A stretch of 64,000 nt of DNA from Tillus elongatus (Eukaryota; Arthropoda; Insecta; Coleoptera; Cleridae): the NCBI GenBank assembly GCA_964006375.1, contig OZ023263.1, forward strand, positions 135,050,370 to 135,114,369, read 5' to 3'. The notes below the pieces were generated by a model, which was not told the DNA's origin, searched no databases, and worked only from the letters and a program-made list of their open reading frames with translations. The translations under genes were made by a program, and so were the position numbers. Shown piece by piece: positions 1 to 64,000 of this stretch; positions within the stretch are counted from its first letter, which is position 1, and each line of letters begins with the position of its first letter.

Positions 1-830
1 GCACTGTACATAGCCATGTCAGCTTTCATAGCGATATTCTTCTTCAAGGTTTCCTAAGTCTTTTCATAAGCTATTATTTTATGAATGTTCATTACCATAA
101 CGCACTTGCTGTCTCAATATAGGTAATTTTGAAAATGTTCCGTTTTACTTGATACATTATATCATACTCCCTACCATAACGCACATGTATTAATTATATT
201 CCTATTCATTACCGTAAAACACTTGCTGCGTCTATCTAGGTCCACTTTAATTTTATTCCGTTTTACTTGCATAATTATATCATACTCCCTACCATAACGC
301 ACATGTATTAATTATATTCGTATTCATTACCGTAAAACACTTGTTGCGTCAATATAGGTATATTTTCTACGCTACCATAACTCACTTACTGCGTGCATAG
401 ATTTGTTTTTTTCATGACCGTAACACACTTGCTGTCTCAATATAGGTAATTTTAAAAAGTTTCCGTTTTACTAGATGTATTGTATCATACACCCTACCAT
501 AAAGCATTGCATGTATTTATTATATGCGTATTGATTACCGTAAAACACTTGCTGCGTCAATTTAGGTAACCCACATGTATTTATTATATTCGTATTCATT
601 ACCGTAAAACACTTGCTGCGTCAATATAGGTCTATTTAAAAAAAAAAATCAGTTTTACTTGCATAATTATATCATACTCCCTCCATTACGCATATATATT
701 CATTATATTGCTATTCATTACCGTTAAACACTTAAAACACGCATTAATATATCATACGCTTACCATATTGCACTTACCACGTGCGTATTTATTTTAATGA
801 ATTCAGGGATCTTTTAATTTATTTCTACTA
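1..830 (+). repeat. Tandem array, ~115-bp units with CACTTGCTGCGTC core
   Basis: About seven diverged units of roughly 115-120 bp run head to tail. Each has an ACCATAACGCAC or ACCGTAAAACAC block followed by CACTTGCTGCGTC, then an AT-rich spacer with CCGTTTTACTTG and ATCATACTCCCT. The same array recurs at 4750-5640 with the same lead-in (TGTCAGCTTTCATAGCGA), and a related array runs on the opposite strand at 3010-3780. It is followed immediately by the conserved ATGTGGCAACAG block. I read it as the subterminal array of a DNA transposon family, but see no transposase. Confidence 0.8.
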
Positions 831-838
831 CTAGAAGG

Positions 839-935
839 ATGTGGCAACAGCACGAGAACTCCAACGACGAATATCTAGTGCGCGATGACTCTGCTGGTTC
901 ACTGGAATCAACTGCAGAATTACCGAAACATGATT
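839..935 (+). repeat. Conserved ATGTGGCAACAG block following the array
   Basis: A ~95-bp block starting ATGTGGCAACAGC and ending near CTGCAGAATTACCG is conserved here, at 5652-5740 (+) and at 2930-3008 (-), always directly downstream of the GCGTC array. The encoded peptide (MWQQ..NSND..LVRDDSAGS) is similar in all three copies, so it may be the 5' end of a lost coding exon or simply conserved element DNA. The three copies diverge completely after this block. Confidence 0.6.
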
Positions 936-959
936 TTTCTTTTGCATTAAATAGCAAAT

Positions 960-2200
960 CACATGTCATGTTTAAGATTTACAAGTTGCCTTTGCATTTG
1001 TACATGCATTTAAATGTTTTGAAATGTTTCCAATCCAAAATAAGTCATCAAGTTATATTTCCTGTCTCTAATATTTGGATATACTAAATTAACACAAATT
1101 ACCGAACAATATATCCAAATTTGAAAATAATACATAGGTTTTTCCCATTTAAAATATAAAGGTTCCATGGCTTTTAGGCTGCTATCTAGAGAAACTGGGG
1201 AAAAAGGGAATTCCATCAGCACTATGGAACGTAATACCAGATATTGTAGCATGTATCAGCAATATTTACATCATCACTGCCTGTAGCGCATGTGTATATG
1301 GGGTATAAAAGGAACTACCAGAGCAGTGGCTGTTCAGTTTCAATCCAGCTGTTGAAAAAACTAGCAGATATGGTTGGCGTAAGATCAATCAACTTACTGA
1401 GTAAGGTTGAACATGGATTAACAGCTTGGAAGCTATTCAGGATTCTGATATTACTAGTGTTCAAGATATTTGCACACCGCATCCCTGCATACCAGCACTC
1501 TGTCAATAGCTGTTATTCGCTCTTAGCTCTTATGCATACATACCTATAAAAAGTGTATTTTCCCGTCTTCAAAGTTTCGTAAGGGCAATTTACTGGCTGT
1601 CCAATCCATTGAAAATCCTTAGTAGAATCCATCTTCTTCTAAAATTGTATTTTAAATATTTATGTGCATTAAGATTAACTAGCAGATAGGTATAACTATC
1701 CCTGGGAATTTTAGAAAATGGGGAAATACAATTATAACTATTACCACACAACACTTATTTAATCACCATATTGTTAATAGTCTAACTTTAAAAATAGTAT
1801 AACTCCAGAAGATGCATAATTTATTTAATTTGCAAAAGTTCGACTAGATATACCATTAAGATTATTAACAACAGAACGTGGTATACCTAAGTTATGATGA
1901 CAAGGTTAGGTTATTTATTTATTTGTTCAACTGCTTTTCCCGCCAATTGATAAACCATAGAGAAACCAAACAAGAAGCCAAAAATGACGTTAGGCCGAAT
2001 GGTCGTAGGGCAACTTTGTGTCAAAACTAAATATACCTTATAGTCTGTTTCCAAATTAACTTCGAAATAGGAAGCAACCACAATTTTGTTATTAAATAAC
2101 GCTCTTCGGTCACAAATTTATTATCAAAAATGTATTAATACAGTTACTTTATACAAGACCAAGGTTTATAGATGTTTTGTAACAAAAGGAGTTGAGAGAT
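960..2200. other. AT-rich stretch without recognisable gene
   Basis: I see no coding region, RNA gene or tandem structure here. Short open frames exist on both strands but resemble nothing I know. Confidence 0.6.
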
Positions 2201-2210
2201 AACGTCCCAC

Positions 2211-2535
2211 ACAGCACAGGATATCCAATGGATATCCACTAGATATACATAATATCCATTTTACGCCCATGACCATGATGGATATCATATGGATATCCAA
2301 TGCATATTTTTAGAGCAGAAAAATGTTAATAAAACTTAAATAATGTGAACATATGAGCATTTCTTATTCATTAAAATCTAATCAAGAATGCATTCGAATT
2401 TCTGGACGTATATACTTAATTCAAGTATGTATATATCCATCAGACATCAAATGGATGTCCACTGGATATCCCATGGATATACGCAAGACATGTATTAGAT
2501 GTCCACTGAACATCCAGTTGATATTCCGTTAATAT
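2211..2535. repeat. GGATATCC-rich repeat cluster (left)
   Basis: Many imperfect copies of the palindrome GGATATCC, often as ATGGATATCC or CACTGGATATCC, are packed in about 300 bp. The cluster begins with CCCACACAGCACAGGATATC. The reverse complement of the outer edge of the cluster at 6478-6675 begins CCCGCGCAGTACAAGGACGT, so the two edges resemble inverted ends of one family. No convincing target duplication was found. Confidence 0.6.
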
Positions 2536-2786
2536 GTTCACACCGGTAGGAAACAAGATTAATAAATTATAGGAACCGTTATTTACGTCTGAAAAAGACA
2601 AGGGAAGAAAAATAACCCGTTCTAGCACAAGAATTACTGAAAAGCGTTGAAACTACCGCCAACAATACATTTCCATTCAATCTCTCATTGTGATTAAAAG
2701 ATTACAATAAAATTAGTTTTATTTTAATACAGAGAGTATTATTGTTTATGTCTGTTATTTCGTGAGAAGAATCTAATATCATATTG

Positions 2787-3780
2787 CTATTCATTAATGC
2801 TCTCCCGAACGATAAACACGGGATCATTTAATAACTCACCTTGGGGCATTGGAGGCTTGAATTGTTGGCTACAATGACGAAGATCCGTTCGCATTTGTTT
2901 TGCTTGAAGTAGTCTGGGCCAAAGTAATTCTGCAGTTGAATCCGGTGAACCGGCAGAGTCGTCGCGCAATAGAATGCCGTCGTTGGAGTTCACGCGCTGT
3001 TGCCACATCCTTCTCTTTATCGACTTTGCAGTTTGTAAGGAAATAATATTTAGTACAAACTTAAAAAGTCGGGACGCAGCAAGTACGCTGTGGTAGCGAA
3101 TTTCTATACAACTTTTTTTAATGTTAAGTATGTTTTTTTAAGAGACTAAATGTAGGTCAAACTTCAAAGATCGAGACGCAGAAAGTGCGCTATGGTAGCG
3201 AATGTTCCTAGAACTATTTGTAATGTGAAATATGTTTTTTTCATGAGAAATAACATTTTGTACAAAGTTAAAAAGTCGTGACGCAGAAAGTGCGCTATGG
3301 TAGCGAATGTTCATCAAAATGATTTTAATGATGAATATGTCTTTTTAATGAGTCATAATATTCAGTTCAAAGTCAAAAAGTCGGGACGTAGCAAGTGCGC
3401 TATGGTAGCGAATGTTCCTATAACTATTTTTAATGTTAAATATGTTTTTTCATGAGAGATAAAATTTACTACAAAGTTAAAAAGTCGGGACGCAGCAAGT
3501 GCGCTAAGGTAGCGAATTTCCATAGAACTATTTTGAATGTTAAATATGCTTTTTTCATGAGACTTAAAATGTAGTACAAACTTCAAAGGTCGGGATCAGA
3601 AAGTGCGCTATGGTAGTGAATGTTCCTAGAACTACTTGTAATGTGAAATATGTTTTTTTCATGAGACATAACATTTAGTACAAAGTTAAAAAGTCGTGAC
3701 GCAGCAAGTGCGCTATGGTAGCGAATTTTCATAGCAATGTTTTGAATGTTAAATATATTGTATTAATCACACATCAAATT
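2787..3780 (-). repeat. Tandem array, ~108-bp units, reverse orientation
   Basis: Read on the minus strand, about seven units carry TACCATAGCGCACTTGCTGCGT followed by AAAAACATATTT-type spacers and end at the ATGTGGCAACAG block at 3008. The core is the same as in the plus-strand arrays at 1-830 and 4750-5640, but the spacers differ. It is therefore either a diverged subfamily or the opposite end of one element. Confidence 0.75.
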
Positions 3781-4082
3781 TAGACAAATTTTGACAATCT
3801 CGCCCACAGGAGAAAGGTTGGACTGTAAAATAACCCACTTTTATTAAACGGTTCGGTACAAATTCTCGTACGTTTGCAGATAGGCACATGGGCTTTACCC
3901 ATCATGAAGTATTTTGGCAAATGAAATACAGAAATTAAGTTTATTGTGACGGGCAGGAATAATTTCTTTTATAGCTATAATGAAATAGAAAGGAAAGGTG
4001 AGTAAAAATAGGTATTAAAATGTCATAAAAATTAGATTGTTTGGCGATATATTTGCCCGCTTAACTGAGAATAAGTATGACG

Positions 4083-4412
4083 CCTCAAGATGCCGCAAGA
4101 GGCGAATCCTGTTGCAAAAACTATCAGTGTCTCATCCAGTAGCCCACAATTTTCAGCAGACCCTGCCTTTCTGTAAAGAGGGTAGGGATCTTTAACGTGC
4201 CTAACATCGCATGGCCACGGGACCGACGGCTTTATGTCCCCTCCGAAGAGCGGAACGTGCAGATATTAAACTTACTGCATTACAATGGCAGAACCTTGGT
4301 AGATGTTAATGTTACAGTTTGTACTGAATAAGTGAAAGGAGTACCCTGGGAACGAACTCAGTACCCTTATGTCCAAAGGCACACGTTCTTACCCCTCAAC
4401 CACCGAGGTTCT
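4083..4412 (-). repeat. tRNA-derived SINE with MetaSINE-like core
   Basis: On the minus strand, a tRNA-like head starts near 4412. An A-box-like TGGTTGAGGGG lies near 4395 and a B-box-like GAGTTCGTTCCC near 4345. A core follows with ACATAAAGCCGTCGGTCCC and GGCACGTTAAAGATCCC. This type of core (a hairpin of ACGTTAAA and GGTCCCG blocks) is, as far as I recall, the conserved domain of the MetaSINE superfamily of invertebrates; that assignment is from memory. No poly(A) or target duplication was identified. Confidence 0.55.
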
Positions 4413-4599
4413 TAATGCACACAGAATATTATATAATATAATGGTGAAAAAGAAATGGAAAGTAAATTGCGCGCCAAAACTATGTATTCGAAAAGGTCAT
4501 TTAACCCAATGGAATAAAGTCGCTTATTAATACAATAGAACAATAGACACCCACCAAATTTTATAAAATTTTGCGTGTTTATTGTCAAAAATGACTTGT

Positions 4600-4601
<2 letters not shown>

Positions 4602-4673
<72 letters not shown>

Positions 4674-4682
4674 GTATGTATA
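4602..4682. repeat. (TA)n then (TATG)n microsatellite
   Basis: About 60 bp of pure TA dinucleotides passes into five TATG repeats. It produces spurious YIYIYI reading frames on both strands. Confidence 0.95.
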
Positions 4683-4749
4683 TTTTCATTCTTCTGATTA
4701 TTTAAAAGGCAGAGTCTATCTTGTATCATAAAGCTTTTGTACAGTGCAG

Positions 4750-5640
4750 TCGGTTGCACTATACATAGTCATGTCAGCTTTCATAGCGAATTTCTTCTTT
4801 AAGGTTTCCTAAGTCTTTTCATAAGCTATTATTTTATGGATGTTCATTACCATAACGCAATTGCTGCCTCAATATAGGTGATTTCGAAAATTTTCCGTTT
4901 TACTTGATAAATTATATCATACTCCCTACCATAATGCACATGTATTTATTATATTCGTGTTCATTAGCGTAAAACACTTGCTGCGTCAATGTAGGTATAT
5001 TTTAACATTTTTCCGTTCACCTTGATAAATTATATGATACTCCCTACCATAATGCACATGTATTTATTATATTCGTGTTCATTAGCGCCAAACACTTGCT
5101 GCGTCTATATAGGTATATTTTTAAATTTTTCTGTTTTTCTAGCTCAATTGTATCATACTCCCTACGATATCACACATGTATTTTATTCGTATTCGTTACC
5201 GTAAAACACTTGCTGCGTCAATATAGATATATTTTTAATTTTTCCGTTTTACTTGCATACCTATATCATACTCCCTACCATAACGCACATGTATTTATTA
5301 TATTCGTATTCATTACCGTAAAACACTTGCTACGTCAATATAGGTCTACTTTAAAAAAATCCGTTTTACTTGCATAATTATATCATACTCCTACCATAAC
5401 GCACATGGATTTATTATATTCGTATTCATTACCGTAAAACACTTGCTGCGTCACTAAAGGTCATTTCTTTTCCGTTTTACTTGCATAATTATATCATACT
5501 CCCTACCATTACGCACATGGATTTATAATAATCGTGTTCATTACCGTAAAACACGCATTATTATACCATACGCTACCATAACGCACTTACTGCGTGCATA
5601 TTTATTTTTATGAATTCCCGGATCTTTTAATTTATTTCTA
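4750..5640 (+). repeat. Second plus-strand CACTTGCTGCGTC array
   Basis: This is a direct repeat of the array at 1-830. It has the same lead-in (TGTCAGCTTTCATAGCGA, TTTCCTAAGTCTTTTCATAAG), 7-8 units of ~115 bp, and the same exit into GAATTC..GGATCTTTTAATTTATTTC and then ATGTGGCAACAG at 5652. The two copies are 70-90% alike by eye. Confidence 0.8.
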
Positions 5641-6477
5641 CTACTAGAAGGATGTGGCAACAGCGCGTCAACTGCAACGACGAAATTCTAGTGCGCGACG
5701 ACTCTGCCGGTTCACCGGATTCAATTGCAGAATTACCGCGGTTTTTATTAATAAGCTTTGTTGTGATTTCCAGTCAGCAAATAATTTACAGGTGCGAGTA
5801 GACATAACAATACATTTTTTATTGATAAAAACATATTTTATACTTATTTACGTAAATACCATTATTTATAGCTGTAAAAAGCACGCTGGTTGATAATAAC
5901 ATGGCTAGTGGACGTGAACTAGAAAGCAAATGTCTTCTTGATTTAAGTAAATATTTTCACTTCGTATTGAAATCAGCGAAAATTGTCTAATAATATAATG
6001 GAAGTTTATGTGTATGTAAAATTGTTCATTTTACTGGTGGATATTCCTCGTCCTTACTTAGAAGCAGATCACTTCCAGTAGATTATGAAAGTAGATCACT
6101 TAGGTTAATTAAAACTACTGGGTAATCTGGGTATAGAGTCAGTCCCGTCATGATACTCAACATTAACAGCTATTACCTATTATTTTGAAATAACCACTAA
6201 ACTGTTGTAGTTATAGCTATAATAATTAAAGTAATATTTATAAACATTTGTTCATATTATTTATTGGATTGGCTTATGAGTTTGATTATAAGCAGTGTCT
6301 TTTTTCTTTACAGCAAGAATGCAGACCTGAGCCACATCATAGATCAAGAAAATAAAGTTATTTAAATGATCTTAAAACACAATAAAATATTTGTTTTCTT
6401 ATATTAGTGTTTCATTGGGGTTAGAAAGAGAATATGGTGGTTGGTTAGCATTAAATATTCATTTCATGTAAAAGTGA

Positions 6478-6513
6478 TATCCATTTGATGACCACATGTA
6501 TATCCATACAACG

Positions 6514-6555
<42 letters not shown>

Positions 6556-6675
6556 ACATGGATATCCAGATTGATGGATATTGGTAGGACATCAGTATGT
6601 CCATTAGATGTCCATTGGATATCCATTGTGGGTATCCATTGGATATCTAATGGACGTCCTTGTACTGCGCGGGGT
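6478..6675. repeat. GGATATCC-rich repeat cluster (right)
   Basis: Copies of GATATCC and GGATATCCA surround a (TA)n tract at 6519-6553. The right edge reads GGACGTCCTTGTACTGCGCGGG, whose reverse complement resembles the left edge of the cluster at 2211. Confidence 0.6.
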
Positions 6676-6945
6676 ATGTTCTGGAACGATCGGAGGAGGC
6701 AAGGTCGAGGCCAGAGACATGTTCAAGGTCAAGGCCAGAGACACGTTCAAGGCCAGAGGCAGATTAGCTTTGATACAAATTCTCTTAAGGTAGCTCTTAA
6801 GCTGACTCTTAAGGTACCAATTACAGAAATTAATCCTTAAAGGGAAATGTCTGGGAAGGAGCGCCTGTACCCTCTGAATGTGGTAAGGGTATAGCAAAGA
6901 ATTGCGCAGTATACGCCAAACAACTTAATGGCTAATATTTAATTT

Positions 6946-7137
6946 TCAGAAATTGTTCTGGTACTTGTATGTATTGTGTTCTTCAATTTCATTAAGAACA
7001 TCTTCTTTGTTCCTTGGTGTTCTAACAGTACGTGGTCTACCTGCAACATTGGTATTCTTCTTAAACGTTCCAGTTTCTAAAAGTGAGTCCAGCAGTTTTG
7101 AGCGACACTGCCTAAATGTTTGCAACCCTCCATACAC
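6946..7137 (-). pseudogene. Mariner/Tc-type transposase N-terminal fragment (DUF4817-like HTH)
   Basis: A 63-residue minus-strand frame contains TFRQCRSKLLDSLLETGTF, then AGRPRTVRTPRNKEDVLNEI. The pattern 'tF..~ LletGTF..AGRPRTVRTP..EEDVLN.iEE' is that of the helix-turn-helix domain (DUF4817-type) found at the N-terminus of mariner-like transposases in insects. There it binds the transposon ends. No DDE catalytic domain follows, so this is a fragment. Its flank resembles the flank of the repeat at 47,390-47,430 (TTTGCAACCCTCCATACACC against ATGTAACCCCTGCATACACC), so both may derive from one element family. The family call is moderately sure. Confidence 0.55.
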
Positions 7138-7169
7138 CTACTTATTTAATAAGAATCTTCAATAGTAGG

Positions 7170-8280
7170 TTGGTCGACTATAATGTGTAATGTATTCCCT
7201 TGATAGGCGTGGTTTAGCTCGAGTAGCTCTAGTCAGAACTGAAATAGGCAAACAGTTTTGCGGCATTGTGTTTTGATATAGTATATACCAATGCATGAAT
7301 ATATTATATTTTTAAGTCTAGATTCACTAATTAAGTATATAAATAAGAAAACTCAAATTACCGCTACCTATTACAATTAAAAAGAGAAGTAAATTAAACT
7401 TAAAAAAATACAATATCTTATTTAAAAGTTCTAAGTCAATTTTTAGGGAAACCTAAAAGCCAAACACAGTTTTTTGCGATATGTGAAGAAAAAACAAGGC
7501 TCCTATGAGAGTTGTCCGAATTTCAATTATTATCTTTAGCAAATGCGCAATAGTAGCGAATTTTCATAAAAAACTTGTTTTCTTTAATCTGCAAGTTAAA
7601 ATAGTGAGTAAGTATTGAAAAAAAGTATGCAGGCAACGCGTTTTTGCAGCGAATTTTCATAAATATATTTGAAATGATATAATAAGTCAATTTCCCATTA
7701 TTGAGCTAAAATCTTAACTTTTAATATTTAACAGTACAATTAAGCGTCTATAATTGAGCAGCATTGGGTAGCTACAATATTTTGTAAAAATAAAACGTAA
7801 ATCTTTAAGTCTGACTGCCTTTTGAATAAGTAGCAGGTTTAGCAAAAATAAGTACAAAAAATTATAATGTTTGTAGAGTTTTTAAGAGCATTCCAATTCA
7901 TACCTTTATCTGTCAATTGTCCCATTATTAAGCAGATTTGTTTTGTTAATAATTATTAAAAGTCAAAAAAGGCATATCTTAGTGTAGGTAATCTTTGAAT
8001 TTAGGGTGTCACACGGCGCAGCGGAGACCTGGAACAGAAACGTAAATACCGCATACAGTGTTGTCGGGTTGTAGTTCTTTCATTGAATAAGATCTGATAA
8101 GTATTTTATACTTTTTAATATATTTTTACCTGTATCAAATACATCTAAAAATAGGTCCAACAGCATCTACAAATAATGTAAAAAAGACAATATTGTTACA
8201 TTTAATGTGTGTATATTTGTTAAATTTGCAGAGAACCACCCGAACGCTTTTTACTGAATTTTCTTCGAAAAAATCCACTA
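7170..8280. other. AT-rich stretch, no gene seen
   Basis: No recognisable coding or RNA gene is present. A single degenerate unit of the GCGC..TAGCGAATTTTCATA repeat lies at 7540-7570, and a weaker one at 7630-7680. Confidence 0.6.
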
Positions 8281-8289
8281 TTGGGGAGG

Positions 8290-8650
8290 TCCCGACTTTT
8301 GAATTACATTTAAAAAATTAAAAGAGCGCGAACTAGGACCCCTAGAACCCATATCCGATGTCAGTTTCAGTTTTTATATGTATATATGTATCACAGCGAT
8401 AAGTCAAAAAATAATACGCCGATTTCGATAAAGTTTGGCATGTGCCTTCCTTTTGTAAGTGACTTGGATAAGTTTGTTAGCCAGGAAAATCGGAACCGGT
8501 ATTCCGGGAAAATTTTGTTTTCTATCGAAAAAAATGTTCTTAAAAAATAAAACAGCTGTGGTAACCAAATTTGGTAGGTAGGTTTGTGAGATAAGAAGTA
8601 GACTATAAACTAACATTTTTATTTCTATGTTACAAGCAAAAAGTTCCAAA
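8290..8650 (+). repeat. Dispersed repeat, copy 1 (GAACTAGGACCCCTAGAACC motif)
   Basis: The motif GCGCGAACTAGGACCCCTAG followed by AACCCATATCCG is followed by CAGTTTCAG and then a conserved segment with CTTCCTTTTGTAAGTGACTTG and CAGGAAAATCGGAACC. The same order of blocks occurs at 9925-10,370, where a (TA)n tract is inserted between them. Partial copies of the first motif lie at 46,806-46,850 (-) and 52,119-52,160 (+). Confidence 0.7.
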
Positions 8651-8745
8651 AAAATATTTTATGCCAGATTATTTCTATCAAAATTCACTACCATAATGCA
8701 CTTGCTGCGTCCAGACTTTTAGAAAAAACTTTTCAGAAACATGCT

Positions 8746-9024
<279 letters not shown>

Positions 9025-9488
9025 CGTCATAAGTCAACGAAATGATAAAGTACGGCGTTGCGCCTATACCAATAATATAGATATAATTAGATTATGCTTC
9101 CGCCTGCCTAAAGCATATATTTAGAAAATATTTATCAATATACAACCTGCCCCAGCGGTCCGTCGCGAGCTTAACATAAGTTTTTAAATAGGACACGGCA
9201 TTTTTTAATCCATTGCTACCATTCTCTGTAAAATTATCTATATTTATTGACCAATAATATCGTATATGTTATATATGGAACGTTTCCGAAATATATAACT
9301 TTCTCAATTATTTTCTCTTAAAATCGTTATAAAACACAATTGGCAGTTTTGAAACTAATATCAGGTCGGGTCATTGTTTTCAAGATTTTAGAAATAAATA
9401 CTAAAAGTTATTACAACACCACTCGGATCAGTACTGCGATAATAAAGCTTCTATATAGTGTTCAATATCGTCCAACAGATTTGGATAT

Positions 9489-9601
<113 letters not shown>

Positions 9602-9924
9602 GAAAGGCAATCTGCCTACTCCTTAAAGCGGTGGCTAAGGGTAGGTTTAGTTGTTATAGCTCGATTACGGGGCCTCAATTTGCCTACCCCCCAAATCCCG
9701 CCAGTAATCGTCTCTTAGGTATCAGCACAGCATAATGGGGACATTACAGGTCATATTTTCTTAACTTCTTGAAAATGACTCCAAAACAGGAGCCAGAACG
9801 TCGAGTTTTCGTAAATTCTAGACGTACTTCAACCCAAGAACCAAGTATATCTCTCTTTTTTTAAAGTTTTCTAAATAATCTGTTATTACATTAAATTCAC
9901 TAATAGAGAGGTATCGATTGTGAG

Positions 9925-10002
9925 ACTTGACAAAAATTTTTTCAAATGAGCGCGAACTAGGACCCTTAGAACCTATATCCGGGGTCTGTTTCAAATTTAA
10001 AT

Positions 10003-10099
<97 letters not shown>

Positions 10100-10370
10100 A
10101 CCGATAGCTCAAGGCCCATTTTGATTAAATTTGGTGAATACCTTCCTTTTGCAAATGGCTTGGATAAGTTCGTTAGTCAGGAAAATCGGCCCAGGTTTTC
10201 CCGGAAAATTTTGTGTTTTCTATCAAAAAAAAAAAAAAATTATATCTCAAGAATTAACAAAGTAAGGGCAACCAAATTTGGTACGCTGGTTTATATCGTT
10301 ATAGGTGAGCTACCTACCTCAAATTTAGCTCTGTGGGTCAAAAGACAAAAAGTTATGGGCATTTAAAGAA
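9925..10370 (+). repeat. Dispersed repeat, copy 2, split by (TA)n
   Basis: It starts with GAGCGCGAACTAGGACCC and ACCTATATCCGGGG. A (TA)n tract follows at 10,006-10,096, then the second block (CACACCGATAGCTCAAGG, CTTCCTTTTGCAAATGGCTTG). The order matches copy 1 at 8290-8650, where only a short TATATGTATATATG occupies the place of the long TA tract. That shows in-place expansion of a microsatellite inside the repeat. Confidence 0.7.
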
Positions 10371-10639
10371 AAATAAATAATTATATATTTCATGTCTACA
10401 TTTCAAATACGTATGAATTGATGAACATTTACATCAGGTCCAAATTTAAATGTTTATCAGTGTGAAGACAAGGCTTTTTGTTTATTAAATGGTTACTTTG
10501 CCATCGCGTTCCTTCTTGTCAGTTCTCATTGTATCATCAACAGAAATAATACTTTCAAGGTACATAAATATTTTTATGTCATACTAGTTCATTATTATGT
10601 TTTTATTGCTTAGTTACCAACTACATAATTGTCTACTTT

Positions 10640-10970
10640 ATGCCCAAGGGCCATAAAGTGTACATTACGGCCCGCGCTGACGTAACGTACACTTTATAGC
10701 CCGCGTGCACATAAAGACAAATAATTTTTGTTTGACTTCTTTATTAATGAAATTAACATTATTTAGTCGAATTAACATAAAATTGACAGTTCTGAAAAGA
10801 TCCGGTGATGGTTAGGTTGCATTCAGCAAACGGTGATTCATGTTTCATTGTTTGGGTATGACTAGTATGACATAAAATTTTGTATGCACCGCTGATATAA
10901 ATAGAGGTGTATGCCCTCGAGCGACTTACAAAATCGTCGCTCTCGGGGTATAAACATCGATTTATACCCT
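10640..10970. repeat. Two imperfect inverted repeats (hairpins)
   Basis: ATAAAGTGTAC at ~10,654 is matched by GTACACTTTAT at ~10,688 across a GC-rich loop (GGCCCGCGCTGACG). Farther on, CCCTCGAGCGAC at ~10,914 is matched by GTCGCTCTCGGGG at ~10,935 around TTACAAAATC. They may be remnants of small palindromic elements; no function is claimed. Confidence 0.5.
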
Positions 10971-11149
10971 TGGTACATAAATAACTACTATTTCGTCAAG
11001 TTGTTGGCCATCCAGCTTTATATCCATGTTCGCAGTTCTGTCCTTACATATCTTCATTAGTTTTCTTTTCGCAATATTATTTTTTATTGACTGTGCGACA
11101 ATTTTTAACGTCGGTCTATTCCCGCAACTATGGCCAATCTCCGACGCCA

Positions 11150-11275
11150 GGGAGCAGTTTCACCTTATTACCCTGGAAATTTTGGCAAACCTCGGCCCTT
11201 CTGTAAGAAGGGTAGGGATCTTTAACGTGCCCAACATCGCACGAACACGTTAAAGATCCGTACCCCTACTTGACC
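11150..11275. repeat. Fragment of the same SINE core, forming an inverted repeat
   Basis: CCTTCTGTAAGAAGGGTAGG and ATCTTTAACGTGCCCAACATCG match the SINE core at 4160-4215, in the opposite orientation to the tRNA-derived head seen there. GGTAGGGATCTTTAACGTG is followed ~20 bp later by CACGTTAAAGATCCGTACCC, giving a near-palindrome of two partial cores. No head or tail is present. Confidence 0.5.
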
Positions 11276-11689
11276 ATTGTCGTGGACTAGACCGATGTTA
11301 AAAAGAAGTAAGTAATACAATCATCTGTGTGTGTGTAAACTGTAAACTGAATATTTATTTGATTTAATTATTTTCACCCATCTAATTATTCATTCTGGAA
11401 TAGGAAGTGGCAACGCTGTGTGGAATTCAAACAACCAAAACGGCTTCGCAGCATGCGCATGTATTAAAGTCTCAGAATGTCCTACACGTTTCTCTAATTT
11501 CTAACCTAACCTAAATCAATTTTGTTTAGGACTTTATTGTGTCTGAAATATATTTTGTATTTGTATTTTCAACAGAAATAGAAAATTCCTAATTGCTTCA
11601 GATGTCCAGAACGGCTGAAAGTCAAATTGCGAAAATACCTACTATACGAGAAAACAATGCTGCTATACCAAGTAGGTACACTTCGTTTT

Positions 11690-13000
11690 TACTTACATTG
11701 ATTCGAATGTTGCCGAATTTTAATTTTGTTTAGCTCTAAGTTCTTTTAGGAAATTACATTGATTCGAGCAGTGCCGAATTTTAATGTTGTTTACCTCCGA
11801 GTTCTTTTAGGAAATTACATTGATTCTAGCGTTACCGAATTTTAATTTTGTTAGTGTAGCTCTGAATTTTGTAGCAAATTACATTGATTCAAGCAGTGTC
11901 GAATTTTTATTAAAAATATTTTAGTAAAATACATTGATTCGAGCAGTGCTGAATTGTAATTTTGTATAACTCTGAGTTCTTTTAGGAAATTACATTTATT
12001 CGAGTAGTGCCGAATTTTTATTAAAAATATTTTAGTAAATTACATTGATTCGGGTATTGCCGAATTTTAATTTTGTATAACTCCGAGTTCTTTTAGGAAA
12101 TTACATTGATTCGAGCAGTGCTGAATTCTAATTTTGTATAACTCCGAGTTCTTTTAGGAAATTACATTAATTGGGGTGTCGCCGAATTTGTATTAAAAAT
12201 ATTTTAGTAAATTACATTGATTCGGGTGTTGCCGAATTTTAATTTTGTTCAGCTCTAAGTTTTTTTAAAGGAAATTACATTGATTCGAGAAGTGCCGAAT
12301 TTTAAATTTGTTTAACTCGGAGTTCTTTTAGGAAATTACATTGATTAGAGCAGTGCCGAATTTTAATTTTGTATATTGTGTAGCTCAGAAGTCTTTTAGG
12401 AAATTACATTGATTCGGGTGTTGCCGAATTTTTATTCTGTTTATTGTGTAGCTCTGAATTCTTTTAGGAAATTACATTGATTCGAACGTTACCGAATTTT
12501 AATTTTGTATAACTCCGAGTTTCGGGTGTTGCCGAAATTATTTTGTTTGTGTAGCTCTGATTTTTTTTTAGGAAATTACATTGATTGGAGCAGTGCCGAA
12601 TTTTTATTTTGTATAACTCCGAGTTCTCTTAGGAAATTACATTGGTTCGAGTGTTGCTGAATTTTTATTAAAAATCTTTTAGGATTTTACATTGATTCGA
12701 GCAGTGCCAAATTTTATGTTTGTGTATCTCTGAATTTTTTTTTAGTAAATTACATTGATTTGAGTGATGCCGAATTTTAATTTTGTATAACTCCGAGTTC
12801 TTTTAGGAAATTACATTGACTCGAGCAATGCCGAATTTTGTTTAAAATATTTTAGGAAATTACGTTGATTCGAGCAGTGCTAAATTTTAATTAAAATTCT
12901 TTAGAAATTACATTGATTCGAGTAGTGTCGAATTTTAATTTTGTGTAACTCCGAGTTCTTTTAGGAAATTACATTGATTGGAGCAGTACTGAATTTTTAT
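11690..13000. repeat. Satellite array, ~60-bp units (about 23 copies)
   Basis: The unit is approximately AAATTACATTGATTCGAGCA, GTGCCGAATTTTAATTTTGT, ATAACTCCGAGTTCTTTTAGG, repeated about 23 times with 10-25% divergence. Some shorter ~48-bp variants carry TTTTTATTAAAAATATTTTAG. It ends directly in front of the polymerase gene, just upstream of a splice-acceptor-like TATGGTTTCAG at ~13,052. It could therefore lie in an intron or near the end of the outer Polinton. Confidence 0.9.
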
Positions 13001-13209
13001 AAATTCAGTTTAATAATACATTTTTGTTTATTGCTTTTCTATGGTTTCAGAAACATTGTCATCATCAGCAGCAGCAGCAACATCATTAGCGTCACCATCA
13101 GCACAACCATCAACTACCGGGGTGAATTGAAAGGCGACCACAACACAAGCCAGCTAAAAAAGCAGCGAGAAGCATTAAATGTCTCATCTGTAATCTGGAT
13201 ATGCCAAAA

Positions 13210-13376
13210 GTGAGTTTTAACAATAAATACATTTTGAAATATTGTATTCAATGTTATAAACCTTAAATATTTGTATAGATTTTTCCTCAAAACGAGTTTT
13301 AACAATAAATGAGTTTGTTTAGGAAATATATTTAATGTCAAACCTTAAATATTTATCGATTTTTCATTTGTTGCAG
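13210..13376 (+). other. Spliceosomal intron 1 of the polymerase gene
   Basis: The donor is AAA|GTGAGT and the acceptor TTTGTTGCAG|GCATC. Removing it joins the two halves of a zinc-finger-like motif in phase 0. The intron contains two ~85-bp direct repeats (TTTTAACAATAAAT, AACCTTAAATATTT). Confidence 0.65.
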
Positions 13377-13773
13377 GCATCATTTGGAGCCCATTTACGC
13401 AGCCTAGAGCGCAAAAACAGAGCTTGTATCGACGGAGAAGATGGCGTGCAACTTATAAAACACGCATTCAATACGAAGCTAACAACATACAGAATACCGG
13501 CCAGAGGTGTAGTGACGAACGTGAGGAACTCTTACAGTATGCCCGACCAGAAGTTTTGCGTACTGTAGGAAAGAAGATGGAGCAACTCGGGTGTCTGAAA
13601 ATTAGTCTTGAACCGTTTGGATTATTTCAACAACCTATCAAACAACTGGAATATATCAAAAGCTTCAACACCCAAGCAACGCCAATCGCTACACCAAAAG
13701 TCAGTCGAAGTAGTGGAGAGATTGGATGATATCATGCAAACCAAAGCCGTTGAGTTTCAGCATCATGAAAGCG

Positions 13774-14003
13774 GTAAGTTTATATGTTTTACATTTTATG
13801 TTTGGAAATATTTTTTTTTACATTTTGTGTTTGGAAATATATTTTCTATATTCAATAGATGACGATATATTTAACAGGCAACGAAGATATCTTTTTTCCT
13901 TTCAGCTTCACCACTCTTAGATTTTCAGACGCTGCTTTGAGGGATTATACATGTTTTCTCAAAAATGTTGTATGCATTTACTTATACTTTTTTCGATTTT
14001 CAG
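13774..14003 (+). other. Spliceosomal intron 2 of the polymerase gene
   Basis: The donor is GCG|GTAAGT and the acceptor CGATTTTCAG|GATGGG. Splicing creates a glycine codon across the junction and joins HHES to WVLQ, matching the usual ES/DSGW motif of this family. The frame is closed inside the intron. Confidence 0.65.
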
Positions 14004-14581
14004 GATGGGTGCTACAAAAATGGCTTTGGTTGGAAGTGAGTGTTGCAAAATTCTCTCCACTAGCAGGCAGTTCCTATATAGAGCTACCCAAGAACATAAT
14101 AGCAAAGAATGCGTGTTTGAACATCCAGAATGCGGATGAGAAATGCTTCATGTGGTCTATCCTCCGCTGTCCACCCTATTGAACATGTTAAGGGTCCTCA
14201 TCGCTTATCTCATTATTTACCGTATGAGAACGAATTGGACTTTACAGGTATTGAATTTCCTGTTTCTTTAAATCAAATTGCTCAGTTTGAACAACAGAAT
14301 AATATTTATATTAATGTTTCGGGTTGAATCAACGTTTTGAGGAGGGGAAATTTAAAGTAGATATTTGTGGGCCCTTATATTTTACAACTTCTCGCAAGAC
14401 TAGGCATGTCAATTTATTACTCTTGATTGATGAAGTCAAGAGCACTAGTGTTTAATAAAAGATATGTCTCGTCTTGTGATAAGTCAGATTTCAAAACGTC
14501 ATAACAGAAAAAAATATGTGATGGTTGTTTAGTTTTTTTCAATAGCAAATAAAACTTAGTTGAACATCAAAAGTATGATTG

Positions 14582-14587
14582 CAATCA
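14582..14587. other. Target site duplication, left (CAATCA)
   Basis: CAATCA directly precedes the AGTAGATAGTGGG terminus and is repeated at 23,757-23,762 directly after the opposite terminus. Excising one copy plus the element leaves the host polymerase reading frame continuous, which independently supports these boundaries. Confidence 0.9.
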
Positions 14588-15205
14588 AGTAGATAGTGGG
14601 ACACCTGGGCTCACCCCCTCCACTTTTTCTGCGCATGCGCGATGACGTCACGCGCATGCGTGTGAGGTTGACAGTTGACAGCTGACCTGTCACAGCTGTC
14701 AATGTCACCTGACCTGTCACAGCTGACAACTGTCAGTGTCAGCTGACCTGTCACAGCTGACAACTGTCAATGTCAGCTGACCTGTCACAGCTGTCAATGT
14801 CAAATGTCAAATGTCATGTGTCATCTGTCACATATCACATTTGACCTGTCTGATGACGTCAAATGTTCCAAGATGTCCGATCCTGACAGTTGTTACCTGT
14901 CATGATGTTCCATAGATAGCCACAGCCCGGGTTAGGTCTCCATGTGTTTGTTATCAACTGTCATATGTCACATCTGACCTGTCTGATGACGTCAAATGTT
15001 CCAAGATGGCTACAATCAGGTTAGGTCTCCATGTGCTTGTTGTCATCTGTCTGAGGGCTGTCACATCTGACCTGTCTGCTGACGTCAAATGTTCCAAGAT
15101 GGCTACAACCCGGGTTCGGTCTCCATGTGTTTGTCGAATCTCTGCTATCTGCTTGTTTGTTAAGGTTATGTTCGTATACATGTGTTGTATGACATATAAG
15201 CATGC
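14588..15205 (+). repeat. Left terminal inverted repeat of the 9.2-kb element
   Basis: It begins AGTAGATAGTGGGACACCTG, then a GC-rich block with GCGCATGCGCGATGACGTCA. Tandem AGCTGACCTGTCACAGCTGTC units and repeated TGATGACGTCAAATGTTCCA blocks follow. It matches the reverse complement of 23,198-23,756 with small indels in the number of GTCA-type units. The GACGTCA palindromes are CRE-like, and dense GTCA/TGAC motifs could bind a bZIP or terminal protein; this is inference. Confidence 0.88.
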
Positions 15206-15370
15206 TGATTCCCCGCTATCTGATTGTTTGTTAAGGTTATGTTCGTATACATGTGTTGTATGACATATAAGCATGCTGATTCCTGCTATCTGACTGTTTG
15301 TTAAGGTTATGTTCGTACACACACGTGTTACATGTTGATTTCCCGCGTTATCTGATTGTTTGTTGAGGTT
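15130..15370 (+). repeat. ~73-bp tandem repeats at the inner edge of the left TIR
   Basis: Three to four units contain GCTATCTGATTGTTTGTTAA, GGTTATGTTCGTATACATGT and GTTGTATGACATATAAGCATG. The first unit overlaps the end of the inverted repeat; the opposite end carries only one degenerate unit. Confidence 0.75.
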
Positions 15371-16385
15371 ACGTTTGTATTTGTTATGTCGCCAACCCGC
15401 TATCTGAATGTTTGTATTGTTGTTGCTAGGTAATTTCGGTTTTGGCGGGAAATTTGAATTTTATTGAAAATTAGCGTCTTTCATGTTCAGAGTCTAACTT
15501 GTCTTAGAGGGGAATATTCTATTGGAAATTGGTAGAGTGAGAGAACATTCCCTTATAAGGCGAGTTAGGCTTTGAACACACACATTCGGTTTAGCCATAC
15601 ATACAGATATGAGAGAGAGATAGACAGACAATTTGAAATCTGGTTTGAAAGAAAAGCATTCGCCTGAAATTAGATTTGAACCCCCGACCTCGAACTGACC
15701 GTATATATATCTAACATACATGTATCATCGCTACACCAATTACTCCACACAGACACTCAATATAAGGTTTGTTCGATGCATGTATATATAAAACAAAACC
15801 AGCTGTTGTTTACATATGATAATTAAACGCTTTTATCTAGTTGTGTAGGCGTTATCTCTATTACATTCCAATTTTAACACAAGAGAGGAACTTTAATTTT
15901 AAAAATATTGGGGAAATATATCTATAGTAAAATAGATTTAAACACGTTCCAATACATATGTAATATCAAATCTAAAAACAAAACGTTTGATTATAATATT
16001 AAATCGAAAACAAACGTATTTGCAAATGCAAATTAACCTGTTTCCTAAAATGGTAAGATAAATGTTATCAGTTTTACGTAGGTGTCAGTTTATGTGAGTG
16101 TTTTCTATTACAGTGAATCCAAATAATATTGTGGGGGCGTGTATATATAAGGATCGATCAAAAATACAAGTAACAAAACTCAATTTAACAACAAACTAAC
16201 TTTGATATACGGTTGTTTGATATGTGTTGTTTGAAACGAATGTAAACAGACTGTTGATATATGAATATATAAAGGGGTTAATCAAAATGCAACAAAATAA
16301 AAATAAAACAACTGATTTACATACAATAAAAATTTATTAGGATTAATTAAGCTGTACATATTGATACATAAAGGACATACTATTA
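15371..16385. other. Non-coding stretch inside the element; tRNA-like B-box at ~15,675
   Basis: There is no convincing gene in this ~1 kb. On the minus strand GGGGGTTCAAATCTAATTT (~15,665-15,685) fits a B box and TTGGTGTAGCGATG (~15,735) fits an A box. However, the T-stem does not pair, so I do not call a tRNA gene. The remainder is AT-rich. Two TATATATAA/TATATAAAG motifs lie near 16,145 and 16,270. Confidence 0.45.
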
Positions 16386-17577
16386 TTACATAATGGCTCT
16401 AACGATGCCCGTTAGAGGTTTATATTCCAATACACTGTCATGAATAACCAAACAATAAACACGCGTGTTGTTAGGGAAGTTCGAGCGGCTCATAAATTCC
16501 ACCTTAATGTCCACCGTTGAAGACTTGAGTGACTCGTTCTGGTGCTGACAGTCAATCATAAATAGAGCTCGGTCTTTAAACTCGTCATAATTCAAGATAG
16601 GCTCCGACATGTTTTTATAACAGAAGCTTTTTTGAAAATCTGTATACATGTGATAGGCTTCCGCATATTTAGATTTCTCAAAATCCATATTCATAGATTC
16701 ATAAGGGTAGCATTCTGAATTTAGAAACACTCGGAGATCCAACATACCAATGTTATCGAAATAGTCTGGCCTCTTCCTTACGTTATCTTTACGATCTGTT
16801 TGAAATGCTATAATCACACATCGAGGTCTTTCCAAGTTGGTTGCAGTTTTAACAGCCCACACATCTCTGTTGATATCTCTGAGTGATGGTAACTCATATA
16901 TGTCCCATTTGCGGTATGCGAGAAATATAGATGTCTTTTGCTATTTTATCCATCAGTTCCAATTTCATTTTATCATTGGGAAAGACATGTTTTACCTTTA
17001 AAAACATATTGGTTACGGTAATTTTTGCTCGTGCCGTACCTGTGCTGTAATAGCCGTTGGAATCGTTTCGAACTCTTGTAAAGCGGAAAGTATGTTTGCC
17101 ACAGAGAACTCCTTTGAAATGATGAAAGAAACTGAAGAGAAACCAAACAGGTATGAGCATGTGAAACTTGTTATCATTTAAGGTGATGTGCTCCGACGAC
17201 ACATTCAGTCCGGCATTGCTAAGAGATTGGGCTTCATTCTTACTGAAGGATAGCAGACTTTTGATGATTGTTGTGGTGTATGGGTCTCGCACTCGTTCCA
17301 CTTCCTTGTTATTTAACTCATAGGTCATTGATTCAAACAGAGCTGCTCCTCCATTATTTGACAGATAACAAGCACCATTGGCATCTTGGACTGCTAAAGG
17401 TTCCAGAGCACCTTCGATTATTAGAGCTGACTCGGCCAGACATACGAACGCATCTTGTTGGTTGATGGCTATTTCAATTTCATCGCTGTTACCAAACGAT
17501 TTAGTTGGTGAATAGTAAGAGCGCAGTTCTTCTCGATCGATGGCATCATCTTTGAATATTTCTAGTTTTGACGACAT
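16386..17577 (-). pseudogene. Major capsid protein, double jelly-roll type (one frameshift)
   Basis: Two adjoining minus-strand frames (17,577-16,894 and the continuation to 16,386) encode one protein of about 395 residues. It starts MSSKLEIFKDD. Recognisable blocks are IAINQQDAFVCLAESALIIEG, the LFESMTYELNNKEVERVRDP segment and HTFRFTRVRND in the first half. ELPSLRDINRDVWAVKTATN, RCVIIAFQTDRKD and FLNSECYPYESMN follow in the second. This arrangement is that of the insect Polinton double jelly-roll (DJR-like) capsid family, the building block of an icosahedral shell. A one-base slip near 16,915 (after AKDIYIS) breaks the frame. The homologue at 42,578-43,780 is far more decayed. Start chosen at the ATG aligned with that homologue (MLTKLHIF). 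Confidence 0.82.
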
Positions 17578-17684
17578 GATAACCCAGGCTTTTCAGGAAC
17601 TCAATATTATCGGGACGAAGCGTACCCTTTGAAGTGTCTGACTCAACTGAATTTGTTTTGGTAGATGCACTTGCTTTTATATCC

Positions 17685-18406
17685 TTAAAGACCAACATAC
17701 TGAGCAACTTTTATAAGTTTCAAGCGAACAGACACCTCTTCACCTTGAAAGTTGACAGGAACTGAATCTTGGTCGACGATGTCGATGCTTATATTGGAAA
17801 TCTCTTGCTTGTTCACCGGCAAGTAAATTAAGTTTTTAGGTTCTATGTCGATTGCGTAGCCAGGATCAACCATCGGAGCAAACTCATACAGCGTATGTGA
17901 GGGTTATCCGTTATAATAGGAACCATACACAATATTGGTTTCTATGCGAATCTGTCTAACATCCACTATTTCAACAGGTAAATCAGATTCATAAAAGATG
18001 TCCGGTTGAAGAACTTGTTTTGAAAAGCCCAACATTCGCCCAATCGAACCATCAAATTCAAAATTGACATTTGTATAACACTTTAGTTTACATTTGATGG
18101 TGTTCGGATTAGGTATCAGAATCAGAGCCTGTTGCTTTTGTTCGTGTGTTGCTGTAGCACCAACAAGTTCATTTTGAAGTCACTCTTCCAAGTGTGTTAT
18201 TTCATAAGCACCGGTGGGTATCGTGATGGTTCGCCAACCGGTTCCTTCTTTTACATGAAATTTGTTTTTACCTTCATAGATGTTGGGTATGTTGTTGTAG
18301 GTGTGAAAGCCTATCAAAGCAACAGCATAACTACCATTCAAAACAATTGGTGGATGTCTGACGACAGATGGGAGCTGTGGTCTTTCAACACAAAGGTGTG
18401 CGCCAT
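17685..18406 (-). pseudogene. Penton-like minor capsid protein (frameshift and two stops)
   Basis: The frame begins at an ATG at 18,406 (MAHTFVLKDH). A one-base loss near 18,350 shifts it, after which GSYAVALIGFHTYNNIPNIY and TITIPTGAYEITHLEE are read. An in-frame stop at ~18,180 and another at ~17,907 interrupt it. Between and after them GRMLGFSKQVL, LYEFAPMVDPGYAIDIEP and QDSVPVNFQGEEVSVRLKL continue the protein to ~240 residues. The same blocks in the same order occur at 41,699-42,430. The family is the single jelly-roll penton/minor capsid protein of Polintons and adintovirus-like elements; the identification rests on position beside the capsid gene and remembered motif patterns. Confidence 0.7.
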
Positions 18407-18438
18407 GACTGATACACACAGGCTACTGTTTGAGTCTT

Positions 18439-18872
18439 TTATTGCAAAAATTGTAAACACAAGTGACCACAATTAAATGTGTTGTATGTTTGATACACAT
18501 CATGATTATACAGTATGGAATAGTCTTTAAGGTAACGTTGCAGCTCCACAGGAGGCTTCAGGTTTCCATACGAGTCAAAGTACTCGACGATGTCACCACG
18601 TTTCCTCACAGCAACCCAATGACTGCCTGGCTGCTTGTGTGTTTGCAAATTCATGATGAACGATACATTTTACGTGGTCCATTGCATGGAAGCACATCTC
18701 GCATGTATACACCTCTAAAATATGGGATTTTCATTTTACCAGCAAACTTGACAAGATCTACATTTGTCAGAGGTATTGCTGGTAAACACTTTAGTTTTTT
18801 GGTTTTTGCAGATACAACCCATAACCGGAGAGCTGTTTCTTGAGATATATGCCTTTGCCCAGTCTCTTGCAT
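18439..18872 (-). pseudogene. Adenain-like cysteine protease (PRO), one frameshift
   Basis: This is a maturation protease of the adenovirus-protease/Ulp1 type that would cleave capsid precursors. The N-terminal part reads PLTNVDLVKFAGKMKIPYFRG; a one-base loss near 18,668 changes frame. The rest shows the catalytic histidine in GSHWVAVRK, the aspartate in YFDSYGN, and the cysteine in CGHLCLQFL near the end at 18,439. The His-Asp-Cys order fits the family. The reading frame overlaps the 3' end of the minor capsid gene by about 80 bp; the true start may be the internal ATG of MKIPYFRG (~18,745). It lies between minor capsid and penton genes, as in the second gene set. Only the frameshift prevents a full product. 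Confidence 0.82.
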
Positions 18873-19300
18873 TTTGGCTTAAATTTCAAGCCACTCCCTC
18901 TCCTGCCCATCGCGATGGCTTCCATTGTTTTGTTGTGCCGTTCTTCCTCCTCCAGTTTCTGCTTCGCAGACTTGGCATCGTTCACGGCTTTGGCAATACC
19001 TGCAGCACCACCACCCAGAGCTCCTAGTGCTGACAGCCCACCAAATATCAGAGGCAACAGCGGAAGGAAGCCTCCGCTTTTAGGTATTGGAATAACTCGA
19101 GGTTTCTGCACATTCTTACGCCCACCAATGTTTCTAACGATTGTATGAGCTATATCAAACACGGCGTTCTCTGTTGGAATAAGGTTTCTATCTTTTATAA
19201 CTTCCCCAATCAGGCTTATTATGTTTTTAAAGGGAACCTTCTTCTTTGGCTTCGAGTTGATAACATAAAGCCCCTCACCAAGTTTTCTGTTAACTTTCAT
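18791..19300 (-). CDS. Minor capsid protein pX/pVI-like
   Basis: An open frame of 169 residues. The N-terminal half is basic (KPKKKVPFKNIISL, RNIGGRKNVQKPRVIPIPK). A glycine/alanine-rich hydrophobic stretch follows (GGFLPLLPLIFGGLSALGAL and GGGAAGIAKAVND, residues ~85-115). Then a helical charged segment (AKQKLEEEERHNKTMEAIA) leads to a C-terminus with GKGIYLKKQLSGYGLYL. This architecture is typical of the Polinton minor capsid protein compared with adenovirus pX/pVI, whose amphipathic region binds membrane or DNA. The homologue at 40,870-41,320 is fused downstream of a PLA2 domain; here no PLA2 domain precedes it. It is one of the few intact genes of the element. Confidence 0.72.
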   Translation of the reverse strand: MKVNRKLGEGLYVINSKPKKKVPFKNIISLIGEVIKDRNLIPTENAVFDIAHTIVRNIGGRKNVQKPRVIPIPKSGGFLPLLPLIFGGLSALGALGGGAAGIAKAVNDAKSAKQKLEEEERHNKTMEAIAMGRRGSGLKFKPKCKRLGKGIYLKKQLSGYGLYLQKPKN

Positions 19301-19445
19301 GGTGTTTCTAACGCCCGCAACGTTTCAGAAAAACCTGTGTCCGGCTTTGTTAATAACAACCCTCACTCTGTGACACCAACATGCATACTGACTGGGTGTC
19401 TCACTTGTATTCATATATATCTACACACCCAAAAATATAGTTTAG
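19301..19445. promoter_or_regulatory. Divergent intergenic region between minor capsid and ATPase genes
   Basis: About 150 bp separates two divergently read gene blocks (minor capsid-protease-penton-capsid leftward; ATPase-DUF8207 rightward). The second gene set has the same divergent layout at 32,351-32,418, so a shared bidirectional promoter is likely. No clear TATA element was picked out. Confidence 0.4.
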
Positions 19446-20143
19446 TTTAAGTTAACCAGCAAACACGCTTCTGCCTTACCCATTACAAATATAGACGATG
19501 TTGTTACGGACACAGCTAAACAACAACTGAGGCATGGTCCTCTCTTTCCAAACACCGTTCGCTGTATCATATGTGGTCCTGGTGAGTGTGGTAAAACTAA
19601 TGTCATGCTGAGTTTATTGTTTGAAGCAAACGGTTTAAAATTTGATAACGTGTATGTGTATTCAAAGTCTCTGTATCAACCGAAATACAAGATGTTAAAG
19701 GAGGTGTTGAATGCAACAAAAGGTGTTGGTTACTATCCTTATAGAGAAAACGATGAAATATTAGATCCGGAAGATGCAAGGACAACTCTGTGTTTATATT
19801 TGATGATGTAGCTTGTGACAACCAAGATAAAATAAGAGCATACTTCAGTATGGGCAGACATAAGAATATTGATTCATTCTATCTCTGTCAAACATATACA
19901 CGAATACCCAAACATCTGGTACGTGACAACACCAATGTTATTGTGTTATTCAAGCAAGATGAAACCAATTTAAAACATGTGTACGACGATCATGTGACCA
20001 CCGATATGGACTTTAAACAATTTAAAACTATCTGCTACCAATGCTGGAAAGATAATAAGTATGGTGTGTTGGTGATTATGAAGGAAAATGATGTACACAA
20101 AGGTCGATATAGAAAAGGATTCGATAGATATATATTATTCTAA
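19446..20143 (+). pseudogene. FtsK/HerA-type DNA-packaging ATPase (frameshift)
   Basis: A P-loop CGPGECGKTNVM (Walker A, ~19,575-19,610) is followed by VYVYSKSLYQPKYKML. A one-base slip near 19,780 precedes Walker B (VFIFDDVACD, ~19,793), then GRHKNIDSFYLCQTYTRIP (the sensor/arginine-rich segment) and NVIVLFKQDETNLKHVYDDH. The product is the A32-like genome-packaging ATPase found in Polintons and many DNA viruses; it pumps DNA into the capsid. No ATG precedes the conserved LPITNIDDVV start, so the initiation codon has also been lost or lies in an upstream exon. A close but more damaged copy is at 31,661-32,350. Confidence 0.85.
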
Positions 20144-20154
20144 CTGGTTACAAA

Positions 20155-20290
20155 CAATGGTAGACAGGACAGTCAGCTGTCTAACACAGCTGTCATACAG
20201 GTGTCTAACACAGCTGTCATACAGGTGTCATACAGCTGTCTAACACAGCTGTCTAACACAGCTGTCTAACACAGCTGTCTAACATGACAG
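20155..20290 (+). repeat. Short tandem CAGCTGTCTAACA repeats
   Basis: Ten or so units of 13-18 bp (CAGCTGTCTAACA, CAGCTGTCATACAGGTGTC) fill the gap between the ATPase and DUF8207-like genes. They resemble the CAGCTGTC units in the terminal inverted repeats, so they may bind the same protein. Confidence 0.75.
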
Positions 20291-20497
20291 ACGGACATCG
20301 TGATAAATAAGAAGACATGTAACATGACGGAGTCAGTATACGTTAAACCACCGCACAACCTGTATCGCTCAAACAAATGATTAGACCGGCTGGTAACACC
20401 GACCAGTTGTAGCACAATGGAAGTGCTGGGTAAGGAAGAGTGAAAAGTTAAGAAAAGGATTTTACAACTTGCTGACAATATTCAAAAAAAACATTTA

Positions 20498-21532
20498 ATG
20501 CTTAAACTTAACAGAGCTGAGAATGATGATGCTCTGCAACGTTTATATAAACCAATTGTTGAGCTGCTAAGTGAAATATCTAAAAACACATCAGCACTGC
20601 AGCAGCAGCAGCCGCAGCCACCATTGGCTGAACAAATCAAAGACGAAGTCGATATACCAGAAACGAAACCCCAAGTAGAGTTCCTGAAAGACCATGAAGT
20701 TTTTGAAGCTGAACCAAGGGAAGAGGCTGAGGAGACAAGTTCCGATGAGGATATCCCAACATTTGAAGAGCTTGAGGCAGACCTACAAACTATCACATCC
20801 AACCCAGCATATCAAGAATTTTTGGAGCAATATCCTGAACGAGTTCGATATTATGTAGACAAGTATTTTACTGAACCACCAAGGCTCGCTACCATTGATC
20901 AAACGTATGGTGCTCGCTACGCTAAAGATACCGGTAGCTGGAGTCTTGGTAACAAACACTTAGACTTTACTGATGCTGAGATTCAACTGGGCCAAAGGAG
21001 ATACCCGCAAACACAAGGTCTGCTAGAATTGTTATTTATGAAAAGACCCAGGGGGTATACTTATGACGATCTTCAACACTATAGAGATATTCTAGAAGCA
21101 ACTAGTGTTCATAAAATGAACTATGATCCTAACGCACGAACCAAAGGTTGTTCCTCTGAAAAGTATCTGACTCTAATAAAACCTGTGATAAATCCACGAG
21201 GTCGTAGATCCTCAACTCCTCAAGGTTTTGGTTACACATATGAGGAATACGATGACGACAGCAACGCCAGACATCTCAACAAAAAACAAAAGACTGAACC
21301 TAAAACTCAGAGTGATAAGAGCAGCGATAGCAACGGCATTAGCCCTAACAACATCAGCACCAACAACTATATGATACAAAATAACAAACAAATAGCATAT
21401 GTGTATGACATAAACGAGTTGGTTGACAGACTTAGACTTTTAGTGGCTTCCCAAGTTGCAGGTAATAATGCTCATAATAACGAAATTCAGTCAATCTTGG
21501 AAGAACTAAAAGAAGCTAGTGTTATCACCTAG
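20498..21532 (+). CDS. Conserved Polinton-associated protein, DUF8207-like
   Basis: 344 codons, open. The start is followed by LNRAENDDALQRLYKPIVEL and a Gln/Pro-rich stretch (residues ~38-50). An acidic linker follows, then the conserved core YPERVRYYVDKYFT, TYGARYA, GLLELLFMKRP and YRDILEATSVHKMNYDP (residues ~115-215). A low-complexity Asn/Ser region comes next, then a C-terminal helix (NNAHNNEIQSILEELKEA). The 'TYG.RY ... G..eL.. kkP ... Y..il..T....NdP' core is what I remember as the DUF8207 family of arthropod mobile elements. Its function is unknown to me. It sits just downstream of the ATPase in both gene sets, so a morphogenesis or DNA-binding role is plausible. The homologue (start 31,619) has a longer N-terminus; here matching codons upstream of 20,498 are closed by a stop near 20,447, so the present start may be a truncated one. 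Confidence 0.7.
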   Translation: MLKLNRAENDDALQRLYKPIVELLSEISKNTSALQQQQPQPPLAEQIKDEVDIPETKPQVEFLKDHEVFEAEPREEAEETSSDEDIPTFEELEADLQTITSNPAYQEFLEQYPERVRYYVDKYFTEPPRLATIDQTYGARYAKDTGSWSLGNKHLDFTDAEIQLGQRRYPQTQGLLELLFMKRPRGYTYDDLQHYRDILEATSVHKMNYDPNARTKGCSSEKYLTLIKPVINPRGRRSSTPQGFGYTYEEYDDDSNARHLNKKQKTEPKTQSDKSSDSNGISPNNISTNNYMIQNNKQIAYVYDINELVDRLRLLVASQVAGNNAHNNEIQSILEELKEASVIT

Positions 21533-21545
21533 TAAACCCACAGCC

Positions 21546-21680
21546 ATGAAGAGGCACCAACGACAACAACACCAACGTAACACTGAACCATCTAATGTTA
21601 AAAAATTCTATAAATGTATTCCAACAAACGGGCAAGAGTTTACATACTTGTACTTAGAATCAAATAAAAGTCTTTGTTAA
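21546..21680 (+). CDS. Possible 44-codon basic protein
   Basis: A short open frame begins MKRHQRQQHQRNTEPSNVKK and ends ESNKSLC, 13 bp after the DUF8207-like stop. It is basic and Gln-rich at the N-terminus. I know no homologue and do not see an obvious copy in the second gene set. An AATAAA at ~21,663 overlaps its last codons and could be the polyadenylation signal of the plus-strand transcription unit. Confidence 0.3.
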   Translation: MKRHQRQQHQRNTEPSNVKKFYKCIPTNGQEFTYLYLESNKSLC

Positions 21681-21709
21681 AATTAATGTGTTTTTATTTT
21701 GTAATACAA

Positions 21710-22795
21710 TTAAAAAGTATGTCTTAAAGCAATAATATCCTGAACAAACTTATCTTGTGGTACATCTGCTATCTGTATGTTGTTTCTATGTGCTGTAAGG
21801 TATTTCACTTCAGTCTTTGTTCTGTTAAAGAAATTTACTGAATTTGGATCATACAGCTTGTTTAGGATCACTTGGGCATTGGGGTGTTTATTTTTAAAGT
21901 TCCTCACAGCTCTTGGGAAACTTTTCTTTTGTGTTCTTACGGCATGATATGGATAGGGGGCGCCTTTCTCGTTTCTTGCAAGTAAACCAAACACACTTAT
22001 TTTTCCCGGGTTACTTGGTTTTGGGGATATATCTTCAAGATGTTCTGTGACTTTAGCATTTGTTTCTCGCATACGCTGCACCTCATCATTTATCTCCATT
22101 AATTTCACTTCAATCTCCTCTAGGTTGTCCCTGTATTTCTGATCAAATTCGTTTAGGAAAAAATCAAAAATATTTTGGTTGCATTTGTCATATAACTGAT
22201 TGGATATCCAGCAAGCCAAATTTACTATCAAATCTTTGCACACATATGTACCAGATATCAAGTTGTTTTCAGCCTGTCTCCCACCAAAGTCCACCACATA
22301 TGTAGCTGTTGTAGGTGTTAATTTAAATGTTGCAGACGCTTCTAGGGTATCGGTATTCCGGCCCCCTGGAAGCGACTCTAAGTGGGCTCCTTCGGTTGAA
22401 ATATTTAGGGTATCGGTATTCCAATACCCTAAATCTTCCTTTAGCTGACTGATGGCGGTTGTTGGTGTTAATTTAAATGTTGCATCCGTTTTTAGGGGGG
22501 CAGTATTCCGGCTCCCTGGAGATAACTCTAAGTGGGCTCCCTCGGTTGAAACATTTGGCATATCGGTATGCCGATAGCCCAAATGTTCCTTCAGCTGACT
22601 GTTGTAATAGGCAATCAACTCTTTAGTTTTCTTATTTTCCAACCAATGTCTGAATCTTTTCTCACCACTCTTACACAATTTTGTGGCATTGAAATATCCA
22701 GTGTTTTTATCGATAATAACTTGAAAATCGCCAAATAGACCATACCAGAAGTTATCTTTAATTTGCTGGTAACACACATCACTTAATGTAGCCAT
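21710..22795 (-). CDS. KilA-N domain protein with internal repeat
   Basis: 361 residues, open. The N-terminal 60-70 residues (DNFWYGLFGDFQVIIDKNTG, YFNATKLCKSGEKRFRHWLE) are a clear KilA-N domain, a DNA-binding fold common in large DNA viruses and phages. Residues ~68-165 contain two copies of a ~47-residue repeat (LKEHLGYRHTDMPNVSTEGA and LKEDLGYWNTDTLNISTEGA, each ending FKLTPTTA). A coiled-coil segment follows (LEEIEVKLMEINDEVQRMRE). The C-terminal domain (VFGLLARNE through LNKLYDPNSVNFFNRTK) resembles the DUF3627-type tail of iridovirus/ascovirus KilA-N proteins. It is transcribed towards the DUF8207-like gene from the right end. It may regulate the element or recognise its ends; that is inference. 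The second gene set has no visible KilA-N gene. Confidence 0.82.
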   Translation of the reverse strand: MATLSDVCYQQIKDNFWYGLFGDFQVIIDKNTGYFNATKLCKSGEKRFRHWLENKKTKELIAYYNSQLKEHLGYRHTDMPNVSTEGAHLELSPGSRNTAPLKTDATFKLTPTTAISQLKEDLGYWNTDTLNISTEGAHLESLPGGRNTDTLEASATFKLTPTTATYVVDFGGRQAENNLISGTYVCKDLIVNLACWISNQLYDKCNQNIFDFFLNEFDQKYRDNLEEIEVKLMEINDEVQRMRETNAKVTEHLEDISPKPSNPGKISVFGLLARNEKGAPYPYHAVRTQKKSFPRAVRNFKNKHPNAQVILNKLYDPNSVNFFNRTKTEVKYLTAHRNNIQIADVPQDKFVQDIIALRHTF

Positions 22796-23197
22796 TTTGA
22801 AACAGATTTGGGTAGAGCAAACTGAAGCACGTCTTTTCTCAACGACAACTCAATTATAAATGAGCTTAAAGCGAACTCTAACAGAGAAACTAGGTCATAG
22901 ACAGGAAATGACAACTGATAACAACTGTATTCCAAGTCTGCCATGGGTATATCTCTGAAAACTAGGTCACCTACCGGAAATGACAACTGATAACAACTGT
23001 GTATTCTAACTCTGCCACGGCTCTGACTCTGAAAACTAGGTCACCTACCCCGAAATGACAACAGATAGCAAGTGTACAGACAAGTTCTAACACGTTAGCT
23101 GTCTGTATTTAGCTGTCATATCTGTCAAACATGTTATTCAAATCACATTTGTCTGTTTGTTTCGTGTGTGAAAATCAAATTTCCCGCTAAACTGAGT
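22796..23197. promoter_or_regulatory. Upstream region of KilA-N gene with ~110-bp direct repeats
   Basis: Repeats of GAAAACTAGGTCACCTACC, GGAAATGACAACTGATAACA and AACTCTGCCACGG occur two to three times (22,885-23,070). They lie between the KilA-N start and the right inverted repeat. No other gene is seen. The position suggests a promoter/operator of the KilA-N gene. Confidence 0.5.
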
Positions 23198-23756
23198 GCT
23201 TATATGTCATACAACGCACACATAACCTCAACAACCAACCAGATAGCAGGCATTCGACAAACACATGGAGACCGAACCCGGGTTGTAGCCATCTTGGAAC
23301 ATTTGACATCAGCAGACAGGTCAGATGTGACAGCCCTCAGACAGATGACAACAAACACATGGAGACCTAACCTGATTGTGGCCATCTTGGAACATTTGAC
23401 GTCATCAGACAGGTCAGATGTGACATATGACAGTTGATAACAAACACATGGAGATCTAACCCGGGCTGTGGCTATCTATGGAACATCATGACAGGTCACA
23501 ACTGTCAGGATCGGACATCTTGGAACATTTGACGTCATCAGACAGGTCAAATGCGATATGTGACAGATGACACATGACATTGACAACTGTGACAGGTCAG
23601 CTGACATTGACAGCTGTCAGCTGTGACAGGTCAGCTGACATTGACAGCTGTGACAGGTCAGCTGTCAACTGTCAACCTCACACGCATGCGCGTGACGTCA
23701 TCGCGCACGCGCAGAAAAAAGTGGAGGGGGTGAGCCCAGGTGCCCCACTATCTACT
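23198..23756 (-). repeat. Right terminal inverted repeat of the 9.2-kb element
   Basis: Its reverse complement starts AGTAGATAGTGGGGCACCTG and follows the left repeat block for block (GCGCGATGACGTCACGCGCA, AGCTGACCTGTCACAGCTG, GATGACGTCAAATGTTCC) as far as TTGTATGACATATAAGCA. It differs by scattered substitutions and fewer AGCTGACCTGTCA units. CAATCA follows at 23,757. Confidence 0.88.
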
Positions 23757-26370
23757 CAATCATGTTAAAGTAAATTTACCCACCACCGATTTAGGCAAGG
23801 ATAAATATGGTAGATACGTACCCGAGAATTTACTTAGATTTGTCGATTTTGAAAAGAAAATGCGTGTCCCTTTCGTTGTGTATGTAGCTTTTGATCTTTT
23901 GTGTCCTTTGGAAACTGAACAGCCTCAAAATTGTTGCGAGTTATTCACACAAAAGACTCATAAACATTCCGTATTCGTTCGCGTACTACATGAAATGCTC
24001 TTTCGATGACTCGCTGTCAAAATTTGAAACATATGGTGGTCAGGACGCCGCTCGAGTTTTTGTTGAACGTTTAGAAAACGATACTAGAGAGATGTATCAA
24101 AACCAATTGGTAAAGGTTGGGCTATGACACCTTTAACCGATGAACAAGAGCGCGAATTTCAAAATTCAAAATCATGTCACATATGTGAAAGATCTGACGT
24201 CGATGAGGAAAAAGTTCGTGACCACGACCATTTGCTGGAATTTAATAATTATTGCGGCCCGCTCACTCCATCTGTAATCTAAATTATAAAGTTCCAAAAT
24301 TCATTCCGGTATTTTTCCACAATCTCTCAGGGTACGATGCTTATCCCTTCATCAAATAGTTGGCAGAGTACGAACCAAAATTAGATGTAATCGGTCAAAA
24401 TAAAGAGCGATACATTACTTTTAGCAAACGTCTTAGGTGATCAAGAGGAAGTCTGAAGGCAACAAAACAAAACAGACATACATAAAATTTAGATTTTTAA
24501 ATTCATTCAGGTTTGTGGCTAAAAGTTTGGAGAAATTAGGAAAAAAAAAATACAAGACAGTCAGTGTAGGGAGGTTAAAAAATATTTCGCAGACACAAAC
24601 AAATTTAACCTAATTAGACAGAAGGGCGTATTTCCATATTCGTATGTTGATTCATTTGAAAAGCTGGAAGAAACTAAGCTTCCATCTGAAGAAGGGTTCT
24701 ACGATTCCTTGAGAGGTGAACACATCCTGCATGCTGATTACAAGCGTGCATGTAAAGTGTGGCAGATGTTTAAATGTAAAACTTTGGGTGACTATTCAGG
24801 TTTGTATTTAAAATCTGATGTGTTACTTTTGGCGGATGTGTTTGAAAATTTTAGGAATGTTTGTTTTGAGGTGTATAATCTCGATTCTTGTCAGCACGTT
24901 ACAGCTCCATCTCTTGCTTGGAATGCTGCCCTAAAAACTACTGGGCTGGAACTTGAACTGCTAATAGATATCGAGATGCATCACTTTTTCAAAAAAGGTA
25001 TACAATAGGGTGTCAGTATAGTGTTAGACGGGGAGTAACAACGAACACACCCCACACTATGACAAAACAAAGCCGAAATCGTGGCTTATCTATGCTGACG
25101 TCACTAGTTTGTACGGCATACGCATGCGCCAGACCATGCCAATCTGGGAATTCCGTTGGCTCTCGGAACAAGACATTCAGAATTTAACAATTCAAAATTT
25201 GGGGGAAGACGATGATTTTGGTTATGTTTTAGAAGTTGATTTAGAGTATCCAGAGAGCCTACATGACTTACATAACGAATTACCCTTTTGTCCAGAGCTT
25301 TCGTCCTCCCAAAAGCGAAATTGCCGAAACTTATTCCAAATTTAAACAACAAAACGAAATACATCATTCATTATAGAAACCTGAAACAATGTGTGGCAAA
25401 CGGGTTAGTTTTGAAGAAGATGCATCGCGCAGTGACTTTTAAGCAGTCTCCATAGTTAAAAATGTACATCGACAAAAACACAAAATTACGTAACCTATCG
25501 AACAACAAATTTGAGCGCGATTTCTTTAAATTGATGAACAACGCGGTATTCGGTAAAACCATGAAGAATTTGGAAAAGAGGGTAGACGTAAAACTTGCGA
25601 CGAACTGGGACAACATCGAGCGCAAACCGGGTGCGTCGACGTACATCAACAAACAACATTTTAAAAATAATTCAATTTTTACGGACGACTTTGTCGCCAT
25701 ACAGATGAACAGAACTTAGGTGACATACGACAGGCCCATATATGTCGGTTTGTCGATATTAGATGTATCAAAAACCGTCATATATCAGTTTTGTACGGCC
25801 ACCTAAATATTAAATATGGCGACAAAGTGACTACTGTACACTGACACTGACTCTTTCATTTTTTTTAGTAGACAGACAATTTTTACGACGACATGAAACA
25901 AGACATTGACAGATACGATACATTCAACTACGCTACTGACAACCCCCACGGAATGCCTGTGAATTAAAGTGTTGTAGGGCGAATGACAGATGAGTATAAG
26001 GGTAAAACTTTGTATGAAATGGTGGGAACGGGTGCTAAGTCATATATGATTGATGGAGCGGATGTGTTAACGAAAAAGGAGAAAGGTGTGCAAACGTGCG
26101 TGACTGAAAGAGCTTTGAGAGTGGATGATTATAGGAATGTTGTGGATAGTATGAGTGGAACAAAAATGGATGATGATGGATACGTGTTGGTAAATGATGG
26201 TCGAGTGTTTAAGCGTATGAATGTTTTTCGTACCAGTATGCATGATGTGTATACTCAGATGGTGAATAAGGTAGCGTTGTCACATTTCGATGATAAACGC
26301 TACCTTATAGCCGACTAATATAGAACTCTTGCTTGGGGCCACAAAAACATCGCCGTGAAAAAGTAACTCG
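23757..26370 (+). pseudogene. Polinton-type DNA polymerase B, exonuclease and polymerase domains (decayed)
   Basis: This is the continuation of the gene interrupted at 14,588. In order: an exonuclease I-like region (RVPFVVYVAFDLL, with the acidic Exo I residues altered), a Cys/His segment (CHICERSDVDEE) and Exo II (FHNLSGYDAYPFIK). Exo III follows (LGDYSGLYLKSDVLLLADVF). Then come polymerase motif A (ADVTSLYGIRM, ~25,100), motif B (FKLMNNAVFGKTMKN, ~25,530), motif C (LLYTDTDSFI, ~25,835) and the C-terminal GKTLYEMVGTGAKSYMIDG and SHFDDKRYLIAD. Together these identify a protein-primed family B polymerase of Polinton type. More than eight frameshifts or stops (for example near 23,985, 24,125, 25,008, 25,345, 25,718 and 25,970) make it non-functional. 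A LINE lies immediately downstream. Confidence 0.88.
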
Positions 26371-26485
26371 CCAACTGCTTTTTCACGAGCCGAAATGTTT
26401 ATCCATCCTGTAAACTGGAAATATCGTTCTGTTTTTTTATTTTTGTTATTTCAACAACACATCACGATGGCTAACAGCCTTAATA

Positions 26486-28510
26486 CTATCGTACCGTGGG
26501 TGTCGACAAGGAGGAAAGAGGCAACCTGTTAATTCGGGACTTGAAGGTTTTTAGGTTCGGAGGAGAAGGAAAAACATGTGCCGGCAAGGAATTCCACAAC
26601 TTGGAAGTCCTCGGGACAAAAGAGCGGGCATAACAAGATGTTCTATGTCTGGTGACCTGGACAGTAAAAGAGTGCATTCGCTCTGTTCCCCTAGTAGATC
26701 TGTTGGGGGCAGCAGGTGGAGGAACTATGCAAGAAAGCTCCTCTGAGCAGTGCCCGTGCAGATATCTATAAAAGAGAGAGAGAGGTCACCAACCGCACGT
26801 CGGTGGGCAAGAGATGGCAGCCTTTGGGTGAGGGTAGGGTCACCGATGAGGCGTATAGCTCTCTTCGGAATTGAGTCCAGGATAGCGAGTGTAGAAGCGG
26901 CAGCGGCAGCGACAGCGGCAGCGGTACCCCAGATGTGGGACGTATATAAGGTATAGATATTAGCTGGTGAGAAGTATTTGCGATCCTGGAAGAGGAAACC
27001 TAGTTTCTTAGCAGCCGCTTCTGCAGTTGATGTAACATGTCGGTGCCAATTGAGATTTCGATCCACAGAAATGGCAACAAGTGAAGAGGACTCATTACTT
27101 TGAATAACTTGGTTGTTCATTGTGACGGGTCTAGTGCTGGTGTATCTCTTATGAGATAGAAAGCAAGACTGAGATTTCGTGGGATTGAATTGTACAATAT
27201 TTCTACTTCCCCAGTCTAATATTTTTTGGAGATCCACGGAGACAGAACCCTCCATGAGTCTGCTATCCTCATATAATTGGGCTAAAGAGACATGTTTAGA
27301 ATATTGTATATTTGAGTGGCGGTTGCTGTCGTCCGCGTAACTGTGAACTGGGTTGGATGTGCTAAAGAGGAGGTCATTGATATGGAGAAGAAACAAAGTA
27401 GGGGCTAAAGCTGAACCTTGAGGAACTCCTGCATTAATTGGATACAGTTTAGAGGAGTGGCCATCCACGACAACAGAAATGCTCCGGTTAGAGAGGAAAT
27501 TTGCTGTCCAGGTACAGAGTTTTGGTGGAAGGCCGGAGGTTTATTAAGCAGTGCTGCGTGCCAGACCTAGTCAATGCTTTGGATATACACGGTGAATCCC
27601 ATAGACTTGTTTCAAGAATGAGTGACAAAGGAAAGGAGGTCGGCAGTTGATCTGCGCTGACGGAATCCATACTGCCTGTCGTGGATTAGACTGTGCTTTT
27701 CAATAAATTTTAGTAATTCGGTGTTTATATACTTTTCCATCACTTTAGAGACGACTGAAATGAGAGAAATAGGCCTATAGTTGCTAGGAAGCGCTTTTGA
27801 TCCTTTGTTGGAGACGGGTTGTACTCGAGCAGTTTTCCAGTTACTAGGGAATATGCCTCTACTGTACGATGTCTAAAACAGACGAGTCAAGACAGGAGCA
27901 AGTTCTGGTGCGCATTTTTTGAGAACAATTGCTGGAATCTCGTAAAGACCAGAAGCTTTCCTGGTATTAAGAGAATAGAGGATATTTCGTACCTTTTTAG
28001 TTTTGAAAATGATATCCGTCATTTTGTGCGCGACATTGGGGACTGTTGGTGGTTAAACATTTGGAGGTGGGTTGAGAGTAGAATTGCCGGCGAACAACGA
28101 GGCAAAAAGTTCAGTTTTGTCCACGGCGGTAGAAACAATTTTATCCCCTGAAACAATAGGTAGGAACGTGCTCTTGCAGAAATTATTTCCAATAAATTTA
28201 GCAAGAGTCCAGAAGGGTTTGCTGCTATTGGAGCTTGAGAGGTCTTTGTTTTTTATGTGGTTTTTAAACGAGTTTTTTGCCTCAGAAAGAATGCGGACAT
28301 AGAGGTTTCTTGGGTCGTTAAATGCTTGACGGTTTTCTGAGCTGAAGAGGTTTTCTGTGTACGTGGAATAAATAATTCCATGCCAGCTTGGATGGTTTCG
28401 GTGACGTTTTGTGAGATATCAGAAGGGCCAGGATGAGAAAAGAAGACAGATGCCCATGGAAATGAGGAAAAGTGATCCCGCATTTCGTCCCAGTTCGCGG
28501 AGTTGTAGTG
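26486..28510 (-). mobile_element. 5'-truncated non-LTR retrotransposon (Jockey/CR1-like)
   Basis: Minus-strand reverse transcriptase pieces: SMDSVSADQLPTS-type palm entry (~27,660), then INAGVPQGSALAPTLFLLHI (RT motif 4-5, ~27,430) and VHSYADDSNRHS (catalytic DD, ~27,345). DLQKILDWGSRNIVQFNPTK and NLNWHRHVTSTAEAAAKKLG follow. The C-terminal YARSFVPRTSKLWNSLPAHVF (~26,620) is the usual end of such LINEs. No endonuclease domain remains and frameshifts separate the pieces, so it is a dead 5'-truncated copy. It lies between the polymerase and integrase genes of the outer Polinton. GCAGCGGCAGCGAC-type codon repeats near 26,900 give an alanine run inside the RT C-terminus. Confidence 0.8.
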
Positions 28511-28735
28511 AAACCGGAAACGTCCGTTGGGACTTCACCGGCCCTTTGATGTAAGAGGTGGTACCTCCTCGGGCGTGAAAAATTCCTTTACTATCACGTA
28601 AAGGAAAAGTCCACTACCACCTGCTTGTCTCCGATTAGTCTCCTCGTACGACAGGCACGAGTTACCTTGGGCCTATTCTTTTAGTTAGTCCCCGGACCCA
28701 CAGCGGACTAATTATTATTACATATATATTACATT
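28511..28735. repeat. GC-richer repeat fragment
   Basis: The segment with GTACCTCCTCGGGCGTG, CTCCTCGTACGACAGGCACG, GTTACCTTGGGCCTATTCTT and CCCCGGACCCACAGCGG is more GC-rich than its surroundings and ends in ATTATTATTAC. It looks like a repeat end (perhaps 5' or 3' sequence of a retroelement), but I cannot name the family. Confidence 0.35.
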
Positions 28736-29165
28736 GACTGATTTAAATAAACAGGGAACCTAATACCTGGACAATTCGTTCTCATAAGGACGCTCATTTC
28801 ACATGCAGCTCATTTGGGTTAAATATTTATTTTTATATACATATTTATTCTTACTCTTTATGCATATATTTATTCACATATTTATTTATATATTTATTCA
28901 ATAGTTAAAATTGTTCATTACTTATTGTTTCTAATGCTTAGGTTCGAATGTCTGTTTATTTTCTCTTAGATTACCTCTGTTAATGCTGATTGAGTTTGGA
29001 TAAAAATTACATTTGCTGATTTTAACACACACGGTTTATATTTAAGTAATGTTTCAGAAATTTTGTTATTAAAGATGATTTTCTAGTTTTATTGTTGATT
29101 GAGTTGTTTAAATTAAAAAATATATATTTAACATTGTTTCTTTTATTTTAATATACATTAGCATA
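28736..29165. other. AT-rich spacer
   Basis: TTTATTCATATATT-type repeats and poly-A/T runs; no gene visible. It precedes the 3' end of the integrase gene. Confidence 0.6.
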
Positions 29166-29172
29166 ATACAAA

Positions 29173-30085
29173 TTATTTAATGTCTTTAGTGTTAACCCCA
29201 GAATTATGGGTTTTATCAAAACCAAGCCATTTCACGTATGACTTGGTACCTTTTTTTCTTAACACTTTTTCAATTAAATACATGTCAGAAGATAGAGTCT
29301 TTTGTAGTTCTTCTTCATAAAATCCTCCACTGATAGGCTTGCCTTGCATGTCTTCAATTAAATAGGTGGTTGGATTGGTGTAGTGAATTTTAGTGATTTT
29401 GAACAATTCTGTTGACCAATGTGGTGTATAGCCTTTTTCAACTAATGTTTTGGCTTTGCTTAGACATACATCACCCACTTTAAATTTATTTTTGTTAAAC
29501 ACTTTGATATTTGAGTAGGCTTGTTTGAGAATAGCTTCTTCATTTTTCTTATTAACATCTTTAGGCTTTATACCAGTTGTTTGATGAATTGTAGTGTTAT
29601 AGTTAGCAGTGACACCAGGTAATGTATTTAACCACTTGTAGGAACCAAACAAGTTAAAATTTTTAAGGTACGTATGACTCTTTCTACTATTGTAGCCTTC
29701 TTCACACTCTAAGGGCTATAATAGTTAATGTTGTACTTTTTCATTAAGGCATTACATTTGGAGGTGGAAAACTTCTTACCAAGATCAGACTGAATGTTAG
29801 AGGGTTCTGTACTATTAGCTAAAATATCAGCCATAGCTTTAGTCACCTCGTCAGCATTTTTTGATTTAAGTGGACGAGTCCACACATACTTTCAAAAACA
29901 ATTGATAGCCACTAAAATGTATTTACAACCAGTGTTTTCGCGATGATAGTCTGTAAACTCAGCCAAATCACTTTGCCACAATTCATTTAAACGTTTAATT
30001 ATGGTACGTCTACGTTTAAAATTGATTTTTGCTGGTTTATACAGCTCATTTAAATTTGTTTCTTAGCATCAGATGGCTCACTCAT
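29173..30085 (-). pseudogene. Polinton integrase with chromodomain (broken)
   Basis: A retroviral-type DDE integrase of the outer Polinton. From 30,085 down: ELYKPAKINFKRRR, then the first catalytic Asp in LWQSDLAEFTDYHREN, the second in IQSDLGKKFSTS, and the Glu in KKATIVERVIRTLK. After a frameshift near 29,655 the C-terminal part reads FGSYKWLNTLPGVTANYN, HQTTGIKP and an SH3-like FKVGDVCLSKAKTL. A chromodomain follows (YLIEKVLRKKGTKSYVKWLG). In-frame stops near 29,890 and 29,710 and two frameshifts inactivate it. The family would insert Polinton DNA and create 6-bp target duplications, the size seen around the 9.2-kb element. Confidence 0.85.
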
Positions 30086-30533
30086 GGTGATGTTGGATTT
30101 AACAGTATCCACTTGTTATGTAGATATTTTAGTTTGTTGTCTATTTCACCCAACTTCTTTCTCAACTTGTTATTCTTTGACACATCAATGTCTTTTAAAA
30201 CTTGAGCAGTTATGTTCTTGGTTAAAATTTTCAATTTATTTTCAAATTCGTTTTTTAAATTTTCCAACTCTGGCTTGTGTACAGCCTCAAGTAGTATAGC
30301 AATTATTCTTTGTGTCACTTTATCTGTTATTCTGATAATCATCTATCCATGCATCAACATTTTTTATTTACACCATCTGTTGAATCGACTGGATCACCAA
30401 CGTTACACAATTTGTGGATTTGCACATCAAAATCACCACTTGTAGTTCTTGTGAAAATCTCTATTTCAACCACTATACTATGTATAAACTTGCTGGATTT
30501 TGCAGCAGTACGACCAAACTTGTCGATAGACAT
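30082..30533 (-). pseudogene. Fibre-like coiled-coil protein next to integrase
   Basis: It starts MSIDKFGRTAAKSS and includes FDVQIHKLCNVGDPVDSTDG and VNKK. The 'k.L.NV.DPv...DaVnK' pattern is typical of tail-fibre-type proteins in which it precedes a trimeric coiled coil. After a frameshift near 30,345 a helical Lys/Glu/Leu-rich segment follows (ELENLKNEFENKLKILTKNI, KLRKKLGEIDNKLKYLHNKW). It overlaps the start of the integrase. A structural role at the virion surface is inferred. No counterpart exists in the 9.2-kb element. Confidence 0.55.
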
Positions 30534-30547
30534 GATGAAACTGAAGG

Positions 30548-31619
30548 TTAGCGTGTAAAGTGAACTCTTAAGATGATGTGAGCTTCCTTCAGTTCTTCTA
30601 TGATTGACCGAATTTCATTGTTATGAGCATTATTGCCGGCAGCTTGGGAAGCCATTAAAAGCCGATGCCTATCAACCAACTCGTTGACATCATCCCACTA
30701 CACATATTCTTTCTGTTTCTTATTATGCAACATGTATGGCATAAGCGATCTAAAGTTACTGAGGAAGATCGCGCTCTAGCACCTTCTTGTTTTTCTAGAA
30801 TTGGTTTTATTACATGCTGATATTTGGTAGACGTGTTTCGTAGAATGTCTCCTTTAGGATCGTTTTCTTTTCTTCGAAGACTAGTAGCAGCTATAATGCC
30901 TGCGTAGTCACGTAAAGCTTCCGCACTTTTCATAGCACTCATACTAGGTTTTCTCAAAAACATCAATTTCAACAGATGATTAGTTCCGTAATATCTTTTA
31001 TCGTCAACCACAATTTGAAAGCTTTTCCTATTTCTAGCAGCTATGTTAGTAACAACAAATTTAATAGGTTTGTTGCAGAGCTGTTGTTGGTTTTATCATA
31101 AGTAACACCATATGTTGGATCACACGAGCGGTTCTCTGTGAAATATTTATCAACATAATATCTAACAGTTATAGGATACGAACGTAATGTTTGTTCGTAA
31201 AGTGCTTCTGGTGTATTTGCAGCAGCACCTATTTCTCTATAAGCATTAGTCGCCCATAATTCAGGTTCAGGTGGTTCTGCTTCCAACACAAACAGTTCAT
31301 CATCACTAAGGAATGGAACTTCTTCTTTTGATGGTGGTTGTGGTGGTGGTTTGACATCAATTTCAGATTTAAATGGTTTTTCCACTGCCGGAGCTGCTGC
31401 TAGCGATGCTGTAGTTTTCGATATATCACTCAAAGGTTTTAAGATGGGTTTTTATAAACGTTGTAATGTTTCATCTGTCTCTGTTTTACCAAGCTTCAAA
31501 GCTAAATATTTGTTTCTAATAGTCTTGGATAGATCAGCTATTTTACGTTTGCTGTTTGGTAGTTCTGTTGATAATTTATGGTGACGACGATAACGACGAC
31601 TTTTAGATTTTTTCGACAT
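30548..31619 (-). pseudogene. DUF8207-like protein of the outer Polinton (broken)
   Basis: Homologue of the protein at 20,498-21,532. A basic N-terminus (MSKKSKSRRYRRHHK) leads to KLGKTETDETLQRL, where a stop near 31,450 replaces a tyrosine. The acidic, Pro-rich linker follows, then the core YPITVRYYVDKYFT and PTYGVTYDK. After a frameshift near 31,040 come LKLMFLRKPSMSAM, RDYAGIIAATSLRRKENDP and the C-terminal helix (NNAHNNEIRSIIEELKEAH). Domain order and C-terminus match the inner-element copy, although overall similarity is modest, so the two elements are related families and not recent duplicates. Confidence 0.7.
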
Positions 31620-31660
31620 GTTTATAGTATGTCAAACACATGAAGATTAACAGCGCGGTT

Positions 31661-32350
31661 TCAACAACAGCTTAAATATATAACGTGATCGAATCCTTTG
31701 CGATATATTCCGTCTGTTAAATAGGAATCTTTAATAATCACCACCACATCATGTTTAGTTTGCCAACATTCACCAGAAATTGTTTTGAATTTTTCAAAAG
31801 TCATATCTGTTGTAACATGATCATCATACACATGCTTAAGATTTGTTTTATCTTGTTTAAATAAAACCACAACATTAGCGTTGTCACGTACCACTTGTTT
31901 TGGTACTTTGCTATACGTCTGACAGAGATAGAATGAATCAATGTTTTTGTCTTCCCATACAAAAATATGCTTTAATTTTATCTTGCTTGTCACATGCCAC
32001 ATCATCAAATATAAAAATTGAGTTACCCAAAGCATTTGTAGGATCTAATATTTAATCGTTTTCACTATATGGATAATTACCAACAGCCTCCAACACTTTT
32101 TGTAACATCTTGTATTTGGGTTGATACAGAGACTTTGAATAAACATACACGTTTTCAAACTTTAAACCATTCGGTTCAAAAATAAACTCAACATGACATT
32201 TGTTTTACCACATCAACTAGGGCCACATATCAAACATCTAACTGTGTCTGGTAAAAGAAAACCATGTCGATGTTGTTTAACTGTTGCAGCAGAAACATCA
32301 TCCAGGTTTGTGACTGGTAAGGTTGCGGTTATGTGCTTTACGATACGCAT
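31661..32350 (-). pseudogene. Packaging ATPase of the outer Polinton (broken)
   Basis: It starts at an ATG at 32,350 (MRIVKHITATLPVTN). The Walker A region CGPS is interrupted by a stop directly before CGKTNVMLSL, and frameshifts follow within ~200 bp. The second half is open: KNIDSFYLCQTYSKVPKQVV, NVVVLFKQDKTNLKHVYDDH and YRKGFDHVIYL. It is parallel to the inner-element ATPase (19,446-20,143) and more damaged. It is transcribed divergently from the PLA2/minor capsid gene. Confidence 0.83.
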
Positions 32351-32418
32351 CGTTAACTAAATTAACACTTCAAAGCTTCAAGTATGAACATTAGTGTTTA
32401 ATACATATCCGCACCAGT

Positions 32419-32790
32419 ATGTTGGTATTTAAGGGTGAGGGTCGTGTAAACACACTCATTAACACTTTATCGCTTGAGTTACACATACCTGGTTATCGTT
32501 TTGTGGTCCTGGTACCAAACTTGAGGAACGTTTGGCCAGAGGTGATCAAGGTATCAATCCTCTAGACCGTGCTTGTAGAGATCACGACATCGCTTAATCG
32601 CAATCAAAACAGTTGAGTGATAGACACCGAGCTGACGAGGTGTTGGAGAACCGAGCTAGGGAAAGAGTCAAGTCGAAAGACCAAAGTTTTGGTGAAAAAG
32701 TGGCTGCTTGTGGTGTAGCAAAAACAGTTAAAGTTAAAAGAAAACTTGGTATGGATGTGAAATCAAAGACAACCACCAAACGTAGACGCA
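32419..32790 (+). pseudogene. PLA2-domain/minor capsid gene, 5' part (interrupted by provirus)
   Basis: It starts MLVFKGEGRVNTLINTLSLE. After a one-base slip near 32,508 it shows the calcium-loop-like CGPGTKLEERLARGD and the catalytic-type ACRDHDIA, characteristic of the parvovirus-VP1-like phospholipase A2 fold. In capsids that domain breaches endosomal membranes; here the role is inferred from family. A TAA follows DHDIA directly. The next ~80 residues (SDRHRADEVLENRARERVK, KDQSFGEKVAACG) are open until the errantivirus at 32,791. The gene continues at 40,470, where part of it is duplicated. Confidence 0.78.
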
Positions 32791-33194
32791 AGATAACAAT
32801 AGCCAACTCATACAATGTATATAAGAAGTACAGATCCCGATTCAACACCCAAGGTCGCTGACGAATGGGTTAATTAAAAGCAGCGCAATTAGAAGAATAG
32901 ACTATTCATAAATGTGTAAACAACTAGACCTTCAACTCAGCAACCAGCCACCTGCTAGGATCACCTTCAAGACTGCAACTTAGGTGGAAACCGCCTCTCG
33001 GTCCACGCCCCACCAGAGACTATATATGGAAGTTACCAGACCACAGACGAACATTCCTACATTGTTATTGCTTGAGTCTCTTTTAACTTGTCATAATTTA
33101 TATTTATCATTTTTTTATTATTCATAAGTATTTTATGTAACTATAATCAATAAATTCTTTTAAAAAGTCAAGTGTGTTAACAAGAAAGTTAACT
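32791..33194 (+). repeat. 5' LTR
   Basis: 404 bp, starting AGATAACAATAGCC and ending AAGAAAGTTAACT, with an AG..CT terminus style as in the 17.6/297/gypsy group. A TATA box (ACTATATATGG) lies at ~33,020 and an AATAAA polyadenylation signal at 33,149-33,154. It matches the 3' LTR without a difference that I can see. Confidence 0.95.
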
Positions 33195-33206
33195 GGCGCA
33201 GTCGCA
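33194..33206 (+). promoter_or_regulatory. Primer-binding site, tRNA-Ser type
   Basis: TGGCGCAGTCG starts at the last base of the LTR and is complementary to the CGACTGCGCCA 3' end of insect tRNA-Ser, the usual primer of the 17.6/297 group. Confidence 0.8.
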
Positions 33207-33343
33207 ACGGATAGTGCTGAAGAACCAAAAGTATATTGATTCTTTGCGTTTCAACGCTTAACAGCCAAAGAACCGATCAAGAGAGACGTCATGAAGACAG
33301 CAGCAATAGCATCGATTCTGTAAGTTGTTTGCTTCCTTTATTT

Positions 33344-33345
<2 letters not shown>

Positions 33346-33413
<68 letters not shown>
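33346..33413. repeat. (TA)n tract in the provirus leader
   Basis: About 68 bp of TA repeats lie in the untranslated leader about 30 bp before gag. It has the same composition as the genomic TA tracts elsewhere in this window. Confidence 0.95.
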
Positions 33414-33414
<1 letters not shown>

Positions 33415-33443
33415 TGTATTTCCTCATATATTGATAATATTAT

Positions 33444-34703
33444 ATGTCTGATAGCGATATTGATAATTTAGAACATTTGGAATATAGATTAAGAAATATT
33501 AGTATTGGCGAAATTGATATTGTAGAACAACCCGATATAAATAATTCTAGAAACAATTTAAATATGGCAAATCAATTCCAAGAGTTTTACCTTAAAGCAA
33601 TCCCCGAATTTAACGGACAACCTGAAAATGTAGGAAACTTCTTAAAAGCTTGTGATCTAGTAATGAACCAATTCTATGATGCAGATAATCCAAATTTATA
33701 TCTTAACCATTTCCTATTAAATTATATTCAAACGAAACTAATTGCACAAGCCAGGTTAATTATTAACACTAAAATTATAAACACATGGGTAGACTTAAGA
33801 CGGGCAATTGTTGAGAACTTTACAGACCAGCGAGATGAAATTAGCTTACTAGGCGAATTATTGACACTGAAACAGAGACATAACGAGGATGCCTTAGCGT
33901 TCAGTAATCGTTGCAGACACATTGAACAATTACTCATCTCTAATTTAATATCTAATGAACGTAACGAGGGAATTTTAGTATTAAAACAAAACATGTACAG
34001 ACAACAGACACTGAAAGCGTTTATCGGTGGATTAAAAAACCCCCTTGGTATGGTGGTCAGATCCACTCGACCAGACAGCATAGAACAAGCTTTAAAATTT
34101 ATATTTTCCGAGGAAAATTATGAATATAGGGACAGATTATTACAACGGTCAAATTTCAACAATAATAACAATAACAGGCACGACAAACAACAAAAACCAG
34201 TTTTCCAAAGAAATACCCCAAATTTTAACAATATTCAATTTCAAAAACCCTTCCAACAACAAAATTATTGTGCACCTTTTAACTATAATTCAAACAGACC
34301 CCAAATGTCTCACCCACAATTTCAGGGGAACCCTTCAAATCAATTCTCAATGAGAAGACCGACGTACAACCCTAATGACAATACTAGAAGATATCCACAG
34401 GCTATTGATGTCGGCAGTAACAACACGAGACATACTAATTTCAGCCGACAACAACCCTCACAAAATAGACGAAACAATTTTCCTTCCAACAATTTTCAAA
34501 AAAGACAAAATTTCATACCAGAAGAAATAAACTATAACGAAACGAATAATTCTTTTCCTTTCAATGAATTAGAAAGAAGACAACATTTCTTACCAGAAGA
34601 ATTAAATTATGACGCAACATATAATGAACAATCACCCTCCGAATTATACGATGCACAGCATCAAAATTTTCCGATAGCAGGGAGCTCAAAAACAGAACCG
34701 TAA
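33444..34703 (+). CDS. gag: Errantivirus Gag
   Basis: 419 residues, open. A predicted helical capsid-like region spans residues ~45-230 (FYLKAIPEFNGQPENVGNFL, LLGELLTLKQRHNEDALAFS). A long Asn/Gln/Arg-rich tail follows (RSNFNNNNNNRHDKQQKP) and is likely the nucleic-acid-binding part. No CCHC zinc knuckle is seen, as is common in errantivirus Gag. The C-terminal 76 bp overlap the pol frame. The product would form the particle core. Near the end two copies of a ~20-residue repeat occur (LPEEL/IPEEINYNET-type). Confidence 0.9.
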   Translation: MSDSDIDNLEHLEYRLRNISIGEIDIVEQPDINNSRNNLNMANQFQEFYLKAIPEFNGQPENVGNFLKACDLVMNQFYDADNPNLYLNHFLLNYIQTKLIAQARLIINTKIINTWVDLRRAIVENFTDQRDEISLLGELLTLKQRHNEDALAFSNRCRHIEQLLISNLISNERNEGILVLKQNMYRQQTLKAFIGGLKNPLGMVVRSTRPDSIEQALKFIFSEENYEYRDRLLQRSNFNNNNNNRHDKQQKPVFQRNTPNFNNIQFQKPFQQQNYCAPFNYNSNRPQMSHPQFQGNPSNQFSMRRPTYNPNDNTRRYPQAIDVGSNNTRHTNFSRQQPSQNRRNNFPSNNFQKRQNFIPEEINYNETNNSFPFNELERRQHFLPEELNYDATYNEQSPSELYDAQHQNFPIAGSSKTEP

Positions 34704-37700
34704 TAGATATTAATAATTTTAACACAATATCCCAATTACCCTACGTAATAATAAAAGAACTACCCGGAAAAATACTGATCGACTCAGGTAGTACTAAGAG
34801 CCTTTTAAACCCGTCCATAGCATATAACAACTTTTATAATAAGATTTACAATCACCCGTTTTTGATAAAAAGTTCGCATGGTTACTCCAGCCATAATAAT
34901 AGAGCTAAAATAATTTTAAACTCACTAACAGACAGTGAACAAGAGTTTTGCCTATTTGAATTTAACAAAAATTTCATAGCTCTTATTAGAATTGACTTCC
35001 TGATAAAGAATCAAGCGAACATTGATTTTAAAAACCAGAGACTCAATTTAAAAAATCGAAGCATTAAGATAAACTCCCCTGATACAAGGGATCATGAAGA
35101 TAAGATGGGTAGTAATAGTAGTAGCAATAACAATCGGATAAGTAGGAGCATCAAAGCAAATGATGAAATGAATCACCTTAACGTAAGTAATACAATAGAC
35201 AGAAGCATTATTGCACTTGAACTCGACCTAGGAAAGCGTAATCAGCCATTAAACGATGACGATAGAAGGTTACAATTAACAAAGGACACAGGAGAAATCT
35301 TTACCCATAATAAATGTAAACGGGATCAAGTTTCATTAAACACATATGAATATCGTCGAAATAAAAATGTGAGTGATACGAGGACGATACAAAAAGGTAT
35401 AACGGATCAAATTCAAAATGAAGCGAATAGGATATTAAATAATTCTTACTATCACCAGAATTATAATAATAATTATACGGGGAGTGTACAAAAAAATATT
35501 ACAAATCAAATTAGGATAAATCACTTAAATAACCAGGAGAAAGAAATTTTAATTGATTTATGTACAGAATTTCAAGATATTTTTGCAAAAGAAAATGAAC
35601 CACTGACGCATACAAACGTCATTAAACACAAAATTAGACTAAAAGACGATATACCAATAAACGCCAAACTATATAGATACCCATATATTCACAAACCAGA
35701 GGTAGACAAACAAATTAACGAAATGCTAAATCAAAGGATAATTAGGAACAGTCATAGCGCTTATAATAGTCCAATATGGGTGATCCCAAAAAAAGCAGAT
35801 GCCAGCGGCAAACAAAAATGGCGGATCGTTGTGGATTACCGCAAGTTAAATGAGAAGACTATACCTGATAGACACCCTATACCAAAAATCGAAGAGATAC
35901 TGGATAAACTCGGGCGTGCACAATATTTTTCGACCATAGACTTAATTTCGGGCTACCACCAGATTGAAATGGACCCAAATGACATTGAAAAAACGGCGTT
36001 TAGCACTGATACAGGCTATTATGAGTACCTCAGAATGCCGTTCGGGCTTTCAGGGGCGCCTGCTACATTTACCCGACTGATGCAACACGTTTTAAACGGT
36101 TTAATAGGAAAAACATGCTTAGTATACATGGATGACGTGATAGTGTTCTCGACATCATTACAAGAACATATCGAAAAATTAAGATTAGTATTCGAACGAT
36201 TTAGACAAAGTAATCTGAAAATACAGCTAGACAAAAGCGACTTTCTGCAAAAAGAAGCGGAATTCTTTGGGCATATAGTGACGCCAGAAGGCATCAAGCC
36301 TAATCCAAAGAAACTAGACGCCATAAGAAAATTCCCAATACCCAAGACACCAAAAGAAATTAAATCATTCCTAGGACTTATAGGCTACTACAGGAAATTT
36401 ATAGAAAACTTTGCGCATGTCACAAAACCACTAACTAAATGTTTAAAGAAAAACGTAACAATCGACATTAACGACGGAGAATACATAAATGCCTTTAATA
36501 CATGTAAAGACATATTGATGAATTCACCAGTATTAATACCTCCAGATTTTTCAAAGGAGTTCATTTTAACAACAGATGCATCAAACGTGGCAATCGCAGG
36601 GATTTTAAGCCAAGGAGATCCGAAATCAGACCAACCAATAGCTTACGCAAGCCGAACGTTAAATGAAACAGAATCTAGATACAGCACAATAGAAAAGGAA
36701 CTACTGGCCATATTATGGGCCACAAACTACTTTAGACCCTATCTATACGGAAGGAAATTCACAATATATACAGACCATAAACCATTAAAATGGCTATTTT
36801 CCCTGAAACAACCCAACTCAAAATTATTAAGGTGGAGACTCAAACTAGAAGAGTACGATTTCAAAATAGAATATAAAAAAGGTAAATTAAATAATGCAGC
36901 GGACGCACTTTCGAGAGTAGAGATAAACCCCTTAGATGTAGATAACCAATCAATGATAAACAATGTAGACGAAAATGACGACGTTATAACCATAAGCGAC
37001 GGAGAAACAAGAAATTCCAACGCAGATTCTTATTCCGCGCCGGGCATGCCAATCTTAGAAAAAGAAATAATCAACAGTAAAACAAACCAGATATTCTTTA
37101 AAAATGCTGATACCCCGGAGATTTTATCACTCAGAAAGGACAAAAGGAATTTTATTCACGCCACATTCAATTTAAACGAGCCAAATCAAATAGAACAATT
37201 TATTAAAGAATATTGCCTACCACAGAGAAAATATTACTGTCTATTTGTAAATGAACGAGATTATGAAATGGTAAGTTCGGCAATTAATCAAAAATTTAAT
37301 AACGTAGACTCACCTAAATTTTATAGATGTTTAGAAACTAGAGAAGAAATAAATAGCGAAGAAGAACTCCAAGAGAAAATAGTTCTATTTCACGAGGGAA
37401 AGAGTAATCATCGAGGCGCTGATGAGACCTATTTACGAATGAAACGCAAATACTATTTTCCGAATTTAAAGCGAAAAATAGAAGAGTTTATAAAAAGTTG
37501 CGAGTTATGTAAAACATGTAAATACAACAGAAATCCGGCGCAAATTTCACTAGAACACACACCCACACCATCTAGGCCTTTAGAAATCTTACACCTAGAC
37601 ACTTTCCAAATTGAAACGTCTCAATTTCTAACAGTATTCGACCCCTTTAGTAAATTCGGGCAAGCATTTCCGATAAAAAGTAAAAATGCAACAGAAATCT

Positions 37701-38386
37701 CCAAGAACTTAATTAAATACTTTTCCCAATACGGAAGCTGTAAAACAATAATTTCGGACGCAGGGACTGAATTCTCAAATATATTAATAAAAGAGCTATT
37801 AAGAGCTTACCAAATTGAATTACATGTGACAACACCGCAAAATCCGATGTCAAACGGACCGATAGAAAGATTTCACAGTACAATAATTGAGCACTATAGA
37901 TTATTTAAAACAAAATTTAAAGAAATGAAACCAATTGACTTAATGCCTTATTGTATTTTCGCATATAACTCCTCCATACACTCGCAAACCTTAAAACCAC
38001 CTTTTGAGCTAATATTCGGATATACACCTGAATTATTTAATTATGACCCAGAAGTAATTATCACCCAAGAATATAACACGAAACATAAAGACTTAATGAA
38101 AATCATATACGAAGTCATTCAAGACCGAATCGAAAACTCAAAATACAAAACGTTACAACGGACGAATAAAAATACTAACCAACCTTTTAAAGAAGGAGAC
38201 ATAGTATATAAAAAGATCCCTCCAGGATTTCACAAAAAACACAAAAACCCTTTTACTGGACCTTATTCAATAATTTCCCTGATTGAACATAATAAAGCCA
38301 TAATACTAAATCACAGAACTGACGAACAGACAATCACCCATTTACGCAATCTTCGCCTTGCAGGTTCATTCTCTTCACCAGAGTAA
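34628..38386 (+). CDS. pol: Errantivirus Pol (protease, RT, RNase H, integrase)
   Basis: The -1 frame is open from 34,628; there is no ATG before 34,862, so expression is by frameshifting. An aspartic protease motif LIDSGSTKSLL lies at ~34,790. RT motifs include VIPKKADASGKQKWRIVVDY, FSTIDLISGYHQIEM and the catalytic YMDDVIVFS (~36,125). RNase H shows TTDASNVAIAG and TDHKPLKWLF. Integrase has the H2C2 zinc finger (HEGKSNH..CELCKTC), then Asp in LHLDTF, Asp in ISDAGTEF and Glu in NGPIERFHST. All catalytic residues are present. The C-terminus carries FKEGDIVYKKIPPGF, a GPY-like module, and GPYSIISL. It ends just before a splice-acceptor-like tract used for env. Confidence 0.95.
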   Translation, partial: TITLRIIRCTASKFSDSRELKNRTVIDINNFNTISQLPYVIIKELPGKILIDSGSTKSLLNPSIAYNNFYNKIYNHPFLIKSSHGYSSHNNRAKIILNSLTDSEQEFCLFEFNKNFIALIRIDFLIKNQANIDFKNQRLNLKNRSIKINSPDTRDHEDKMGSNSSSNNNRISRSIKANDEMNHLNVSNTIDRSIIALELDLGKRNQPLNDDDRRLQLTKDTGEIFTHNKCKRDQVSLNTYEYRRNKNVSDTRTIQKGITDQIQNEANRILNNSYYHQNYNNNYTGSVQKNITNQIRINHLNNQEKEILIDLCTEFQDIFAKENEPLTHTNVIKHKIRLKDDIPINAKLYRYPYIHKPEVDKQINEMLNQRIIRNSHSAYNSPIWVIPKKADASGKQKWRIVVDYRKLNEKTIPDRHPIPKIEEILDKLGRAQYFSTIDLISGYHQIEMDPNDIEKTAFSTDTGYYEYLRMPFGLSGAPATFTRLMQHVLNGLIGKTCLVYMDDVIVFSTSLQEHIEKLRLVFERFRQSNLKIQLDKSDFLQKEAEFFGHIVTPEGIKPNPKKLDAIRKFPIPKTPKEIKSFLGLIGYYRKFIENFAHVTKPLTKCLKKNVTIDINDGEYINAFNTCKDILMNSPVLIPPDFSKEFILTTDASNVAIAGILSQGDPKSDQPIAYASRTLNETESRYSTIEKELLAILWATNYFRPYLYGRKFTIYTDHKPLKWLFSLKQPNSKLLRWRLKLEEYDFKIEYKKGKLNNAADALSRVEINPLDVDNQSMINNVDENDDVITISDGETRNSNADSYSAPGMPILEKEIINSKTNQIFFKNADTPEILSLRKDKRNFIHATFNLNEPNQIEQFIKEYCLPQRKYYCLFVNERDYEMVSSAINQKFNNVDSPKFYRCLETREEINSEEELQEKIVLFHEGKSNHRGADETYLRMKRKYYFPNLKRKIEEFIKSCELCKTCKYNRNPAQISLEHTPTPSRPLEILHLDTFQIETSQFLTVFDPFSKFGQAFPIKSKNATEISKNLIKYFSQYGSCKTIISDAGTEFSNILIKELLRAYQIELHVTTPQNPMSNGPIERFHSTIIEHYRLFKTKFKEMKPIDLMPYCIFAYNSSIHSQTLKPPFELIFGYTPELFNYDPEVIITQEYNTKHKDLMKIIYEVIQDRIENSKYKTLQRTNKNTNQPFKEGDIVYKKIPPGFHKKHKNPFTGPYSIISLIEHNKAIILNHRTDEQTITHLRNLRLAGSFSSPE
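34664..34670 (+). promoter_or_regulatory. Candidate -1 frameshift site (A AAT TTT)
   Basis: In the gag frame, codons CAA AAT TTT at 34,662-34,670 contain the heptamer A AAT TTT, which fits the X XXY YYZ slippery rule. It lies within the gag-pol overlap (34,628-34,703), and pol is in the -1 frame. A downstream pseudoknot was not checked. Confidence 0.5.
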
Positions 38387-40041
38387 AACCACAATTAGAA
38401 GACCTAACAGACAATCCAGGCATACTGCCACGCAAACTGGGACAAGCCTTTTCAGAAAACGATAAATGGAGAATGATTCATATACATGACCTAAGACAAC
38501 TATACGACGACTTTAACAGACTAAAAACTTACTTTGACAACATAATAAGCGTAATGGATGCAGAATACAAATTAGAATACAAAAATTTTATTTTAACAAT
38601 CAATTTCACCATCAGCAATATTGATGACACATTTTATCGAATATTTCCAAGAACGATTAGGAACAAAAGAGGTATAATAAACGGACTAGGATCGATATTC
38701 AAATCAATAACTGGGAACTTAGATGCAGATGACGGCGACAGAATATATAAAACTCTTGAAATTTTGAGGAAAGATCAAAATCAAGTACATCAACTTTTTA
38801 GTTCACAGACATCCCTAATGATAGATGCTATAACAGAGTTCAATAAAACAATAGACAACCTGAACCATAACCAAGAAGCCATAGTAGCGAGAATAAACGA
38901 TTTGGAATATACAATAGATAGTCTAAAAAGCGACCAACTAACAAATTTTCATAGAGTAAAACATTTGGAATTACTCACTCACATCAGTTATTTGTTAAAT
39001 AATGTACTAAACATGATATTAACAACAGAAAAGGCAATTACTTTTTCAAAATTGAACACGTATCATACGTCAATACTGAAACCGAAATTTATATCAAAAG
39101 AATTAGAGAATATTGAAAACCATATCTCAAAATCAAGATTAATAACAAAATCCGACATTTCACTTTATGAAAAAATATTTAACATAAAAACCGTTCAAAT
39201 TGATTTTAAAATTATATTCCAAATAGATATACCCTTAGTAGACAAATCAGATTATATTTATTATCAATTGTATGCATTACCAGTCCCTAAAAATCCGTAT
39301 ACCTTCAGAATGATTGTCCCTAGAACCAAGTACCTAATCCTTAGCAGCAAACACTACGCTTACAGAAACGAAAAGTGTAGGAATCTAAAAGACCAGACAT
39401 ACTTTTGTGAAAATGACAACCCGACAGCACTTAATGAAAACAACCCATGCGAAATTAAACTGATCAACTTCCAGAAACCGATAAACAATTGCAAGCAAGA
39501 ACTTGTCAAAATAACAAAAACAACAGTCTCTAAATATGGCAATACCCAATACATAATAGTGGCACCCGAAGAAACGAAAATCAAACTTAGCTGCGAAGAA
39601 AATGAAGAAACCAAAATAATCAGCGGAACAAAACTGGCGACTCTGAAACCCAAATGCCAACTTATCATCAATAACGAAAGATTTAGTTCAGTACAAATGG
39701 CATCGGAAACACAACAATCATTCAATCTCCCAAACATCGAATTGGTAACAAATAAAGCACCCATATTCCCAGACAAATTACCAGAACTAAAATTAGAAAA
39801 TGTCCAACTGCACGACTTGAACAATATCAAATCCCAGTTACAATCCATCAATGGCAACATTCCAGGAACCATCGATTTGCCCATATACCACCCTAGTGTA
39901 TGGACAATTATACTATACATTGTGATAATAATAACAATAATCACAATAACTTCAAGATACTTCTGGCAGAAATCAAAAACGAAAACTGCTGACTCCAAAC
40001 CAATTACTGGATTCCCGATGACTATTCGGAACGAACCATAG
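38384..40041 (+). CDS. env: Errantivirus Env (F-type fusion protein)
   Basis: The frame is open from before 38,384 (a TTCATTCTCTTCACCAG acceptor-like tract precedes it); the first ATG is at 38,473, giving 522 residues. A furin-type site RNKR lies at residues 63-66, followed at once by a Gly-rich hydrophobic fusion-peptide-like segment (GIINGLGSIFKSITGNLD), as in the baculovirus F/errantivirus Env family. A coiled-coil region follows (residues ~95-160), then a Cys-containing ectodomain. Near the C-terminus there is one transmembrane segment (WTIILYIVIIITIITITSRYF) and a short tail. Env is expected from a spliced mRNA. No break is seen. Description only; tropism is not inferable. Confidence 0.88.
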
Positions 40042-40051
40042 GCTTCGTTCT

Positions 40052-40065
40052 CTAAAGGATGGAGG
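40052..40065 (+). promoter_or_regulatory. Polypurine tract
   Basis: AAAGGATGGAGG lies immediately before the 3' LTR start at 40,066, the position used to prime plus-strand DNA synthesis. Confidence 0.75.
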
Positions 40066-40469
40066 AGATAACAATAGCCAACTCATACAATGTATATAAG
40101 AAGTACAGATCCCGATTCAACACCCAAGGTCGCTGACGAATGGGTTAATTAAAAGCAGCGCAATTAGAAGAATAGACTATTCATAAATGTGTAAACAACT
40201 AGACCTTCAACTCAGCAACCAGCCACCTGCTAGGATCACCTTCAAGACTGCAACTTAGGTGGAAACCGCCTCTCGGTCCACGCCCCACCAGAGACTATAT
40301 ATGGAAGTTACCAGACCACAGACGAACATTCCTACATTGTTATTGCTTGAGTCTCTTTTAACTTGTCATAATTTATATTTATCATTTTTTTATTATTCAT
40401 AAGTATTTTATGTAACTATAATCAATAAATTCTTTTAAAAAGTCAAGTGTGTTAACAAGAAAGTTAACT
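40066..40469 (+). repeat. 3' LTR
   Basis: 404 bp, apparently identical to the 5' LTR at 32,791-33,194. It is followed by CGCAGGAGCAG; the left flank ends GACGCA, so CGCA is the target duplication. The empty site (GACGCAGGAGC) can be read in the undisturbed second copy of the duplicated host segment at ~40,866. Confidence 0.95.
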
Positions 40470-41320
40470 CGCAGGAGCAGTAGAAAAGTAAGGTGTGGTG
40501 GTAAAATACCATTTAAAAACATCTTAATGTTAATGCAGAGCGCTATAAATGTGGGTGAGGAAGTTCCATCTATGAAAAATTTTGTGGCCCTGGTACCAAA
40601 CTTGAGGAACGTTTGGCCAGAGGTGATCAAGGTATCAATCCTCTAGACCGTGCTTGTAGAGATCACGACATCGCTTAATCGCAATCAAAACAGTTGAGTG
40701 ATAGACACCGAGCTGACGAGGTGTTGGAGAACCGAGCTAGGGAAAGAGTCAAGTCGAAAGACCAAAGTTTTGGTGAAAAAGTGGCTGCTTGTGGTGTAGC
40801 AAAAACAGTTAAAGTTAAAGGAAAACTTGGTATGGGTGTGAAATCAAAGACAACCACCAAACGTAGACGCAGGAGCAGTAGAAAAGTAAGGTGTGGTGGT
40901 AAAATACCATTTAAAAACATCTTAATGTTAATGCAGAGCGCTATAAATGTGGGTGAGGAAGTTCCATCTGTGAAAAATTTGCTGCATGTAGCAAGAAAAG
41001 TTGTCAAAAATGCTGATGGTTCTAGGAAAGTTAAGGCACCTCGAGTTATTCCTATTATACCTAAAAGTGGTGGCTTCCTTCCACTGTTACCTCTGATATT
41101 TGGTGGCCTCTCAGCTCTTGGAGCTCTAGGTGGTGGTGCTGTTGGTATTGCTAACGCTGTAAACGATGCCAAGTCAGCTAAACATACATTGGAAGAAGCA
41201 AAACGACACAATCAAACAATGGAGGCTATTGCTGTTGGTAATCGTTTGGGTGATGGTGTATATATGAAGAAACAACGTAGTGGTTATGGTTTGTATTTAC
41301 ACAAACCAAAAAACGTGTAA
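40470..41320 (+). pseudogene. PLA2/minor capsid gene, 3' part with a ~395-bp tandem duplication
   Basis: After the provirus the gene resumes (KIPFKNILMLMQSAINVGEE). At ~40,580 it jumps back into the PLA2 domain (CGPGTKLEERLARGDQGINP, ACRDHDIA and the same TAA). It then runs through SDRHRADEVLENRARERVK and the basic linker to the minor capsid part: RKVKAPRVIPIIPKSGGFLP, LLPLIFGGLSALGALGGGAV and YMKKQRSGYGLYLHKP, ending at 41,320. From 40,694 on, 208 codons are open. The intact ancestor would thus be a PLA2 domain fused to a pX/pVI-like protein. The inner 9.2-kb element has only the second part. Confidence 0.8.
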
Positions 41321-41330
41321 TACATTTACC

Positions 41331-41665
41331 AGCAAGACCTCTAACAAATGTAGACCTTGTGAAATTTGCTGGTAAAATGAAAATCCCATATTTTAGAGGT
41401 GTATACATGCGAGATGCTCTACCTCGACATGGACCACATAAAAATGTATCATTCATCATGCATTTACAAACCAACAAGGAGCCTGGTAGTCATTGGGTTG
41501 CATTGAGGAAATGTGGTAACATACTGAATACTCATATGGAAACTTGAATCCACCAGTCGAACTTCAACGTTACCTTAAAGACTCTACTCTACTGTATAAT
41601 CATGATGTATATCAAACATATAACACTTATAATTGTGGTCACAATATGTTTAAAATTTTCAAATA
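41331..41665 (+). pseudogene. Adenain-like protease of the outer Polinton (active site lost)
   Basis: PLTNVDLVKFAGKMKIPYFRG and the catalytic-His motif GSHWVALRKCG are conserved with the inner-element protease. A short deletion at ~41,530 removes the catalytic Asp region (FDS). The end reads YNCGHNMFKIF in place of CGHLCLQFL, so the catalytic cysteine is lost as well. It lies between the minor capsid and penton genes. Confidence 0.8.
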
Positions 41666-41698
41666 AAAGATTTAAACAGTAGCCTCTGTGTTTTAGTC

Positions 41699-42430
41699 AT
41701 GTCGCTAACCTTCGAGTTAAAAGGTAAAACGTCTTCTCTGTCGTTGGAAATATTTTCACCGATAGTGTCAGACCCTCGGTTTGATCATTCGTTGGCACTT
41801 ACAAATTTTCACACATACACCATACCAAACATAGAACCTGGGTGTAATAAGTTACATTTTTATTTTACACTCAAAGCCGAACCGAAGAAAGATGGTGTGT
41901 TAGAGGAAATAAAAATTCCCAATGGGGCTTATGAAATTAGTGATATGGAACAATGTATCTAAAATAAGATGGCTTGTATATATCTCAAGTTTAATAATTT
42001 ACATTCTGATGATGTTTTAGATGCAACCCAGCTTTTCAGTTTAAAAGCCAACAACAACACTTTGAAATGTGAGATACAGTGCAAGTATGACATCGATTTT
42101 ACAGAAGATGCTTCAATAACTCCTCTATTGGGTTTTTGCTCAAATAGATATCTCATTAAAGATGTGGTGCACGAATGAGATGTACCCATGGAGATTGTTA
42201 AAGTGAAAACGATTCGTTTGGAATGCAACATAGTGAACGGGTCTTACCATGATGGCAAATCTACACATACAGTTTATGAGTTTGCTCCGATGTTTGATCT
42301 GGGTTATGCGATCGACATAAACCCACACAGTAAACTATTCATGCCTGTCACCAAACGAATCATTTCACATATAAATGTAAACATTATCGATCAGAATTCA
42401 GTACCTGTGAATTTTCAAGGCGAATAGATC
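41699..42430 (+). pseudogene. Penton-like minor capsid protein of the outer Polinton (broken)
   Basis: Three successive frames: MSLTFELKGKTSSLSLEIFS through NFHTYTIPNIEPG and IKIPNGAYEISDME (to 41,962); a middle part with CKYDIDFTEDASITPLLGFC (to 42,178); and VYEFAPMFDLGYAIDINPHS through IIDQNSVPVNFQGE (stop at 42,427). The blocks match those of 17,685-18,406 in the same order. Two frameshifts and a stop inactivate it. Confidence 0.7.
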
Positions 42431-42577
42431 ATTGTTATATTGCAATTGAGCAAGACTCCGGCATGTTAGTTATAAATGACAATGAGCAAACCCAAGCAGT
42501 TTCAGTATTTTCACCGCCTTCATCGAAGACGGTTTTATCGTTGAAGAACATTCAGTTTCTAAAATTTTTGGGTTATA

Positions 42578-43780
42578 ATGTTGACCAAACTACATATCTT
42601 CGCAGACCCTGTGCACGACGAGTCAATAAAGGGAGAAGAAATACACACTTACGCTCCTCAAACTAGATCGTTTGATTACGATACCTGTGAGTTTGCAATC
42701 AATCAGCAAGATGTGTTTTACGATTGGTTTTCAGCTGCTCTACTAATTAGTGGTACAACTGAGACGACTGGTGCCACAAGAGATGTTGCAGTAACATCTA
42801 ATACAGCCGCTCATTTGTTTTCTTCTGTTGCTGTTGAACTGTGCCATCAGATTATTGAACATGTTAGAAATCCTGGTATAGTTACAGCAGTTCGAACATT
42901 TTTGTAATCAAACAGTGATGAAGCACAAGCTCTGATTGCTGCCGGTTGGCATCCTGCCGAAAGAAATATAATGGTGAAAAACAATCGATTTTGCTATTGC
43001 ATACCTCTCAGCTACATATGCAATATTTTCCAAGATTACAGAAAAGTGCTTTTCAGCCGATTGTTGATACTTATAATTCGGGCTCAAGTGACAGAAATTG
43101 CTATATTATGAGCGGTGTAGCCGCTGCAGACAAAGCTATAAAGTTTAACATTGAACATATGGTATTACAAGTCAAACATATCCACCACAGCGATGTTATA
43201 CAACATCAGCTGTTAAAATATATTGCTCAAGACAAATAGATTCTTATACCATATAGAAAATGGGAGATGCATGAATTGCCGAGTCTGAGTAATTCAACTA
43301 AGGATTTGTGGTCTATTAAAATTTCTTCAAACACTGAACCACTTAGATTTGTTGTTGTGGTATTTCAAACGGATCGACACCACAATCCTAGGAGAGATAT
43401 CAACGAGTTTGACCATGTGGATATTCGAGATGTAAGACTTCACCTAAATTCCAAACAAAGCCCCACCGAAGGTATGAATCTAAACTTTGGACAAGCAAAC
43501 TACCTAGAAACATATAGAAACAATGATTGAATTTCAACGATCGCATTCTGGTAGAGAACCTCAACCTACGGTGGAAAACAAAGCTTTTGCAAAATTTCCT
43601 ATGTTTGTGTTTGATTGTTCCAAGTATAGCGATTCCATAAAACCATAAACTGTAGATATCAAATTGGAAATGGAGAGTAACCAGAACTCCCCGAATCACA
43701 GGAAATGTTTCTGTGTAATTATACATGATTGCATCATCGAGTACTCCCCACTTTCTAATGTTGCACGTTATATAATGTAG
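42578..43780 (+). pseudogene. Double jelly-roll major capsid protein of the outer Polinton (broken)
   Basis: Homologue of the capsid gene at 16,386-17,577. It starts MLTKLHIFADPVHDESIKGE and includes FAINQQDVFYDWFSAALLIS and SVAVELCHQIIEHVRNPGIV. A stop at 42,907, several frameshifts and a deletion follow. Later blocks are MVLQVKHIHHSDVIQHQLL, YRKWEMHELPSLSNSTKDLW and RFVVVVFQTDRHHN. The C-terminal CVIIHDCIIEYSPLSNVARY ends at 43,780. At least six lesions make it a pseudogene. Confidence 0.78.
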
Positions 43781-43808
43781 ATGTAAAGCTGTAGCAATCA
43801 GTGTCAAG

Positions 43809-44282
43809 ATGAGGTTCGTCGTTGTCGATACTCAAGGTTTTTGTCTACCCGAGTATACACCTAAAGAACTAGTGATTTATAATGGGTATCAAACTGCGCA
43901 TTATGTATTTCAACTGCATACGCCGTTACGTTTACTCCATACAGACATAATCAAACAAGTGAAGTTCCTGCAAGCTCACCATTGTATCGACTATAATTGT
44001 GGTAATGTTAATTTAGAAGAATTACCAAACATAATAACCAAGCATATTATCGAACAACAAGTGGATAGAATTTATGTTAAAGGAGAAAATAAACAAAGGT
44101 TTTTGTCACACATGCTATTAACTTGTGGTTACCGAGTGGATATAGTCAACTTGGAAAACAGTGTGAGTTGTCCGAAGCTGGTGCCTGACATTCCTTTATG
44201 TATGGATCATAACCTTGCATACACTAAAAAATGTATTTGTAGTATAAATAATTGCATGTTATTATTTTCTTATATTTGTTAA
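43809..44282 (+). CDS. Conserved Polinton-associated protein of unknown function
   Basis: 157 codons, open, beginning 29 bp after the capsid stop: MRFVVVDTQGFCLPEYTPKE, then NGYQTAHYVFQLHTPLRLLH and KFLQAHHCIDYNCGNVNLEE. RIYVKGENKQRFL and NLENSVSCPKLVPDIPLC follow near the end. The 'VVD.qGF ... P.E..iYNG ... vkGe.K..fL ... NlE...~CP.L' pattern is one I remember from small proteins that accompany insect Polinton-like elements. The opening VVDTQGF with later acidic positions resembles an RNase H-fold exonuclease, but I do not assign an activity. It is the only undamaged gene of the outer set. There is no copy in the 9.2-kb element. Confidence 0.6.
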   Translation: MRFVVVDTQGFCLPEYTPKELVIYNGYQTAHYVFQLHTPLRLLHTDIIKQVKFLQAHHCIDYNCGNVNLEELPNIITKHIIEQQVDRIYVKGENKQRFLSHMLLTCGYRVDIVNLENSVSCPKLVPDIPLCMDHNLAYTKKCICSINNCMLLFSYIC

Positions 44283-44289
44283 GTATATG

Positions 44290-44640
44290 TAATCCATTTA
44301 TATTGTACATTGGTGTATTTAGTAAACGATAAGTGTCCGTAAAGGAGAAGAACAAGAAGAAGGAAGAAGTTGTCAGTCGTAGAGAGAGGCATTGGCCAAG
44401 ATTTATCAAACTTATAGGTTACCTCGTAACTACAATCCCAAATCGTGTGACGTCATCTTTTGCTAAATGCGTATTTCTATGCATGTTGTAGTAAATAGTT
44501 TAGGTGCAGAAAAATACTAATTGTTATTTATTTACCTACTTTATTAGACAAATGTGTTGCTTATAAAATATATTAACGTAATTGTTTTAAATAAACTGTT
44601 TATTGTAGCCTATAATGATAAAAACTTTATGTTTAGGGGG
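44290..44640. other. Spacer, no gene; ends in a G run
   Basis: AT-rich, with a GAAGAACAAGAAGAAGG purine stretch and one GACGTCA at ~44,449. A run of about 10 G lies at 44,637-44,647. I could not find a terminal inverted repeat for the outer Polinton here. Confidence 0.5.
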
Positions 44641-44649
44641 GGGGGGGCT

Positions 44650-45700
44650 GTTGGTGTAATTTGCTGACCAAATTGAATCTTGCTGACCGACGCCTTATTC
44701 TTTAAGGATTTCTTTGATATTTTAAATTCTGCAACCTAATGATAATCTCTTCTTGCTACCAAAGTTTCAAAGAAAAAGCTTTGTATTTAAGGGTTGGCGT
44801 TTTTTCATTTTTTAGTGCTACCAGAAAAACTATGAATCTGACAAAACTATACATTTACATATAATCATTACTAGTATCTACCAGCTCGCTACCAGAAGTT
44901 GACTAAAAAATACCCCTATTTAGGGGTAGTTTACTCTTGACATATTTCAGTTTATTGACGCAACCGCCGAAACTATTCAAGTGACTGAGCGCAAAATACG
45001 CGTATAACCATTTCTAGGAACAATAAACTTACTGTCAGAAGTTGGCTGAAAAATATTCCCATTTAGGGGTAGTTTACTACTCATTGGCATATCTGGATTA
45101 ATCGCTGCTACAGAGAACTATGCAACCGATTAATGTTAAAATACGTATAGAATCACAACTATGAACAATAAACTCGCTACCAGAAGTTGACTGCAAAATA
45201 CCCCCTTTTATGGGTAGTTTACTCTAGCATATTTCAGTTTATCACTGCTACCGAGCACGATATAATATGCCGACCAAATTGAATATTGCTGACCGACACT
45301 TTAATGTTTAAGGATTTCTGTGATATTTAAAATTCTGCAATCTAATGATCTCTTCTTACTACCAAAGTTTCAAAGAAAAATCTTTCTATTTAAGGGTAGT
45401 TTACTTTTGGCATTTTTTTATTTTTTAGTGCTACCAGAAAAACTATGAATCTGACAAAACTATAAATTTACATATAATCATTACTAGTATCTACCAGCTC
45501 GCTACCAGAAGTTGACTGAAAAATACCCCTATTTAGGGGTAGTTTACTTTTGACATATTTCAGTTCATTGTTACTATTGCCGAAACTATTTAACTGACTG
45601 AGATCAAAATACATATATAACCATTGGCAGTATCTACTCGCTACCGGAAGTTGGATAAAAAATACCCTCATTTAGGGGTAGTTTACATAAATATATGTAA
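44650..45700. repeat. Hairpin-bearing dispersed/tandem repeat cluster
   Basis: Five blocks near 44,885, 45,030, 45,175, 45,495 and 45,640 read CGCTACCAGAAGTTGACTG, AAAAATACCCCTATTTAGGG, GTAGTTTAC. Each contains the hairpin ACCCC-TATTTA-GGGGT. Two larger direct repeats start at ~44,655 and ~45,265 (GCTGACCGACGC/ACAC, AAGGATTTCTTTGATATTT, CTACCAAAGTTTCAAAGAAA). No gene is seen. Confidence 0.75.
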
Positions 45701-45865
45701 TTTGCTGACCAAACTGAATCTTGCTGACACACCGGACGCTTTAATCTTTAATAATAATAATTTGAAAAATTCACTCTAGCCTGAATAAATGCTTGAAAAA
45801 ATTAGCTTAATCACCAACCTAAGTCTGTAATTAAAATCTGCAAAAAAATACAAATATGGTAATCG

Positions 45866-45869
<4 letters not shown>

Positions 45870-45931
<62 letters not shown>
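45870..45931. repeat. (TA)n microsatellite
   Basis: About 60 bp of TA repeats bounding the first copy of the AATCTGATTTTTATAATGG unit. Similar tracts lie at 46,189-46,259, 49,125-49,231, 49,440-49,492 and 49,751-49,836, always at the joints of the inverted units. Confidence 0.95.
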
Positions 45932-45933
<2 letters not shown>

Positions 45934-46184
45934 CTGATTTTTATAATGGTCTTATTAGGTAACTTTCTTTGTGCAATACAAATTTCGACTAGTTGCAATT
46001 AAGCTACAGCTTTGAAGTTTGGCAGCCAAGTCCTGTAACAATGCAGTATAGTACCTATATATTATCTAATAATGTTCAAAATCCATTATGGCAGACCCCT
46101 CCAAGATGGCGAATTACACTGCTCTTCCATAGTAATTCGTTTTTTGTGTCTATATGCGTAACATTATCTTTTTTTTAAGCTAGA

Positions 46185-46188
<4 letters not shown>
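45930..46188 (+). repeat. Extra copy of the palindrome-centre unit
   Basis: AATCTGATTTTTATAATGG through CAACTAGTTGC-side sequence to AAGCTAGACTC. It is identical by eye to 49,492-49,751 and, inverted, to 49,231-49,442. It is preceded by (TA)n at 45,870-45,931 and followed by (TA)n at 46,189-46,259, exactly as the other copies are bounded by TA tracts. Confidence 0.85.
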
Positions 46189-46261
<73 letters not shown>

Positions 46262-46262
46262 T

Positions 46263-52699
<6,437 letters not shown>

Positions 52700-52704
52700 C
52701 TGAG

Positions 52705-53565
52705 GATTTGGTTTATCGTTTTCCATTTGACATTTAACAAGCTACTTTAATGTATTATGTTGTATATTCATTTTCTTAATTATTTTCGTGTCAATGACTA
52801 CAAACATGTTCCTCTAAAAATTGCACCATTCTATATTATTCTAAGTTATCAAACTTAAAGGTTAACTTATTAAACAAATTATATGCTTGCATTTCTAACA
52901 TACTATGTTTTGAGTATAAATATTGCATTTCTAAATCCAGCCACCTTGCTCAGCAGAATGCCACTTTTTGACCTGTTTTTCGGGTTATTGGATATTTTAT
53001 ATTAAAATTATTCAAATTAGGATAATAACTGATTTCTGTTTGCAAAATTTTATAAAAGCGATATCTGCTCCTATTAATCCAATTTTACATCTTCACTTTA
53101 GTAAAGATTCAGTTCCGCAGACCTTAGAGCCATAATAAACTAAGTCAAGGTTGGAACCTGCAATGATCACTTTGGGTTCACCACAACACATCTCTAAAGA
53201 GCTGACGATTGTTACACTTACATGGTTAGATTATTATCATCAGAGGATGTATAATTTAAACGCTTAACGACTAAAATTGTATTTATATTATATGTTGCCA
53301 AAGTGTACTTATACTGGCTTATGGTAGGTTATAAACTTCACCAAGATATTTAATTGCTATTTTGGAGTTATTTCATTTTTTTGCAGTTTTTCTTTGCTCA
53401 TCTGTTTCGTCATCATGCCGTCTGTTAAGAGATAATTTCCTTTTGATGCCATTTAAATATTTAATTCGCATAAATATTCTCTGACGTGCGAAAGCTGTTA
53501 CCAAATCCGTAGGAATATCGTTTTCTTTTCTTGTTATATACGAAGCTGTTTTAGGGTTAGGTTCG
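52705..53565. other. AT-rich stretch, no gene seen
   Basis: No recognisable coding sequence or repeat apart from homopolymer runs. Confidence 0.55.
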
Positions 53566-53569
53566 GTTA

Positions 53570-54549
53570 GGTTTGTTTGTGAGTGCGCCATACCGGTCCC
53601 TCCACCGCGACCATAAGGTCTATTGTGGCTCACGCCTAATAGTTTATATTTCGCCCAACAAAGCAAGCCTCCTGCAGAGGTCGATAATCTTCGTGGGCGA
53701 AAGTTGATCCAGATCCTCCGGAGCAAGCTTTATCTTGCCAAAGAGCAGGTATCTAGTCCTGTCCGCTGGCGGACAGGAACACAGTACGTGCTCTGCTGTT
53801 TCGTCACTCTCCATACACAGCCGGCACTCGGTCTCCTGACCGACTCCAATACGGTGCATGTGGTGCCGCAAGCGGCAGTGTCCTGTATACAGGCCGACTA
53901 GAGTACTCAGTTGTTGTCTGTTTAACTCTATAAGTTTTTTAGCCCTTAACTCAGACAGGCCATTTATGAAGGCCTTAGAGTGAGCTAATCCCGGAAGATT
54001 TTGCCAAAACTGGATTGTCATTCTTTCTGTCCAGGTCTTTAAGGTGCGTTTTGCTGTGCATGATGTTATCCCCAGCACCGGTTCTGGCCTGACAAAGTCT
54101 CTCTGGGCACCACTCCTGGCAAGCGCGTCGGCCGCAACATTGCCATGATCATGGTCCGAGTGACCCGGTATCCCGACCAGCGACACCTCATTAGAGCCAC
54201 CCAGTTCGTTAAGGGCAGATTTACAACTCCATGCCGTTTTTGAATTACACCGGTAGGAACCAAGAGCCTTTATTGCAGCTTGGCTATCTGCATATATCTT
54301 TATCGATTTGTGTGTGCACTGGTTTTTTATACTTTCTCTTGCACACATCTCGATGGCATACACTTCTGCCTGGTGTATGGTTGCGTACTTGCCGAGGCTA
54401 GCTGATAGTCTAGCATCAGTGCTGCCCCCATATGCGCCGGATCCTACTACCATATTGGTTTTGGAGCAGTCAGAGTACCAGCAGAGATCGGCTCTCAATA
54501 GGGTCGTTTGATTTCGTTCCCAGTCCTCCCTTTCCGGGAGGATGGTCTT
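53570..54549 (-). pseudogene. LINE B, 3' part: RNase H domain and tail
   Basis: Minus-strand continuation of LINE B after LINE A: WYSDCSKTNMVVGSGAYG (first RNase H Asp), HQAEVYAIEMCARESI (Glu), IYADSQAAIKALGSYRC (Asp), LVGIPGHSDHDHGNVAADAL (final HD). The usual LINE C-terminal zinc region follows (LVGLYTGHCRLRHHMHRIG, CRLCMESDETAEHVLC). RNase H removes template RNA during retrotransposition. The 3' end lies near 53,570-53,640, where CCTAACCGAACCTAACCCTAAAAC-like telomere-similar sequence is seen in two short blocks. LINE A separates this from the reverse transcriptase at 59,790 onward. Confidence 0.8.
54538..54549. other. Target site duplication of LINE A, left
   Basis: GAGGATGGTCTT here recurs at 59,779-59,790. 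A T run (54,548-54,556) follows directly; it is the poly(A) tail of LINE A seen on the plus strand. The last two T may belong to the tail, so the duplication is 10-12 bp. Confidence 0.8.
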
Positions 54550-54633
54550 TTTTTTTGTTCCCTCAGGGCTCGTCCGCGGCCTTGCCGCCCCGATAGCACC
54601 GCAAACCTTGGTTGATTGTGCATACCCTTAGTC

Positions 54634-57600
54634 TTACTCCACCCATTCCAAGATCACTGTGCCTTGAATTAGTCTGCACAGCGATTGGTAGGGTGAAGTT
54701 TTATATTGCTCTGTCTCCGGTCTAGAGTGACCGTAGATCAGTTGTCTTTTCCGGTCCAGAGCTATACACTCACACAAGATGTGCTGGGCTGATTCCTCCC
54801 CCTCGCCGCAGAGTCTGCATGCGAGGTCCCCTTCGAACCGCCCCATTTTATGCAGGTGTTTCTTGACGGCCATGTGTCCCGTCAAGAGACCTGTTGTGTT
54901 TCTGAGCTGTCCTCTGCTAAGGTTTAGCAGCTCCACAGCTCTCTTTGAACTGGGTCCGTCAATTATTGACTTCCCATGTCTGAGCCCTGGACAGTCCGCC
55001 CAGTACACTTTGTGTTGGTTTCTGACCCAGGACTTAATGGCTCCCCTGGCAGTGCTCTTTGACACGCCCAGAGCCGGTTCTGGTCCCATAAATGGTTCTG
55101 CTGACCCTCTCTTCGCGAGACTGTCAGCTTCTTCATTGCCTTTAACCCCCGAGTGACCCGGCACCCAGATGAGGGTCACCTCATTCTGCCCAGCCAGGTC
55201 GCTCGTCTCGTCTCGGCACTCACTCACCAGCCAGGAATTTACCCGTGGGCTACTTAGTGCCTTAAGGGCTGCCTGGCTGTCTGTGGCTATGAGGATCCGC
55301 TTGTTGGTGTAGCCCCTCCTCTTGTTCTCCCGCACACAGTGCAGGATGGCGTACATCTCGGCCTGAAACACCGTTGCATGGGCTCCGAGGGAAATACTAT
55401 GACTTACCCTCGGTCCTTCCGAGTAAACACCTGCCCCCGTCCCACGCTCCCCGCCAGATCCGTCCGTGAACCAGACGAGCGCGTCCCGTGGCATGCCCGG
55501 CGTCTCCTCCCGCCATGCCTCGCGATCAGGGATTTCCACTGTAAAGTTGTTTTCCCTGCACATTCGCGGGCTCGCGAAGTCTGACCTCATTTCAAGCATG
55601 GGCTCCTTCACGATCTCCTGAATTTTGCAGTGGCGCCTGAAGCCTGGGTTGATCTTCAGTCTACCATTGCAGGCTAGTCTGTATAGTCCTAGCCTGGCCT
55701 CTCCCATAATAACTAAGTGTAGGGGGGGTAGATCCAGCAACACCTCCATGGCGGCTGTTGGGGTTGAAGACATGGCCCCTGTGATGTCTAGGCAAGCCAT
55801 CCTTTGGATCTTGCCTAGTTTTTGTTTGGCACTGGATTGTGTCACCTTAGGCCACCAGACCAGTGCCGCATATGTTAACGATGGTCTGACCACCCTTGTG
55901 TACAGCCAGTGGGCCATACTAGGTCTTAGTCCCCACGTTTTTCCATATAGCCGCCTAGTGACGGCTAAGGTCATGACTGCCTTACGCAGTATTTTTCCAA
56001 TGTGACCATTCCAGGTTAGCTTAGAGTCCAACACGACCCCAAGATATTTGACCTCCCTGGCGATTGGAACGCTCCTACCGTATAGAGTGAGAGTTCTGTG
56101 GCTTTCACACTTCCTCCTCCTCGTAAACGGCACGACGGTTGCTTTCTCGGGGCTCACCCCGAGCCCTTGATCAACCGTCCACCCTTCCGCCACTTTCAGT
56201 GCAGTCTGCATACGCTCCCACACTGCCTGTGTGACCTTTCCTCGGACTATGATGACAATGTCGTCCGCATAGCCCTGTACCTCATACCCCCCTCCCGAGA
56301 GCCTCCCCAGCAGGCCGTCCACGACTAGACACCAGAGCAAGGGAGACAGAACGCTCCCCTGCGGACACCCCGCCGCGACCCCCGCCAGCAGAGTCCCTCC
56401 CGCGAGTGAGGTGAACACCGCCCTGTCCCTGAGCATGGAACCGATCCACCTGCAGCAGGTCTCCTCTATTCCACGCTCCCGGGCAGCTGCCAGAACCGAT
56501 CCGAACGAGGTGTTGCTAAAGGCCCCCTCTATGTCTAGGAAGGCCCCCAGCGCCACCTCCTTGTTCTCCAGCGTATTCTCCAGTTTCAGCACCAGTTGGT
56601 GCAGTGCTGTTTCTGTTGAGAATCCTGCCCTGTATGCATATTGTCCGCAGTGTAGAGGATATGCTTCCAGTACACCGCCCCTAATGTGCCGGTCGAGCAG
56701 TTTTTCCACTGTTTTCAGCAAGAAGGACATGAGACTTATTGGCCTCAGGGACTTTGCCTGGTCTGTTGGACGCCCAGGTTTAGGAATAAATACAACCCTG
56801 GCCAGTCTCCATGCCCTCGGAATGTACCCCAGAGCCAGGCTGGCCCTCATAATGAGGGTAAGCACCGGCGCCAGTATATCTATCCCCTGTTGGAGCATGA
56901 TGGGCATTATTCCATCAAATCCCGGCGATTTGTATGGCTTAAAGCTGTTAATGGCCCATCTGATTTTGCTCCAGGTAACCACCTCTTTAGCGACTGTCCA
57001 GTCTACTCTAGATGCCCGCCTATAAGGCGCCTCTATTTCTGAGTGTTGCCAGTCCGGAGGTGATTGGTTTATTATGTTACAGCCGGGGAAGTGCGTCTGG
57101 AGTAAAATTTCCATAGTTTCCTCCCCCGAGCTTGTAAAGCCTCCCGTGGGTGTTCTAAGGGAGCCTATGTTAGTCTGAGGGCCCTTAGACAGGATCTTGT
57201 GTAGTCGAGCACTCTCGGACGTGTTTTCCACTTCTTCGCAGTGCCTCCTCCACGACTCCTTCTTGGCGTCCCTCAGTCTTTTGTTATAGGTCGATAGGGC
57301 CTGTCTATATTCATCCCATGCTCCCGACCTTTTGGCCGCGTTAAACAGCTTACGAACCTGCGTCCTCCTTTGCCTGAGGTCCTCGTTCCACCACAGGACG
57401 TTCCTGGTGGACACCCTCATTTTCAGGGGGCAGTTGGCGTTATAGGCCGAGGTAATTGCGTCTCGCAATTGGACTGCTGCAATCTCGAGGTCTATTGAAT
57501 TTTTTATGGTACTCTTAACCCCCCGCAGTTCCACAGCCAGGTCTGCCCTGTAGGCTTCCCAGTCCGCCTTGCGGGGGTCCCGGTACCATACCGTTTCTCT

Positions 57601-58278
57601 TTCGACTTTGGCGATTTCAAACCGGATGTATCTGTGGTCTGAGCTACTCACTTCCCCAGACACAGCCCAGCTTTTAACAAAGTCACCCAGAAACTGGGTG
57701 AAAACTGTTAGATCTAAAACTTCCTCACGCCGTGTTGTGACGAAGGTCGGTTTATTACCTCTATTCAATATGTCTAAATTAAATTTCATAAAGAATTGTA
57801 AAAGTGCCTCACCCCTAGAGTTTGTGTCCGAGCTACCCCACAACTCATGGTGCGCATTCGCATCCATGCCGATGATGGTCTGCCATCCACCTGCTCTGCT
57901 ACCCACCATCAGCTGCTCCAATTCGTTGGGTGGAGGAGGGTCCGTGCTGTCCCCTGGCAGATAGGCTGACGCGACAGTAATGTCCCTCAGCCCATCCGCT
58001 CCTCCACATCGGATTTTGATCGTTGCCAGGTCCCTGGAACAGAAATTCATTAGAGGGAGAAACTCTATCCCTTCCCTGACAAAAATGCAGGCCCTCGGGT
58101 TCTCGCTGGATCTGCTGTAGATGAGCTTTCCAGTAGCTCCGCCGAGTCCCTTGATCTCTCCTTTATAGGAGTACGGTTCCTGGATGAGGGCCACATCCGT
58201 GTTCCTCAGAGCCATTAGTAGTCCGGCCGTGGCTGCCCTACTGTGTTGGAGGCTGACCTGAAGGAACCTAAGTCCCAT
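54634..58278 (-). CDS. LINE A ORF2: AP endonuclease, reverse transcriptase, RNase H
   Basis: 1,214 residues, open. The N-terminal endonuclease includes VALIQEPYSYKGEIKGLGG, ASAYLPGD, GMDANAHHELWGSSDTNSRG and SSSDHRYIRFEI (residues 30-220). RT motifs include FKPYKSPGFDGIMP, FIPKPGRPTDQAKSLRPISL, AFLDIEGAFSN, AAGCPQGSVLSPLLW and the catalytic GYADDIVIIVRG (residues ~435-690). RNase H shows WFTDGSGGERGTGAG, FQAEMYAILHC, ATDSQAALKAL and PGHSGVKGNEEADSLA (residues ~930-1,060). The C-terminus has a CCHC-like zinc region (CRLCGEGEESAQHILC). All catalytic residues are present. The start ATG overlaps the end of ORF1 by 11 bp. Domain set and order fit the I or LOA clades; I cannot settle which. Confidence 0.93.
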   Translation of the reverse strand: MGLRFLQVSLQHSRAATAGLLMALRNTDVALIQEPYSYKGEIKGLGGATGKLIYSRSSENPRACIFVREGIEFLPLMNFCSRDLATIKIRCGGADGLRDITVASAYLPGDSTDPPPPNELEQLMVGSRAGGWQTIIGMDANAHHELWGSSDTNSRGEALLQFFMKFNLDILNRGNKPTFVTTRREEVLDLTVFTQFLGDFVKSWAVSGEVSSSDHRYIRFEIAKVERETVWYRDPRKADWEAYRADLAVELRGVKSTIKNSIDLEIAAVQLRDAITSAYNANCPLKMRVSTRNVLWWNEDLRQRRTQVRKLFNAAKRSGAWDEYRQALSTYNKRLRDAKKESWRRHCEEVENTSESARLHKILSKGPQTNIGSLRTPTGGFTSSGEETMEILLQTHFPGCNIINQSPPDWQHSEIEAPYRRASRVDWTVAKEVVTWSKIRWAINSFKPYKSPGFDGIMPIMLQQGIDILAPVLTLIMRASLALGYIPRAWRLARVVFIPKPGRPTDQAKSLRPISLMSFLLKTVEKLLDRHIRGGVLEAYPLHCGQYAYRAGFSTETALHQLVLKLENTLENKEVALGAFLDIEGAFSNTSFGSVLAAARERGIEETCCRWIGSMLRDRAVFTSLAGGTLLAGVAAGCPQGSVLSPLLWCLVVDGLLGRLSGGGYEVQGYADDIVIIVRGKVTQAVWERMQTALKVAEGWTVDQGLGVSPEKATVVPFTRRRKCESHRTLTLYGRSVPIAREVKYLGVVLDSKLTWNGHIGKILRKAVMTLAVTRRLYGKTWGLRPSMAHWLYTRVVRPSLTYAALVWWPKVTQSSAKQKLGKIQRMACLDITGAMSSTPTAAMEVLLDLPPLHLVIMGEARLGLYRLACNGRLKINPGFRRHCKIQEIVKEPMLEMRSDFASPRMCRENNFTVEIPDREAWREETPGMPRDALVWFTDGSGGERGTGAGVYSEGPRVSHSISLGAHATVFQAEMYAILHCVRENKRRGYTNKRILIATDSQAALKALSSPRVNSWLVSECRDETSDLAGQNEVTLIWVPGHSGVKGNEEADSLAKRGSAEPFMGPEPALGVSKSTARGAIKSWVRNQHKVYWADCPGLRHGKSIIDGPSSKRAVELLNLSRGQLRNTTGLLTGHMAVKKHLHKMGRFEGDLACRLCGEGEESAQHILCECIALDRKRQLIYGHSRPETEQYKTSPYQSLCRLIQGTVILEWVE

Positions 58279-59421
58279 TAACCCTTAGTTGCTTCCCCAG
58301 TGGGCGGAAGCTAACCCTTCCCATGCCCCAGAATGCCTTGAAGGAGGTTCCTTCAAGGGCTCTGTAAGATGTCGGGTCGATCGAGAAGGCGAGCGTCTGT
58401 CCTTTCTCCTCTGCCTTCCTGCTTAGAACCGACCAGTGTTGCGTCCCCAGTTCAGGGTTCTGGATCTTAAGTCTACTGATCACCGTCTCCTGCGGGACGG
58501 TGTCAGGGATCCGTACGAGGACCTTGCGTCTCTTTGGGAGTTCCTTGGGCTCGACGGCTGTCAAGTCCGCCCCCTCCCAAATCTGACCGAGGCCCCCGAT
58601 CGTTTTCCGCAGCCAGTCCCGCGACTGCGGGCCGGCACAGGTTGTCCAGAGGATGCCCCCCGTCAGGCGCGTCCGGTGGAACTGAGGCGGGCTCTCCCCT
58701 TCCTGAAGAGAGTCCACTGCAGCTACCACCGCAGCCTGGATCAGGTCCGCCTTCCCCTGGTCTAGCGTGACCTCAGGATGGCGTCTGTCAATCACCGCCA
58801 TCCCGAGGCCCTCCGCAGCCTCCCTGTAAGAGCCAGTCTGCGCCGGTGTTCCGGCCTTGGTTCCTTTGGGAGGTCTGTCTGTAGTAGGCGTGCTAGAGCC
58901 AGAGCGCGGCGTCTTCCGACTCGCACTCTCCTCTTGCGCCTTTACAGGCACCCTGTCCCTTTGGAACGTCTATCTGTAGTGGGCGTGCTAGAGTTGAGCG
59001 CGTCCTCTTCTGACCCGCACTCCCCTCTTGCGCCTTTACAGGTTTCTCGACCGTCCAGGTCCCGGCCGCCATTTTTTGCGCCCTCCGGAGCTTCTTTCTT
59101 TGCGCCCCGGAAAGACGCTTGGACTGCCGGGGCAGTCCCTCTACTCTAACAGTAGAGTCCTCACTGATAGAGGCCCCCGGAGTCCGCGGAGCTCGCCGCC
59201 CTCCGGTGGGACCCAGCCTCCAGCTTGGGTGTCGGGGACAGGTCTCTGGCCGAAGCTACCCCCTGATCCCCCGTATCTACGCCGGTCGTGGGACCTCCAG
59301 AGTCCGCTGCCGCCCCCTGGCTCGTCTCCGTTTCCGGGATAGACTCAAGGCACAAGTCTGTAGCCGGAGCCACTCCTCGAGCCTCATTGGTTTTGGTTTT
59401 ATATGTATTTATTATCTTCAT
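58268..59421 (-). pseudogene. LINE A ORF1 (DUF4780-like), broken by a tandem duplication
   Basis: The 3' part (58,951-58,268, ~227 residues) is open. It carries a Ser/Thr/Pro-rich linker, SYREAAEGLGMAVIDRRHPE, and a DUF4780-type RNA-binding module (KVLVRIPDTVPQETVISRLK, HWSVLSRKAEEKGQTLAFSI, GMGRVSFRPLG). Two ~95-bp direct repeats (58,853-58,950 and 58,960-59,050: GTAGGCGTGCTAGAG, CTTGCGCCTTTACAGG) shift the frame. The N-terminal part (59,421-59,161, MKIINTYKTKTNEARG) is in a different frame and closed by a stop. The ORF1 product normally coats the LINE RNA. Confidence 0.72.
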
Positions 59422-59770
59422 GTTGTTCCCACGAGAATGGGGGAAATACTGTCCACACCATCAGAACCCCCTGTGTGGTGCAAGGCGGGTTACTCTGGAG
59501 GGTTGCCTGGTACTCCAGAGGTTCCGTTCACGACACCATCGCCCTGGTGCCATCCATCCATAGGCACGGGTCACGTGACACCGTAGATTGGGGGAGTTTA
59601 GTTCGACCTCCTTATCTAGATCCGTCATGATTAGTTATTAGCAGGGTCACCTCGTGCAGGATGCGGATTTTTACCGCGCATGACGGTCTTGGGGAAAGCT
59701 TCATCGGGAGTTTATGTTGTTATTTCCACTTCCTCAGCTTGCCCCCTGGAGTCCTTTGGCCCGCGACTCC

Positions 59771-60480
59771 TTAACCCCGAGGATGGTCTTGAAAGACACT
59801 GAACTTTGTAGGCATCAGGGCTGAGACCATTCCCAGAATCCCGTGACCCTCAATGTCATCGAGGAGTCCGGACCCCCCCAGACTGATTTCCTTCGACATA
59901 CTGTCGGCCGTTTGTTTTAGTCTGTACGTTGTCCACCTTGCCACCCTCTCCAACCATATGTGAAGAGGTGGAATATTAAGGAGGACCGCCAGAGCGGCTG
60001 ATGGTGCGGTGCTTATCGCTCCTGTTATCATCAGACAAGCTTGTCTCTGTAGATGGGCCAGTTTAGCCCTCGCGATACCACGAAGTGCCTTAGGCCACCA
60101 AACTATGGCTCCATATGTTATCATTGGTCTGATAACCACTACATAGAGCCAGTACATCTGTTGGGGGTTTGTTCCCCAGTTGTTTCCACAGATTCTCCGG
60201 CATGTCCACATGGACAGTTTAGCCCAGCGGATTACATTCTCTAACTGTATGTCCCAGTTGAGCTTCTTATCTAGGGTGACCCCCAGATATTTTGCTTGTT
60301 CCCAAAATGGAATCGTTTCCCCCATAAGAATAGGTAGTTTTAGTTTGTCCAACCTTCTTCTTCTGGTAAATGGAACAATTATCGTTTTGCGGGGGTTCAC
60401 AGACATCTGTTCCCTCTGGCACCAATCATTCGCTACATTTAGTGTCTCCTGAAGAGTACTTGTTAGTTCATCGCCTTAAA
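59771..60480 (-). pseudogene. LINE B, RT thumb/connection segment
   Basis: Minus-strand frame 60,406-59,771: PRKTIIVPFTRRRRLDKLKL, TIPFWEQAKYLGVTLDKKLN, YVVVIRPMITYGAIVWWPK and QRQACLMITGAISTAPSAA are the conserved RT C-terminal motifs. Each aligns with LINE A residues ~705-860. A one-base frameshift precedes the junction with LINE A at ~59,790. On the other side of LINE A the protein continues into the RNase H domain at 54,537. Confidence 0.8.
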
Positions 60481-60801
60481 TTTGCCCCTAACCATTATGA
60501 CTAGATCATCAGCATACGCCTGGACCTCAACCTCCCACAGTCCGAGGATAGCCAGCAAATCGTCCACAAAGAGAGACCACAGCAGGGGGGATAGAACTCC
60601 CCCCTGAGGGCAACCCCTCGGAGCCCTGAAGCTGACCACCTCCCCCTGCAGCAAGGTAATAATGGTCCGATTGTGGAGCATTCTTCCGATCCAGCCACAA
60701 ATGGTAGGTTCCACCCCTCTAGCGATAGTGGCTTGGTAGAGGGAGATAGGTAATGCATTGTTGAATGCTCCTTCAATATCGAGAAATGCAGCCACCGCCA
60801 C
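60463..60801 (-). pseudogene. LINE B, RT catalytic palm
   Basis: AVAAFLDIEGAFNNALPISL, RAPRGCPQGGVLSPLLWSLF and the catalytic VQAYADDLVIMVRGKF motif. It is a frame of 112 codons, separated from the upstream endonuclease/RT part by a shift near 60,840 and from the downstream part by one near 60,465. Confidence 0.82.
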
Positions 60802-60849
60802 CTCCCTGTTATCCAGGGAGTGTTATCCTCGCGAAGAGGTTATTGAGTG

Positions 60850-62943
60850 CTAACTCAGTATATTTGCCAGTTTGGTAGGCATACTGGTGGGTATTACGGG
60901 GTTGTTGTCTAAGATGCTTCCCCTAATGTGTCCGTCCAGTATTTTTTCCAATCCCTTCAAGAGGAATGATGTAATACTGACAGGTCTCAGTGATCTGGGT
61001 AAGACGTCATTATGCCCCAATTTGGGAATGTAAACCCCCCTAATCACCGTCCAGCTGGATGGAATATAGTTCCAAGCCAGACTGGCTCTATACAGCCTGA
61101 TTAGGAAAGGTAGGAGAATGTCCAGTCCATTTTGTAGTAGGACCGGTACCACCCCATCCTCCCCTGGCGCCTTGAATGGCTGGAAATGTTTCACAGCACA
61201 CTCCACCGCCGAGGCTGTCACTATTCTCCGAGCAACCCGCCAGTCCACCCTCCGAGGGCGTTTAAATCGACCCTCGGCTGGTCGGACATTTTCGTTGCTC
61301 AGGATCAGACAATCTGGGAAGTGTGTGTGCGCTAAGAGCTCTAACGTTTCTTTCCGTGATTCAGTAAAGGAGCCATCTGGTTGTTTTATCGATCCCAGTT
61401 CCTGGACACGGTCGCGTGAGAGAATTCTGTGGATTCTGGCGCTGCTGGGCAAATTAGAGATGTCCCCGCAGAACATCCTCCAGGATTCCCTCTTAGCTTT
61501 TCTTATCTCTTTGTTATACTGTGTTAGATCGGTTCTATATTGTTCCCAGTTGCCGGTTGTCTTAGCACGATTGAAGAGACGTCTCACTTCTCTTTGTAGT
61601 TTTTCGAGGTTATTGTTCCACCAAGTAGACCCTCGACTATCTTTTTTTGACTTTAGTGAACAATTTTCGTGATATGCTGAGACCACAGCATCACTTACCT
61701 GTTCTGCCGCAATCTCAATCTCTTCACGATCCCTCACTGTGGGGATAGCCGACACAAGTCGGGTGGCGAGGGATTGCTTGTACCCCTCCCAATCCGTCCT
61801 CCTCGGGTCGCGATACTCCACCACAGGTCTAGGGCCTGTTTCAATCTCAAATATGATGTGGGCATGGTCCGAACATGAGGGTTCAGACGACACCCTCCAT
61901 TTAAGGATTTTGGAGCTCAACAGCCTTGAGCTGATCGTAAGATCTAAAACCTCTCTTCGATTGATCGTTAGAAAGGTGGGTTCCGAGCCTATGTTGTTGA
62001 CAACCAGGTCCTCCCCTAATATGTATTCAAATAATGACTCACCTCGTCTGTTAGTGTCTGTGCTCCCCCAAACCAGATGATGGGAGTTCGCATCACACCC
62101 CATTACAAGGTGATAATTGTTCCTCTTGCAGTAGGTGATCAATTTCCGCACCTCTGCTGGAGGTAGTTGTTCTGCATCTCTGTCTCCGGGGAAATAGGCC
62201 GAACAGGCCACTACTTTCAGCCTGGTCCCCCCGATTCTGATCATGAGATGGATGGCTACCATGTCCTTGGTGCAGTATTCTGATAGTGTAAAATACTGCA
62301 AGTTGTTTCGGATCCAGATACAGGCTCTGGGGTTGGTACCAGAGCCCACCTCTACTATCTTACCAGAAGTATTACCCAGCCATTTAGTTCGGTCCGACCT
62401 GGCGGTCCTAGGCTCTTGGAGAAGAGCAATGTCTATCTGCTCCTCCTTTAAGTTCATGCTAAGGAGGTATGTCGCTGCCTTAGCATGATGCAAATTTGCC
62501 TGTATGCACCCAATAGGTCTGGTGGAAGGATGTATCCTACCACCTCCTCTACTGGGGCCCATTTTTTGGTGGATTTGATTCCCCCTACGGTGCCACTTCC
62601 CGAGAGAATAGCCGGGGGGATTGATCCCCCCCCCCTCACTCTCGGAAGGGCCCGCTTCATTATACAGTGAGGAGGAGGGATATTCCGAGTCGATAATGCC
62701 CACTCCCACCCTTCCAGTCACCTCACTGAACGTCTTCCTGACAGCACCCTCTCGGGGCTTTTTTGCCCTCTGTTGTGGTGTGCTGCCATCCGACCGGAGT
62801 CGCTTTCCGCTGACGGCGCCCTCAGTAGCGTCATCAGACTCCTCGGGTCGTTTTATCGTACCCTCACAGCCCTCAACTCCTACCCGAGCCCGTCGGGACC
62901 CGACTTCCGTTAGTACCTGACTCAAGGCGGTTGAATATGGCAC
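60850..62943 (-). pseudogene. LINE B, ORF1 remnant fused to endonuclease and RT fingers
   Basis: A 697-codon open frame. The first ~110 residues are ORF1-like (KRPEESDDATEGAVSGKRLR, KTFSEVTGRVGVGIIDSEYP). They pass without a stop into the endonuclease: IGCIQANLHHAKAATYLL, IALLQEPRTARSDRTKWLG, MGCDANSHHLVWGSTDTNRR, SCSDHAHIIFEI. RT fingers follow (FQPFKAPGEDGVVPVLLQNG, YIPKLGHNDVLPRSLRPVS). Compared with LINE A, the DUF4780 part of ORF1 and the ORF1/ORF2 boundary have been deleted in frame. The palm is in another frame. Confidence 0.8.
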
Positions 62944-62994
62944 CCGCGCCTCGAGCGGACGACTAGGCTGTCTCCTTGCGGATCCAGGCAGTCG

Positions 62995-63303
62995 TTATTT
63001 TTTGCTTCGCTCCTTCAAGTAGCTCTCGGGAGATTTTAGGAGCTCCCGCCCCTCATCGGAGGACAGAGTTTTGGAGGATAGGGAGAGGACGACCCTCGAC
63101 CCCCCCTCCATCGGTTTGGCGGTAAGAGAGGGGACAACCCCCATTTCTACCTCTATGTGTTCTCCAGTTGCCTGGAGATCGAGAGTATTATTACCCATCT
63201 CGTTTGGGTCTGTGTCTATCGTGTCATATTCTGATTCCACGAACAGCTGGGGAAAATTGTGGTTAACCTCTATGGAAGAGCCTCGCATCGCATGGAGAGG
63301 CAT
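62995..63303 (-). pseudogene. LINE B ORF1 N-terminal fragment
   Basis: 102 codons beginning MPLHAMRGSSIEVNHNFPQL, rich in Ser, Glu and Thr, with SLSSKTLSSDEGRELLKSPE. It is similar in position and composition to the N-terminal part of LINE A ORF1, but I see no direct sequence match. A frame change separates it from the downstream ORF1/endonuclease frame. Confidence 0.5.
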
Positions 63304-63534
63304 TTATACACAGGGAGGTCTCCCTGGGGAGGATTACGTTAGGGGCAGAATTACCAACCTGTCATTGCCCGGCCATATCGGCCAAAAGCATCATCGCTTC
63401 GGCACCAAGCCTCCAACGACCTTGCGATGTGGTTTTTTTTATAGAGGTATCTCTCGCGATGCCGGACAGTTAAGGCAAGCATTCCCGGCCCTCCCAAGAC
63501 ATGCCTGGGTAGGGTTACGGTATGACAACTGTTT

Positions 63535-64000
63535 TTGCAACAAATTTTTTTTTTGTCTGAAAATGTTGACTGATGATATTTTTTTAAATGATGTTCCATT
63601 CTTGAAACTTACTCAGTCCAAATATCATATGGTTCTGTTAAACCACCAAAAGACAGTTGTTGCACCCAAGATGGCATACTGTATGAGTGCAGTGTTCTTG
63701 CTTGATCTATTTCATAGGTATACATGCCAAGTGTGGGATACTTATCTCTATATTTTCTGACTAAGTACCCGGCAATGTAAACTAAACCATCTTTTTCTGC
63801 CATATTATTAGTTGCTGCAGCAGAGGATGCAGAAGAAGATACACTACTTTCACTAATAATTTCATCAACAACTGTACTATAATCTACAAATGGCTGAGGA
63901 ATGTTTGTACAACTAATCTTTTCTAAGCAGTCCTGGTTTAATCTATGTGTCAATACATATGAAATTCCATATTTTGTTGTTAAGTCTTGATAAATGCTTT
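63535..64000 (-). pseudogene. P-element/THAP9-like transposase, C-terminal fragment at window edge
   Basis: Read from 64,000 leftward: YVLTHRLNQDCLEKI (the usual 'LTHrLNQD.lENFFS' block, here altered after the Leu-Glu), then an Ser/Ala-rich spacer (SSVSSSASSAAATN). KDGLVYIAGYLVRKYRDKYP, LGMYTYEID and WVQQLSFGGLTEPYDIW follow. These are the C-terminal motifs of P-element/THAP9-type cut-and-paste transposases. The frame closes at 63,609 in TGAGTAAGT, which could be a splice donor. The frame remains open at the window edge. LINE B appears to have inserted just downstream, at ~63,535. Confidence 0.75.

What the first reader, a model, noticed from the sequence alone, without database searches (positions are those of the whole stretch)
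14588..23756. A 9.2-kb terminal-repeat element that carries virion genes but no polymerase or integrase
Sequence: exact AGTAGATAGTGGG termini, ~0.6-kb inverted repeats and a CAATCA 6-bp duplication define a complete element. It encodes major capsid, penton-like, protease, minor capsid, packaging ATPase, DUF8207-like and KilA-N genes only. Known: Polintons/Mavericks normally carry polB and a retroviral-type integrase and make 6-bp duplications. Inference: this is a non-autonomous, capsid-carrying Polinton that needs polymerase and integrase from a helper, the reverse of the usual deletion derivative, which loses capsid genes first. If the family has many copies with the same gene content, it would be a satellite-like class of Polintons.
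Basis: partly seen in the sequence, partly recalled or inferred. Interest (0 to 1): 0.88.

Follow-up and report, generated by a model that had tools for sequence, protein, structure and literature searches.

The report
Polinton satellite family with own capsid
A repeated, virus-like mobile DNA family keeps genes for building a virus shell but has no recognisable polymerase or integrase of its own, and it shares its DNA ends with a second family that has the integrase, which suggests that it lives as a satellite of other elements in the same genome.

Summary
Window 14588-23756 is a complete 9,169-bp element: 13-bp termini, inverted repeats (96.8% alike), CAATCA duplication; MCP, A32 ATPase, KilA-N/DUF3627 plus penton-, minor-capsid- and protease-position genes and one unassigned ORF; no polB or integrase found.

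It is not a private deletion. Nine copies, window included, match all seven genes in one order; 7 of 8 elements with both termini located have perfect 6-bp duplications; 13 of 21 exact-terminus pairs are 8.7-10.3 kb. Variants shared between copies are mostly synonymous (37 N:66 S) against singletons (459 N:216 S; p=6e-10; virion genes alone p=2e-6), so the genes were selected while the family spread. 100 of 103 scored MCP matches are full-length without stops.

The same TIRs bound a second family with integrase, diverged capsid genes (MCP 27-45% identical) and a metalloproteinase; no polB was found in the two copies read. TIRs do not sort by family (p about 0.3). polB frames exist elsewhere; none of 77 scored lies within 30 kb of an exact terminus.

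Best reading: a satellite-like, capsid-carrying Polinton lineage that uses integrase, and probably polymerase, in trans. Mobilisation in trans, polymerase source and virions are inferred, not shown.

The parts
14582..14587 (.). target-site duplication CAATCA, left
   Evidence: sequence
14588..15171 (+). left terminal inverted repeat (starts AGTAGATAGTGGG)
   Evidence: inverted-repeat arms; family-wide TIR search
16386..17592 (-). double-jelly-roll major capsid protein gene, broken in this copy
   Evidence: PF21738 on both pieces; open 401-aa relatives
17685..18422 (-). penton-position gene, broken in this copy
   Evidence: gene order and 241-aa open relatives; no Pfam family
18439..18878 (-). 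protease-like gene, broken in this copy
   Evidence: weak Peptidase_C48 match of a relative
18791..19324 (-). minor-capsid-position gene (169 aa from its ATG), open
   Evidence: gene order; no Pfam family
19446..20143 (+). A32-type packaging ATPase gene, frameshifted in this copy
   Evidence: PF04665
   Evidence: no Pfam match
21710..22795 (-). KilA-N + DUF3627 protein, 361 aa, open
   Evidence: PF04383 and PF12299; relatives
23220..23756 (-). right terminal inverted repeat
23757..23762 (.). target-site duplication CAATCA, right
   Evidence: sequence
23758..26315 (+). surroundings: pieces of a polB gene of another (outer) Polinton
   Evidence: PF03175 at 24523-25005; ORF pieces, (the other pieces assigned by position)
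29176..30342 (-). surroundings: integrase pieces of the outer Polinton
   Evidence: ORF pieces; 73-79% identical to the type ii integrase, which matches PF00665

Best explanation
The element belongs to a conserved, multi-copy family ('type i') of capsid-encoding Polintons without polymerase and integrase. It most likely behaves as a satellite: its ends are the same as those of a co-resident integrase-bearing family ('type ii'), so type ii integrase should insert it, and a protein-primed polymerase should come from polB-bearing elements elsewhere in the genome. It keeps its own capsid, protease-like and packaging-ATPase genes, so it would package itself rather than take a shell; KilA-N/DUF3627 is probably a DNA-binding regulator. 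Shown: structure, recurrence of the gene set, 6-bp duplications, TIRs shared with type ii, past selection on the genes, co-resident integrase and polB frames. Inferred: integration in trans, replication by borrowed polB, virions.
For: Nine copies (window included) match all seven genes in one order, and none of the type i loci read has a polB match; 7 of 8 elements with both termini located have perfect 6-bp TSDs. Exact termini: 77, in 21 inward pairs, 13 of them 8.7-10.3 kb. Shared variants 37 N:66 S against singletons 459 N:216 S, p=6e-10, robust to CpG codons, to leaving out the window copy and to leaving out four damaged copies; virion genes alone p=2e-6. TIR identity 0.93 within type i, 0.92 within type ii, 0.93 between, permutation p 0.28-0.34, although MCPs are only 27-45% identical. 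Full-length stop-free MCPs in 100 of 103 scored matches; 117 of 124 scored type-ii-like INT matches without stops; polB-family frames present.
Against: No transposition, expression or particle data. polB-bearing loci could not be read, so their ends and gene content are unknown. The two complete type ii elements read have no polB either, so a two-element helper scheme is not enough. TIR loci were picked for likeness to the window TIR, and gene lists are best-scoring subsets. The selection test is below 0.05 for 4 of 7 genes; unassigned ORF 0.07, ATPase 0.17, minor-capsid position 0.82. Shared variants also include recurrent hits, and relatedness of copies is not modelled. Only one host genome was examined.
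Confidence: 0.62

Rival explanations
1. One part of a divided (multipartite) Polinton system: type i, type ii and polB-bearing elements depend on one another, and type i supplies something the others need rather than only taking.
For: Type i lacks polB and INT, the two type ii elements read lack polB, and polB frames lie elsewhere; type i and ii have common ends and both show many near-identical open copies.
Against: Type ii has its own complete-looking capsid set, so it has no evident need of type i. The ends of polB loci are unknown.
Confidence: 0.17
2. A non-autonomous transposon whose capsid genes are passengers: integrase and polymerase act in trans, but no particles are made.
For: Common ends are enough for mobilisation in trans; several copies have lost capsid genes and yet lie between TIRs, two with perfect TSDs (L034, L040).
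Against: Selection on virion genes (p=2e-6) and stop-free MCP in 100 of 103 scored matches.
Confidence: 0.12
3. An autonomous element with an unrecognised way of replication and integration, for example by the unassigned 344-374-aa protein or KilA-N with host enzymes.
For: The unassigned protein has no Pfam family and is kept open in several copies.
Against: Homologues of the unassigned protein also occur in Polintons that have integrase and polB, so it does not look like a substitute; 6-bp TSDs are those expected of a Polinton-type integrase.
Confidence: 0.07
4. A private internal deletion of a complete Polinton.
For: L045 keeps integrase remnants between KilA-N and the unassigned gene, so integrase was lost by deletion in at least one branch.
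Against: Recurrent gene set, size class, TSDs and selection; capsid genes too diverged from type ii and the outer Polinton to be their deletion product.
Confidence: 0.02

Closest known systems
Polintons/Mavericks
   Same: TIRs of hundreds of bases with AGT-type ends, 6-bp TSDs, DJR MCP, A32-like ATPase, protease-like gene; gene order equal to the outer Polinton of the window except for KilA-N at the polB/integrase position. Vertebrate Mavericks have AGTAGT-type ends and 6-bp TSDs (PMC8097293, passages).
   Different: No polB and no RVE integrase; 9 kb; KilA-N/DUF3627 in their place.
Incomplete Polintons without capsid genes
   Same: Loss of a whole gene module.
   Different: Nine such elements lacked MCP, PRO and ATPase (PMC4028283, passage); here those are kept and polB/INT are missing.
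Polinton-like viruses (PLVs)
   Same: DJR capsid module, mostly without pPolB and RVE-INT (PMC11071308, passage).
   Different: PLVs instead encode other replication proteins (same passage); none was recognised here, and the ends equal those of an integrase-bearing family in the same genome.
Satellites with their own shell genes (Mulch/Flayer of Streptomyces phages; adeno-associated virus)
   Same: Works like them if the reading is right: own encapsidation genes, borrowed replication (listing abstracts only).
   Different: Unrelated genes and hosts; here satellite and presumed helper are integrated in one genome and share TIRs.

Membership tests
Polinton/Maverick | long TIRs and 6-bp target-site duplication | tested here: met
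   (7 of 8 elements perfect)
Polinton/Maverick | double-jelly-roll MCP | tested here: met
   PF21738, 234 bits in L046; both window pieces
Polinton/Maverick | A32-type packaging ATPase | tested here: met
   PF04665 above cut-off
Polinton/Maverick | Ulp1/adenovirus-type cysteine protease | tested here: inconclusive
   Peptidase_C48 E 0.0044, below cut-off
Polinton/Maverick | single-jelly-roll minor capsid (penton) | tested here: inconclusive
   gene order only; no Pfam family
[quoted passage not shown]
   no tblastn match of outer polB pieces in any of the 20 fetched regions; no PF03175 match in element proteins scanned
Polinton/Maverick | RVE integrase | tested here: not met
   no integrase match in type i loci read except remnants in L045
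Deletion derivative of type ii | shared genes nearly identical to the parent | tested here: not met
   MCP 27-45%, unassigned protein 41-43% identical
Polinton-like virus | alternative replication protein | tested here: inconclusive
   none recognised by Pfam; one protein is unassigned
Satellite virus | own capsid gene | tested here: met
Satellite virus | replication depends on a helper | not testable with these tools
   needs experiment

The most novel reading that the evidence does not exclude
The genome holds a divided Polinton system in which separately inserted element families share the work: one with capsid and KilA-N only, one with capsid, integrase and a metalloproteinase, and one with polymerase, the first two with interchangeable ends, spreading together like the parts of a multipartite virus.
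Probability: 0.17. Interest if true: 0.93.

Novelty: new variant of a known kind. Interest (0 to 1): 0.8.

Why it matters
Polintons are defined by carrying their own polymerase and integrase, and the vertebrate Maverick survey seen here screened genomes with exactly those two genes (PMC8097293, passage), so a class like this would be missed. If the family is mobilised in trans and makes particles, it would be an endogenous satellite with its own shell living in the same genome as its helper. It also gives a handle on whether Polintons are viruses: keeping capsid genes under selection without replication genes makes most sense if capsids are used.

Tried and rejected
Private deletion was rejected by the recurrent copies. 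Derivation of type i from type ii by deletion was rejected on capsid divergence. I looked for TIRs of this family on the outer Polinton of the window and found none, so the helper role was not assigned to it; its own ends were not found. Co-location of the MCP, KilA-N, INT and polB lists (0 MCP-INT, 0 KilA-INT, 0 INT-polB, 1 MCP-polB pair within 20 kb) was judged weak, because MCP and KilA-N themselves meet at element spacing only three times: each list is a best-scoring subset. A scan of viral contigs with the type i MCP found no relative. KilA-N relatives are 32 proteins of 1051 candidates, among them orb-weaver spider and entomopoxvirus proteins, which does not name the host. In one search one TIR (L041 at 51) had been counted as type i without gene evidence; one search repeats the test without it, with the same outcome. 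Structure prediction was not used: its stated rule does not list proteins from whole-genome loci.

Literature: paper searches returned listings; no listed title or abstract start that I saw described a capsid-bearing animal Polinton family without polB and INT. Searches and look-ups failed or timed out (97 was later answered as 117). The adintovirus paper (veaa055, PMC8502044) is not held and was not read.
Full report
Observation. The element at 14588-23756 is real and complete. Both ends carry AGTAGATAGTGGG, and CAATCA is duplicated at 14582-14587 and 23757-23762. The inverted arms are 96-98% complementary in blocks of 362, 140 and 41 bp, and the two ends are 96.8% identical over 536 aligned bases.

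Genes. Read from the KilA-N end the order is KilA-N/DUF3627, an unassigned ORF, ATPase, minor-capsid position, protease-like, penton position, MCP. Pfam supports MCP, ATPase, KilA-N and DUF3627. The unassigned ORF has no Pfam family, so the label DUF8207 is not supported here. The protease match is sub-threshold; penton and minor-capsid names rest on gene order. In the window copy MCP, penton, protease and ATPase are broken; the minor-capsid-position, unassigned and KilA-N frames are open.

Surroundings. The right flank starts in pieces of a polB gene (PF03175 at 24523-25005), followed by integrase, the unassigned ORF, ATPase, minor capsid, protease, penton and MCP of a second, decayed Polinton, itself interrupted by a LINE-like insertion and an LTR element with gag, pol and env-like frames (names of those two from the sequence and recall). 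The element's gene order equals that of this outer Polinton, except that KilA-N stands where polB and integrase stand. DNA similarity between them is limited to four blocks at 69-79%. That the left flank holds the start of the same polB gene is my reading of a recalled motif and was not tested; the flanks were not joined.

Copies. The window lies in a 1.72-Gb genome of 30 contigs, host unnamed. The TIR query gave 76 matches from 40 scored of 2073 first-look candidates. Twenty regions were fetched and typed by tblastn. Nine copies including the window match all seven genes in one order: window, L031, L033, L041/L042, L043, L044, L046 (KilA-N partial), L047, L050. Seven other type i loci are truncated, rearranged or only partly covered: L032, L034, L040, the second copy in L042, L045, L048, L049. 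L039 holds a TIR and no gene. No type i locus read has a polB match. Only L045 has integrase matches, a 149-aa N-terminal frame and a C-terminal scrap without the middle pieces, which suggests loss of integrase by deletion in one branch. Of eight elements with both termini found by script, seven have perfect 6-bp duplications; L044 matches at five of six bases.

Size classes. The exact terminus pattern gave 77 places against 0 for the reversed control. They form 21 inward pairs under 40 kb: 13 of 8.7-10.3 kb, one of 13.7 kb, three of 17.2-17.9 kb, four of 22.7-33.9 kb; 35 termini are unpaired. Six of the 13 small pairs hold a listed MCP or KilA-N place, one of the three 17-kb pairs holds a listed INT place, and no pair holds a listed polB place; of the 35 unpaired termini, 10 have a listed MCP or KilA-N place and one an INT place on the inner side within 22 kb. 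None of the 77 scored polB places is within 30 kb of an exact terminus. The gene lists are best-scoring subsets, so pairs without a listed gene are untyped, not empty.

Second family with the same ends. L035+L036 (17.6 kb) and L037+L038 (20.7 kb, last 0.8 kb covered by L028) carry RVE integrase, the unassigned ORF, ATPase, minor capsid, protease, penton, MCP, a gene X, a matrixin-type metalloproteinase with a hemopexin domain, and several ORFs without a family. No polB was found by tblastn with the outer polB pieces or among their ORFs of 90 aa or more outside the Polinton core. Two more TIR loci (L004, L017) carry type ii genes next to the end. TIRs of the two types cannot be told apart: mean identity 0.928 within i, 0.923 within ii, 0.925 between, permutation p=0.34 over 25 elements, four of them type ii; without one untyped TIR p=0.28, without a further one p=0.30. 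Four TIRs without gene evidence were left out in all three. Proteins differ strongly: MCP 27-45%, unassigned ORF 41-43%, penton pieces 39-69%, minor capsid 59%, ATPase 72-80%, protease pieces 67-69% and 92%. Diverged payload with common ends is what mobilisation in trans predicts; homogenisation of ends by recombination is an alternative. TIR loci were selected for likeness to the window TIR, which favours finding like ends.

Selection. Pooled pairwise dN/dS per gene among type i copies is 0.29-0.59 (L045's second block included). Sorting single-base codon variants into singletons (mostly after insertion) and shared ones (mostly before) gives 459 N:216 S against 37 N:66 S, Fisher one-sided p=6e-10 (L045's second block left out). 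By gene the test is below 0.05 for KilA-N, protease, penton and MCP, and not for the unassigned ORF (0.07), ATPase (0.17) and minor-capsid position (0.82, four shared variants). It holds without CpG codons, without the window copy and without four damaged copies; for virion genes alone p=2e-6. Singletons are also somewhat below the by-sites expectation (0.41-0.77), as expected if some predate insertion or mutation is biased. Recurrent hits and relatedness are not modelled.

Abundance. Type i MCP: 103 scored of 7194 first-look candidates; all 103 cover the full 401 aa and 100 have no stop; groups of 35 and 21 share one score each. KilA-N: 113 scored of 7559, listing cut off; a second subfamily lacking part of the internal repeat is spread over the genome, 16 places sharing one score. 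L051, beside one of these, has KilA-N directly followed by the unassigned ORF with no integrase between, 93% identical to the window element. INT: 124 scored of 11885; 117 without stops; 41 share one score. L052, beside one of these, is type ii. Equal scores suggest, and do not prove, identical sequences. Both families therefore look recently active. polB family: 77 places scored of 809; 67 are listed with an open frame of 1,000 aa or more, two of them with a stop in a second matched piece; nine inverted pairs lie 7.7-16 kb apart.

Mechanism. Most likely a satellite-like Polinton lineage packages itself with its own capsid, protease and ATPase, is inserted by type ii integrase acting on common ends, and is copied by polB from another element. 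The integrase step rests on the common ends; the polymerase step is inference; particles are inference supported by selection on virion genes.

Comparison with what is known. By content this is half a Polinton: it meets the structural features tested and fails both enzymatic ones, so I do not file it as a complete Polinton. It works like a satellite virus that brings its own shell. Literature seen: passages of PMC4028283, PMC11071308, PMC8097293, PMC10120064 and PMC6431247, and search listings for the rest. No listing described this combination, but most subscription papers and the adintovirus paper were not available.

Noticed in passing
L036:4722-6358 and L037:2542-4180: Type ii elements carry a matrixin-type metalloproteinase and a hemopexin domain (PF00413, PF00045) beside several family-less ORFs; an unusual cargo for a Polinton.
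   Followed up: partly
host genome, e.g. C2:60861460 and C2:60873600; C5:117391400 and C5:117403353: polB-family frames occur as nine inverted pairs 7.7-16 kb apart, as if polB lay inside long terminal repeats.
   Followed up: no
L045:5042-10000: Type i variant with integrase remnants between KilA-N and the unassigned gene, and a 1.3-kb near-identical inverted duplication.
   Followed up: partly
window 18439-18669 against L035:8483-8710: One protease piece is 92% identical between type i and type ii while MCPs are 27-45% identical, as if exchanged recently.
   Followed up: no
window 45937-52699: Very large near-perfect palindrome (3.2-kb arms, 99.3% alike) with a 323-bp direct copy; a foldback element or an assembly artefact.
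   Followed up: no
window 32499-40874: LTR element with 407-bp direct repeats (99.8%); a further 295-bp stretch of the outer minor-capsid gene is present on both sides (98.6%), more than a target-site duplication.
   Followed up: partly
window 22305-22604: Two 150-bp tandem repeats (82% alike) inside KilA-N; the widespread second KilA-N subfamily lacks about 40 residues there.
   Followed up: partly
L039 (C3:56173833-56174882): TIR matches on both strands within about 1 kb and no gene between, possibly a miniature derivative of the family.
   Followed up: no
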